Below the pieces are notes generated by a model. The model ran no database searches and was not told where the DNA came from. It was given only the letters and a program-made list of their open reading frames with translations. DNA of 64,000 nt, from NCBI RefSeq assembly GCF_019649055.1, contig NW_026570256.1, positions 930,001 through 994,000 on the forward strand. The letters are read 5' to 3'. Numbering within the stretch: position 1 is the first letter of the stretch; each line of letters opens with the position of its first letter. Shown here in pieces: positions 1 to 64,000 of this stretch. This DNA comes from Paramacrobiotus metropolitanus (taxonomy: Eukaryota; Tardigrada; Eutardigrada; Parachela; Macrobiotidae). The position numbers and the translations under genes were made by a program.

Positions 1-1025
1 GGTACGCCACGAAATCGGAGCAAGCATTCTAATAATATGTTCTCCATGCCGGTGAAATCAAACTAAGTTTTGAACATACTAACGACATAATAACGGCTGT
101 GCGAGACGGTTTTGTCTTAATATATGCATCCATTCAACGTAATCGATTTGGCCGGATATCCCGGTTGTACACGGTAAAGGATTCACATCTGGTGGCGGCA
201 CGATCTACGTTCACTTTGATTTTCCTCCGCATTATTTTGAGTGCTGGCAAAGAAAGTCATCCACTGTTGTGAGAAACGCTTTGTGGCATTCCGGAATCGC
301 CGCAAAGCTTTTCAGGCACGTTGCTGCCAAACACGTTTCACGACTCTGGTTTATTGTTTTACGGAATTCTAACTAACTAACTTGCTTCTAACTGAATAAC
401 TAACTTACTGCTGTTTTGCGGAAGTTGTCTGTCATATTACTCTTACAACTGTCAGACGAATACAATAAAGACGAATAGAACAGGTGCTGGTTCGTCTTCC
501 GTGAAATGTTAATTATTTAGTAATGGGCTCCGCTTCTGTAAACCAGACAAGTCTTGCTACACAGCTTGCTGTCTGTTTTATTCTCCCAGCATCGTGGTTC
601 ATCGCGTTTTACCTCGTTCACATTAATTAACAGCATTCAGAATTCTTTCAATTTAGATTTTAGGATTACTGAAACTTCTCTCATTTAAGACAGTCGACAG
701 TCCATAAATTCGTCACTAACCGTAAGTAAAGTTAAATAATACAAGAAACAGACTCGGCTTTGCCCGTGTTTCTTGTGCTCACGACCATTTTATTTGATTT
801 CGATGAATATTTATTAGTATAACATCTATATTTCATCGAAACATGATAAATACTTCGCAACAGCGCAATAACACAGATTAATTTTATATAACAATCAATT
901 CCTGACTCTCTTCTTAACCTCGAAAGAATTCCTTAGACTGCACAGATAATTTTTATTCTATCTCCTATCTGAAAATAAACTCGAAGTCAGATTGTAAATA
1001 TCGCATTAAATTTTAAACTCACAGT
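1..1025. repeat. 1 kb direct repeat, copy 1
   Basis: The window opens inside a segment that recurs almost exactly at 6720-7752. The match stops abruptly at CACAGTG, after which the two copies diverge completely. Copy 1 is 8 bases shorter, and most differences are single bases missing from short runs (for example near 577, 663, 764, 931 and 964). Positions 1-47 correspond to the first 47 coding bases of the secreted-protein gene that starts at 6766, so this copy would carry the promoter and start of a second such gene running off the window. It is either a real tandem duplication or a collapsed or low-quality contig end. Confidence 0.9.
741..776. other. hairpin, ACAAGAAAC stem (repeat copy 1)
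   Basis: A 9-bp perfect stem (ACAAGAAAC with GTTTCTTGT) encloses an 18-base loop containing GGCTTTGCC. The same stem and a similar loop recur in the 31-38 kb array and in the second 1 kb repeat at 7462-7499. Confidence 0.65.
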
Positions 1026-1175
1026 GGACTGGTATTTCCGGGCACAATTTATAGCCGCAACCCACTTGATACGTTTCGCCCCAGATCATCTGTCAACAAT
1101 GTGTAAAATTTCTACAGTACTCGTATCGAAATTATAAGCAGACCCTTTGAGTCTGCAGTGTACTGTTGTTCTTAC

Positions 1176-1957
1176 CGCTGTCCAGTGACCAACCGGTTTC
1201 GGATCCCACCAACCGGTGGCCATACTTGTCTGGCCTGGCCAGACGTATAATTGTCTGGCCAAACGTATAATCATGTCGCTCATCCGCCCACGGATCAATA
1301 GCGTCGTTGGCCCAGGACGCCGCGGTACCTGCGCTGGCAGCCAGATTCTCGCCACAGCCCTACAGTGACAACGTAACAAGAATGAGGAAGCGGTGACATG
1401 CACCATCCTAAAAGTTTCCAGTATTTAAAAACTGTGCCATTTCTTAAATAAATATAATATGCCACTGTGAGGATGTCCGTCTAACAATTCAGTCATGCAC
1501 TACGATTGCTGTTATCAGGCATTCTTAGACGGATTTCTTAAAACCTCCATTATGAAAATGCGGCATTATGCCGCAAGGTTTCAGTAGTGAGTCTAGTGGC
1601 TGGCCATGGTGCATACAGATAGGCATTTAAGAAAAATAATTAACACTATTATTACCGATGCGCTCAAGTGGTTTCTTAACTGACCGGTCGATGAGAACTG
1701 GGACTATGCTCGTAGTTGCAGCCCTTGGCCCAGGTCTGCGCCATCTGGGCCACAGCGGCGCTCCACTCCAGTTTGCGCATATTGGCTGCCGACGGTGAAA
1801 CCGAGGAGCGGTAGGCATTATGCCGTCGACAATGTCTTTCTGTACAGCGGGCGTCGCTGTGTTCACTTGTGCGGAGGCGTGAAGAACTGAAAAACAGCAG
1901 GTTGCAGTGGCATGCAACAAATGCAACACTTAAATAAATCAACACAACGCTCTGCAT
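1176..1957 (-). pseudogene. CAP-domain secreted protein (CRISP/antigen 5/PR-1 type), frameshifted
   Basis: The ATG at 1957 begins a hydrophobic signal-like segment (MQSVVLIYLSVAF). A CAP core follows: HNAYRSSVSP, then MRKLEW, then AQTWAKGCNYEHSP. A second exon beginning near 1359 reads GCGENLAASAGTAASW and WADERHDYTFG, and GHWTAV lies downstream in another frame. These match the order of CAP motifs (HN, LxW, C..EHS, GENL, W..E, GH.TQ). The reading frame changes at least three times over short distances: one extra T near 1887, a missing C near 1819, and a switch after DYTFG. This region shows many one-base run errors, so the gene may be intact in reality. It is a secreted protein of unknown target; CAP proteins have varied roles and none is implied here. 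There is no convincing stop or 3' exon. Confidence 0.75.
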
Positions 1958-2069
1958 ATGCCAAGAAGAATACAAACGCAGATTCTCTTCAAAAATTGTC
2001 GTTGTCGCTGTGCGAGCTTCACAAGGTTGTTGTACGCAATGCCAATATGTAGTGCTAGAACGCATAAAC

Positions 2070-2925
2070 GGGGCGACATACCTGAGAAACCGCTCAAGGT
2101 CAGAACTATTACTGCCGTTATGCCCATCATCGTGGAAAGCCGAGCAAAGAAAATTCGCAATCGAAAAAATTAAAACTATGAATTTTACAAGTGCGTAGCT
2201 GTGCTTCGCGTTATTGTTATATATAGTTAGAATCGTAATTTTTGTAGGGCATCAAGGTTAGGCCAGTTAGCAGCCTGGGAACAGTCGTGAATGATGGAAA
2301 GCGGTTACGCGATGGTTCTGACAATGGACACCGATAAAGCACCGATAACGAACCGAACCTCTTATTTAACAACTCGGCTGCTGTTTGCGATGACAACTGG
2401 CAACACGACAGCCCGCTATCAAATCAACCATAGAAATGCACCGCTTCTTATCAAGGTACGCACAATGCAGTGAACGTATACACATTTCCAGGTGCGCCAC
2501 AGCAATTACACAAGCATTATTCGCAATTTTGCCAAACGCCAGACACTGCAACCGCACTGAAGTACTTCCATGTACATAAATATTAGTATTGACTATTTAT
2601 AGTAAATATAGTAAATAATACAGATCGATGGTGTCCAGCAGAGGAAGAATTCAAGACAGTGGTCCGGTACTGTACTGAACTGGCTGCTTTCAGGCAGCCT
2701 GTTTACGGGTAATATAAAACTAATAGTAAAATCATGAAATTCCTTTTATTCTAGAATCTAGCCTATAATTTTCAGTTCCTATAATTTTTCAGTTCCTAAA
2801 GTTCCTATAAAAATCTTGCCAAAAGTAGCCTGGCGTAATCTACAGCATGGTTCAATTCAAAACACTCATGCAGTCATGGTGCGCATTTTGCTAGCCTGCC
2901 ATTTTAAAATTTTTAAAATTACCGA
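2070..2925. other. no gene recognised
   Basis: AT-rich sequence with only short ORFs on both strands that show no domain pattern. Nothing supportable is seen. Confidence 0.5.
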
Positions 2926-2929
2926 AATA

Positions 2930-3027
2930 AACCACAAAGAAGGCCTCACAGGAAGTTGACAACTCAAGCATCGGATCAAAGTACTGTACATGCCCTTCCG
3001 CTCGATCATCAGAGCCTAAAAGTAAAA
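2930..3027 (-). pseudogene. decayed copy of an exon of the unknown secreted gene
   Basis: The stretch beginning GAAGTTGACAACTCAAG and ending near AGTAAAACGTT aligns with 4733-4827 (GAAGTTGACAACCCAACC ... AGTAAACGTT), which encodes the WNFDPDGWVVNFF part of the gene at 3741-6766. The copy has substitutions and small indels and no open frame. It shows that a second copy of that gene, or part of it, once lay in this interval. Confidence 0.6.
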
Positions 3028-3029
3028 CG

Positions 3030-3740
3030 TTGGACTGCGCAGTTTTAACAAGCTTTGCACACTATGAAAAAGTCACGTATAGAGTATCTGTATGTCGGTA
3101 TTCGTACTGTTTGCACTAGGATAAACAATTGTGTAGCATTTTAAGCGGTCAGATGTAAAGCTTAAATTCGTTTTGATAAAGGTTAAAGGATTGTTTGCGT
3201 TTAAACCGCGTTTTTTAAATGCCATAACTCATATGCAATCTCTGAGTTTACTCAGTTACACCAAACTCATATGCGTAGAGAGAAAGAGCAAAAAACGCGT
3301 AGAGAGAAAAGCAGAACAACAAGAGACAACCGGAGGCAACATCATAGCGCAACTGATTCAACCAACAGCACAATAGCTAATAAATGTTGGTGGTTTTACA
3401 GCGTAGTCACTGAGTGATCACTGCTCTAACAAACTTTCGATCAAGGTCATCTCTTCACGGCAGCGATGTTATTGCATTCTTAATGACGGTTTCCAGGATA
3501 AGTCTTAAATACCAGCTTTATCAAGTTTTAATGCAAAATCAGTACAAAACTTGCTCAGCAAAAGGTTTATTTGACTTTACTTTTGCCGTTATCAAATAAA
3601 TAACATAATAAATGTTAATACGCTACGAAGACTTGCACAACTTTTAGTAAGTACTGCAACTTAACATAAGAACAAATTCAAACGGTGAAATGTCGTCGTT
3701 TCTTTGCAAACAGAAACGATAAATGGGACACTGAACTATG
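3030..3740. other. no gene recognised
   Basis: Short ORFs only, with no splice-consistent coding segment. Possible 3' flank of the minus-strand gene that follows. Confidence 0.45.
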
Positions 3741-6700
3741 TTAATTGGAAACTGGGATCGCAACTGTCCAAGTGCGGACAAGTTTAACTTCTGCAACACT
3801 CTGCAACAAGCCGTTTAGTTCATCGTAGGATGGATAGCGCCACAATTTCCAATACAATCCGCTCTTCATTTTCGGGTACGACAGAGCGAAACTTAACTTG
3901 AAAGCGTCGCGCCTATAAGTGGAGCAAACATGAGTGAAGTATGTGAGACTAACTGGTAACCACGGAAAAATGCGCTTTGGAATAGCACCACTGAGCACCG
4001 CTTTGGTAATTTTATGCTTTTCCTGTGGAAATGTCATTGAATAAACTTACCCTATGGTCGTTCGTAAACTGTCATCGCGATCCGTTAAAGAAATGGTAAG
4101 AACGATATTATCCATTGTCACGGGGTTTGCAATGGCAAAAGCTTGCTGTACGGCATCCAAGATTTTATCGGCATTCTGCGAAGAAACAGCAAAAATTATA
4201 AGGGCACCGTTCGCTTCATTATTTCAGTATACTGCATTTATGTCCAACGTTATCCCAGCAGGAAAGTTTCCTACGCAAACTTTTTGTTCTGGGATCGCGC
4301 AGTCCACAGATTACAGAATGATGTCTGACACATGTGCGTACTGTACTGCATTTGACCAGGCCAGTAATAATCACCTGGCGTCCAAAATGTTGCATCTTAC
4401 CGGTTGCACTTTCACAAATCCGTTCTGAAGATAACGTCTATGTGGATACTCGGATAGCCACTCGACGTACAATGTGAAGTTCTTCTGCAGAGGACACTCC
4501 TGCTCCTCTACCGGAAAGGAAAGCCACTTATCCTCGCCTTCGCAATCTCGAAAGGCCCGTTCTCTAACCACGCGCTTCGAAATGTCATCAACAACATACG
4601 TCATCAGCATATACACTGCACTAGCCGATGGCAGACGAAGCTGAAGACCTTCGAGTTTACGGTAGATGCTGGCAGCGTACGGTAGTCTGGCATCCAGAAC
4701 GTATCCCAGCCATAGCATGGGTTCAGAACGCAGAATCACGAAGAAGTTGACAACCCAACCATCTGGATCGAAGTTCCATACTCGCACTTCCGCTCGGTGA
4801 TGTGGACCTGCAGGAGTAAACGTTACTCTATATTTTTCTCTTACGCTGCTAGAACGTTATAGAAAAGGTCACCGATGCTGGTGTTCAGCTGCGATGTCAT
4901 CAGAGTCTCCAGCAGCGGCAACCACTGCACATTTAATGGTCGACCCAGATGCATCCGAAACGAGTGTGCCGGGTTCAGCGGCAGTTGGTCCAGCAGATGA
5001 AGACCCGTGGTGTTTATATTAACTCGGCGACGGACCGATTCTGAGTCAAAATAGTAGCGATCGGTATGGATGGGTAACGGGAACCCGTCGAAACGATCGG
5101 AGACTAGGGTCCTCTGCTGGACGTGGATGGCAAGCTGAATGGGCATCACTGTCACACTGTGCAAAACAGTAACTGGTGCTATATCAAACATCTCATAAAC
5201 GAGACAAAGAGTAGTACGTACATAAACGTAATACGAGTACCATGACAGTTTATATCAACAGTCCTTACTTGCAGAACAACATCGCACCCACAAAAACGCG
5301 ACCTGCTGCGGGCAGCAGTTCCTGCGCTCATATCAAATAGAATTGTAATGACCGTGTCGACATACAAAATACATCATTAAATCTGTTACAAGCGTGCTGA
5401 GCAGTTGTGCAAAATGTAAACTACAAATTAATGAGTAATGGTAAGGAATGCCGCAGGATGCATCATAATGGATATCGTCGCCTGAAAAATTTCTCAAAAT
5501 ACCCTTACTCAGAAAAGGTGCCGTTTGTCCTTGATGTCACGATTTGCGGCTCGAGTCCACCAAAATGAATTTCCACGTCGCTCATGCCCCCGTCGCTACA
5601 GTTTTTTCTAGCACGCGTTTGTTGAACCATCTCCATCACATCCGTCTTCATCTGGTCGGTATCAAAGAAGCCGTATGTAGAATTTGCCCGCAAGTAAACA
5701 TCGTCCAGTATGCCAGTGGTTTCAAAAAAGAGCGGACCGTTGTATGCTGTCACACCCTTGTCCTGCAATCGCTGAATGAACTCATCCAGAGGTGGCGTAA
5801 CTATTTGTGTTAATTCGTGGTACGTGGAGTTGCGAGCGTACAACCAAGGATACTGCGGCTGATTGCGCGAGAAATTTGCCGGTGAAAAGGCATCCGAGAC
5901 CGGTAGCATATAGCGAATTAGCATCAATGCCGACCTGCAAACGTGCAAATTATCCAATCTACAATAGCACAAATTACAGACCAAGCCATGACACGCGATT
6001 ACCCGTCTGTTGAGAACCTGGTCCCGTTTTCAATGCGCAGGATTTCTGCACGTGTCGCTGTCCAGTTGCTTTTTGCTGAAATATACGCACACTCAGTTAA
6101 AAGCGTCTTCTCTGCTTGATTTCCGAGTCTGTTGAGGTGTGGCCATCTTACCAAGACGAGGTAACCAAGCATAAGTAAGGGCATCCTGCAGCTCAGCTAC
6201 CGATTGGTTACTGATCTTTATTGCCAGCTTGTGGTGGCTCACAAATTCTTTCAGTTCGAGGAACGTTTGGAACTGCCGCATGAAGAAGTCGGGCTGTACA
6301 TCGAAGCTTACACTGTTCATTCCACGTAAAACCTGTAGGTAATCGTAACGTTCGGGTAGTGGGATTCTGTTGACTAGCTTTGTGTCCGAAACATTGGGAC
6401 ACAGGCTGAATGTTCCTGGAAAGGTTTCGTTCTCTCCTAGAAAACACTTTGTGAGCCAGTTTATTATGGAAAATTAACTACCGAAACCTTCACGGCATAC
6501 GGTAATAACCTTTGGCGGATGCGGTAGTGTGTAACATGAATGGTTCTGTGGTTTCTTCTAAGCACGAAGCATTTGTACATACCTAATTCGGTGATTTGGG
6601 AATAGATCCTTGTATTATTAAGGCGTGAGCGTGGAATCTCGTTGACAGTTTGGATGTTGTTCGATGATATGAGCGGCAAGGTTAGCAGAAGAGAAAAAAG

Positions 6701-6766
6701 AAACAATGTTATGGACCTTGGTACGCCACGAAATCGGAGCAAGCATTCTAATAATATGTTCTCCAT
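3741..6766 (-). CDS. unrecognised multi-exon secreted or membrane-anchored protein
   Basis: I do not recognise the family. The ATG at 6766 is followed by a clear signal-type hydrophobic run (residues about 18-34, ITLFLFSLLLTLPLI). GT-AG boundaries join in phase as exons 6583-6766, 6152-6436, 6003-6075, 5509-5934, a 34-nt exon at 5269-5302, and 4375-5191. Many NxS/T sequons and paired cysteines suggest an extracellular protein. The segment around 4730-4860 (REKYRVTFTPAG, FDPDGWVVNFFVIL) vaguely recalls a SEA fold, but this is weak. The frame slips once near 4852, where one T appears missing. At 4225-4227 a TGA interrupts an otherwise good exon (4054-4300, containing DAVQQAFAIANP), and the last coding stretch (3741-4037) is joined only tentatively. 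The promoter and first 47 coding bases lie in the duplicated 1 kb segment. Confidence 0.5.
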
Positions 6767-7752
6767 GCCGGTGAAATCAAACTAAGTTTTGAACATACTA
6801 ACGACATAATAACGGCTGTGCGAGACGGTTTTGTCTTAATATATGCATCCATTCAACGTAATCGATTTGGCCGGATATCCCGGTTGTACACGGTAAAGGA
6901 TTCACATCTGGTGGCGGCACGATCTACGTTCACTTTGATTTTCCTCCGCATTATTTTGAGTGCTGGCAAAGAAAGTCATCCACTGTTGTGAGAAACGCTT
7001 TGTGGCATTCCGGAATCGCCGCAAAGCTTTTCAGGCACGTTGCTGCCAAACACGTTTCACGACTCTGGTTTATTGTTTTACGGAATTCTAACTAACTAAC
7101 TTGCTTCTAACTGAATAACTAACTTACTGCTGTTTTGCGGAAGTTGTCTGTCATATTACTCTTACAACTGTCAGACGAATACAATAAAGACGAATAGAAC
7201 AGGTGCTGGTTCGTCTTCCGTGAAATGTTAATTATTTAGTAATGGGCTCCGCTTCTGTAAACCAGACAAGTCTTGCTACACAGCTTGCTGTCTGTTTTTA
7301 TTCTCCCAGCATCGTGGTTCATCGCGTTTTACCTCGTTCACATTAATTAACAGCATTCAGAATTCTTTCAATTTAGATTTTAGGGATTACTGAAACTTCT
7401 CTCATTTAAGACAGTCGACAGTCCATAAATTCGTCACTAACCGTAAGTAAAGTTAAATAATACAAGAAACAGACTCGGCTTTGCCGCCGTGTTTCTTGTG
7501 CTCCACGACCATTTTATTTGATTTCGATGAATATTTATTAGTATAACATCTATATTTCATCGAAACATGATAAGTACTTCGCAACAGCGCAATAACACAG
7601 ATTAATTTTATATAACAATCAATTCCTGACTCTCTTCTTAACCTCGAAAGAATTCCCTTAGACTGCACAGATAATTTTTATTCTATCTCCCTATCTGAAA
7701 ATAAACTCGAAGTCAGATTGTAAATATCGCATTAAATTTTAAACTCACAGTG
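6720..7752. repeat. 1 kb direct repeat, copy 2
   Basis: Near-identical to 1-1025, offset by 6719 bases at the left end. It carries the 5' end and upstream region of the minus-strand gene starting at 6766. It retains bases missing from copy 1 (for example TTTGCCGCCGTG against TTTGCCCGTG), so it is probably the better sequence. The hairpin at 7462-7499 lies inside. Confidence 0.9.
7462..7499. other. hairpin, ACAAGAAAC stem (repeat copy 2)
   Basis: Same 9-bp stem as 741-776, with a 20-base loop containing GGCTTTGCCGCC. A relative of the array hairpins at 33537, 35171, 36663 and 38100. Confidence 0.65.
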
Positions 7753-7867
7753 CGAGTGCACTGGGCACTATTACTAGTTCGGTGACTCGATCACTTCACA
7801 GGCTCTCTTCAATGGAAAACGGTGTGTGTCCGGTGGTCTATATCCGGTCAGTAGTGGTAGATCAGTT

Positions 7868-8055
7868 ACTTGCTCACCTAGCGGGCTCTGCGCACTGGAC
7901 GGTCACAGAACTGTTACCTAACGGGCTCCGTGCACAGGACAGTCGTAGCTCGGTCGCCAGTTCTCCTAACGGGCTCTGTGCACTGGACAGTAGTGGTAGC
8001 TCGGTCACACATTCACTTAGCGAGCTCTGTGCCCAGGACAGTAATGGCACCCACT
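7868..8055. repeat. imperfect ~48-bp minisatellite
   Basis: Four degenerate repeats share CCTAACGGGCTCTGTGCA followed by CTGGACAGTAGTGG and AGCTCGGTCAC. Unit lengths vary from about 40 to 51 bases. A 119-codon ORF runs across it, but its amino-acid repetition simply mirrors the DNA repeat. It begins shortly after the 1 kb repeat ends. Confidence 0.75.
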
Positions 8056-8059
8056 CAAT

Positions 8060-9200
8060 GATCGCGGCACAAATGCATCTTTATGAGTGTTTTTATTGCG
8101 AATGGTTTTTTAAACGTGCACGCAGTCTTTTCTATACGTAGTTCATTCTGATCCATCATGTCAAAGTTTTACCTGATCTAAGAAATAGGAGTTCATAGTA
8201 TGTATACGTCCGGATGTAGATGTCACTCGCCCTGGGTAAGCTGCGGCGATTTACATAAAACGGGTTCCCTTTTAAGTATTTTACATGACAGTTCATGTGT
8301 AAACTTTACACCCGCTAACGACTTTAAAAGGATTGTAATGAAAGGTCAGCCGTTTGGACGATGATTATGGTGAACTAAGACCTTAATTTTTTTATCCAAG
8401 TTAAGAGTTTACAGTTAGAACGTATTAAGTTATTGATTTTCTGCTCTATGCAACCACATTTTTCAGGTAACCTTAACATTTATCGCTCCACCGGCACGGG
8501 CACCGGCATCTGTGACAGGGGTTAGGAGCTGCTCTTACTTCTTTTTTAAATCAGAATTCATGTGACACGGTTTCCAACCATGCTGAATCGAATGGCGCTT
8601 TCAGTTTTTTTCTGTTTCTCTCTAGTCTTTCTGATCCACATGTTACGGGGTTGTTGTAACATAGATCTTGTTCCTTGATTGTTCCTTGATATAACTTTGC
8701 TTAGTATTGTGACATTGTCATCCTACACAGGGAACAGCGGAACTCACTCACTCAGAAGAAAGTGTTGATATAGTTGTAATAAACTCATTAAAAACTGTAC
8801 ACATAGGGTGCATTATGAAACCAGTTACGATAAAATATTCTAACCAGGTAAGTCATATAACACAATTCCCCATGATACCTAGCTCAATTAAGCAACCTTA
8901 GTTGTGGGAAAAGTTCCACTAGGTTTCGGGCACGACTTAGCAGCTACGGAAAAAAATCCTACCGGTTTAAAAAAAAATCCTAGAACTGTGGTTTGGTTTA
9001 CTGTAGAATATAATTTATAGCGTGTTTTCAGAAGTTTCATGCCCGATTCAGGATGTTTTACCAATTATCAAAATAGATAAACGTCGAAGCAACTTCGTTC
9101 TCTTTTGTTCGCACAGACCGGTGGCGATCGCCAAAGGAAGAAACAACCGTACTAGATCATCGTGAAATTTGACACGTGAAGTGCGATGTTTGTACTGCTG
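8060..9200. other. no gene recognised
   Basis: No coding exon, tandem repeat or inverted repeat that I can support. Confidence 0.5.
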
Positions 9201-9210
9201 CAGTGTAGAC

Positions 9211-10601
9211 TTATAAATGCATCGCGCCGACTGAGGAATAGTTTTTCAGGGCAAAGATAACAGCCGCCTCGGATGGTATACGGTCCAGGCGACAGGAAAG
9301 TAGCGCGATGGTCCAGCGGTTATCAATATACCACGCCGACATTATGCTTCTCCGAAGGTCATCGATTGGACCAATGCAGTGCCGACATACAACATAGCCG
9401 ATGGTCTCCAATATGAGGACAAACCCGACAATTCGCGTCTGACCATAAAAAATATCGCCTGACCTCGGATCGGCACTCTCTAAAACGTAATAGAATATAG
9501 CAAAGTACACGGTGCAGACGGCTTGTACAGTGGCGGTACAAAGGAGCCGGTAGTCATGGCACTACGCGCTTGTTGGCACGCGTTAATGCACGATAGCGTG
9601 GATGCCGCAGTTAGCGGAAATATCGAGGATTCCGGTGCCGATGGGCGGAGTTTTCGCAGGGACACCAAGAGAGCGAGAGTTCTGGCCTGGGCGCCGAGGG
9701 GAGCAAAACAGAACAACAGGGACGGTCCAATCATAGCAAACTGCTTCACGGCTTGTTCAAGGATGCGGTGCTCTTCGCTCAGCGTCTGCAATTAACGTCT
9801 TGATAATTTTATGCGTTGACTTGTTTCCATTTCCTGACTACTGTCTGACTGGTACTGTTTCAGTTATTACTAGTCTAATTACAGATAGAGATCACTATTA
9901 ATTACTGCAACTATTCTTTCTTGGATGGCTGTTGCCGTTAAGCACCGCTTATTAGCTAGATCCTATGTTTTATGAGGTTTGGTATGTTCTGTGTTATTTT
10001 TACTTATCTATTTGTGTCACAGTCATTAACCGCATCGAAAAGCCCATTCTAACAATCATAATTGGCTTGATCTTGCACGAACTGTGATCAGTTCGACACT
10101 ACAGTATTGACTATGCACTTATGGTTAGACTACACAAATACAAGTTACCACAAATTTACAAAATATTGCAGTATTATTATTATCAACTTAAGTACTGTAT
10201 AAAAATTTGAAAAGCATGCAGGCATTTCAAGTACGGCAAGTGTAAATTTGACTTACGCTAGCTAACACAGTAATAAGGATGCTACGTAACTTTACAAACC
10301 AATTACCATTAAATTTATTGGCAGGCGTGGTAATCGTTAATATGTCATAATCCATTTCGCAAAAGCAGCTCTAAAATACTGTAAGTAAGAAGTCGCTCAC
10401 CGTTTTGGTGGAAAAACCCGGGGCCTTGCAGAAACTTGCCGTGAGTGCCATTGCGGTAATCTTAAGGAAGAACAATGCCGTGTTTATTGCTGTGGCATAG
10501 TTCGCGACGACAACACGCTCCCATAAGTGAATGCTCTCGGTTGGAAGAACATAGTGCTGACGTCGGCTGTCGTACGGACGAGTACATTCATGGAGCGCCA
10601 T
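9211..10601 (-). pseudogene. multi-pass membrane protein, possibly receptor-like, frameshifted
   Basis: Exon 1 (10601 to about 10405) starts MALHECTRPYD, contains a hydrophobic span (ATAINTALFFLKITAMALTA) and ends at ACG|GTGAGC. Exon 2 begins after TTAATTGCAG near 9787 in matching phase (TLSEEHRILEQAVKQ) and has another hydrophobic span (AMIGPSLLFCFAPLG). The frame changes near 9545, after which a third stretch reads TVQAVCTVYFAIFYYVLES and RIVGFVLILETIGYVV, ending at 9211. The layout, and a tail resembling the segment before the last helix of gustatory receptors (DRIPSEAAVIFALKNYSSV), suggest a receptor relic, but no diagnostic motif is present. One base change would rejoin the frames, so an assembly error is possible. 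Confidence 0.4.
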
Positions 10602-10639
10602 TAATATTCCGTTCGTTACTTGTTAAAAAGCATTAGACT

Positions 10640-11560
10640 TATTAACTTGAACCATGATGGTCTTTGCAATTGCAATCTTGTTATGCGAACGAGTATTACT
10701 GGTACGTTGAAGTGAAGTGTATAAATTTATGGTGAAGTGCAGTACAGATACAGCAAGCAACACAAATAATATGTCTGTACAATCCGATCAGCAGCCCATA
10801 CGTCTTATATCTATCTATACTGCCATGCACAATGTATTGTACCAGTACAGAGGCTGCACAGCACCAAAGTGCGCCGGGAAGTCAAGAAAGTCAATCGATG
10901 ATCCCCGTCTTCAGTATGATTCATCCCATATTAAGCAGTGCACAATAGAGAGTGAATCTTCATTGTAAGAATCTTCTTCGGACGACAGTGACGAATATTA
11001 TCAGATCGTTACACATCCTCTATGTTATTAAGCTAACAGCTGCAGCATAATACTCTTCTTTGTCGATCATGTTTGCACCATCGCAAATATAGGCCCCATC
11101 TTTTCCGGCCATTTCCGGCGTATGATCTCAATACAATTCGTTATCTTTTAAATTTTTCCGAATAGAGCTTGAACTTAACATTCAAATGCAGCCGAAAAAA
11201 CTTTAGTTACATTTACTACCTGTTCGTGTGCAGTTGTGAGCAAGTTGTTACGAGCAGTAGCACTATCGTAAAGTTTTCACAACGAACTGAGCAGCTTGCA
11301 TTTGCTTTTTGACCTTTATCTGGATATTCCAGCTAATTAAAAGACTTTTTTCAAAGGTAACTCTATCGAGAGCAAAGCCGTTTGTTGATAAATATGAAGG
11401 TTTTATGAGTCTTTGCTATGATATCACGCAGTAACAAAGTACCGACTACTTTGTCAATTGTCGAAAACCAATACAAAATAATGCGAATGAGACAGTGTTA
11501 TTGCGGGAGTGCCATTCGCAAATACGGTGAATAAACACTGAAAAGTGATTAATCTGAAAC
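10640..11560. other. no gene recognised
   Basis: AT-rich intergenic sequence. The ORF at 10717-10968 shows no domain features and has no splice context. Confidence 0.45.
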
Positions 11561-11610
11561 AAATTTTAACACCTTTGGTTTTTCCTGGTCCAAGTACAGC
11601 GATAAACGAG

Positions 11611-13673
11611 TTACGGTGGTGCACCCAGATCCACCAGCATCCAAGTGTATAGTGGTCGCAGCTCAGATTGCAGTATCGTATAATGGACATTCGATAAACC
11701 ATCTGTCTCCATTCTCTGTGTGGCGTTTTTGGCTAGTTCCTGACCTTTGGGATTGAATGGATTGCCAGAATCTCTGCCGTGCTTAATCATGGTGTACTGG
11801 CCTATATCGAAGGGCACTCTTCCCGGCTTACCCAGCTTCGTTCGGACCCGCTCGCCCAAGTCATCGTCTTCGGAACCTTTAAACAAAACGACGGTTTCGC
11901 TTTCTGATCGTTTGAAACACTGATTTTGTATTTTGAAAGATAACAGTATAAGATCACCTTCATCGACCCGCTATGTATTTCTGTGTTGTGAACAACGGTA
12001 CTAAATGAGCTTTTTTCAAAAAGTCGTTTACGAATACGAGGATGCGCTTCGTGTTCATGATAACCTAAAAAAGAACTGGCGAGAATAACTGTGTTTCTTG
12101 GCTTTAAATTGCGCTGTTCCCATAGATAATGGCTTGCTTGGTATCGAAAATCCTAATTTTTTTCTAATCTTAATTTTTTCCTATTTAATTTTTATCGAAA
12201 ATCTTTATTTTGTTCTTGCTCTTTTGAGAGATAGATTGTACGATTAAATTCTGAAATGTGCAAGATGCAAGGGTTTGAGTTTAACACAGAAGTCTACGCG
12301 TCGTGTCACTGGACTGCCTTCCCTCGGTGGCTGGCTGTGCCGCACAAGCCGGGCAAGGTGATCCCTTATTCTCGCCAGTTTTTAGGCGATCACGAAGTCG
12401 AAGCGCATCCTCATACCTTCATTCAGTTGCACACAGTGGTTGGTATCTCATGCTTACAATACGTGATCGGATTCATGTTCCTTTCAGTTCTACCATCAAC
12501 CAAAGTGCTGTTGTGCAGCATTATTTAGAATAACTACTTACCCCAGCCCCAGTAGACATTGGAAAACCCATTTATTTGCTGAAAATGTCGACGAGAAACG
12601 AGACAGCTCCACCAAAATAAGTGTCGTAAAACGGCTTGTACTGATTCTTATCCATCACACTGGCTAAAAGAGTCGGTATCGTGGGACAAAAGTATGAATT
12701 ATGGTCGTTTTCCGGTAAAAGATCTACGTCGTGGAAGACAAAACAACTGTAACCGGACAATTTGTTGACCTCTTGGAATCCCGTGTTGAAGAGCTTGCCT
12801 AGGAATTAAGAGCACAAAATGAAACCTTATCGCTAGCAAAAATGCAACCTTATCATCAAAGTCTCACTCACATTAATTTACTAATACTTCCCACTGTTTT
12901 GACCCATCCTACAAACGTTTTCCGATAATAAAGTCATGGCGTTATTGTTTCCTTTACCTCGGTTGAATGTTGCATTTCCACTTTGTTCCGCGACAAAAAT
13001 GGTATAGTCCAGCTGCTGTCGTTGAAGAAACGGGTGGAGATTGTTCAGCAAGATTTCTACAGATCACAATAAAATAATTATAACTACCAAGGCGTTACTT
13101 ACGAGTTACGACGATTTCAGTGAGTGCTCTACCGAAGACAAAAACCAACCTACGCAGATGTTCCGTACGGCTCCGGTATGCCACCAATACCGCCACTTTC
13201 ATTCGACCACGCTGGACACAATGCTTCGGGCGATAGCTGCCGCCATGTTCCACATGCGGATTCTCAGCCACAATTTCCTTGTCAGATTTTATTTCCTGAG
13301 AAATATTTCGTCGACCCATCAACGTACTGGGTTTCGCCTCGCACACCGGTACGCTGCCGGTGGCGCTTATCATATCGCTGTCTCCATAGAACGCAATCAG
13401 TTTGACTGGGCGTTCGGTCCATGCATCAAAGTACCCGGTTCCGTTGCAGAAAAAATTTTTCCTTGAAATAATCACGGGAACGGCGAAATTCGGACACTTT
13501 TGACGAGATCCGTTTATGTGCCACAAGCAGAAGATTGCCAGAAATAATGCGCAACACAACAGGAGCACGGGGAGATTCTTACCAAAACCGGTGCGAATAG
13601 GACAGAAGGAAATGCCATTAGACATGGTGTATCGGTGTGTCGTTGATGACCTTTTTGAAGGCTGCGCTGACAT
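11611..13673 (-). CDS. beta-1,4-galactosyltransferase family protein, copy 1 (one frameshift)
   Basis: Type II Golgi glycosyltransferase of the B4GALT family (CAZy GT7), which transfers galactose or GalNAc from UDP-sugar to GlcNAc or glucose acceptors. Exons are 13154-13673, 12958-13056, 12542-12798 and 11611-11876, with canonical splice sites and matching phases. Visible are a signal anchor (NLPVLLLCCALFLAIF), the N-P-V-x-x-GG-x-Y-x-P motif (NPHVEHGGSYRPKHC), the RTEHL and LQRQQLDY segment, the metal-binding DVD (FHDVDLLPENDHN), WGWG before a splice, and SEDDDLG. The start may be 13625 rather than 13673, because only the second ATG is shared with copy 2. One base is missing in exon 3 near 12594 (257 bases against 258 in copy 2), which breaks the frame just before the WGWG motif. 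That could be a real lesion or a sequencing error. Confidence 0.88.
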
Positions 13674-14125
13674 TAAATTTTAGTTAACACATCACACTCA
13701 GAACAGTGTTCTGCGCAGAAGTTACACGCCCATATACGGGAGGATAATTACTTGTTTTGAGAACTTGAGCGACAGCCCCAAGTGATATAAACCGCAATCT
13801 GGACTGAAATTCACAGAAATATATTCATTTAAAAGCCTTGTTATTCATTTAAAAGCCTTTTTTTAAACGGGTCCAGGAAAAACCTGTGATGCTAATTTCT
13901 TGGTTCTAAACCCCCTTAAAAACGGTCGATCAAAAGGTAATCGCTATCACGCAGTTATTCTATCAGATATAATACACTTCCGTTGCTTGATGATGAGAAA
14001 TCAAAATTTTGTCAGGCGGCTTCCTTGCGTGATTGTCCAAGGCCCGGAAGAAAATGAATAAACTGCTATCAGTGCTGAATCACTGCGGATAAAATGACCT
14101 AATGCTAATGTAATCAACCGGTAGT

Positions 14126-14419
14126 ACGACGTATAATCTTTATTTCAACTTGTACAAGCCAATGCCATTTAAATTTAACTTTACAACCCAATAATTAGAA
14201 CAAGTAAACTCTCGAGAACATCCGACCGTCCCCAGGAAAGAAGCCGCATTTCCGCGCTGAATTTCTACGCTTATACGTTGCCACAAATACTGAGTAGCGC
14301 GCGCTTCTCCTGTTTGCTCTTTGATACGCCGGCCGACTTCACTGATGAACTGACGTGTACTTTCGCCCCAGCTTCCCATAGTTTCGAGGGCCACTGGTTG
14401 GAAAAAATACCGATCAGTG
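14126..14419 (-). mobile_element. 5'-truncated non-LTR retrotransposon fragment
   Basis: The minus-strand ORF reads WGESTRQFISEVGRRI and RISVEIQRGNAASFLGT, the pattern found at the C-terminus of many retroelement polymerases (a W-G-x-x-x-R block then RISxxxQRGNA). The insert is bounded by ACCGGTAGT at 14117-14125 and again at 14420-14428, a 9-bp target-site duplication. The right arm of the inverted duplication holds the uninterrupted site (reverse complement of 61706-61735). The 3' end has AATAAAG but no poly-A tail. Confidence 0.75.
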
Positions 14420-14429
14420 ACCGGTAGTT

Positions 14430-15240
14430 CGTCGATATGTTTTGCAAAGCAGAGATCGGGTCAGACTCAAGCTCGGTGTGAAGGCGAACAGATCGCATTA
14501 GGGAGCAGTGCTTGATAACATAGTTACATTTGTACAAACACCATCTTGCTTTGAAAATTAATCTCGGTACCATTTTCCTTGAACACTCTCCCTGTCTCTC
14601 GCAAAGACAACCTGGCATGAATAACGGTTGCGCTTAGTGCGAAATACAGTATGTACACCGCGGGGGCACAGTTTCAGCGGCTGAACAGATAATCTGAAGT
14701 CCGCTGCCAGCCTGTTGATAACACTCTCACCTGGTCAGTCAAAGCATTAACCGACTGCATAGTGAATAGAAATGTAAACATTTCCATATTTAAACCAAGG
14801 ATGGTGTTGATATTTTCAAGCCACGTTAAATAGTGCCTCCTTCACACAAGTGCGACGTTTGCGACATTTTTGAATGCGATGGGGGAAAATCGTTAGTTTT
14901 ATCGCGAACTTGATACGGTTAGAAACAGGATTTAACTTCTCTCCATTGGGTTTTTGATCACGGACCACGGTGCAGGATTAAGCAACATTCTGATCGCCAT
15001 TTCCCTCCATGCAATGCGTTACATAGATGACCACGCAACTATGCGCACGTAACACGGCAGTAATCAACGAGATTTGCACTTGCAGTTTACATATCTTAGA
15101 CAAACAAAGTTGTTTCGCGCTGTGAGAACATAGGAATTGCCTTGTAATCAATCTTATCTTCCTTGTGACAAACACAATTTCGTCCCAAACCGTCTCACTT
15201 TCTGTTTGTCTCAGTTTTGATTGCTCCATTGTTGAAATTG
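14430..15240 (-). pseudogene. possible decayed gene upstream of galactosyltransferase copy 1
   Basis: The minus strand has several hydrophobic or conserved-looking fragments: MEQSKLRQTESETVWDEIV at 15229, then NINTILGLNMEMFTFLFTMQ near 14800. The same sequence in the other arm (60944-61660) has different stops and indels, so neither arm keeps one frame. It could be a dead membrane-protein gene. Identification is not possible from sequence alone. Confidence 0.3.
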
Positions 15241-15648
15241 AATTTTCTCTCTGTTGGGATTATACTTCGTTTAACATTATGGAATAGGCTGGAATGTTTA
15301 TCTGAGATGTGCTTTCTTTTCCCTGTGGAATAATTGGAAATTTCTGTTGGAGTGTTTACTGTGATTATACAGACTGTAGGCACTTAAATTTTTATTTGAA
15401 CTGTGCATTTTTCATTACTCTGGATTCCCGAGTCGGGAATAATCAGGAATTTGTTTCGGTGACCGTGTGAATTTTGAAATTGAAAGTATTCTGACACCGG
15501 TCGGAATGCGAAAAAAGCCAGTGTACAGTATTATAAAATTACCAGCGTCTGCAGCTGTAATCATTTCTCTCCATCACTTTAATATTAGCTCTCATCTACA
15601 TACAAAACTGGTTAACTTAACACAACTGACAAGTAAAACTCCGAAACA

Positions 15649-18600
15649 TTAAAAAAACGTCCCAAAACAGAAAACACAATCGCAGCCAATTAAAAAACAT
15701 TTACGCCAAGTGAAAGGTGACTTTTTGCGGTCGCCGCCCCGGGGCAGAGATGCGAGGGAGGATGGCTCGCCGTAGCTGTCGCGCGTCTCATCGTAATATA
15801 AACGGAAATTGAGAAACAGCTGGCTGATCAGCGGCAGCAGCGTCGTCGGTCCGCTCGGTTCACGCAGCGACGACGTCTCTAAATTGTCTTCCAGTTTGTT
15901 CAGGAAAGCGTGCAGCGACTGCTGCAGATCCATCTGGAGGGAAAAAAACAGATTTTGTTGTAAACAAAATCAGAAACGATAAATCAGCTACAATTCGAAT
16001 GCCTGAACGACGCACAACTGCTTCGCATGAACTCCGCGGGAAACCTCTAAAATGGACCCGTACACTACGACGCTACACAGCCATCAGCTACAATGTCGCA
16101 GTACAAATCCATTTTAATTTAATTTATTATTCGATTTTAGTTATGCACGGACAATTCTGACTACAGTGATACGCTCGATTTAGAATCATTTGCTTACGAT
16201 TTCGTTGTTGAGTTCCCGCAGCGTTTCCTGCCAGGACTCGTCGGACAGCTGGCCGAATCCCACGACAAAGACACTGGCCTGTTGCAGCAACAACACTGCG
16301 GTGCGCTGCACGAAATGCAGCAACGGCAGAAAATCGGCGCTGGTGGACGCGGATTCCCGGGCGAACACCACGCTGGCCAGCGGAGCCGGATCGACCTGTA
16401 ACCGCGTAACGATTTATACGAGTATACAAAAAAATGCTGCTCCTACAGCACATAATAAACAGTAAGAAATTAATCTCAAACCTTTCCAGCCGAAAAGTAA
16501 AGCTAACATCATAAAAAAATATCATCAGATTTAAATAATAATTACTTTCGGCAGCAGAATCATCTGGAAATCGCCAAACGAAGACTACGCAGCGTTAATA
16601 TTTGGGGAAAACATGCAAGCAAATTCATAGTTTTTTCATTTCCTAAATAAGCAAATGCGAATAACCGCAAGAAAAAAAGTGCAAATTAATTTCTCGTCCT
16701 CCAGATAAAAATTGGGAAATACTGTCTGACCTTTTGGAGGATTTCCACACCCGTGCGGATGATATGGACCAGCGTGCCGAAAGACAATGTCGGCGCCAAT
16801 TCCAAGGAGATCGGACTGCCGAAACTGTAATCGACGATGCTGCGCACCGAACTGGACGGCAGAAGGAATTTCTGAAAAATACACCATGTTATCAGAATAA
16901 AAATAATCAGCCGGAAGATGGCGAAAAATAGATAAAAAATTCGCCATCTCTTCTTGCGCGGAGAATCAACACAACACTCAAATATTCTTCTCTATCGATC
17001 GAAATTTTAGTCTTCCATTTGATTAAAATAAAAGAAAATTAAAAAATAAGGAAAATAAAAGTAAAAATTAAGTAAAAATTTTCTTGTGGGCATGAATAAC
17101 ATGATTCAAACAGAAAACAGTCGAATAAAAAGAAAATAAAAAGGGAAGCAGAAAACAGAAGTAGATAGAAAATAGAAATTATAACAGAAAATAGTCGAAA
17201 TCCACCTGATCAGTGAGCATTTCATACAGTCCAGGCTGATCCACGCCCATAATCTTCAAACAGGACAATCCACAGTTGAGCATCAGCTGGATCAGACGGC
17301 CGGAGAGCAGCGTCGCATCGGCGGTCAACACGTCGGCGAACTTCATCAGCTGATGGCAGACGAGGTGGTACAGACTGGGAATGTGCGTCTGACACACATC
17401 TTTGGCGCTGCTGTTCTTCCCCGGGACCACCACCGCGCCCAGCAGACGGGTGAATAATTCCAGGAAACGCCAGGCAGCCAGCGTCGGCTCACCGCGAAAG
17501 ACATTGATCACCTGCACAAACGACACACTCCTGTTGAATTCAGCTGGGAAAGTTCCTGCTCATCAAATAATTTGCAAAATTCTGTTCGGTAATAAACAAA
17601 TTAAAAACACTTTTCACACTGCATGTGTTTATAAACGAAAAAATTAAGCCATCAAAAATTGTTAAACGGCACTCTGAAAATATTAATGGACATTTGGCAG
17701 GGCAACAGTCAGTTTTACTCACGGTGTTCGCTGTATGGATGCGCTAAAAATATGTTGTTCACAACTTGCGTCGAAAATGGTTCAATTCTACGCAATTCAA
17801 AAAAAAGATACACGTAACGTAAAAGAATCTTAACAAAAAAGTTTAAAATAATTTTTCATAACTTAGTTTTATTTCTCGGGTATTCGATGTTCTCGCTAAC
17901 CACAGCACCATCGCGCTTTCATATTATGCAGAGGAAGATTTTAAGTTTAACCGCTGCACTACCAAATCCTTCGCAATTAAGCGTTGACCGTAGCGATCGT
18001 ATGTGGCCGCAATGAACGGACGCGAAGAAAAACTAACGCTTAAAAACTTTTCCGATGACACCCGAACATTATTTGCCAGATATGAAAAATTCACCAAAAC
18101 AGAGCAAATGGTGTGCAACACAATTTTTTATATCGCTGTTGAAATATCGCAAACAAATGGCAAGATATCACCAGGTTGACTTACATGGGGCATACATCCC
18201 AGCTGCGGCACGATAAACGCATCGGTCTGCGTGTGGCGCTGACGTCCGCTGTGAATGACATTGTAGCTAACAGTCAACCCGGTGAGGTACACGTCCAGCC
18301 ACACCGGCAGCCGCTGTCGCTGTTCCCTGACCAGCACCGTGTCCTCCACGTTCATCTCCGCCGTGTTGCGCTCCACGAACAGCTCCCTCACCGGCGCAAA
18401 CACGCTGGACAACGGTCCGGCAATGCAGGTTAAATAACCGATATCGCGCAGCAACGCCGCCCCGCTGTCGTGCAGCGACAAGTGCAAAAAGAAATCCAGG
18501 AATTTTTGCGCGATGAGCGGATACTTGAGCAACTGTATGAAACGACAAAGAGAGAATCAGGCTGATTTTGATACATTCCCCAGGAAATCTATCAAATTGC

Positions 18601-21600
18601 CAATGACACGCTCGCGCTAAGCACCGAGAAAAACGCAACGAAATAAAGGTAACAACTAACAAGTACTGCATTGCGAAACCTTCGCTGGATTATTGAAATA
18701 TGAATTGTATATTTTAAAAAAACTAATTCACTGAACACTCTCTGAAACCCGTCAGTAATCAGTATAGTGACCAGCAATCACCCGTTGGACGACTGGACGT
18801 CAGCCAGTATTCATTAATACTGAAAGATTCATTAATCGTGCGACTAACACAACTGAATTTGGCCAACAGTGCAGACTACAGAGTAACGTAGTACAGTGGA
18901 AATGATCACATAAAAAAGGAATTTAACGGAGCTTTTGCGTTCCTTCGCAATCCTTGCTTAAAATGGAAACACTTTACGACATTAAGTTTTAGAATCAAGG
19001 AAATGTTTTTTTTCTAAAACTCAAGCTTTTACCGGTATGAGAAATCAGCGTAGGATTTTATTGTAGTTCAATCTGTAGCAGCCCCTTTTATACTGCACAT
19101 ATTTTAATGTAAGGACATTTGTATGCCGTACAAACCTTGAGCATTTCCACGGTTTTCATCAGAATCTTCTCGCACAGACACTCCGACTGGAAGATCTGCA
19201 CCCCTTCGTCCAACCCGTTCAGACTGTTATTCCCCACCAACTTCACGACGGCAACAAGCAAATTCACCTAAAAAGAAACCGGCGAGAGCTCAGAGGACTG
19301 CGAAAAATTTAGTCACCGAATCGTCTACACTGAGATTTATCGTTAAGAATCGTCTACACCACTTTATCCGCAACGAACAAATTAATAATACTTTAACTTA
19401 ATATTCCCACACATAATGTGAAGCCAAGACAGAACTGCGATGTACGGATCAGCGTATCAGCGAAAGAAAAATCCGAAAAATCAGCCATATCGCCGAATTT
19501 TAAATGATAAAAAAGAAGAAATGCAAAATAACAATATAAATTATATTAAACTGAGCAAAAACACCACACTGAACGTAAAAATTAAATAAGAAAAAAACAG
19601 ATTAAAATAAGAACAAAGAATTTACGACAAAAAGTACTTCCGGAATTAAGGAAAAAAAGAGCAACCAAAAAATGATATATGAGTAAGTAAATCATATTAA
19701 AAACTTTTAAATACTATTTCTTACAGCATTTCCCAGCATGTTGCCCATCTCCTCCTCCTCGTCCTTCTCCACACTCCATCGCAGCGTCCAATGCCCGACG
19801 ACGCCCAGCGCCGTCTCGAACAACCCGCGCAGGGGTCGCTTCAGCGCCACGTCCAGCTCCTCCTCCGCATCCAATCCGCCAATGATCCCCAGCATGACGC
19901 TGTCCAGATGCAGGACACTACTGCGCGCCGCGTGACTCCACTGCGCCCCGTCGGCGGCCGAGCAGATGAACTGCGTCAGGTCGTCGGCGATGTGCAAGAC
20001 CGAGAGAAAAAGATCCGTGGTCAGGTGGCGGCGCCACTGTGTCAGCATGCGCAGCAGACCGCGCACGATGGCCGCGCTGAAGAGGCCGGCGGCGGGACTG
20101 GCCAGACTGCGGTTTAACAAAATAAACGTCGGACGGATGATGTTCTGCAAGGTGTCGGCGCTGACGATGCCTCGCAACGACTCCTAAAAACATGAATTAA
20201 CAAATCAAAATTTTAATAAATAAAAGTTATCGCAAAAAATGTAATGTTACTAAAGAAACAGCAATAAATGATCAAGAAGGAAGCAAAGGACACAAAAACA
20301 CTAGAAAATTTGATTACTGTTATTACTTTAATTATTAATACTTTATTATAATTACTTCTTACTTAAACTACTGTATTAATATTTTCGAAAATATTTTAAG
20401 TACGAGGATGAGGAAATCACATAATTATTATTATTACATCTAGTCCGGATAATCCAGTTCACAGCGCAATCGTAGAACATGGGATGTTTCCGTATTAACC
20501 ACAACCACTGTCTGCATTTGTAACTGAAAGTTCTTTCGATCGGATACAAAAAATGCTCAAATGTTTTTATTTATTTAACTTCAATAAAAAAACCAGTGAA
20601 TAAAAACAAAATACATGCAGTACCTGAGTTAAGCACAGCAGATTCACGGCGCACCATGACTCGAAGAAACGCGCCACGATCTTCATCGCAATACTGTCAA
20701 ACGGCCATGCGGCAGCGGCTTGCGCCACATCCCGGTTTAAATGCTGCAGAAATACAAAAACAAATTCTTATTATATACAACACTTTTCGAAAAATTAATG
20801 CAATATTTTTACCGAAAGAATCTTTGGTATTTCGTCGTTGATGTAACTCGTCCAATTTTCCTCTATAAACTGCTTGTCAAACAGCGGCGAATTCAGCTGA
20901 CTGCGCAGACATTCACCGGCAACGAGATCACAGGCGTACACGCAGCATAATTTCTTCTCCCACGGCAACGATGGGCTACTGGCGCTGATCAGCACATCCA
21001 TCACCAATCCCCAAAATTCTCTCCTACAACGAGAAAACACAGCTCCATCTCAGCTTACCTATCTCGCCATCATTATACACTAAGTAACTACATCATTATC
21101 GTAGTGCAGTGGCATACTGCAGCTTTCAGCGTGCAGTACGTATTGCTGCTGACTTCAAAACATTTTGAAAACCTTTAAAATTCCCATACTTTTTGTACAG
21201 ATATTCCGCGAGATCCGTTTTCGAGCTGAACAACTGCAGACAGAAATCCAGTGCGCCCTGCTGGGATTCGTCGCAGGCGGGGTGTTTCAGGACGCTGATG
21301 ACAATGTCCAGCAGACTGCCCAAATGCGGAATATCCAATTCATACTGAAAAAAACAACAGGAACGCTTTTTCATATTAGAATTGCGAAACTGCGTTCCGT
21401 CGCGGCTTATCAGAAAAAAAATGAAAATTATTCATAATTAATAATATTCATTCATAATTAATAACTAAAAAAATGAAAATGAAAAAAAAAAATATTCATA
21501 ATTAATAATATTTATTCATAATTAATAACTAAAAAAAGAAAATTATTCATAATTAATAATATTTCATATTAATAATTATTCATTCATGCACTGGATTGAC

Positions 21601-24600
21601 AAAATTCACAAGAACATATCTGAAGTCTAGGTAATAAAACAACGCCTGTACAAATACACTGTTATTTTCATGGGAAAATTTCAAATTTGAAATTCGAAAA
21701 CCAATTCGAAAACCTTGAAAGAATAGAAAACCTTTTTTCATTCCACTGGCCACTTCCAGTGAAATAACAAAATGAGCAAATTACAAAAAATGAAGTTAGT
21801 GACCCAATAATAATTATTCATTCATGCACTGGATTGACAAAATTCACAAGAACATATCTGGAGTCTAGGTAATAAAACAACGCCTGTACAAATACACTGT
21901 TATTTTCATGAGAAAATTTCAAATTTGAAATTTTATTATACGTGTATTTTTATATCAAATCAATAAAGTAAAAAAGCTATCCGTGCACGATCTCGCTGAT
22001 ACAATGTAAATACAACGCAAAGTGCAAACTGCAAACAGAGACAGCAACCTTTATGAAGCACCCAATGCCATTGTTCTACGAACTTCGTCAACACTAACTG
22101 CAGTTGTACATATTAACAGTACCTTCTTGCTGCCGGCGTCATACTGCAGATTGACCAACACATCCAGCATCCGCGGCTGCCGCGCCTCGCACACCGCCAC
22201 GAACGTCCACATCTGCCGCACCACTTCCGGTCGCGGACACTGCAACAGCCGGAACACGCCCTGGACGAAATCATCGGCGTCCTGCTTGACGACGGACACC
22301 AGGGAAATCCGCTGCAGCACCAGCAGCCGGGTGAGGACGGCCGCGGCCAACTGGACAATCCCGGCATCGCTGGCGTTGTAGACGTAGCGGCACAGCTGCA
22401 GCAGGCCGTGTTTGGGGTGGCGGTACAGTTCGGCGTAGGCGTTGGGCACGCCCACGCTGAGGACCTGCCTGTGCTTCTCCAGGCTGCACAGGGACCGCTC
22501 CAGGGCGGTCAGGGTGTCGACGCGTTCGGGGAGGCGCCGGAGAAGGTGTCGGAAGATGCCGAGGACCAGATGGACAAAGTGGACTTCATCGGAACGTTCA
22601 GACAGAAACACCCTGTTTAAATTATCATTATTTAATATAACTAAATATCTCATCAGTTTATAATTAAAGTCGTATTTAGTTAAAACGCAGATCAGGCCTA
22701 AGCCACGCTCCGGTCTACCAAGTATTTCGTGGGCAACTTATAGGAATATCGTAGTGCGAAGGTTACAGTGAGTGTTTTAGTCTTCGTTCAGTTATCACCC
22801 TTACACTTTACTGTTTCTAAAAAAGCGATAAAAATGTTTTGAATTTATTTTTAACATAAAAGTATTCTAAATATTTTTAATGAATAAGTGTCAATACAAG
22901 AGCGTTGAAAATATTTTTTCTGAAAAACGGTAACAGCAAATCCAAGCCGCACGCACAAATAACCGTAATACAACATCACACGAGTTATTAACTTTAAAAA
23001 AATCACAATTCTAAAAATTTACAGAACAAAATCGTACTGAATCTGAAAAAAATTAATGTTAAATATAATAAAAGTAATATCAGATTTCTGACACAACGGC
23101 ATGCGCGTTACGTACCGCGAGGGAGCGTCGTTGTGGAGGAAGAGATTCAGCAGGCGGCCACCGCGGTTCAACAGCTCCACCAGCGCTTGGCCAGCCGGGC
23201 CTTCGTACAAACAATCCGCGGCCACGTTGCGGATAGTGGCCTCCGTATCCGCCACAGCGCCCAGGGATTCCACGATACTCAGTGCGTACTGCAGAATGGG
23301 GATGCCTACGACGACAACATTGTTGTATATTGTTGAATATTTTGTTGTTGTATATTGAATATTTAAATTTGTTGTTGTTGTTGTTGAATATAATTGTTGC
23401 TAAATATTTAAAAAATTGTTGTTGTTGAATATTTAATTGTTGAACATTGTTGAACATTTAAAACAGACAGACCTAGGTGTTTTTAAAACATTTATTTGAT
23501 TAATCTACCTGCACGCACATTTATTTTTCAATTCTGCTTTATTGTTTTGATGTTTTACTACATTCGTGGTCGTTTACCTTCGGAGAGTTCCTCCAACTGG
23601 ACCACCAACGGAATTCCAATGTTCAAGAGGAAGAGGTTGGCTTGTTGTGTCGTCGCATTCGAGCTACTGCCACCATTTACGTTCTGCAAAAATACAACAC
23701 ATTAAAAAGGAAGCCACAACTAAAGAAGAAAGTAATAAAATAGCCGGTAAAGAAAACAATCAAATAATAACTTAAATTGAAAGACGATACATATCTTGGT
23801 AATAAAAAAAAATGATAAAGTACAGTACGTAAAATCAGAAAAGTGCCGCGTCCTAGACTGCACCGTTGATTGAGCCGTAAATTCAGCAACGCTTACTGAA
23901 GCGTTAGAAGTGACAACATGAAATTTATTACCCGAACAATGCTTTCCATGGCCGATGCTAATTTTCCCAACGTCCGCATAAAATCTTTGGAACTGGAATG
24001 CCTGGCTAATTCCTGCCAGAACGGGGAAAACCACGTGAAATTTCCATTACGAATCCAGTCAGCTTCGGACGCGCCCTGCCGCACCGCCTTCGGGAAGAGG
24101 TTCCGTGCGATGAAGTCCAAATCATTGACAAACTAAAAGAATAATTTCCAAATACTGTAGGTGAATAAGGAAGGCACATAACGGTTCTTAAAGGGATTAT
24201 CGTCCGAACGTTAGATGAAACGAGCATGCTCAGCTTCTAGAAAAAAAATGTTGCAAAATACTTGACATAAAAAATCGATACACTGACAAATAACAATTAT
24301 TATGAAAGATGTTTCGAAAAAAGGAATCACCTCACCCAAAATAACTTCCTACTAACGAAAGTTAGTACTTAAGAAGTAGTATACATCCATGATATTTACC
24401 ACAACGTAATTGTACAGAATCCACTTCACTACGATTTTGTCTTGGTTGATACTATTCATTAGTAAGATCAATTTCGCACAAATTATAATCCACAAATTTC
24501 TGGCTGTCATTTACCAACAAATGTTTTAGAAGGCTTATGATTTTATTGTTATAAAAACGGATAGTACAAACAGCAAGAGCAGACATCGAGAAAATAAGCC

Positions 24601-27600
24601 CAAACTGTAACAGAACATAGTACATACCACCAAATCACGGAACTTGGCTTCCACGGCGCAGAGATCAAACGCAGTCTTCACCAGCGCGTGCTTGGACTTT
24701 TCATCGGCCACATCCTCCCCGACCAGCATCAGCTGGCCAATGACGCGGCACATCATCACCAGCACCTGCTCCAGATCGTCGTGCGTCTTCCCGTCCGCTT
24801 TCAAGCTGGACACGTAGAATTTAACGATTTTCCCCAGGTCATCCACCATCTCAGCGTATTTTTCTATTGCGACAACAGCATTTTAATTAAATTCTCCGTC
24901 ATAAAAAAACACGGGGCAACAAAACTTCTTACCAGCAATTTTTGTGGACTGGGACATGCGGAGTATATGACCGGCAATGAGCGCCCAGACACTGTATTTC
25001 CCTTTGTTGTGCAGCACCCATTTCAGATCAACCAGGTGATCGGTGGTCAGCATCCAGCCCATGCTGTTCGCGGGGATCACCAGTACGCCTAATAATGAAG
25101 TAATAATACGGTTCAAAAAGGAAATAAAATTTCAAATACTTTAAGACAGTTACAAAAAGATTTCGTGTTTAAAAAAGACAGCCAGCCTAAGTAGTAACTG
25201 AATAAAAATAAAGGTATAGTAAAATTTTATGTCATAAACGAACAAACAAAACATACAGTTTTCAGACATAATTACAGAAATAAAAAGTAGACCGGTTATT
25301 AATTAACGTACATAAAAAAATAGTAAATTCGCAATTTGTACTTTGTTTTAAAAATGTGAGCAACTTCTACAATTCGGCGCCACTCTTCTACAATATTCGA
25401 CACACAAATGAGACGAACATTCCATAAAAGGTGTAACTTGATATATTCAATTTTAAATCACACACGCAACACGGATGCAAATAATTTTCAGAAATAAAAA
25501 AAGAAAGCGTACTACAGAAAAATACCAACCTGGTCCAAGGGGGAACCGATCGGTATCACACCGCACCACCGCCACGCCCTCCGCCTCCGTTTTGACGAGG
25601 GTGAGCCCCTTCACCTCGCGGTCGCCCAGCTGCTCCACAAAGCCATCCAGATTCCATAATAAGTGGTTCAATTTCCCGGCGCGTTCCGCGACATCCGCAC
25701 CGCTCTCTTTGAAGCCCTTGAACACGCTGCCCATCACCGTGATGAATTCCAGCAGACTGCCGGGCAGGCGGTCGCGCAGGTCGGAGACCAGCAGGCCCCA
25801 AGCGTAGTGCACATCCGCGCCGTTGCCCTCCACCCAGCGCTGCCAGAAACGGTTCGTCTCCTTCGGGTGGTGCAAGATTCCCGCGGCCAGACTGGCGAAA
25901 TCCCCGGCAAACTGCTGAATGCCCTATGGGAACCAGACTAAAATAATATCGTATCATAATAATGTCATAAATTATTAAATAAAATAATATTAAAATAATA
26001 ATAATATGTTATTTAAGAAGAGAAACCATAATAGGATTCCTAAAATATTGTTCATATTATTCAAATAAAAAAATCAAAATATCATTCCGTATGTACAACC
26101 GCATTAAGAAATGTCAGCCCAAATCAAACTTCCATTTACAATATCACTGAGCGTCATCAACAACAAAAACAACAATTTGTCGGAGCAAGTCAAATATCAA
26201 CGCTACCAAACTTATGAAAACTTGCTGAAAATAATCTGCACAACTACAAATAACGTAATTTTAATGGCAAACTTTGTTCCTTGAAAGTAAAAAGGGAATC
26301 GGTTAAGTTAACACATGCAGCGAGGGAATGCAATTTCGGGAGATAAAAAAATCCTCTAATAAAATTCATTATTAATATATTATAGCCACCATTATTAAGA
26401 CAACAGTTACGATTTTTTTATATTCATATTTTATAACGTACAACAAAAAATACCAGTAAACTAATGCCAAACAACAGAAAGAAACATAAAACGACAGCAG
26501 ATTTTTATTTTACGAAACGCATGCGTAAATACGCATTACTTACAGACTGGTATATGCGATCTGTACCACACATTCATTTTCGTATTAAATATGCGTTGCA
26601 TATTTATTTACGTATTAGGTAATATCCTATTCATACAATTATCACAGAACATTCCATTACAAGTTACCTTCAGTCCGAACACGCGAATAAACTGCTCTCC
26701 CACATCGTGCACCAGTCCCGCCAGGCGCTCCTTCAACTCCAACTGCATCACTTCCGCCCGCATCAGGGAGCACAGGGCGGCGAACGGTTTGGCCTCGGCG
26801 AACAACTTGCTCAGACCCTCCACGGCGTCCTGCTGCGCGGGATCGTCCTGGACGCGGGTGGTCAGGTACAGCACCGCTGCCGGGCCCAGGATGAACACGG
26901 GAGCGTTCTGCGGGAAGAAGCGGTCCAGGTAGTGGCGCGCCTGCGGATCTAGGAGGAAGAGCGGGGTGGCGATGCTGAAGTAGTGCAGGGTGAAGGCGGT
27001 GAGGGTGAGGAGCACCTGCTGGGACAGTTCCATCTGCAGGAGCCCGGTTCTGCGGTCGGGGGAGACGGGGAAGCGCTGCAGCGCGGCTCCGGCCAGCTGG
27101 AGGGGTTTGGTTAGTTTCTCCAGAGAGACCATGGTTTTCGGGAGGATTGGCGCCAGATTAAACAGCAACAGTGATAAATCTCTGCAAAAAAGTTTTGTTT
27201 AACTAAAATTCCCCCGAAAAAATCGTTAGGTAAAAAAAGTAATTTCAGGTTACGCAAAATGTAAAAATGGTAAAAATTGCTGTTATTTATTAAATAATAA
27301 CTGACGTATAATAATTACTAAAAAACAGACTGTCACATAATGAAAAAGTTAAACTATTGAACAAAATCAACATTAACAAAAATTCCAAAGAAAGCGTACA
27401 CATATCCACAAATATAAAATTGTAATCGCAAAATTGGAGAATAAGCTAGTTTCTAAATGAAAATTCAAAGTGATTAATATTAAGGACTTTGGAAAATTCA
27501 AATATGCGAAAAGAACGACGTTAAAATTTTAAGAAAAAATTTCTGTTTTATTGTAAATTATTATTCTATAATTCAGAAAGCCAGAAGAACAAAGTCAGTG

Positions 27601-28392
27601 ACAAACCCTGTTTAAGAAAATGGCTGGGAGGACAATAAATTTCAAAATTTACTAACAAACGTCTGGCAAAAATTACGCAAAATCCAAAAAAATGGGTTAG
27701 GGCACACTGGCACAGTTAGCACAACTGCCAAGGAAAATGGAAAATAAATAAAATATTATGTACCTCATTTCTCCCAGTTGTAGCGTTAACCACTCCGTCT
27801 CATCACGTCCAAACACGGGTTTCTCCGCGTGATCATTCAAGCGCGTCAAAATCAGTCCACACTGCTCGATGAGATCATTGATCAATCCACTGGCATCCTT
27901 CACATCATCCACAAACTTCTCGAATAAATTAGCCAACGGATGACTGCTGGAGATTTTGGAATTTTCATAGCACTCGTAAATATACCGATGAATATTCAGA
28001 AGCAGCCGTCGTTTCTGGAAATAATGTCGAAGAACCCTCGCCACGCTCCGCTCCGCGGCCAACGTCACCACGGACTCTTTGGCATCCGCAGCGCAATTAT
28101 CGAATAGGGAGACAACAGATGAAGGAGTGCGGTACAGAATGCGGGCGACAGAGGCCAGCTGGCGGGCGTAATTGTCGCGGAGATCCGCGGGGACCTCGGC
28201 GGGGGTCTTGACGGCTTTCTGGACGCTGTCGGCCGTCACGGCGACCGCTTCGCGTTTCGGCAGGTAGGGCTGCGAGGAGAAACTGGAAAACAGGAGGGGG
28301 TGACATTTCTCCAGGGCCTCGGCCACAGTGGTGGGGGATTCGGGAAGGGAGGGGTTGGTGATGAGCTTCCAGAGGGATTCCAGCGCATCCAT
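15649..28392 (-). CDS. NUP188: nucleoporin NUP188 homologue, 20 exons
   Basis: Large alpha-helical scaffold of the nuclear pore inner ring. Twenty exons splice with GT-AG sites and consistent phases into 5325 nt (1774 codons), close to human NUP188 (about 1750 residues). Boundaries: 27764-28392, 26668-27181, 25530-25923, 24933-25088, 24628-24863, 23932-24132, 23578-23683, 23116-23305, 22123-22612, 21154-21344, 20813-21023, 20624-20743, 19725-20183, 19136-19267, 18185-18532, 17206-17511, 16731-16871, 16546-16563, 16198-16395, 15649-15933. The best landmark spans exons 3-5: FPLG then VLVIPANSMGWML, a W-rich strand and YSVWALIAGHIL. This matches the SH3-like insertion peculiar to Nup188 and separates it from Nup205. 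The rest is helical-repeat sequence. The 18-nt exon and the GTCAGC donor of exon 10 are the least certain parts. The gene appears intact. Confidence 0.88.
16546..16563 (-). other. 18-nt microexon of NUP188
   Basis: Encodes MILLPK in phase 0 between GATTTCCAG and GTAATT. Without it the flanking exons (16731-16871 and 16198-16395) still join in frame, so inclusion is not forced by the reading frame. Confidence 0.5.
21425..21940. repeat. intronic AT-rich tandem repeat and a 120-bp direct repeat
   Basis: In a NUP188 intron, ATTCATAATTAATAATA units repeat at about 21425-21565. A unit starting ATTATTCATTCATGCACTGG occurs at about 21576-21692 and again at 21811-21928, nearly identical. Confidence 0.75.
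23320..23460. repeat. TTG-rich low-complexity repeat
   Basis: Runs of (TTG)n mixed with AATATT in a NUP188 intron. Confidence 0.75.
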
Positions 28393-28399
28393 GGCCAGG

Positions 28400-28885
28400 C
28401 AACAGTGGGATACTGGATCAACCAAAATGAGCAAACCAATAATCGAGACTGCCAAACTATTAATGAATCAGCCCGAAGAATAATTATGAAAGTGCAAACA
28501 TTCTAGCTCAGTTGGGATTTCTTTTTTTCTCAATGGCAGGCAGACTGCAGGCTTTCAAGAAAAAGTTAGAAACACTAAAGTGACTAAAGAGATAACAGAT
28601 TATTCATTATTTGATTATTACAAAGTACACTGCTCAAGTGCTCGTCAGTCGTCGCTGCTCAGTGCTCACACTGCTAAATCAGCGGAGGGATAGGAAACAT
28701 ACCGCCCGGGCGGTTGCTGCTTACGAGTTACGACAAACATGGACGCTGAATTTGACTGACAAATGTTACGTCAAAAAGATGGCTAGATTTTGCGTCGTGT
28801 TGTCTATGACTCTATGAAGAAAGCCGGAAAATTTGTAGGTAATGACTGGTATCATAAAAAGGGAATCTGTGCGGTTCAGCGAGGA
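28400..28885. promoter_or_regulatory. upstream region of NUP188
   Basis: No coding sequence is supported. By position it should hold the NUP188 promoter on the minus strand. I see no convincing TATA or initiator to name. Confidence 0.3.
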
Positions 28886-28890
28886 AACAT

Positions 28891-29088
28891 TTAAATCACC
28901 ACATCAAAATGTCGACGCAGCCAGATAACACAGAGGATAAAAGTACCCAGAGCGAATATTCTCACAGAAGTCGACAACCAAACATTGTTGCTGTAAATAG
29001 CTGCCTTGTACAATCTCACTAACAATTTGATTATGATTTCACTCATAAGCAAACCAAATACCGTCAACAGTATTTCACGAACCGACAT
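28891..29088 (-). CDS. small putative two-pass membrane protein
   Basis: A 65-residue ORF starting GAAGAATGTCG has two hydrophobic stretches (EILLTVFGLLMSEIIIKLL and RIFALGTFILCVIWL) separated by a basic/polar linker and ending in RRHFDVVI. I do not recognise a family. No introns are needed. Composition favours a real membrane microprotein, but a chance ORF cannot be excluded. Confidence 0.35.
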   Translation of the reverse strand: MSVREILLTVFGLLMSEIIIKLLVRLYKAAIYSNNVWLSTSVRIFALGTFILCVIWLRRHFDVVI

Positions 29089-29094
29089 TCTTCA

Positions 29095-29660
29095 AAGGAA
29101 AGGAAGAATTAGTTCTACATGAGAAGGAAACAACAAGCAAATCCTAGAGAAACCTGAGAGATTCGATCCGGTTGTATTATTCGATCCGGTTGTACTTGAC
29201 GACTGGTCAGAATCAGACAGGAATTTCCTTCAAGCCTTCGGCAGGTCGTTGAACGCTTCTGCTTTGCGTCCTCGCCGTCGCGCCTAGCGGATATACAGCA
29301 GAATGAGCAGACCATGTACGACGTACGTACGCATAACTCAACCCAACCCGGATATGCCGGTGCAAGTATAAACAATCGATTGTTAATTTTATTGCGCATG
29401 TACTGCAGTTGTACATTGTCAATTTGTTTTGTCAAACAGCTAATTTTTTTACGATTAATGGTAGGTATTCTGGAGTGGACATCCATTAATTTTACCCGTA
29501 GAGTTTAATAACAATAAGTAAGTATGTACATACCCACACGTTTGTACGGTATGATGTTAATGTCGGCTGTGGAATGTGGATGTTGTTTAAACTTTAACTT
29601 TAACGCGAAGTTTCCAGTGGTTCGGTCTTTTTGCGGTAACTCATATTATATAACACGATC
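29095..29660. other. no gene recognised
   Basis: Overlapping ORFs on both strands without domain or splice support. Confidence 0.45.
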
Positions 29661-29671
29661 ATAGCACGACT

Positions 29672-31329
29672 TGGCCAAGGTCAAAAAGAGGAAGGAATAA
29701 TTAAAGGAAGGAATGTTTTTTGGTCAAAAGAGGAAGGAAATTTCGATGGTAAAAAAACGAAGGATATTTTTGCGGTCAAAGAGGCAGGAGATTCCGATGG
29801 TCCAAAACAAGAGGAAAATGCGCTAAGAAAATGTTTCGAAGTTTTGAAATTAGACTTGATGGTCTGTACGGTTGAAAACACAAATACATAAAGTAGGTAA
29901 TGCAGCAAGCGTTACAGCTAAACATATTTTTCGAGAACAAGTAATTACCCGTGCACTTAAATGTGCTATGAATATCGTGTGAAAAAGTACCAGGAAAAAT
30001 GATACGAAAAAAGTAGTACTATTTAATCAAAATAAGTACGGAGTACAGTGCGATCTAGGTAATGTAATGCGCTTTGATGTGTTGGATCATGCAGAGCCTG
30101 AGTCAGCCTTTGGGTCAAAGAATAAGCATCAACGGCGGTTGCCTTTGATGTCTTACCGGGCAGCCCCACATTCAAAAAATGATATCCTCCTTGCAGCTGA
30201 TACTGCCATTCCATACGAAAATGAAAATCAGACATCTTTCTCTGTTGGCTGGTTTACGGCCAGTGCAGCGCATTATGGTGCATAAGTTATGATTCATAGA
30301 GATAAGAACGGGTATGTTGAAAAACGGAGCTGTGCAGCGCGGTATCTCGAATACGTGCGGTATGGTTGTTTTGACCATTCGGAGCGTAGACAAGCTCCGG
30401 ATCGTGATGACACACGTTACCGGCCCTTATCGGCTGCGCGTTATGCACAAAAAACCTGTACGGGCGTTGGAAGATACCCGAATGTCTGAATAGCTCGGTT
30501 CTTTGTTGAAACATGACGTAAAGATGTGGCGCCTGTACCGACTGTATCTGTGAAGTACAGTATGCAGAAAAAAACTGAACTTTGAACGTCGTGAAATACC
30601 AAATATTGTAGTTGCACGCCATTGACGCATCACATATTTGCATCAAGCGGGCTATTTGGAAAGCGCCAAACATTGCTGCGATTTACCGCTTTAAAGTGCT
30701 TTAAAGTGCAATCGGTACATCTTCAAATTATTGTACTGCGAGTTATTAACGTGAAAGCCTGAAAGGTTACCGGTCCCAGTTCAAGCCATCATACGAGTAA
30801 TTATTAAGCTCACAGATTATTTTAATTCATTAGACGCATGATAGTACTTTGTAGAAACTGAAAGTTCACTTGGTCAGAAACTTATGCATGTGCAACTGCT
30901 ACAAAACGCTGCGACCACTTTTTTAATGAGCAATTATAATTATAGCGATAATCTTACCCAGTACGCATGATGAACATTTCATCAACAACAAATTATGATA
31001 GTTAGCTATTAGCCAGTACTACAGAACGAATAATACTTGAATAATACTGATTATACTCAGTATATGTAAGATGCTATAATTACTCATTGATATAGGACTG
31101 CAATACTGTAATCATTACTTTACTAATTAGTGACATTGTTAACATTATTGATAATTACTATTGTACTCGTAATGTACGGAGCCTGGATATAATATTATAA
31201 CGCCCACGTTTAAGTTTTTCGTCACACAGAAAATTCTTTCCTTTTTTGACCATCGACACTTTTTTCACTTTCTCAACAAAAAAAAACATTCCTTCATTTA
31301 ATTATTCCTTCCTCTTTTTAACCTTGGCC
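29672..31329. mobile_element. TIR DNA transposon (~1.66 kb) with 8-bp target duplication
   Basis: The left end (GGCCAAGGTCAAAAAGAGG from 29673) is inverted at the right end (to 31329), and the similarity extends about 60-70 bases including GGAATAATTAAA and GAAGGAATGTTTTTT. The flanks are GCACGACT at 29664-29671 and 31330-31337. An 8-bp duplication fits hAT, P or Merlin-like elements. The interior has minus-strand fragments (30023-30673) that are open for up to 128 codons but show no transposase motif, so the element is probably non-autonomous or decayed. Confidence 0.75.
30023..30673 (-). pseudogene. unidentified coding-like remnants inside the 29.7-31.3 kb transposon
   Basis: Minus-strand frames contain MFGAFQIARLMQ ... 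VYAPNGQNNHTARI (30287-30673) and MEWQYQLQGGYHFLNVGLPG (30023-30235, with a GTAAGA after VGLPG). They lie in different frames and match nothing I recognise. They may be captured or decayed transposon sequence. Confidence 0.25.
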
Positions 31330-32009
31330 GCACGACTTTACATCAAACGCACTTGACGATATAATATCAGGAAAATGATTTTACTATAATAACTCCAAAA
31401 ATTAATGGTGGGCAGTACGCTATATCTGTATATCTATAGATATTCTATACGAATACCGAGTATAAGTATTAAGTACAAGCCCAGCACGGATGAATACTGT
31501 CTTAGGATTTCGAGCATGTAAAAAGGTTAACTGCATATGTATTAAATAATGGCACGATGTTTATTACAATGAGGAGGCACGAACAAAATAAACAGGCGTG
31601 AGCAGAACCTGTTATTTTTCTAATTCGCAGTTCGCTAATTTCCAATGACAATTCGATATAATAACACATAGTAACAATCTGGGAATTTACAAACAGCCCA
31701 TGTTAAGATAATGGCCACCATGGTAACAAGCTTTTGAGTGACCACTGGACTGTAGGGATTGGGCTTTCCAGAAATTTGAAGATGCAGGATTACTTTCGAC
31801 ACTGAGAGGATTCTGTAGAACTTTAGAGCGTGCAGATTGGATGCGTAGAACGGGAGAACATTGAGTACAACGGCAAAGTGTCGAGGACCCTTGTTACTTA
31901 GTTAGTATTCATATAACCAGTTTACGGAGGACTACATCCGTACACAATTTTTGCGACGGCCAACAGCTATGCAGTGCACACTTCGCATTAGTTAATTCCG
32001 CCCACTGTG

Positions 32010-32145
32010 CAACCTAAGAAACCTAAGAGATCTAAGAAAACGCTAAGAATGCCTAAGAACATAAGTAGTCTACAAAACTTAATAAACCCGAAACTCCAAA
32101 TAAACCTAAGAACCCTATGGCACGTAAGAATCGTGAGAAACAAAG
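32010..32145. repeat. CCTAAGAAA satellite block 1 (degenerate)
   Basis: Irregular 9-bp units (CCTAAGAAA, CTAAGAAAA, CCTAAGAAC) following the end block of a decayed element at 31942. Confidence 0.65.
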
Positions 32146-32596
32146 CGATTACGCTAATCGGCAGCCTAATTACCATATTTGTCGGGCTTTTTTGTAATTG
32201 TTAACGAAGCGATGACGAAGGCCGCGGGCTGCCTTTGTTATTCCGCATCACCACACGTTCCTCTATGGAGGCCCATGGCAACAATTCGTTTTTTGGGGTT
32301 CCTGCTTCCCCCTTGGGGCGTATCAGTTCCGCATTAGCGTATGAACCTTTGCACCGTTGCAACGGTTCTAACGCACTTGACCGTGTCAAAATCGGCCTAC
32401 CCGTTCTCCCAAACATAGGTTTTTTAACCTTACGCCGTCACGGTTGTTACGGATGTAGTTAACAAGCTGAGCACGGATGAATATTGGATTACGACTGGGC
32501 AAATAGACTAGTTTAAAATTCAAATGTTGCAGTGTATTCGAGGAGGAAGTAGTTATGATTTCATAGTTAGCAGTTATGACTGTATATTTTGTGGTA

Positions 32597-33142
32597 GCCA
32601 GAGCTGGTCCGATATGAATTTTTCGCCTCCGCTACGATACCGCTCCGATAATTAAAATGTCCGATACGATTCCGATACCGCTACGATTTTGCTCAAATTT
32701 TCCGATACGATAAATCCGATGATCCGATAAAAAAAACCAAAACTTTCAAGTGAAAATTCGCGCAGGCCGGCATTCACCAGTGCATTTCACAAAATTCAGT
32801 TTACGATTTTAAAAAATAAGCTGCTATATTTTGGCGGAAAGTGCGCTTCATTAGTTTCGTGACGTCTTTTAGTGAGGCACCAACTTAGAAAGTCACCTTC
32901 TGACTCATTTTTTTCTGAAAAAGTTCGTCGAAAACCTTTAGAACTACGTTTTTTTGCTTCTATCGGGTGAAATTTCCGCTACGCTAAAGATTTTGCAGCT
33001 CCGCCCGATAAACAATTTTTCCGATCCGCTACGATGCGCTACAGAACTTTTCCGATACCGCTTTTTCCGATGAAAACATCGGAATTATCGGAGTTATCGG
33101 ACACAGCGGCGGTCTCCGATGACTTATCGGACCAGCTCTGGC
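32597..33142. mobile_element. MITE with GCCAGAGCTGGTCCGATA ends, hAT-like
   Basis: Inverted ends GCCAGAGCTGGTCCGATA and TATCGGACCAGCTCTGGC bound 546 bp rich in CCGATACCGCTACGAT words. CAGAGCTGG ends are typical of hAT relatives. The flanks share TGGTA, a weak remnant of an 8-bp duplication. The equivalent place in copy II (about 34755-34770) lacks it. Confidence 0.75.
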
Positions 33143-33536
33143 ACTGGTAGCAGTAGTAATTCACTAGCAGTTAGGAATTTGTTTGAAAAGAGATAGTTTT
33201 GGAATATGAGACAATAGATCGCCTTCAGTTTATTTGATTAAACTGGTCACAGCGATTGCTCTGCGGTCAACTTGCGTTTGTATCTGCTGAAATTACCTGT
33301 TTCTGTATTCAAATTGGTGACTAGTCATCAAGCGGGCATCAAGCCAACATTATATATTATTACGTTAGCAGTTTGCACTTTTTTTATGAGTTGAGGTCGA
33401 TCAGGCCAATATCTGGTGCCCGGTTTTTCAAATGTTGACCTTTCGCCATTAAAGTTTGTTTCATTTGTGCCTCGGCTGCTAGTTTTCATTTTATTCTAAA
33501 ACTAACCGAATCATTCGTTCACTCGGTATGTGGCCC

Positions 33537-33574
33537 ACAAGAAACGCAGAGGCGAAGCCAAAGCTGTTTCTTGT
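33537..33574. other. array hairpin 1
   Basis: ACAAGAAAC pairs with GTTTCTTGT. The inner sequence GCAGAGGCGAAGCCAAAGCT contains a mini-stem GGC-GAA-GCC. Confidence 0.7.
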
Positions 33575-33995
33575 GAAACCTTAATTTGCCCGTGGTGACA
33601 GACAAGCGCATGTTAGCCCTATGGCATCCATGGCAACAAGCCATTGAGTGACCACTGGGCTTATCCTACTTGTGTGAGTAAAAAAACCACTAGCTTTGTG
33701 TTACTCTACGTTTTGAAAGGATTCTGTGAAAATTTAAAGCTGCAAAATCGGCTCAGTGGAAGCTGAGAACATAGGTAACAAACAGGAGAGGCCGAAAACC
33801 TGCAAGAGATGTACAGTATTCATATAACCAGTATACGGAAATCTACATTCGCGCACAACTCTTTACCGAATTCTATTTTTGGCAAATAACTAACGGGTTT
33901 CATATCCGTACCCAACTTTTGCGGCGAAAGTTTGCATCGTCGCAATCGACACCGCACCGGTTAATTCCGCCAAGAAAGTGTGAAAATATAATAAA

Positions 33996-34170
33996 TGCGT
34001 GAAAGCCTAAGAAACCTAAGAAATCTCATAAACCTAAGAAACCTAAGAAACCTAAGAAACCTCAGAAACCTCAGAAACCTCAGAAACCTCAGAAACCTCA
34101 GAAGCCTCAGAAACCTCAGAAACCTAAGAAACCTAAGAAAACCTTGGAAACCCAAGAAACCTAAGAATTA
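33996..34170. repeat. CCTAAGAAA / CCTCAGAAA satellite block 2
   Basis: About 19 head-to-tail 9-bp units. A homogeneous CCTAAGAAA run gives way to CCTCAGAAA and back again. The minus-strand ORF (RFLRFLRFL) is an artefact of the repeat. Confidence 0.9.
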
Positions 34171-34631
34171 GGTAAATTGTAATGAATAAAGGTCGTTCGT
34201 ATTTAATTACAGCATAATTTAATTATAGGAGAATACGTAAGAATACCTAAGAAAACTCGCAAATCTACGTATTACGCCGCGATTTTTCCCTGAATATTGT
34301 TTTTAGCGAATGTTTTCGAAGAACTGTGGTCGTGTCTTCCGTTTTCTTAAAGATTTTTTCCAATTTTTTTCGTGATTTTTTAACGAACCGATGTGCGCGG
34401 TGTATCTCTGTCAATGAGACTGTGCAAAGCCTTAGCCCATATCCGTCTATGGAGGCCCATGGCAACAATTTGTTTATCGAAGTTCCTGTTTCCCCGTTGG
34501 GGCGTATCGATTTCGGAATAGCGTATGAACCTTCGCGCCGTTCCGACAATTCTAACGCACTTTACCGCGTCAAAATCGGCCCACCCGTTCGCCCAAACAT
34601 CGCGTTGGTCAGTAGTTCCTGTCATAACTGT

Positions 34632-35486
34632 TTCGAATGTAGATAACAAGCTGAGCACGGATGAATATTGGCTTACGACTGGGTAAATAGACTAAATTCA
34701 AAAGTTGCAGTGTGTTCGAGGAGACAGTAGTTACGATTTCATAGTTTAGCAGTTATGACTGTATTCGAAAAAGCAGTAGTTATTTAATAGCAGTTATGAA
34801 TTTGTTTGAAACCAGTTAATTTTAATACGAGTATAAGACAACAGGTCGCCTTCAGTTTATTAGATTTAACTGGTGACATCGAGAATGCTCTGCGGTCAAC
34901 TTGCGTTTGAATCAGCTGAAATTTTTCCTGTTTCTGCATTTAGTTTGGTGACTATTCAACAAGCGGACGTTTACTGGCATTATCTATTACGTTAGCAGTT
35001 GGCACTTTTTCTTATGAGGTGAGGTCGATCAGGCCAGTATCTAGATCTGATGCCCGGTTCTACAAATGTTGACCTTTCGCCATTAAAGTTTGTTTCGCTT
35101 GTGCCTTGGCTGCTAGTTTTCATTTTATTCTAAAACTAACCGAATCATTCGTTCACTCGGTACGTGGTCCACAAGAAACGCAGAGGCGAAGCCAAAGCTG
35201 TTTCTTGTTAAACCCTAAATTGGCCGTGGTGACGGACAAGCGTATGTTAGCCCTATGGCATCCATGGCAACAAGCCTTTGAGTGACCACTGGGCTTATCC
35301 TGCTTGTGAGAGTGAAAAAACTACTAGCTTTGTTTTACTCTACGTTTTGAAAGGATTCTGTGAAAATTTATAGCTGCAAAATCGGCTCAGTGGAAGCTGA
35401 GAACATAGGTAACAAACAGGAGAGGCCGAAAACCTGCAAGAGATGTACAGTATTCATATAACCAGTTTACGGGATCTACATCCGTA
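34632..35486. mobile_element. short TIR element, copy II
   Basis: Left end TTCGAATGTAGA is a diverged TACGGATGTAGT. The right end is CTACATCCGTA at 35486. It includes the hairpin at 35171-35208 and the GACCACTGGGCT block. Confidence 0.65.
35171..35208. other. array hairpin 2
   Basis: Same 9-bp stem and loop as 33537-33574. Confidence 0.7.
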
Positions 35487-35589
35487 CGTATTGTCGCAGC
35501 GTACTTTAGTTTCGAAGGTTTCGCAATTTTTTAGCTAATGAAGTATACGAATCTTCTGCATTCAAAAAGTTTCATGAGCGTAAGAATTG

Positions 35590-35705
35590 TAAGACGCCTA
35601 AGAAACCTCAGAAAATCGAATAAAACCTAAGAAACCTAAGAAACCTAAGAAAAATAAGAAACCTAAGAAACCTAAAAAATCTACGAAAGCAAGAAAGTTA
35701 AGAAA
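35590..35705. repeat. CCTAAGAAA satellite block 3
   Basis: Short run of CCTAAGAAA units with degenerate edges, again directly after the end block of an element. Confidence 0.75.
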
Positions 35706-36041
35706 GGCAAAGAATACAGATTACGCTAATCGCCAGTTTGATCACCATTATTATTTTGTCGTACTTTTACGATTTTTTAATTTTTTTCGCCGAAGCGATG
35801 CCGAAGGCCGCGGGCCGCCTCTGTCGCTGCGACTGTGCAGATTAGCCCACGTCCGTCTATGGGGGCCCATGGCAACAATTTGTTTTTTGGGGCCTCTGTT
35901 TCCCCGTTGGGGCGCATCGGTTTTGCATTTGCGTAACATTACCGGCGTCGTTGCGACGATTCTAACGCACTTTTCTGCGTGAAAATCGGCCCAGCCGTTC
36001 GGCCAATCATTCGGAACAAAGCATACTCGTGATTAAGATGT

Positions 36042-36082
36042 TACGGATGTAGATAACCAGTTTACGGAGCACTACATCCGTA
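36042..36082. mobile_element. solo TIR remnant, 41 bp
   Basis: TACGGATGTAG and CTACATCCGTA are separated by only 19 bases (ATAACCAGTTTACGGAGCA). Start and end blocks of the element abut, so this looks like an extreme internal deletion. Confidence 0.65.
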
Positions 36083-36451
36083 TCTAATTCGTCGGCGTCG
36101 GTTTGGCGATCGGCGTTAGTTTTAGCGATTCAATTTCGTTTTTTTTTGCGCATCGAGGCCGGTGGCCGAGGAGTGTTGTGTCCTTTACGCAACGGAGAAG
36201 ATACTTAAGTCACAACACTGTGCTTAACTAGTACCGTACTTAGTTTGGAGCGAGGTCCGAAGCCGCGACATGCAGGCCCATGGCAACAATTTGTTTTTTG
36301 AGGGTCGTGCTCCCCCTTTGAGGCGCATCAGATCGGCAATAGCGCAACATCACCCGCTTCGTTGCGACGATTCTGGCGCTCTTTACCGCGTCAAAATCGG
36401 CCTACCCGTTCGTCCAAACATAATTTTCTTAGCAAAGGCCGTCACGGCTGT

Positions 36452-36995
36452 TACGGATGTAGTTAACAAGCTGAGCACGGATGAATATTTGGCTTACGAC
36501 TAGGTACTGTAAATAAGTGAGTTAGGATCTGTTGTTACTAGTAGTCGCAGAATTACGTCGCAGTATTACTGTTTAGTGAACTGGGCTGCGAGATTGACCG
36601 AACTATTGATACAGCTCAGTGCATTGGCCCGCAAGGTGCGACAGTGATCAAGTGAAATACTGCAAGAAACGCAGAGGCAAAGCCGAAGCTGTTTACTGTT
36701 TGAGTTAACTATGTAAGACCACTATAATGTGACCGTGGTAACAGACTAGCCCATGTTAGCCCTGTGGCATCCATGGTAACAAGCTTTTGAGTGACCACTG
36801 GGCTTGAGGTTCTGAATATTGCCAACAACAATTGGTCTTAGATCAACCCCTAGACCTAGAGGTTTTTAGAACATTTTAAAGCAGGAAAATCGGATGAATA
36901 GAAGCTGAGATTACCGCGGTCTAACAGCAGAGGCCAAACACCTGCAAGAGATGTTTAGTATTCATATAACCAGTCTACGGAGGACTACATCCGTA
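36452..36995. mobile_element. short TIR element, copy IV
   Basis: A 544-bp copy with TACGGATGTAGT at the left and ACTACATCCGTA at the right. It contains a hairpin (36663-36698) whose stem has two mismatches. Confidence 0.7.
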
Positions 36996-37896
36996 ATAAT
37001 AATCTAGTAACTACTTGGGTGGCGCCTGGTTTTGGCTTTTTTCGTATATTTAGCGCTTCGATTCGGTGGTCGAAGCGCGTTGCGTTGTTTAAATCTTAAT
37101 ATTTTGCATGAACTACTACAAATACTTAGTTTGAAGCGAGGTCCGAAGTCGAGGCGTGTAGGCCCACATACACCACTGCAGGCCCACCACCATATTTTTA
37201 TTTCTGTAATTTTGAAGTACTGTATTGGAAAACAGACGAATGCTGAATTTAACGGTAGTGGACAAATAGGGGGTCATTTTATGTCCTAAATTATACAATC
37301 GTTAAAAAGTTCGATAATAAAGGGACAATAACGGTAGTGACAAATAAGGGGTCATTTTATGTCTTAAATCCGCAACCAGCTTCGTGGCGTTACGGCGCAT
37401 AATTTTATGAGGTTTGTGGAAAACATTTGCTTTTTTTACGCATCGAGGTCGGTGAGCGAGGTGCGCCCTGTACAGCATGGACAAAAAAACGCATAATCCC
37501 ACCCACAGCATTCCGAACGCATGCGGCGCAGTTGCGCTGTACGACGCAGCTAAAATATCCGGTTGTCGTATAAGTGCACTTGCCACATGCGTACGGATAT
37601 CTGGGTGTGGAGTTATGCGTCTTTTTATAGTCCTCACACCGGAAATAATAAGCAGTTAATATTGTTAACAATACTTTGCTTTACCGAAATGGAAGCGATA
37701 TCTGAAGCCGAGGCTGTCAGGCCCATGGCAACAATTTGTTTTTTGAGGCACCTGCTTCTCCCTTGAGGCGCATCGGGTCGGCAATAGCGCAACATCACCC
37801 GCTTCGTTGCGACGATTCTGGCGCACTTTACCGCGTCAAAATCGGCCTACCCGTTCGTCCAAACATAATTTTCTTAGCAAAGGCCGTCACGGCTGT

Positions 37897-38415
37897 TACG
37901 GATGTAGTTAATATTAATAACAAGCTGAGCACGGATGAATATTGGCTTACGACTATTCAGAAAATTCTGTGTCATAACATTAGAATGTCAACCCGTTTAT
38001 TGGAGGCTAGCAAAATGAGAAACACAAAGGCTGAAAGATTAGACGCTAGTAATCTAACCGTGCATTCGTTTGATCATTTTTTAATCTGAACGTGGACTGC
38101 AGGAAACGCAGAGGCGAAGCCGAAGCTGTTTCCTGTTTAAGTTAACTAATCGTAAGTACACTGTAATGTGACCGTGGTAACAGAATAGCCCATGTTAGCT
38201 CTATGGCATCCATGGTAACAAGCTTTTGAGTGACCATTGGGCTTGAGGTTCTGATTATTGGCAACAGCGATTGGTCTTAGATCACCCGCTAGACCTAGAG
38301 GTTTTTAGAACATTTTAAAGCAGGAAAATCGGATGAATAGAAGCTGAGATTACCGCGGTCTAACAGCAGAGGCCAAACACCTGCAAGAGATGTTTAGTAT
38401 TCATATAACTACGGT
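37897..38415. mobile_element. short TIR element, copy V (right end truncated)
   Basis: The left end TACGGATGTAGT is intact. The right end stops at GTATTCATATAACTACGG without the terminal ACATCCGTA. Confidence 0.65.
38100..38135. other. array hairpin 4 with a compensated base pair
   Basis: The stem is CAGGAAAC / GTTTCCTG, against CAAGAAAC / GTTTCTTG in copies 1 and 2. Both sides changed together, so pairing is kept. Confidence 0.7.
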
Positions 38416-38419
38416 ATTG

Positions 38420-39020
38420 TACTACTAGTACTAACCGGTTTAAAAAGCGCGCCAGCCAAGAGAGCAGTACTAGTATCGTACTGTACGATCGCACGACTAC
38501 TAATACATTATTATTTTTACTTTAATACGGTAGCTTCGCAAGTTAAATACCAACTTTTTTGGTACGTATCGTCATGGGCCAAGGCCTTGTCTGAAACCGT
38601 TTTGTGACAAACCGTCTTGCGACAAACATAACGAATTCGGGGAGCAGCATCATAACTCTAATTTTAACCTATTCTTGCTCAATTTCGTAACCTCCCACTT
38701 TTACTTCAATTATGGGGAACAGTGGAAGGATTAAGCTTTAGAGGGAGTGAAAAATAATGGTTTGTGTAATTTACGTATTGTATAATGGTCCTTTTTCGCT
38801 GTAGTAACTTTTGCAGTGTAGTACCCAGGTAATACTCGTATAAGTACTTAAGTTACTTAACGGTAACGTATGGTAAAGGTATTTCCGGTACATAATAAAC
38901 TTCATATTAATTTTCCTTCGTTTCGTTTTCATTGTATTAGGCTGGCATGTGCTATGTGCATCGAGCTTGCATAATCTGAATTAATAGCACCAGAAAGACG
39001 CTTAAGGATCTATAAAGTGT
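38420..39020. other. no gene recognised
   Basis: AT-rich spacer between the array and the 3' end of the FAD oxidase. Nothing supportable. Confidence 0.5.
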
Positions 39021-39025
39021 ACGTA

Positions 39026-42000
39026 TCATGCGCAATTTTCAGACAGTTCCACATCTTCACTGCCGACACACATTGTACAGGTAAACATTCCGCGTGGATC
39101 GACATGTCGTTTAATACTCAGCAACCGATCGTAATTGCTGCCAAAGGAAGCGCGCTGCCAGTTCGGCTCATCTATCCACACTTCATTGGAATACACACCG
39201 GAATCGGGGTAAATATCCCTCCACACTTGCAACCCATCATTCAGTGCCGTTTTCTTCGCGGTGATCGCCGCCTCGGATGTTGCAGCATCCCAGCTGGTGA
39301 CTAGAAATGCCACCCAAGCCGTGCTACGCCATGCTGGCGACACCGACGACTCTTGAGTGGAGCGATGCTGATTGCGCACAGCGCTGCCAGCCACCATCAA
39401 AGCATCCACGCCCGCGGAAAAACCGTTCTTTATCGCTCCGGCTACAAGGGTCCGGGCGAGAGTGCGTGGCTCAGTCAGGGCGGATTCCGGGATTAAACGT
39501 GTACCTAACAGCAGACGCGCACCGGCACTGTAGCCTTTAAACTGCGGAATGGTGGCAATCCACGCTAGCCAATCCTGCAAAAATTACACCAATTTAATGA
39601 CAAATTCCAGTCATTATTGTACACATTAGGACACATTCAGACCAACAGATCAGCCAATAAAATTTTAAGGAAAGTCGACGCCCACTCTGGCCATGCATAC
39701 AGCCGATTACGATTATCTGTCTTCGCTCAAAAACCGGTTTTTCTGCCCGATGTGTCGAGTGATTCTTATACGTACTTTTATACACGGACTCGTAATCACG
39801 TATGAAAGCGGAATTACCTAGCTGTGAAAAAGATTACAGTACCTATCCTAAATTATTGCACTTTACGCACACATGTTCGTTAATTTGAACGTAACCTTTA
39901 CATGGTGCACACTGCACAGTGCACGTATGACGTACTGTAGTGGCTCGCACATCTTGAACCACAGAGTTGGTGTACGGGAAAAACGTGCATCCAGTGTACA
40001 CACTCTAACAGGGCCAAACGCACGATTCGCAGTTGGTGTGCATTGATAAATTTCTGATGTTTCACAACATCTGGTCTGGAGAACCTTCTTGAATTTTAAA
40101 AAAATTAGAGCTCTAACAATTAATAACTATGTTTATGCTCAAAAGCAGCCATTAACTTAAGTCTTTGCCGTCAGCTCGAATTCTAGCGCTGATTTGTTGT
40201 GGTTTTTGGGGTGCTCCTGCAGTGTGAGGGGTACGTTCAGCGTCCACATGCTGCAGCTATAGAACAATTCGAGCTCTCAAATACAGATCTTTTCTTTCTA
40301 AGGTGAATTACAATTTTAATGAAAATGCTTAATTAATTGGACAGATTCAGAAGGAGTGTTCATGTTGAAGTCAAAATCAAGCATCATTTCGCCGCCGTGC
40401 ATTTTGCCCGGTTAGAGTGTGTATATTGGATGCACTTTTTTCCCGTACACGAACTCTGTGGTTCAAGATGTGCGAGCCACTACAGTACCTGAAAACCGCC
40501 GAAATGTTGAGAATATGTTCCGGCAGTAGCGAATGGTCCGATATAAAGGTCTTCCTTAGATGCTACGAAACCAACCAACTCTTCTCTTAGAGCTTCCATG
40601 GGTGCTGCGGCATTCAGTAGATCAGCCGGACTTAAGAACACCAGTGTGAAACCGAAGCGCGGATCAAAAGCCAAGAAGCCACCCCAACCAACCGTATCCA
40701 ATGACGACGAATGGCGTGCCAAAATTTCGAAAATATCCTCCACGTGCTGCGGTAACAACTGTCCCGTTCTGTTTGCATTCAGGATTTCTATGGAATAGGC
40801 AATAAGCCCGTTGGGGAGTGGGTGCAGTTTGTAGGTGACGGACGTGACGATGCCAAAGGTGCCACCGCCGCCGCCGCGTAATGCCCAGAATAGGTCTTTG
40901 TTTTGGCAAGCGTTGGCCGTCAGTAACTGACCGTCTGCGGTGACAACTGTCATCTCCAGGACATTGTCCGAAGCGAGACCAAAGGCGGGTGATAAAAGAC
41001 TGTGGCCGCCGCCCAGAACGTACCCACCGGTCGCACCAACATCCTTGCAGAATCCGCCGACAATACCGTATGTCCGATTAAGGCTGTTCTCAATCTGCAA
41101 CAACAAATTACTTTCTCCCTATAAAAACGTAATTGCAAAAATGTTTTTACAAAAATAGGTATTTCAACAAAAAACAAGTGACTATTTTACAACAAATATA
41201 AATAGTTTTGCTAATGCTGTGCAAATGGTTTTTGCAATAAAACAATTCTATCAATAGAAAATCCAGATCAAATGCGGGCAACAAATAATAAGTTTCGTTA
41301 CCATACCCTTACCACTGTATAGACTTCTCCCCAGGTTTTTCCGCCTCGCACTGTGACAACAGGGCCGCTGTGCCGAGCGCTCTCATCACAACCACTGGCT
41401 GTAAAGGTCATGTTAGTCTGTATCTCTCCCTCAAAATTCCGCATCCAAATCATCAACGCTCCCGGTGCCGTGCTGCGCCCGAGATAATTGTGCCCGGTGC
41501 TCTTCACCACAATTCGTACGCGATGTTCATGCGCGAAAGCCACCGCTTTTTGGATATCTTCCACGCTGTGCGCATCCACGCCGTAGGCCGGAACGCTGCC
41601 GGTTTGACAGCGATCAGCGGGGGTCAGATCGTTTTTCAACGGGCACCGCTGCTCTCCCGCATCCTCCCAGTTAAAGAGGTGCATGCTACCGGGTTTGTTA
41701 ATTAAGTAGCCTTGTTTGTTATAGTTTCTCCGGATATCCTCGCACTGGTTTGAGTCAAACAGCGGGCCATCATAGCACGGAACCGCTGGATTACAAAAAC
41801 GCATCACTGTTTCAAACTGATCAGAGCCACCGTGTCAACAAATAGCAGCGCTTGGCTGTTTTCTCGATAAAAAGATTTTTATAAATTTTTCACGAAAGGT
41901 TTCAATTCAGCACTACATTACGCGCTTTATATACCTGTTGGTGTCGGAATAAGCATGCGCCCGTTAATGCTGGTGTTAAGCGCGTGCCACTGTTCCGCTG

Positions 42001-42080
42001 TTGGCCAACAGGAATTTCCTGGGATGCATCGACACCGAGACCCAACAGTTCTGTTTTCATGTTGTTCGGCAGAGGGGATC
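39026..42080 (-). CDS. FAD-linked oxidoreductase, PCMH/BBE type
   Basis: Flavoprotein oxidase of the vanillyl-alcohol-oxidase superfamily, berberine-bridge-enzyme group. The substrate cannot be read from sequence; relatives oxidise sugars, alkaloids or other alcohols. Exons 41935-42080, 41313-41806, 40489-41094 and 39026-39574 join in phase. The first contains [20 protein letters not shown], typical of the N-terminus of fungal-type secreted members. The second has [11 protein letters not shown], with the His usually linked to FAD. The third has [12 protein letters not shown], with the Cys used for a second FAD link in bicovalent enzymes, then [18 protein letters not shown] and [13 protein letters not shown]. 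The last ends in the BBE motif ([17 protein letters not shown]). A 5' exon with a signal peptide is expected upstream of 42080; a tiny candidate (ATG at 42317) is not in phase, so the start is unresolved. A MITE lies in the last intron. Confidence 0.88.
39936..40484. mobile_element. 549-bp MITE with ~90-bp inverted ends in the FAD oxidase intron
   Basis: Left end TGTAGTGGCTCGCACATC and right end GATGTGCGAGCCACTACA are inverted, and pairing continues for about 90 bases with few mismatches (GTGTACGGGAAAAA, GTGCATCCA, ACACACTCTAAC). A 4-bp GTAC flanks both sides (39932-39935, 40485-40488). There is no ORF, so it is non-autonomous. Confidence 0.88.
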
Positions 42081-42575
42081 CTACAGAGTAGAATATTCTG
42101 TGGTTGTATCAACCCTCGCTCAGTTCTTGGTACGCAAGACACGAAGTATTAGTCAGCACTTACAGTGATTCACTGCCAACCGCTGCTAACAGCCATAAAC
42201 AAAACGTCTGCAGCAAAAAATCAGATTCAATGTTAACGAGCAACGTTAAAAGTAAACTATTCCTACCAGTTACCGATTCAACAGTGTGCGTTTACGACTT
42301 ACCAGCAACCAGACCATTGTGGCAAGATGGAAGTTACTGACACAGAAGAACCCGGTTTCACATATTTCACTCAAACAAAGAAGGGATAAAAACGTGTACC
42401 AGCTTTACAATTTAACTTGCGCTGTTGACCCACTAGTTTTATTGAACTTTGCTGCATGCACTCAGGTATGGTTTGCAACAGACGTGAGTCAACGGCGGAC
42501 AGTGGTTTTACGGTTCTTTGCGGATGTTCATGTCCGGTTACATGTCCTGTGATGCCCATGCATGTGCTGATGAGT

Positions 42576-42618
42576 GGCTCTATCGTGTTGGTTATCATAA
42601 TGCCAACACGATAGAGCC
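42576..42618. other. perfect 16-bp hairpin
   Basis: GGCTCTATCGTGTTGG is followed by 11 bases and its exact complement. It lies between the divergent FAD oxidase and chitinase genes. Confidence 0.7.
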
Positions 42619-42624
42619 CAACAT

Positions 42625-43235
42625 TAATGTGCCTGTATAAAGCATTAAACAGTATACGGAAGTGGTATAAGGCTGCATTTTCATCAGGTGGTCTTGTACT
42701 CTTGTATGCTGAGCGTGAGAATTCTTACTCCTATCGTGAGATCTGACAGACTGGACTTACAGTCTGTAGAAAAGAGGACACGGTACAAACGTCTGTGCTA
42801 CGTACATACCTCGTGAAATGGAACCGGTTTATCTGCAATCTGTATCAGCTCACCACTTTCACCGCTGTACGCAGCGCTACCGCTACTTTGCCTTTCTATC
42901 TTCGATTGCGAACCGCTACTGTATCAGTTACGAGTATCATCGTCTTGAACGCAAAGGCAAACCATAGGTGGAAAACGGGACATTTTTGTTTACTGGCTGT
43001 TCAACATGTGATACCTGGACGAGCGTTTCCACTGCAGTATACACATAATTATTATTATTGTAGCGTGCACTTGCTGTATCACTCACCACAATCTTTTGAA
43101 AAAAGATCAAGGTCGCTGATATCCTGCACCGGAAAGCGGAAACCGTATAAATGGCGCTCATTTGCTGTGTGCGGTTAGTAGCTCCTACTACATTTTATTC
43201 TGGTCGCCATTGTGGGAATCGCAACGACGTAACGG
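42625..43235. promoter_or_regulatory. upstream region of the chitinase gene
   Basis: No coding exon is seen. ORFs here lack any domain pattern. By position it holds the plus-strand chitinase promoter. Confidence 0.3.
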
Positions 43236-43238
43236 AAA

Positions 43239-44204
43239 ATGGATTTCGTGGTGGGCATCCTCCTGCTGAGTGCGGTACGTGATTCAATAAAAACTTGCTA
43301 ATTTTTTCCGGGTGTCTGTGAAAAAACCATGTAATTATGCCGATCGTAACGAAAGAAGAGTGCCTGTCGGGCAGTACTTAAGCTATTATAAGTGTATTTC
43401 TGTAAAAACGTACATACTTGTACAAAAGAAACACTCTACAGATAATCACTAAACTGTTTGTTTGTAAATTTAAAAAAAATTTAATCTAGTTGCTGATGAG
43501 GTATATAGGTTTTCAAGTGGAATTTAATTAACGACTACATCTGTTATCATGGTTTTCGTATGCTCTTACATTTCCTGCAGGTTTACAGCGTTCAAGCGGG
43601 GAATCTGATTACACGCGATGAGTTCCAAAGGGCAGTGACAACCATCGGTTACTGGCGCTACAAACCGCCCACGGATGAACAGTATGAGCTAATTATGCGC
43701 GATGCCGGACCCAAAGGCAAGATCACCACCAAACGGGAACTGGCCATGTTCCTTGCCAATGTATTCCACGAAAGCGAAGGCATGGGGGCCACGGAAGAGC
43801 GAGGACCCAGTGGACCGTATGGGAACTACGTACCGTATGAGAAGAACCCCAACAACCCGGAGCTAAAGTATCACGGGCGCGGTTACCTAATGCTGCGCGG
43901 CTACTGGGCGTATAAGGAAGCCTCACAAGGACTGTACGAGGACAATCGACTGGTGGAGAACCCGGAGCTGGTAAAGGATGCGCCGGCTGCGTGGGACACC
44001 GCGTTCTGGTTCTGGGCCAACAAAGTGCACAACCAGCCCGGTATTGCTGATGGAAAATTCGGTGTCTCAACCAAGGCGATTACCGGTGGCCGGGAATGTC
44101 AGGAGTACGAAGAAATGCCAGAGAGATTGGACATCTACACGAAATTGTTGAGAATCTTCGGTGTGGAAGAGACCGCCAATTATGCTGGATGTTTTAGCGA
44201 ATAA
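43239..44204 (+). CDS. secreted GH19 chitinase-like protein
   Basis: Glycoside hydrolase family 19, which hydrolyses beta-1,4-GlcNAc bonds of chitin by inversion. Exon 1 (43239-43274, MDFVVGILLLSA) and exon 2 (43581-44204) join in phase 0 across GCG|GTACGT and TTTCCTGCAG, giving 219 residues. Residues 1-18 form a signal peptide. The catalytic acid is probably Glu76 in FHESEGMG and the second Glu probably Glu99 in YVPYE, at nearly the spacing of plant enzymes. YHGRGYLMLRGYWAYKEA corresponds to the family's YYGRGPxQLTxxxNY, and AWDTAFWFWANKV and KAITGGREC to its later motifs. There is no chitin-binding domain. Family 19 is best known from plants and bacteria and is patchy in animals, so ancient transfer is possible; the intron shows it is eukaryotic now. 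Roles in cuticle moulting, feeding or defence are all possible. Confidence 0.9.
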
Positions 44205-44209
44205 CTGGG

Positions 44210-44750
44210 GCTAGACTCATGTTGTTTGCTTGAATCAACATTAGAAAGGCGTCTAGTTTAGAATGCCGCTTGGTGTTTATCTAGATCCACCTTTATCACT
44301 TACCAAAATTATGGGTTCATAGACACCAGTTTTACCTGCTTAATTGGAAATAAAAATGAAGTTTTGTTACCTACTTACTTAAGTAACATAAGGCAGTTAT
44401 TACGAGTAACAGTTACGAGTAACAATACAACTCTACGGCGAACAATTCTGGGGCTATTCCTGGAGAATTTGTGAGACAACGCTGGGTAATCCCATTATTC
44501 CCTTGTCTTCGTTTTAATTTCGAAAGCGCCACCTGAGACCGAGATGATTCCCCTGTTGGTTTGATACTGTTCGTATTGACGATGTACTCAAATATGGCAC
44601 AGACAACTGAGAAAATTTTCTCCCAGTACGATCTGTCGAGACAGCGCGTTAACTATCCATGCTTCCATCAAGTTCATGCCATGATTCAACATACAGTAAT
44701 ATGCTTGAATTGATGCAGTGAGAGTTCTCACACAACTTACTGTCAGCACA
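44210..44750. promoter_or_regulatory. intergenic, upstream of receptor gene 1
   Basis: No exon is supported. It is the start of the first receptor repeat unit. Confidence 0.3.
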
Positions 44751-44753
44751 AGC

Positions 44754-46462
44754 ATGGAGAAGGTAGGCGATTACAGGGAAGAAATTGCTGCCGTGTTTGC
44801 TTGGCAAGAAAGCTGTCTGAGGTTGTTCGGCTTCTTATACGTTCGCAATGAAGCGAGCCTCTTCAAAAAGCTGTACAATGTGAGTGCGGCCAGCATTTTT
44901 TTAATCGGCGGGATCTTTTGCGCAATCACCTACGCGCTTTCTCTTATCTGGCTCATCAAGGATAAAATAACGATGTTTGGCACTCCCTTTTTCCTCATGC
45001 TCTCGTATTTACCATACTTCTTCACGAACATCCGTGCTCTGTTTGTTCTGCTGGAGTGCTGGTGTAAACGCGCCCGCTATATCAAATTACAGCAGCAGGC
45101 CGCTGTTCTTCTTGGTCATCACTCAAGACAAGACCTTTTATTGGCCAAAATGCGCCGATGGAAGCATCTGTCTGTGGTGCTCGGGATTGCTTCGTTTCTA
45201 GCCGTGTTGACCTTTGAGGTTGTGGACTGGCTGAGCTGGTTGGATCGCGATCCGCGACGCTGGAATATGGCGTATGATCAGTCATATATGCCCTTACGCA
45301 TTCCAGCATGGTTGTTTATCACTATCTGGGCACTTTTCAATGACTTTCCGTACATTCTCTCACAGCAGCTGTACATCAGTTTACTGTTGTATTCGCGGAT
45401 AATGAAAGAAGCTCTAACTGATATTCACAGCTGTTTACCGGTACGAAATAAGAAGTCATTTGAAGAGGTCACTGGACATCGTGTTGAGGGGAAAACCACA
45501 ATTTCTTACTCGGTAGTAAAAATGCTAAAGCATCGATATTTGGATGTTTTACGCTGTTCTTCGGATTTGAATGATGCATTTGGAAATTCGCTGTTCGTTA
45601 TTTACGGATTGGACTTGCTGGGCATGTGCGGGTTCGTCGCAGCGATAGCAGCCAATGGGGAAACGCAGTTTTCGGCGTACTTGGTGAATTACGTCAGTGT
45701 GGTCGTGTTTTGTGCGTATATCAGCTGCATGGGGCTGATGGCTGGAATGCACGAAGAGGTGACTTTGCACAGCTAACAAACGCCGCTAAATACATCTGTT
45801 AATTCATACGAGTAAACGATACGACAAATATTCGTGCATATCGTAAACCCGTAAGTGTAATGCGGACATTATTACCTAACCGTAAAACGCTTTAAGGTTT
45901 CATGGTTGTAGTGCGAAGCACTTGGTCTGGCGTTATATGAAGCAATGGAGCAGGCAGAAACTGGTTCACAAACGGCAGTCTTTCAGGTATGACATACTGT
46001 CAAGTTGTACTTACATGACGATACTTACTAAAGGCTATTACACTGTCAGGTAGATCTTATTTTTCCGAATGCGGCTGCTTAAAGTTAACAGAAAACTTAC
46101 CCTAATTAAATCCTCGTTTCGTACGGCTTAGCTGGAATCATATATGGGCAGCTTCATTACGCTGGTTCGTGATCATCCTGTAGTATTCAGGGGTGCCGAT
46201 ATTTTCCGTGTTACGCGCAGTTTTCTTGTCGGCGTAAGTACCACGTTAAACTTATAGAACTGGCACGTGCAAACAAGTAGTTGCTTTGCAGACCGTGACC
46301 TTTATCATATCATCTACAATTGTGCTTAGCGAGGTTCTGGAACGGACAAAGAGCACCGAGGAGACGGCAGGCAACCGTAATTTCAGCTGTCATGCCGACA
46401 ATGCCACGGCTGCTCTCATGTATTCACAAGGAATTCATCTGCATTGTAATTCACGATTGTAG
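44754..46462 (+). CDS. gustatory-receptor-like seven-pass protein, copy 1 (type I)
   Basis: Four exons: 44754-45758, 45912-45986, 46132-46233 and 46292-46462, all phase 0, 450 residues. The ATG was chosen because the paralogues also begin MEK-x-x-DY. Exon 1 holds six hydrophobic spans, near SIFLIGGIFCAITYALSL, PFFLMLSYLPYFF, LGIASFLAVLTFEVV, WLFITIWALFNDFPYIL, LFVIYGLDLLGMCGFV and VNYVSVVVFCAYISC. Exon 4 holds the seventh (TVTFIISSTIVLSE), in the place of the TYxxxxxQF helix of insect gustatory receptors. The three 3' phase-0 introns also fit that family. The tail after helix 7 has NFS and NAT sequons, expected if the C-terminus is outside. Probably a ligand-gated channel-type chemoreceptor; the ligand is unknown. 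Confidence 0.75.
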
Positions 46463-46469
46463 CAGTTTT

Positions 46470-47170
46470 GAAAGTTTTATCCGAAAGCGGTGTGTCATTT
46501 TTTAATGCTGTTGTAGCCGCTGATGTCCGTAAATACGGCAAAAACTCAGGCCAACCAGAGCGCTTCAACTTTCCTACTTTTCCTGGCTCTGTCTTCATAC
46601 TCTCGAATTTATACAACCACAACAATCTGTTAAATCTCATGAGCTTAGTAAAACTACTCTATAAAATTAGGTGTATTATGCTTCCTAAAACGCGGATTTC
46701 TCTGTCGCGCTGCTTGATTTCGCGGCTCGCCATTCCTTTAACATTGTATTGTGGATTCCTATGCTGCTACCAGAATCGTGACTGATACAAGTCAAACAAT
46801 TCAGCCAGGATTAAAAGATCTCAAGTTGCGGTGTCGGTTGGGGAAATGGACAACTGCCGCTCTGCACTACCGAATTAAGCAGTCTGTATACGCTTACTCC
46901 CACGACTCTCCTATCTGAAAGGTGTAAGTGGTGTAACTTGAGCCTAAAGGGAAAACTGTCACACTATCTTAGTTTTGAAAACATCCGTGGAGACAAACAT
47001 TGTTTGAGTGAATGCTCGAAATTTTCATTAACTTCAGACTATCCGTATATTCGTAAACGGGCCGCTTAGATTAAGTGGGCTTGGTTAATAGTATTACAGC
47101 TCCAGTATATTACCCTGTACTCGCCTCTAGGCAGTTACGCCGCCTGGGTTTAGCACTGCACCCCAAAAGT
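46470..47170. other. 3' flank of receptor copy 1
   Basis: Non-coding. It is similar to the 3' flank of copy 2 (50.0-50.7 kb): both contain GCCAGGATTAAAAGATC. It is therefore part of the duplicated unit. Confidence 0.55.
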
Positions 47171-47179
47171 TGGAGTAGT

Positions 47180-47362
47180 TATTTTTCGTGATGCGATCCA
47201 TTTTACAGAAGCTTGCATCACTCGAAGTGAAGTGGCAGAATTTTAGCGCTACCCCGCAATATCATACATGATACAGATATGCCCAACTGTAGCACTCGTG
47301 TCGCCAATGCCACGGCAATCCTTTAAACCTTCGCAGATATATCACAAGTTTTCGGAATATGT
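47180..47362 (+). pseudogene. receptor relic: promoter and last-exon tail only (type II)
   Basis: CATTTTACAGAAGCTTGC near 47207 matches the sequence just upstream of the ATG in copies 3 (CATTTTACAAAAGCTTG) and 5 (CATTACACAAAAGCTTGC). Only about 80 bases later, CCAATGCCACGGCAATCC ... ATCACAAGTTTTC matches the end of exon 4 of copy 3. The whole body of the gene is missing. The following 200 bases match the 3' flank of copy 3 (52686-52870). Confidence 0.65.
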
Positions 47363-47599
47363 GTAAGTGGTGATCGAACATATTAAGATAAGCATGACCC
47401 TCTCCTTGCATCACCGACATAAAGAGTTCGACGAATCTGATGGTGTGGTATACTCAACACTGTGTAGGACATGCAAAGAATTCACTGACAAACCCCGAGA
47501 TGCTGAATCTCATATTGTCTGCAAGCATCGGAATTCACCGGATTTATTTTCGGTTGTAAGCTGTAACCAGTAATATTTCAAGCCGAATGCACTGATTGT

Positions 47600-48270
47600 T
47601 ATTGTCGCAAACAAACGGCTTTTCGTGATAGCAGCCAGTGTTCAACTGTGACGTAATTTACAAGCACATTTTCGTTTGTAGCAGCACTGAACTTGATAGC
47701 AGCTTAGTGCGACGCTTTTAATATTTGCCTTATGTCTTGAGGACACTTGATGTGACCACTTTCCATGACGAGAGGTTGTTAAATCATCAATGTATTAGTT
47801 CTGACTTCTACTGTATGCAACGTAATAATATGAAGTTTAACGAAAGAAGCAGAATCTCTATATATACAACTGCATGTGTCATTGCTCTGACATGTACATA
47901 GAATAATTGCCAGCCATTCTGTTTCAAACCCTTTTGGCAAAAGGAAGCAATATGAGCGCAATGTGAGTGTTGAAGAGAGGAAGCCTCGTTGACACTCCAG
48001 CGTTACATTAAATGAATTACGAACCGCCTAGTGATTTCACTGCAAGCTGTGCAATCGAAAGCGTTGGCAAAAAGCAGCAACAAAAAAAAAATAAAATATA
48101 TATGGTTTGACAGCGTTTATTCTGGTCGTCTGACCAAATATGCGGCAAACTTGTTGTAGAGTTTCCGCTGGCTTGAACACTGCAACGCGACGGTGCAGTG
48201 TCCGTCACGACAACTAAAAATACTACGACATACTCCGTAGATGAATGCAGTGATAGCTTCCCATTCTCTG
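47600..48270. other. intergenic, homologous to 52.9-53.5 kb
   Basis: No exon. GGTTTGACAGCGTTTATTC (48103) and GCGGCAAACTTGTT (48142) recur upstream of copy 4 at 53319 and 53356, so this is conserved upstream sequence of the type I genes. Confidence 0.5.
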
Positions 48271-48274
48271 AGTC

Positions 48275-49978
48275 ATGGAGAAACCCTACGATTATAAGAA
48301 AGAGGTTGCTGCCTTTTTTGCTTGTCAAGAACGCTGTCTTCGATTGTTTGGCTTCTTATCCGGCGCCGGTGAACAATTAAAGCTCTTTAACAAGGTGTAC
48401 GGTGTCACCGTGGTCAGCTTTTTTGTAATCGGTATGGTGTTTTGCGCTACAAACTACGCGCTTGTCCTTGTTTGGGTCATCAAGGTTTGGGTCCTCGTTT
48501 GGGTCGTTTGGATAAAATTGTGACTGTTGGTACTCCCTTTTTCCTCATGCTCTCGTATTTACTATACTTCTTCGGTAACATCCGTTCTCTCTTTGTTCTG
48601 CTGGAATGCTGGTGTAAACGCACCCGCTACATTGCGTTACAACAACAGGCCGCCAACCTTCTTCGACACTATTCAAAACATGACCTGTTACGGAGCAGAA
48701 TGCACCGATGGAAGCAGCTGTCTGTGGTGTTTGGAGTTGGTTCATTTTTAGCCGTGTTGGCGTTTGAGATTGCGGACTGGCTGAGCTGGCTGGATCGGGA
48801 TCCGCGGCGCTGGAATATGGCGTATGATCAGTCAATTATCCCTTTACGCATTCCGGTGGGGTTGTTTATCGCTGTTTGGGTACTTTTCAACACTTTTCCG
48901 TATTTCCTCTCACAGCAGCTGTACATCAGTTTATTGCTGTATAGCCGGATCTTCAAAGAGGTTTTTGACTGATATTCGTTGCTCTTTATCGGTGCGGAAC
49001 AAGAAATTAGGCGAACGGGCTGGGATGAAAACAAAAATTTCTTACCGGGAACTGAAAATGTTGAAGCTGCGCTATTTGAATGTTTTACGCTGTTCCTCGG
49101 ACCTGAATGGTGCATTTGGAAATTCACTTTTCGTTATTTACGGATTGGACTTGCTATCCATGTGCGGCTTTGTCGCCGCTATTGCAGGCAATAGGGACTC
49201 ACTTCTTTCGACGTACTTAGTGAATTACGTCAGTGTGGTCGTGATGGCTGGGTGCATCAGCTGCATGGGACTGATGGCTGGAATGCACGAAGAGGTGACC
49301 GTACTCGGCCACTAATGGCGCCTACAAATACCGCGTCTCTGTTTATTTGTGTCCACATTAATGATGGCACTAATACTGGTGCATGTCGTAAAAGTGAAGC
49401 CAGGGCATTATTTTACTGGACGCTTTACAGTGTCGTGATTGTAGTGCGAAGCGCTCCGTCTTGACTTACATGAAGCAATGGAACAGACCGAAACTGGTTT
49501 AGAAACGGCAGTATTTCAGGTATAACAAAATTTTGGATTTCTTTACTTTTCGGAATAACGAGAAACTGCGGCCATTAAAAGCGAATAAAAGAACTGGATC
49601 AGGTAAACATTTGTATTTTTGTGTTCTTTGCGGTTTAGGTGGAGTCGTACGTGGGCAACTTTATTATGCTAATTCGTGATCATCCTGTTGTATTCGCGGG
49701 CGCAAATATTTTCTTTGTTACCCGCAGTTTTCTTGTCGGCGTAAGTACCGTGTTTAAGTAACTTTTACTGGTAGAACTGGTACAAGTAAACAAATAGTTC
49801 ATTTTTGCAGACTGTGACTTTTATTATATCATCAACTATTGTGATAAGCGAGATTTTGGAACGGACAACAAGCACTGATGCGGCAGCACCGCCAGCAAGC
49901 AACCGTAATTTCAGCTGTCACGTCGTCAGTTCCACTGCTGGTCTTCAAATACTCACAATGAATTCACCTGCGTTTTAA
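48275..49978 (+). pseudogene. gustatory-receptor-like protein, copy 2 (type I), two frame breaks
   Basis: Exon 1 48275-49294, then 49445-49519, 49639-49740 and 49811-49978, with the same exon sizes (75 and 102) as copy 1. About 26 bases made of repeated GTTTGGGTC are inserted near 48485-48510 after the first helix. One extra base in GAGGTTTTTGAC near 48966 shifts the frame back. Translation from the ATG would end at 48523. All other sequence, including the splice sites and TVTFIISSTIVISE, looks functional, so the lesions are recent or partly assembly errors. Closest to copies 1 and 4. Confidence 0.75.
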
Positions 49979-49984
49979 TTGACT

Positions 49985-50820
49985 ATCGGAAGAGTCTGAA
50001 AGTGTTACTCGTAGTTAGAAAGTCTTGTGTCCATTGAAATACTGTAGGTGCGGCGCCAGTGAATATACGGACGAGAAAACCGGCAGATAATCAGGCCAGT
50101 ACGAGGACAAGAAAGCGTTTCGACTTTCGGATTTTTCCTTTTCCTGTCTCCATATTCTCCAATTTACGAAACCAAACGTAACTTTTAAACCCTCATGGCT
50201 TAGCAAAACTTCACTATAAAAGAAGGCGTACAGATATCATGCTTACCAAAATACAAATTTCTTTTTTCCGCTGCATTTTTTCGCTATTGCTTTAAAGCTT
50301 TAATTCCTTCCACTTTTACTACCAGAATCATGAGTTAAGGAAGTCAGAAAATGCAGCCAGGATTAAAAGATCGACTTGCTGTGTCTTTCAAAGTAGCGAA
50401 CAATTACGCTTCTGTACTAAACGGTTTGTACTCTACAACTTTGTACATGTCTACTTGCATGACGCTTCTGTTTGCAAGGTGTAAATGGTTTTGCACTTTA
50501 GCTTAAGCCTTCAGGGAAAACTTTCACGCTTTTTAATTTCTGAAAGCATCCGTTGAGACAAATATTATTTTGCGTGAATGCTCCAAGTTTGTACTGAATA
50601 TTGACTATCTGCGCAAATGTGCAGCTCCAATATCTATCCGGATAGTGTATGCACTAATGTATTATTCACTAGCCGGCATCAGTACAGCTTGGTTTGAGCA
50701 CAGCGCCCAAAACAAAAAATATTTGATTTTCAGAAGATAAAATAAAATAGCTGCTTTTCAGCGACGCAGTCCATTTTACAAAAGCTTGAATTAATCGGTA
50801 TGGCAGCTTTTCTGCACTGT
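49985..50820. other. intergenic between receptor copies 2 and 3
   Basis: Non-coding. Its left part is homologous to 46.5-47.1 kb, and the last 60 bases are conserved upstream of copies 3 and 5 and in the relic. Confidence 0.5.
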
Positions 50821-50825
50821 TAGCC

Positions 50826-52685
50826 ATGAATAAACCAGACGATTTTATGGCTGAAATTGCGGCAGTTTTTGCTTGGCAAGACCGTTGTCTAAGACTATTC
50901 GGCTTCTTATGGGATGAGAAGGAGACATCGAAGCAAATCACGAAATTATACAGTCTGACTATGGTCAGCTTTTTCTTAATCGGCGGTATATTCTGCGCTG
51001 CCAGCTACGTTATTTGTCTTGCTTGGATGATTCTCACTAAGACCACGATGGCCACCACTCCATTTTTTACGATGCTCTCGTATCTTCCGTATTTTTGCAC
51101 CAGCATCCGTGCGTTCGTTGTATTGGTGGAATGCTGGCGGAAGCGCCACTATTTTGCTGCCTTGCAAAAACACGCAGCTGCACTTCTTCAACAGCATTCT
51201 CGTCACGACCTTTTATTGGTAAGAATACGCCAGTGGAGACTTTTGTCGGCGTCGCTCGCGATTGCTTCATTTGTGGCCGTGTTGGCCTTTGAAATTGTGG
51301 ACTGGTGGAATTGGTTGGAGAGAGACCCGCGCCGGTGGAATATGGCGTACGATCAAGCGTTTCTGCCCTTACGCATCCCGGCATGGTCATACATCACAAT
51401 CTGGGCATTGTTCAGCGCATTTCCCTATTTCTTATCCCAACAGCTTTACATTAGTTTACTGTTGTATTCTCGTATTTTTAATGAGGTGCTAAAGGACATC
51501 CGTTGCTGTTTGCCCTTCCGCAACAAAATGTTGCCGAAGCTCGGCCAAGGAAAACATGGTGAAACGGTCGCTAAGGCGAAAACAACAATTACTTACGAAG
51601 AACTTAAAGTGCTGAAGCAGCGTTATTTGGATGTTCTGGATTGTTCCTCAGGCCTGAATGCGGCATACGGAGGGGCATTATTTGTCATTTATGGATTGGA
51701 TTTGTTATCCGTCTGTGGATTTGCTGCCGCGATTGCCGCCAACGAGGAACCGTTTTTCCTGTCTATGATGGTGAATTATTTAAGCATAATTGTGATGGCC
51801 GGATACATCGGCTGCATGGCACTGATGGCTGGAATGCACGAAGAGGTATCTTGCATGTAATTGTCGTTTTGAATATCCTTCATATTCTTCTCATAGTAAA
51901 CCACAATCCGTGAGCTTTTCCTCGTCAGTGTATCATCTGTTAATAATAGAAAGGGCTTTCTGCGCGATAGCAAACGATTGCTGCATTACGGTAAACTATG
52001 TAAAATCACCAAAAAGTTTGATACAGCTAACGCAATTATTATTATTTACTCCGCTTAAAATTTTAATAATAGAAGTGGTGATTACAGTTTACAAATAAAA
52101 ATCGGGGAACTTGCTGGGTTGATATCATGTAATTATCATAAATTGTCTCCAGAAGGACTCCATTGTAGTGTGGAGATCTTGGTTTAGCGTTGCACAATGC
52201 AATGGACCAGGCGAAAACCGGCTCAGAGACAACCACCCTTCAGGTATGACACACATTTGGATCTTTAAGTAACAGGAAAATTAGGAAATAGATGTATTAT
52301 TAAAACGAGTGTCATAAACATCTACTCTAGACTTACTGTGGTTAGGTGGAAACATATGTGAGCAACTTTATAACGCTGATTCGTGATCATCCTATCATCT
52401 TCACCGGCGCAAATGTCTTCCATGTCACCCGTAATTTCTTAGCTGGGGTGCGTGTTTATGTATCTGGTATTTCTACATTTGAACCTAACTCTTGCTACTG
52501 ACGCTGCCAAACCACCCGTTGTATTGCAGACTGTGACCTTTATCGTCTCCTCGACAATTGTTCTTAACGAGATTATGGGCCGCACAGCCACCACCATGTG
52601 TCCGTTAATGATCAACTGTTGCTGTCCGGGCGCTAATGTCACGGCAGTCCCTGAAACTTTCGCACAAAAGTCACAAGTTTTCTAG
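50826..52685 (+). CDS. gustatory-receptor-like seven-pass protein, copy 3 (type II)
   Basis: Exons 50826-51845, 52169-52243, 52346-52447 and 52530-52685, all phase 0, 450 residues, intact. The type II signature is FMAEIAAVFAWQDRCLRLFG and LWDEKE, shared with copy 5, whereas copies 1, 2 and 4 have DYKKEVAA or similar. Helix 7 reads TVTFIVSSTIVLNE, and the tail has CCCPGANVTA with one sequon. Intron 1 is longer (323 bases) than in type I. The same chemoreceptor inference applies. Confidence 0.75.
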
Positions 52686-52689
52686 TCAG

Positions 52690-53510
52690 TCTGATTTATG
52701 ATAAAACAGGATCGACTACTTGCATCATCGATGTAACCAGTTCGACGCATCTGACGGCGTGGTATACCAAACACTATTTAGTACTGTACATGCAGAGGAT
52801 GAGCTGATGCTGTTTGCAGGCATCGGCTTCATCGGTTTTGAGTTCAGGTTCAGTTGTAACCAGCAATAACAGAGGTCGTTTTTCCTTTTCCAGCTGCTAA
52901 AAATTCCCGGTTTACTGTGATCGGCAGGGGTTGGAATATAACTACTTACAGTTTTGTTATTGTAACAAACAAAATGATGTCTTTTCCAAACAACTGCTAA
53001 GGTTTAACTCTAATAAATTTCTTTCGTAGTAGGATTCACCTTTAAAGTAGCTTTTTACGATGTTGCAGTTTTGTTATTACAAGTCGCCCGCCTTGAGACG
53101 ACTATTTTCCTTGACGTAAGGACGTAATCATCAAAAAGTCATTATTACGCAGCGTGATATTCTGACGTTTAAAAAAGATCTAGAAAGCAGAATCTCCATG
53201 AAGTATGCATGAGGCATTTGTTCTGGCTTGTAAATAGAATTTTTGTGGCAGCGTATGGGTGTTGAAATTCAGCGCGGAAATGCCGCGTCGGCTGACATAA
53301 CAACACTATACCCGATGGTTTGACATCGTTTATTCTGGTCATTTTTCCAAACACGCGGCAAACTTGTTTGAACAATCGTTGCTATTTTCGCTGGGTCTAA
53401 CAGTGGGACGTGACGGTGAAATGTCCATAGGTAGCTTCATGCCACAACTAAACATACTTGTACTTCAAATGAAGTATTCGACGCTAAATTCAGTTAGAGA
53501 GTTTTAACAA
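52690..53510. other. intergenic between receptor copies 3 and 4
   Basis: Non-coding. The left part resembles 47.36-47.6 kb and the right part 48.0-48.27 kb, consistent with tandem units. Confidence 0.5.
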
Positions 53511-53519
53511 CACAAAGAC

Positions 53520-55267
53520 ATGGAGAAACTACACGATTATAAGAAGGAAGTTGCTGCCATTTTTGCTTTTCAAGAACGCTGTCTACGATTGTTCGGCTTC
53601 TTATCCGGCACAAGTGAACAATTATCTGTAAATCCATGGAAAAAGCTATACAGTGTTAGCGTTGTCAGCTTTTTCTTAATAGGTGGTTGGTTTTGCGCGA
53701 CAAACTACGCAGTTTATCTTATTTGGATCATCAAGGTTAAATTCACTAGTATTGCTGATACTCCATTTTTCATCTTGCTCTCGTTTTTACCATATTTCTT
53801 CAATAATATCAGGGCTCTCTTTGTTCTATTGGAATGCTGGCGCCAACGCAACCGATACGCCGAATTACAGCTGCAGGCCGCGGATCTTCTTCGACATCAT
53901 TCAAGACAAGATGTTTTGGTGACCAAAATGCGCCGATGGAGGCAGATGTCTGTGGTACTCGGGGTTGGAGCGTTTTTCGTTGTGGTGGCCTATGTTATTG
54001 TGGACTGGCTGCGCTGGTTGAATCGTAACCCGCGACACTGGGATATGACCTTCGATCAAGCGTTCCCGCCTTTACGCATTCCGACATGGTTGTTTATCAC
54101 TATCTGGTCACTTTTCAGCGCCTTTCCGTATTTTCTCTCACAGCAGGTGTATATCAGTTTGCTTTTATATACCCGGATACTAAAAGAAATTTTAAAAGAT
54201 ATTCAGTGCTGCTTACCGTGTTGGAGCAAGACAGTATCGTTCGAACAAGCATTTGGAAAGCGCTGCAAGGAAGTGGCCAAGTCAAAAACAACAATTTCTT
54301 ACATGGAACTGAAAGTATTGAGGCAGCGTTATCTGGATGTTCTACGCTGTTCTGCAAACCTGAATGCAGCATATGGCAATTCGCTGTTTGCTATTTACGG
54401 ACTGGACTTGCTTGCAGTTTGTGGATTTATTGCTGCGATTGTGGGCAATGGAGAAACATTTCTTTTTGCGTACTTGGTGAATTATTTTAACGTGATGGTG
54501 ATGGCTGGGTACATCGGTTGCCTAGGACTGATGGCTGGAGTGCACAAAGAGGTCACCATACAGGGTTACGAAACCTTCTGTAAAAGTATATCTATATATG
54601 CGTACAAATCACATATAACTTAAAGGCTAAAGCTGTTGAGTTAAAAAGAAAGCTGTAGTAGAGCATTAGCGAAAACCGCTTTATATGGTTGTAGTCCGAA
54701 GCGATCGGTTTGGCGTTACATGAAGCTTTGGACCAGACGGAAACCGGCTCTGAGAAGGCTGTCTTTCAGGTAAGACACAATGTTCTTTCTGGCTGCTTGA
54801 ATTTAGAATTATATGGGGACTGAAATTAGAATAACGTATAGAGAACCTGAAAACATGTACTTGCTCCATTTCTCGGTTTTCGATAGGTGGAATCGTATGT
54901 GGGCAACTTTGCAGCACTGGTTCGGGATCATCCTGTAGTATTTAAGGGTGCAGACCTTTTTCATGTTTGCCGCAATTTTCTTGCAGGGGTAGGTACTGAG
55001 AGTACCGTATTTACCACATAAGAAATCGAATAAAAGTGCAAGTAGTGAAACTAGTTATTACTGGTGCCTGAACTAACTCTGGCAAAATGATGTGTTATGT
55101 TACAGACCGTGACCTTTATCATCTCAACCACAATTGTGCTTAGCGAAATTTTAGATCGGACAGAAACCAACACTAATTTATCAATTTGGAACTGTAGTTG
55201 TGACAGCCGCTTTGCCAGTGCAACACCTGCTCCTCAAATTTTCACGGGAAATTCATCCGGTTTTTAA
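53520..55267 (+). CDS. gustatory-receptor-like seven-pass protein, copy 4 (type I)
   Basis: Exons 53520-54551, 54695-54769, 54887-54988 and 55106-55267, all phase 0, 456 residues, intact. It begins MEKLHDYKKEVAAIFAFQ. Exon 2 reads SEAIGLALHEALDQTETG and exon 3 VESYVGNFAALVRDHPVVF. Helix 7 is TVTFIISTTIVLSE, with tail sequons NLS, NCS and NSS. This is the cleanest of the type I copies. Confidence 0.75.
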
Positions 55268-55269
55268 CT

Positions 55270-56020
55270 GACAGTTTGGACAACATCAGTATCTGTAGCT
55301 GTACTCACCGCGATAGTTCTGATGTCAGTGGCTATGGTCAGTACTAAGGGCAGAGCATTGTATGAGCGCTTTTACAAGTGCTGGACCTTTCGAAGCCGTT
55401 CATTGTATTTTTCTCCCTCGAATTATTCAATAATTACAGTAGATTTATGATCACTAACCACAAAAACCATGTGACAGAATTTTTAAAGATGCTGATTCTG
55501 ACCGCCTGGGTTTATTTTATTAAGTTTTTGTTTCATCTGTTCAGAGGTTGCGCCGTTACGGGTTTCGTAGTTGGAACTTGGAGCATCGATCTCTTTCCTT
55601 GATGTGTTAAGAGATTAATGAATTTAGATTACTAAAAGCCAAGTTTCCCTACCCGCTCCACATGCCACACGGTTTACAGTTACGAAAAATCATTCGCATG
55701 CCCTACTCGCAATATACCTACGGTTAATTGAGCTCCCACGATCTGAAGAAAAACTGTTAAGCTTTGTAATTTTTGAAAAGGTCGATTGAGACATTTTCTC
55801 CGTAAAAGTTCGAGAATGTTTGTACACTTGTACTGATTATTGACGATTTCTGCAAATGGGCTGAGCGCATATCATTCTATTTGGGTACGTACTCCATATT
55901 TTCAACTTGGCATCCATACCGCTTTGTGTAAACACTACACCCGAACTTTGGAGAAGATGCTTTTGCGTTAATTATTCCATTACACAAAAGCTTGCGGTCA
56001 GCGAAACGGGTTTTGGCGCT
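55270..56020. other. intergenic between receptor copies 4 and 5
   Basis: No supported exon. The region just before 56028 carries the type II upstream motif ACACAAAAGCTTGCGG. Confidence 0.5.
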
Positions 56021-56027
56021 AATAGCC

Positions 56028-58187
56028 ATGGAAAAATCAGGCGATTTTATGGCTGAAATTGCGACAGTTTTTGCTTAGCAAGATCGATGTCTCAAGCTAT
56101 TCGGCTTCTTATGGGATGACAAGGGACCATCAAAGCAGTATAAGAAATTATACAGTTTGACTATGGTCAGCATTTTCTTAATAGGTGGTACATTGTGCGC
56201 TACTACCTACGTTTTTTGCATTGCTTGGATGATTCTGAATAGGACTTCTAGAGACAGCACTCCGTTTTTTACCATTCTCGCCTACCTGCCGAATTTTTGC
56301 ACAAGCATCCGTGCGCTCGTTGTGCTGCTGGATTGTTGGCATAAGTACCACTATCACATTGCCCTGCAACGGCACGCTGCGGATTTTCTGCAGCACCATT
56401 CAAGACATGACGTTTTAATGGGTAAAATGCGCCGGTGGAGATTGTCGTCTATGGTGCTCGCGATTGTTTCGTTTGCCGCTGTGCTGACTTTTGAGGTAGT
56501 GGACTGGTTAAGCTGGCTCGAGCGCGATCAACGACGTTGGAATATGGCGTTTGATGAAGCGTTTATGCCCTTACGTATTCCGGCGGGGTTGTACATTACC
56601 ATTTGGGCGCTATTTAGCGCTTTTCCGTATTTTTTGTCACAACAGGTCTACATTAGGTTACTACTGTATGCAAGCATTTTTAAGGAAGTGTTAAAAGATA
56701 TTCACTGCTGTTTACCCGTCCGGGAAAAACTACTGAAATAGGCACAGGGAAAGCGTCCCAAAAATATTACCATGGCGATAACAATAATTTCTTACCCGGA
56801 GCTGAAAATGTTGAAGCGACGTTATTTGGATGTTCTGGATTGTTCTTCGAGTCTGAATAATGCATACGGACGTGTTCTGTTTTTCATTTACGGATTGGAT
56901 TTGCTAGCAGTCTGTGGATTCGCTGCCGCCATTTCCGCCAACGTGGAGCCATTTCTCTTTGATGTATTGGTTAATTATATTAGTATCGCTGTGATGGCTG
57001 GATACATCGGCTGCATGACAGTAATGCCTGGGGTGCCCAAACAGCTGATCTGGCAGTCATCCATCGAGTACAAAAGTATTTATTCGTACCAAAGTAAACC
57101 ATACTTCTGTACATACAGAGTACTGTATTTTATGTATTCTTCAAAAGCTTCTTAACTGAATAAGCCAATATTAATACAAAAAAAATCAATTAAAACGTCA
57201 CGCGATAATGATTAATGGAAATACCGGTATCTGTGCAGTGCCAGGTACCGAAATAGGGCTCCGGAATGGCACCGTAATTTGGGCGTTGTTGTAGGCATGT
57301 TTATTTTTGTGCATTCAAAAAAATCTGTGCATTCTAAAAAAATTTTGCAATTTTGTGCCTTATGCAACCAATATTGTATGCACTGCCATGCCAAAAAGGC
57401 CGCCTTTATGCGCGCATCAGCTGACTGCTTGTGCTATGGCAAATCAAAAATGACAAAAAGTTCCAACGTGTGCTGGGACAGCCCAAAGCCCAAACTGCTA
57501 TTTAACCCGTTTAAAATTACCATGTATGATTATAGAAGCAATGTTATGAATATAATTCTGTGGAATGTACGTAATACGAGGATGATACCATATGCCAAGC
57601 CAATATTTTCTTTAAAAGGTTTTCGTTTCAGTGTGAAGCTATTGGTTCAGCGTTGCACAGTGCAATGGAGCAGATGGACCCCACTTCCGAGGCATTTGCC
57701 CTTCAGGTACACAGGAACAGATTTTATGAGCCCTTCGCACCTAGGAGTAGATTTTATGAGAGTCCGAAGTATCTGGCAAGAACAGTATTACAAACTGTTG
57801 TACCACAGTTATACTACTTCTTGGCTTATTGCGGTTAGGTGGAATCGTTCATGGGCGACTTTATAACGCTGGTTCGCGATCGTCCAGTAGTGCTCTCCGG
57901 CGCGGATATATTCCATGTTACCCGCAGTTTCCTCGCTGGGGTGCGTGATAATTCATCTTTTTTATTTGTCGATGTATCCAAACTTGGTTGATGACATCCA
58001 TACAGCAGTCGTTCTGTTACAGACTGTGACCTTTATCGTCTCGTCGACAATTGTTCTAAACGAGATTATAGACCGCACAGCCAGCTCTGGTTCTTTAACG
58101 ACCAATTGTAGCTGTCATGCCGCTAATTCCACGGCTGTGCTTGAAATCTTTCCTGGAAATCATAAGGTTCCCGAATTAGGTGTTTGA
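56028..58187 (+). pseudogene. gustatory-receptor-like protein, copy 5 (type II), dead
   Basis: Aligns with copy 3 through all four exons (56028 to about 57044, 57632-57706, 57839-57940, 58023-58187). There are stop codons at codon 17 (TAG 56076-56078, where paralogues have Trp) and at 56739-56741. The intron 1 donor is lost: CAG|CTG at 57045 where the others have GAG|GT. A 424-bp insertion lies in intron 1. Exons 2-4 keep open frames and good splice sites. Three independent lesions make this a true pseudogene rather than an assembly error. Confidence 0.85.
57173..57596. mobile_element. 424-bp insertion with 11-bp target duplication
   Basis: AAGCCAATATT occurs at 57162-57172 and 57597-57607, flanking sequence absent from the other receptor genes. 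There are no inverted ends. The left edge is A-rich (TACAAAAAAAATC). Its size and long duplication fit a SINE-like retroposon. I see no clear tRNA promoter boxes. Confidence 0.55.
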
Positions 58188-58189
58188 TG

Positions 58190-60050
58190 GTAATATAAAT
58201 TAGGAAACCACTGAAACCGAAGGCGGAGGAGCTATGGCGCGAGCAAAGCGAAGCGAGCGGAGCAGCAAGTTTCACGAAAAGACTAATGCCATTTTGTTAG
58301 CACATACAGTCTTTCGCTTTTTTTATCTTTATATTACCGTCACAATATTTACTAAAACTAAGTGTTTACTAAAACCAGGATGGAAGAATTAAAAAGTGAT
58401 AGTTTCGTAAAAAACAAGCATTATTCATTCTTTAGGGAGAAAGGCTCTTTTGGAGATCAATGCGAACGGTCATTAATTACCTGTTACAGACATTCGTATT
58501 CGCCGAAGGTGAATTCGAGACACCATGTCGACGTCCTCAATGTCGACTCCCTCCCCACTCCCTCTGTATAAAACAAATTGAACCAGGCATATGATCCGGT
58601 ATCCATATAATATAACCGTATCGGTATCCATATAACCAACGCCATTTTTAGTACATGCATTGCAAGCGAGCCGGTACAATTTAAGTGATTGTAACGTCTG
58701 CAATCATCGCGACTCACCGGCTTTGTTTTCATTTACAGTCAATGTAGTCCATCTAGGCCATTCTGATTATTTATCTGTGGGAAATTCCCAATCTTATCGA
58801 TACAGACTGGGAACAGTAGTTTTGTAACCTGGTGTGAGAATTGTTCTTATGTTGTAGTGAAAGCAGCGATTGTCTTTTACTGTTAGCTTTGTCGAGGTTC
58901 AAGTCTGATAAAAGTTACGAAGGAAAATTCGTATGGAGTAGCTTCGAGGCAGCGGCATGCATGTAGTGTAAATCCATGTACTGTATGTACTGCACGCAGG
59001 CTAACGCAGCTGTTCGCGGCATACGGTCTTAATAATTTCGTAAACTTCATCCATGAACCGTGACAATATTGCGTTAAGCCAAAGGAGCAGAATCTTCAAA
59101 TACAGTTCATGTGTCTCTGCTCTGGCTTGTTCATACAATGAATATAAATTATCGCATTTCTACTGACTTTTGCTACAGACCTACAATTACTGTAAATCAC
59201 AAAGTAAAGACTTCGACAATAAGTAGGTTGCGTTTTGCACGGCCGGACGATTAACGGCAAAATTAACGACAGTTTTGGCGTTGTTAATTTAAGGCTCCGG
59301 TGATTCGCATAAGAGATTGCGTTATGCACTAAACAATTAACAGCGATAGATATTAGCGTGGCGAACTGTTGTGTTTTGACAGTCATTTTTCAATTTTTTG
59401 TATCGATACCGAAACGATTTCATGTTGCACCGTGAAAGTAACAGAATAAAGATTTTTTGTGGTAGAAAAACATAAGGTTAACAGTGGCGTTAACACGTGT
59501 ATGAACGTTTTCACGCAAACACTATTCTAAAGCAGTGTTATCCACTTATTCCATTCTTGAATACAGGACTTCGTTTCTCAGAGGCCTCAGTACAGTCTCC
59601 GTATACTGCTACTCCAATAGTAAACTACTCGAATTACTGTATTTTATTATATGGAATAATTTTTACAATTGTGAAAGTTAAAGTAAAAAGTAAGCCATAT
59701 AAGTGAAAAGTTTAAAGAGACCATTGGCAGCACTAACATTCGAGCAGTACTGTTGTGATTTTCGAAAAATTCGAGTCGAGTGGGCAACTCAGGACTGAAT
59801 GCCCAGGCAGAAATTCACTGGGTACACTGTCTCGCCTGCGCACTCTTCGTGCTCAATGGTCTATATGGGCCCAGTCGTTCATTACTAAATTTCAACGTCG
59901 TTATTAACGAAACGATACCCCCTTCGTTTCGTTAATAACGACGGGTACTGCCGTTTAAACGTTCGTTAATTGTACTCCGTCGTTAATTCTATCGTCAATC
60001 GTACCCCTTCGTTGATACCGCAACCTGCTTAATAAGTTTCCGTGCGCACT
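58190..60050. other. intergenic; receptor-unit remnant and a long hairpin
   Basis: No gene is recognised. About 59040-59150 (AAGGAGCAGAATCTTCAAATAC, TCTGCTCTGGCTTGTTC) is homologous to 47.83-47.91 and 53.18-53.25 kb, marking the right edge of the third receptor unit. A perfect hairpin lies at 59896-59943. Confidence 0.5.
59896..59943. other. perfect 20-bp hairpin, 8-base loop
   Basis: CGTCGTTATTAACGAAACGA, loop TACCCCCT, then the exact complement. Related GTCGTTAAT words follow to about 60020. Confidence 0.8.
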
Positions 60051-60057
60051 GAACCCA

Positions 60058-60758
60058 TTACAAAGCTTGGTATAATCCAAAAGCAGCGAGTCCCATCACC
60101 AGCGCTGTACCACCACCGCGTGTCTTGGATGCCGCGTTGCAGTAATCCGTATCGCAGTAGCAGGCTTGTCCGGTTGTGCCGCTATCGGTTGTTATAGTAG
60201 GCCCGCATGTCATTGCGGCGCCCCAGTTTACGCAGCCCTTCAGAATTATTGCTGCAAATTGAAAGGGGCGCCGTAAATATCACTCTCAGCAATGTGCACT
60301 GGCGGCACAATTCTAAATCTTGTACGTACTTGTGCCATTTCCGGTGATTGTTTCCTTGTAGCAAGCTGGACGGTACGCTACACTGAGATTGAACTGATCT
60401 GGAGGACCGATTATTGTTTCGTTATTGGCGCATGCCTCTTGGACTTCATCGGTGTATTGCAGCTTGTGGTAGCAGGTCAACGAGAAAGTTTGACCTATTC
60501 CAGCTTTAAAGGTTAGGCTGGTGCAAGTGCTACGGTTAATTGTATGGCAAACAGAACTACAGCAACTGATCGCATAGTTTGCAGCACTTTAAGACACCTC
60601 TTTCTGTGTTTTAGCAATACATAAACGATAGCAATACAATACATAATGCGAAAGGTAAGGCGGCATGTTGACAAGCAAAGCAAATGACAGCACTTACTGA
60701 GACTTAGTCCGAGTACAACTACAGCAAGCATACAGAATTTATAAATAATCGAAGCCAT
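60058..60758 (-). CDS. Ly6/uPAR (three-finger) GPI-anchored protein
   Basis: Small cell-surface protein of the Ly6/three-finger fold. Exon 2 (about 60523 to 60330) reads CTSLTFKAGIGQTFSLTC, EVQEACANNET and RPACYKETITG. Exon 3 (60251-60058) reads LKGCVNWGAAMTCG and ends CYCDTDYCNAAS, the signature C-x-C-x-x-D-x-C-N of the family, followed by TRGGG and a hydrophobic tail (TALVMGLAAFGLY) that fits a GPI signal. Exons 2 and 3 join in phase. The 5' end is unresolved: signal-like starts exist at 60758 (MASIIYKFCMLAVVVLG, needing a weak donor) and near 60578 (MRSVAVVLFAIQLTVALA, one base out of frame with the mature protein). Its role is not inferable; relatives regulate receptors or septate junctions. 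Confidence 0.8.
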
Positions 60759-60943
60759 TGTTATTTATATCGCTTGCCCAAAGCAAGAATTGTGTTACAT
60801 AAAATTTAAAGAGCGAGACAAAGTACGACAAATGGATGATCGGCAGTGCCGTCGTAGAGAATTTGACAGCATTATAAGCCTGCACTCACAATGCTTATAA
60901 GTCTCTTATCAAGGAACTAAGAAACCTAAGATGCGTTGAAAAC

Positions 60944-61660
60944 AATGGAACAGTCAAAACTGAGACAAACAGAAAGCGATAAGTAATCATAAGTTGTAGG
61001 ACAAATTTGTGTTTGTCGCAAGAAAGATAAGACTTATTACCGGACAATCCCTACGTTCTCACGGACGACAAAACTTTATTTGTCTATGATAAACTACAAA
61101 TCTCGTTGATTACTACCATGTTACGTGCGTATAGGTACCCGGTTATCTATGTAATGCACCGTATGGAGAGAAATGGCGATCAGAATGTTGTTTAATGTTT
61201 CACCGTGATCAAAATCCACTGGAGGGAAGTTAAGTCCTGTTTCCAACCTTATCAAGTTTGCGATAAAACTAACTATTTTCCCGAATCGCATTCAAAAATG
61301 TCACAAACGTCGCACTTGTATGAATGAGCCGCTATTTAACGTGGCTTGGAAATGTCAACACCATTCTTGGTTTAAATATTATGGAAATGTTTACATTTCT
61401 GTTCACTATTCAGTCGGCTGATGCTTTGACTGAGAATATTATCAGCAGCGGACTTCAGATAGTCTGTTTAGACGCGAAAACTACGCCGCCGCGGTGTACG
61501 AGTACATATTTCGTGCTAAACGCAACCTAATTCATGCCAGTTATCTTTGCAGAGACAAAGAGAGTGCTCAATGAAAATGTTACCGAGATTAATTTTCAAA
61601 GAAAGATTATGTTTGTGACTTTGTTATCAAGCACTGCTCCTTAATGCGATCTGTTCGCCT
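60944..61660 (+). pseudogene. decayed upstream gene, right-arm copy
   Basis: Counterpart of 14.43-15.24 kb. MEQSKLRQTESDK ends at once in a stop. A 68-codon ORF at 61324-61530 contains a hydrophobic stretch (NIMEMFTFLFTIQS) but differs in frame from the left arm beyond it. The product is unknown. Confidence 0.3.
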
Positions 61661-62170
61661 TCACACCGAGCTTGCCTTTGACCCGATTGCTGCTTTACAA
61701 ATATCGATGAACTACCGGTTGATCACACTAGTATTAGGTCACATACCTAATCAGCCCTGGTAACAATATCTTCATTCGCACCCCGGTCTTCGGCAATCAC
61801 GCAAGGAAAGCGCCTGATAATTCGATTGCTCATCATCAAGCAACAGAAGTGTATTGGATCTGATAGAACGACTGCGTGACAGCGATTACTTTTTGATCGA
61901 TCGTTTCTACTTTTCTACTGGGTTTTAAAACTACGAAATTATGATCACATTTTTCCTGGACCACCTTGAAACAAGGTTTTAAATGAATGTATTTTTGTGT
62001 GAAATTCAGACCATTGCGGTTTATTTCATTAGGGACTGTCGCTCAAGCTCTCAAAGCAAATAATTATCACCACGTATACGGGTGTGTCACTTTTGCACAA
62101 AACACTGGTCTGATCATTTTGTGTGATGTGTTAACTAAGCGTCACTGACGATACACCGATACAGCGAACT

Positions 62171-63887
62171 ATGTCTAATGGGAATTCTTCCTGTCTTCTT
62201 CGCACCGGTTTTGGTAAGAATCTCCCCTTGCTCCTGTTGTGTTGCGCATTATTTCTGGCAGTCTTCTACTTGTGGTACATAAACGGACCTCGTCAAAAGT
62301 GTCCGAATTTCGCCGCTCCCGTGATTATTATAAGGAAAGACGTTTTTTGCAACGAAAGTGGTTTCTTTGACTCACTGACCCAACGCTCAGTTAAACTGAT
62401 TGCGTTCTACGGTGGCAGCGATATGATAACCGCCACCGGCAGCGTACCAGTGTGCGAGGCGAAACCCAGTACATTGATGGGCCGACGAAATATTTCGAAG
62501 TAAATAAAATCCGACGAGGAAATTGAGGCTGAGAATCCGCATGTGAAACAGGGCGGCAGCTATCGCCCGAAGCACTGTGTCCAGCGAGGTCGAATAAAAG
62601 TGGCGGTGGTGGTGGCCTACCGGAACCGCACGGAACATCTGCGTAGGTTATTGGTTGTTTTCAGCGGAGCACTGACTGCAATAATCGAAGTAACGCTTTG
62701 ATAGTTGCAGGTATTTTATAATTTACGATTTGTAGAAATTTTGCTGAACAATCTACATCCGTTTCTTCAACGACAGCAGCTAGACTACATCATTTTTGTT
62801 GCGGAACAAGCCGGGAACACAACATTCAACCGAGGTAAAGGAAACAATAATGCCATGACTTTTATTGTTGGAAAACGTTTATGGTATGGGTCAAAACAGT
62901 GTGAAGTAAATCCAATGTGAGTGTAACTTTGCTGAACAAAATGCCGTAATCGGCAATGAGACTTAATCATAGTGGCCCATTTAGGTGTCCCTACAGTCCC
63001 GTTAATGTCCGTTGGCCGTTCCAGTAGCTTTTGGGCTTTTATTAACGTTAAGGTTTGATTCTGTGCTCTTAATTGTTAGGCAAACTTTTCAACGCGGGGT
63101 TCCTAGAGGTCAACAAATTTCCCGGTTACAGTTGTTTTGTGTTCCATGACGTAGACCTCTTACCGGAAAACGACCATAATTCATACTTTTGTCCCACGAT
63201 ACCGACTCTTTTAGCCAGTGTGATGGATAAAAATCAGTACAAGCCGTATTACGGCAATTATTTTGGTGGAGTTGTATCATTTGCTCGCCGTCATTTCCAG
63301 CAAATCAACGGTTTCTCCAATGTTTACTGGGGCTGGGGTAAGCCATTATACTAGAAAATTGTGTACAGCGTTTTTGTTGATAGTAAAACGGAAAGAAAAA
63401 TAAATCGGAACACTAACATGCATTGTACGCTTGAGATTTCAACCAGTGCGCTGTGTGCAACAGAACTAATAAATCCGCTTTTCAATAAAGCGCTTTTAGT
63501 AAGATTGTTCACAATGTACGAGTAGAATTACACAGGGGTCGGCGAAAGTAGTATTATGCTATGTTATAAAATTAATAGGTATTGACCCCATCAAAAGTAA
63601 AACAACGTTTAATTTTTTATGGTTCTGAAGACGATGACTTGGGCGCGCGGGTCCGGACGAAGCTGGGGAAGCCCGGAAGAATGCCCTTCGACATTGGCCG
63701 GTACACCATGGTTAAGCACAACAGAGATCCTAGCAATCCAACCAATCCCAAACGTCATGAACTAGCCAAAAACGCCGCACAGAGAATGGAGATCGATGGC
63801 TTGTCGAATGTCAATTATACGGTGTTGCATTCCGAGCTGCGGCCACTGTACACTTGGATTCTGGTGGATCTGGGTAAACCACCGTGA
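62171..63887 (+). pseudogene. beta-1,4-galactosyltransferase family, copy 2 (dead)
   Basis: Exons 62171-62642, 62736-62834, 63080-63337 and 63622-63887 correspond base for base in length (472, 99, 258, 266) to copy 1. The signal anchor, NPHVKQGGSYRPKHC, LQRQQLDY, FHDVDLLPENDHN, YWGWG and SEDDDLG are all present. An in-frame TAA at 62501-62503 follows RRNIS. The last intron ends TTTTATG|GTTCTG where copy 1 has TTTAAAG|GTTCCG, so the AG acceptor is gone. Two unrelated lesions argue for loss of function. Exon 3 is intact here and broken in copy 1. Confidence 0.85.
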
Positions 63888-64000
63888 CTCGTTATCGTTC
63901 CAGTTGGGTCGAGAAAACTGCCAAAGTTGTTAAAATTTGCTCAGATAAAGTGTGCTCCAAAAATGTCATTGTATGGTACAATACTGTATACAACAATACT

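Follow-up and report, generated by a model that had tools for sequence, protein, structure and literature searches.

Tandem copying of a gene pair in a tardigrade gustatory receptor array and a probable hybrid between neighbouring units

The window analysed here, 64,000 nucleotides of contig NW_026570256.1 of Paramacrobiotus metropolitanus, carries a run of receptor genes of two alternating types, which raises the question of whether the alternation was produced by tandem copying of a pair and where the copied blocks began and ended. An earlier note had proposed a two-gene unit copied three times. The self-comparison of 40-64 kb showed six head-to-tail genes of the 7tm_7 family between 44.55 and 59.18 kb, all on the + strand, with types I and II alternating at the starts given in that note. 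The alternating order of the six receptor genes thus stood, but only 3/6 copies are intact (I-1, II-1 and I-3), the others being the pseudogenes I-2 and II-2 and a relic at 47.2 kb.

44754..46462, + strand: I-1, intact type I receptor, 450 aa (exons 44754-45758, 45912-45986, 46132-46233, 46292-46462)
47165..47480, + strand: type II relic, 5' UTR (47165-47261) joined to exon 4 tail and 3' flank (47267-47480), by shuffle-tested alignment
48275..49978, + strand: I-2, type I pseudogene with a mosaic site pattern (exons 48275-49294, 49445-49519, 49639-49740, 49811-49978)
50826..52685, + strand: II-1, intact type II receptor, 450 aa, 7tm_7 above cut-off (exons 50826-51845, 52169-52243, 52346-52447, 52530-52685)
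53520..55267, + strand: I-3, intact type I receptor, 456 aa (exons 53520-54551, 54695-54769, 54887-54988, 55106-55267)
56028..58187, + strand: II-2, type II pseudogene (exon-equivalents 56028-57044, 57632-57706, 57839-57940, 58023-58187)

I-1 reads without a stop and matches 7tm_7 above the cut-off. Two insertions break the frame of I-2, one of 26 bp (48484-48509) and one of 1 bp (about 48962), and its exons read in series contain three internal stops; II-2 has two in-frame stops and has lost the exon 1 donor, where CT replaces GT. At 47180 the earlier note had seen a type II relic, and both ends bear this out: on its 5' side the relic aligns with the 5' UTR of the type II genes and on its 3' side with their exon 4 tail, with 0/200 mononucleotide shuffles scoring as high against II-1 and against II-2 in each case. 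About 1.8 kb of coding region is missing, and the body of II-1 found no match within the relic (129/200 shuffles scored equally high). When three exon 1 proteins and a single peptide from exons 3-4 served as tblastn queries, the window yielded no receptor beyond the array (best outside match E 0.17).

The array genes are members of the insect-type gustatory receptor (Gr) family (Pfam PF08395, 7tm_7). Three of the four exon 1 reading frames compared, I-2 not included, scored 38.2, 34.9 and 43.3 bits (cut-off 26.6); the fourth, a fragment of the disrupted II-2, reached 12.3 bits. When spliced, I-1, I-3 and II-1 all match 7tm_7 (3/3, best E 6.7e-16), I-3 over profile positions 9-363 of 370 (E 7.8e-14, 52.2 bits). 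With splice sites predicted by eye and conservation, the three introns of each of these genes are in phase 0 with GT-AG ends, and the TM7 exon immediately follows the last of them. PMC2680840 places the TM7 motif six codons after the last intron; at that point, aligned by eye, I-1 reads SSTIVLSEV, I-3 STTIVLSEI and II-1 SSTIVLNEI, so that in these three genes the position fits the canonical TYhhhhhQF and the letters differ. True Grs with variants of this motif are described in PMC9998090, where it is typical and not strictly defining. The exon 1 structure model, built from three sequences, was too poor for a fold search (mean pLDDT 45.6). Sequence searches of the PDB returned no related chain (best E 0.14, an unrelated antibody chain), and none of the pattern matches of I-3 exon 1 to viral contigs (8) or of II-1 exon 1 to genome contigs (5) was confirmed. 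The surviving genes would presumably act as ligand-gated taste-type receptors.

The sequences between the genes were delimited as follows.

44555..44753, + strand: P1, upstream region of I-1 and left edge of the array, aligning with P2 and P3 from about 44552 rightwards
46386..47187, + strand: A1, I-to-II spacer of unit 1, overlapping the 3' end of I-1 exon 4; no match with any II-to-I spacer, but with A2 at z 43 and with A3 at z 11
47500..47943, + strand: B1, II-to-I spacer of unit 1; similar to B2 at z 11.4 and to B3 at z 5.3, with no match among the I-to-II spacers
48106..48274, + strand: P2, upstream region of I-2, I-3-like (sites: P2+P3 40, P1+P3 17, P1+P2 11)
49920..50760, + strand: A2, I-to-II spacer of unit 2, overlapping the 3' end of I-2 exon 4 (shuffle-tested spacer comparison)
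52860..53270, + strand: B2, II-to-I spacer of unit 2 (shuffle-tested spacer comparison and site counts)
53311..53519, + strand: P3, upstream region of I-3 (alignment and site counts)
55200..55970, + strand: A3, I-to-II spacer of unit 3, overlapping the 3' end of I-3 exon 4 (shuffle-tested spacer comparison)
58760..59180, + strand: B3, spacer of II-to-I type after the last type II gene, where the array ends on the right; matches at z 5.3 with B1 and again with B2

Eight spacer and flank segments gave 28 pairs, each compared with 40 dinucleotide shuffles; the I-to-II segments take in the last 59-77 bp of type I exon 4. The six same-type pairs reached z 5.3 to 43, the nine I-to-II versus II-to-I pairs z -1.0 to 2.0, and the 13 pairs involving an outer flank z -1.1 to 3.9, the highest of these (B2 with the left flank) because both segments contain the type I upstream block. 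The spacers found no match in the flank left of P1 or in the right flank at 59200-60060 (z at most 2.0 for the latter). The matches listed in the earlier note were recovered: 46.5-47.1 with 50.0-50.7 kb (z 43), 47.85 with 53.2 and 59.1 kb (z 11.4 and 5.3, and likewise 5.3 between the latter two), 48.1 with 53.3 kb (48106 aligned to 53311), and 47.4-47.6 with 52.7-52.9 kb, which form a separate alignment up to 47480/52799 and past that point lie inside one long alignment. Like units are colinear over 2.5-4.8 kb, gene and spacer together. Blastn in its most sensitive form additionally links spacers of different type, e.g., 49438-51847 with 52162-54553 at 59%; we read these links as carried by the homologous end exons, since the spacers alone show no such match.

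The trees agree with the spacers. Type II copies group with SH-aLRT/bootstrap values of 99.9/100 in the N-terminal segment of exon 1 (N), 100/100 in its C-terminal segment (C) and 99.4/100 in exons 2-4. Two topologies mixing the types, including one that pairs I-2 with II-1 and I-3 with II-2, were rejected, with AU p values of 2.5e-5 or lower in all three segments. The strong type II grouping and the agreement of spacers by type uphold the proposal that the alternation comes from tandem copying of a pair. Types I and II must themselves stem from a single-gene duplication, and one could imagine further single-gene duplications, followed by shuffling, that gave the alternation by chance; with spacers alternating together with genes, units colinear over kilobases and mixed trees rejected, such a course is hardly conceivable.

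Three copies imply two copying events. Post-switch exon 1, the introns with exons 2-4, spacer A and the relic tail all showed that unit 3 was the first to split off, units 1 and 2 separating afterwards; in the relic tail, 54 sites are held in common with II-1 and 18 with II-2 (third pairing 29). Spacer B weakly pairs B1 with B2 (sites 81 versus 56 and 61; p 0.03).

The start of I-2 departs from this order. Its upstream region and first ~70 codons are I-3-like and most of the remainder is I-1-like, the change falling within a support interval of the likelihood profile.

48378..48544, no strand: support interval (166 bp) of the I-2 mosaic switch, I-3-like leftwards and I-1-like rightwards

The best point is 48526/48527 (lnL gain 19.6). 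I-2 shares 31 sites with I-3 and 14 with I-1 in N, 63 and 113 in C, and 54 and 124 in the introns with exons 2-4; in spacer A, unit 2 shares 207 sites with unit 1 and 90 with unit 3. The pattern was reached in 0/100,000 permutations (0/20,000 under each of three further alignment modes) and holds in exon 1 alone (Fisher p 8e-5). In C, the sites polarised by type II likewise join I-1 and I-2 (28; other pairings 9 and 9). Site patterns and permutation point to a single-switch hybrid; topology support is moderate in N, a short segment, where I-2+I-3 is found at 88/85 and AU keeps I-1+I-2 (p 0.18) and I-1+I-3 (p 0.08). AU rejects I-2+I-3 in C (p 0.02), SH does not; in exons 2-4, I-2+I-3 narrowly survives AU (p 0.054), and SH does not reject it. 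The one-switch picture is not clean, because three short windows go against it: the last ~45 bp before the I-2 ATG lean the opposite way (11 sites with I-1, 4 with I-3), and I-1 is not favoured at 48635-48695 and 48995-49085. On balance, I-2 looks like a mosaic of an I-3-like start and an I-1-like remainder.

A faster-evolving 5' end of I-1 could mimic such a mosaic. Under the plain order ((U1,U2),U3), the upstream region and N-terminus of I-1 would have evolved two to three times faster; private changes are indeed highest in I-1 (40 versus 17 and 11 in P, 31 versus 16 and 14 in N), a locally raised rate in I-1 would account for some of the signal, and the survival of I-1+I-2 in N under AU points the same way. 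However, ten type II-polarised N sites set I-2 and I-3 together and apart from I-1 and type II, with 4 and 3 for the other pairings, and in the translations SG..EQL and CATNYA are common to I-2 and I-3 and absent from I-1 and type II. We therefore regard a merely fast I-1 as quite unlikely.

The polarity of the mosaic bears on its origin. PMC6060901 models a duplicating unequal crossover whose product takes its start from the right neighbour and its end from the left; likewise, by Gehring-model polarity, N of I-2 resembles the right parent I-3 and C the left parent I-1, as expected if I-1 and I-3 had exchanged in a duplicating unequal crossover. An identical mosaic would be left if the whole pair had been copied twice with intergenic breakpoints and I-3 had later overwritten the upstream region and N-terminus of I-2 by gene conversion. 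This requires one additional event and predicts younger P and N between I-2 and I-3, whereas the ages look alike: Ks is 0.50 for I-2/I-3 in N and 0.51, 0.45 and 0.52 for I-1/I-2 elsewhere, and P2/P3 identity (107/154 sites) agrees with that of A1/A2 (476/701). All Ks values are point estimates, and the contrasts are modest (in N, 0.50 for I-2/I-3 and 0.65 for I-1/I-2; in the first part of C, 0.51 for I-1/I-2 and 0.58 for I-1/I-3). B1/B2 identity (219/365) is below that of A1/A2, although a single event predicts equality. Ks of II-1/II-2 is uneven (0.42-1.48), so other conversions may have occurred, and together with the small patches against the switch this suggests that conversion may operate in the array. 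As the source of the I-2 mosaic we nevertheless consider it unlikely, and infer a crossover, a mosaic rather than a locally fast I-1, and the order of events given below.

The history that we consider probable is pair duplication, then an intragenic type I crossover making the I-2 hybrid, then thinning by birth and death. A single duplication of one insect-type gustatory receptor gene would have given types I and II. In the older event, the I-II pair with its spacers (about 5 kb) would have been duplicated in tandem, yielding the ancestor of units 1 and 2 on one side and unit 3 on the other, with the spacer after II joined to the region upstream of I. In the younger event, the left type I gene would have paired with the right one (I-3) at matching exon 1 positions and crossed over around codons 35-80; the product would carry three units, the middle type I gene, I-2, combining the upstream region and N-terminus of I-3 with the remainder of I-1. 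The younger block would then begin within exon 1 of one type I gene and end within that of another; of the claim that the pair was copied three times, the pair as unit holds, but the younger block probably did not run from gene start to gene end. Later, one type II gene would have been stripped of almost its entire coding region, and I-2 and II-2 would have gained frameshifts or stops, leaving I-1, II-1 and I-3.

As for the fate of I-2, dN/dS for I-1/I-2 is 0.26-0.31 outside the N-terminus, and in N it is 0.36 (I-2/I-3) and 0.45 (I-1/I-2). Over 300 codons, 24 amino-acid changes fall to I-2, 20 to I-1 and 25 more are unassigned; over 68 codons of N, 7 fall to I-2, 3 to I-3 and 10 are unassigned, and no clear excess in I-2 appears in either set. 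With low dN/dS and no such excess, I-2 was probably not dead at birth; it seems to have evolved much like its intact sister and to have died late. The 26-bp insertion, in which GTTTGGGTC occurs twice, a further copy standing immediately upstream, was considered as a crossover scar and rejected on these values; since I-2 was probably alive at birth, later slippage is the more likely source. The insertion lies inside the 166-bp switch interval. It may be, though the odds are slightly against it, that the crossover yielded a hybrid taste receptor that worked from birth and was kept under selection for most of its existence, until a late frameshift. Such a hybrid would join the promoter and N-terminal part of one receptor to the ligand-pocket and pore part of another, and if so, pair duplication in Gr arrays would directly recombine expression pattern and specificity.

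Tandem copying grows receptor families, and its breakpoints are usually erased; here the spacers, the outer edges and a probable hybrid survive, and a two-step history is readable from one locus. Among titles and abstract openings of the matches listed, no hybrid Gr and no unequal crossing in Gr arrays was described; unequal crossing over via SINEs is suggested in PMC9339325 as a possible driver of Gr clusters. As far as the available parts of the sources go, the arthropod arrays of Daphnia pulex (PMC2680840) and Spodoptera (PMC9339325) likewise consist of tandem related Grs with pseudogenes, shaped by birth and death; unlike them, the present array has a two-gene repeat unit, alternating spacers and a probable inter-gene hybrid. 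Unlike within-gene unequal crossing over in the Gehring model, the parents here would be type I members of neighbouring pairs and not adjacent genes, so that the copied block would also have taken in a complete type II gene together with both spacers. Block duplication could in this way provide the body of one receptor with the promoter and start of a different one. The events are of known kinds, and the locus is a case of ordinary gene-family growth that is unusually well preserved.

The array at 44.55-59.18 kb is made up of six gene slots, all on the + strand, with insect-type gustatory receptor (Gr) genes of the 7tm_7 family. Three slots are of type I (I-1, I-2 and I-3) and three of type II (a relic at 47.2 kb, II-1 and II-2), and the successive pairs I-1 and relic, I-2 and II-1, and I-3 and II-2 are referred to as units 1-3. 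The complete genes are as follows.

I-1, + strand: complete four-exon gene of 450 aa, three phase-0 GT-AG introns, no internal stop
II-1, + strand: complete four-exon gene of 450 aa, three phase-0 GT-AG introns, no internal stop
I-3, + strand: complete four-exon gene of 456 aa, three phase-0 GT-AG introns, no internal stop

Their exon 1 ORFs scored 38.2, 34.9 and 43.3 bits against Pfam 7tm_7 (cut-off 26.6 bits). The I-3 score rose to 52.2 bits once exons 2-4 were joined to exon 1, and all three spliced proteins (I-1, I-3, II-1) matched the family, which supports the assigned splicing. The canonical TM7 letters were absent from these three translated receptors. The predicted structure (pLDDT 45.6) and PDB sequence searches, which gave no useful match, provided no structure-based confirmation of receptor identity.

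The outer flanks matched the spacers only in the type I upstream block, which places the array edges near 44555 and 59180. On the left, the array adjoins a GH19 (class I) chitinase-like ORF (43509-44204, +; PF00182, E 5.6e-15); the usual animal chitinase family is GH18. The array sits between two inverted copies of a beta-1,4-galactosyltransferase-like gene (Glyco_transf_7N, 7C; 11549-15233, -, and 60941-63949, +), with DNA pieces 78-83% identical. Other features of the window are a berberine-bridge-type FAD oxidase gene in pieces (39029-41834, -; FAD_binding_4, BBE), a possible small quiver/Ly-6-like protein gene under the Pfam cut-off (60058-60764, -), an ORF that matches the CAP domain of cysteine-rich secretory proteins (1679-2251, -; E 7e-8) and, at the left end, a direct repeat with identical + strand ORFs (36-373 and 6755-7092) 6.7 kb apart.

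The two-gene repeat unit claimed in the earlier note was borne out by gene-plus-spacer alignments, spacer types and trees. Sensitive blastn aligned 44753-47187 with 48274-50731 (70%), 44552-47216 with 53311-55995 (63%) and 47267-51909 with 52595-57107 (64%), each unbroken across gene and spacer. Two further alignments, long but weaker (59%) and set in the opposite register, linked homologous exons over unlike spacers. The alternation of spacers, also proposed there, held in a separate test, with matches within spacer type and none between types. II-1 and II-2 grouped together in both parts of exon 1 and in exons 2-4 (SH-aLRT at least 99.4, bootstrap 100), and both tested topologies that mix types I and II, one of which makes adjacent genes closest relatives, were rejected (AU p at most 2.5e-5).

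In exon 1 after the switch described below, in the introns and exons 2-4, and in spacer A (type I to type II), unit 1 resembles unit 2 most, which indicates that unit 3 branched off before these two separated. The relic tail is nearer II-1 than II-2. In spacer B (type II to type I) the same order is only weak (81 sites vs 56 and 61; p 0.03).

Three members are broken. In the relic, the type II 5' UTR survives up to roughly the initiation codon and then passes straight into the last part of exon 4 with its 3' flank; neither arm's score against type II was reached in 200 shuffles, and no gene-body sequence was recognisable (129 of 200 shuffles scored equally high). II-2 carries two in-frame stops, and CT instead of GT at the exon 1 donor. 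Its divergence from II-1 varies along the gene (Ks 0.42, 1.48, 0.66, 0.43), which may reflect conversion; the N-termini (50826-51032 and 56028-56234) are unusually similar (Ks 0.42), and mid-exon 1 reaches 1.48. In I-2, exon 1 is shifted in frame by a 1-bp insertion and a 26-bp insertion (48484-48509), the latter within the switch interval. Two copies of GTTTGGGTC lie inside the 26-bp insertion and a third at 48470 (region 48470-48509).

I-2 is probably a mosaic. Its upstream region shares 40 sites with I-3 and 11 with I-1, and exon 1 to about codon 70 (part N) shares 31 and 14, while the rest of exon 1 (part C) shares 113 with I-1 vs 63 with I-3, and the gene is I-1-like from the switch onward. 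The switch is confined to 48378-48544 (best point 48526/48527). The observed run was reached in 0 of 100,000 permutations of informative sites, and in 0 of 20,000 under each of three other alignment modes; exon 1 by itself gave Fisher p 8e-5. Sites polarised by type II favoured I-2 with I-3 in N (10, other pairings 4 and 3) and I-1 with I-2 in C (28, others 9 and 9). The tree of the short N segment joined I-2 and I-3 at 88/85, with the alternatives kept by AU (p 0.18 and 0.08); in exons 2-4, I-2 with I-3 was narrowly kept (p 0.054).

We consider it fairly likely that a pair duplication was followed by a duplicating unequal crossover within the type I genes. PMC6060901 describes how such an event between two + strand genes yields a middle gene with the right parent's start and the left parent's end, which is the polarity of I-2. 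The older pair duplication would have come first, and a younger crossover between I-1 and I-3 would have left I-2 as a hybrid, with an inferred copied block of roughly 44959-48486 and its second copy now at 48513-53733. A single event would give both halves the same age; by Ks, calculated without standard errors, I-2/I-3 in N (0.50) resembles I-1/I-2 in the other segments (0.51, 0.45 and 0.52). Other pairs are only slightly older, for instance I-1/I-2 within N (0.65) and I-1/I-3 over the first part of C (0.58).

Weighing against the crossover account are these modest Ks contrasts, the private changes in the upstream region and N, which are most numerous in I-1, and some 60-column windows that oppose a single switch. 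The stretch immediately 5' of the I-2 ATG favours I-1 (11 vs 4), 48635-48695 favours neither parent (4 vs 5, with 12 sites common to I-1 and I-3), and 48995-49085 is even (11 vs 13). Spacer B, more diverged than spacer A (identity 219/365 vs 476/701), is the weakest fit to a single crossover event. Gene conversion is another possible origin of the mosaic.

Over the 300 codons of part C and exons 2-3, change in I-2 kept pace with that in the intact sister gene I-1: 24 vs 20 private amino-acid changes (25 unassigned) and, among synonymous ones, 18 vs 16 (22 unassigned). Together with the I-1/I-2 dN/dS of 0.26-0.31 there, this suggests that I-2 was probably functional and became a pseudogene late. 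In the 68 codons of N, I-2 has 7 private amino-acid changes vs 3 in I-3, too few to weigh. Since I-2 probably worked before its late death, the 26-bp insertion close to the switch is unlikely to be a crossover scar. More tentatively, the crossover may have given a working hybrid receptor at birth, under selection for most of its life before the late frameshift.

Tandem clusters of Gr genes that include pseudogenes and evolve by birth and death are well described (PMC2680840, PMC9339325), and hybrids produced when genes cross over unequally form a known class (PMC6060901). The locus is no new kind of case, but a clear fresh example of known event types.
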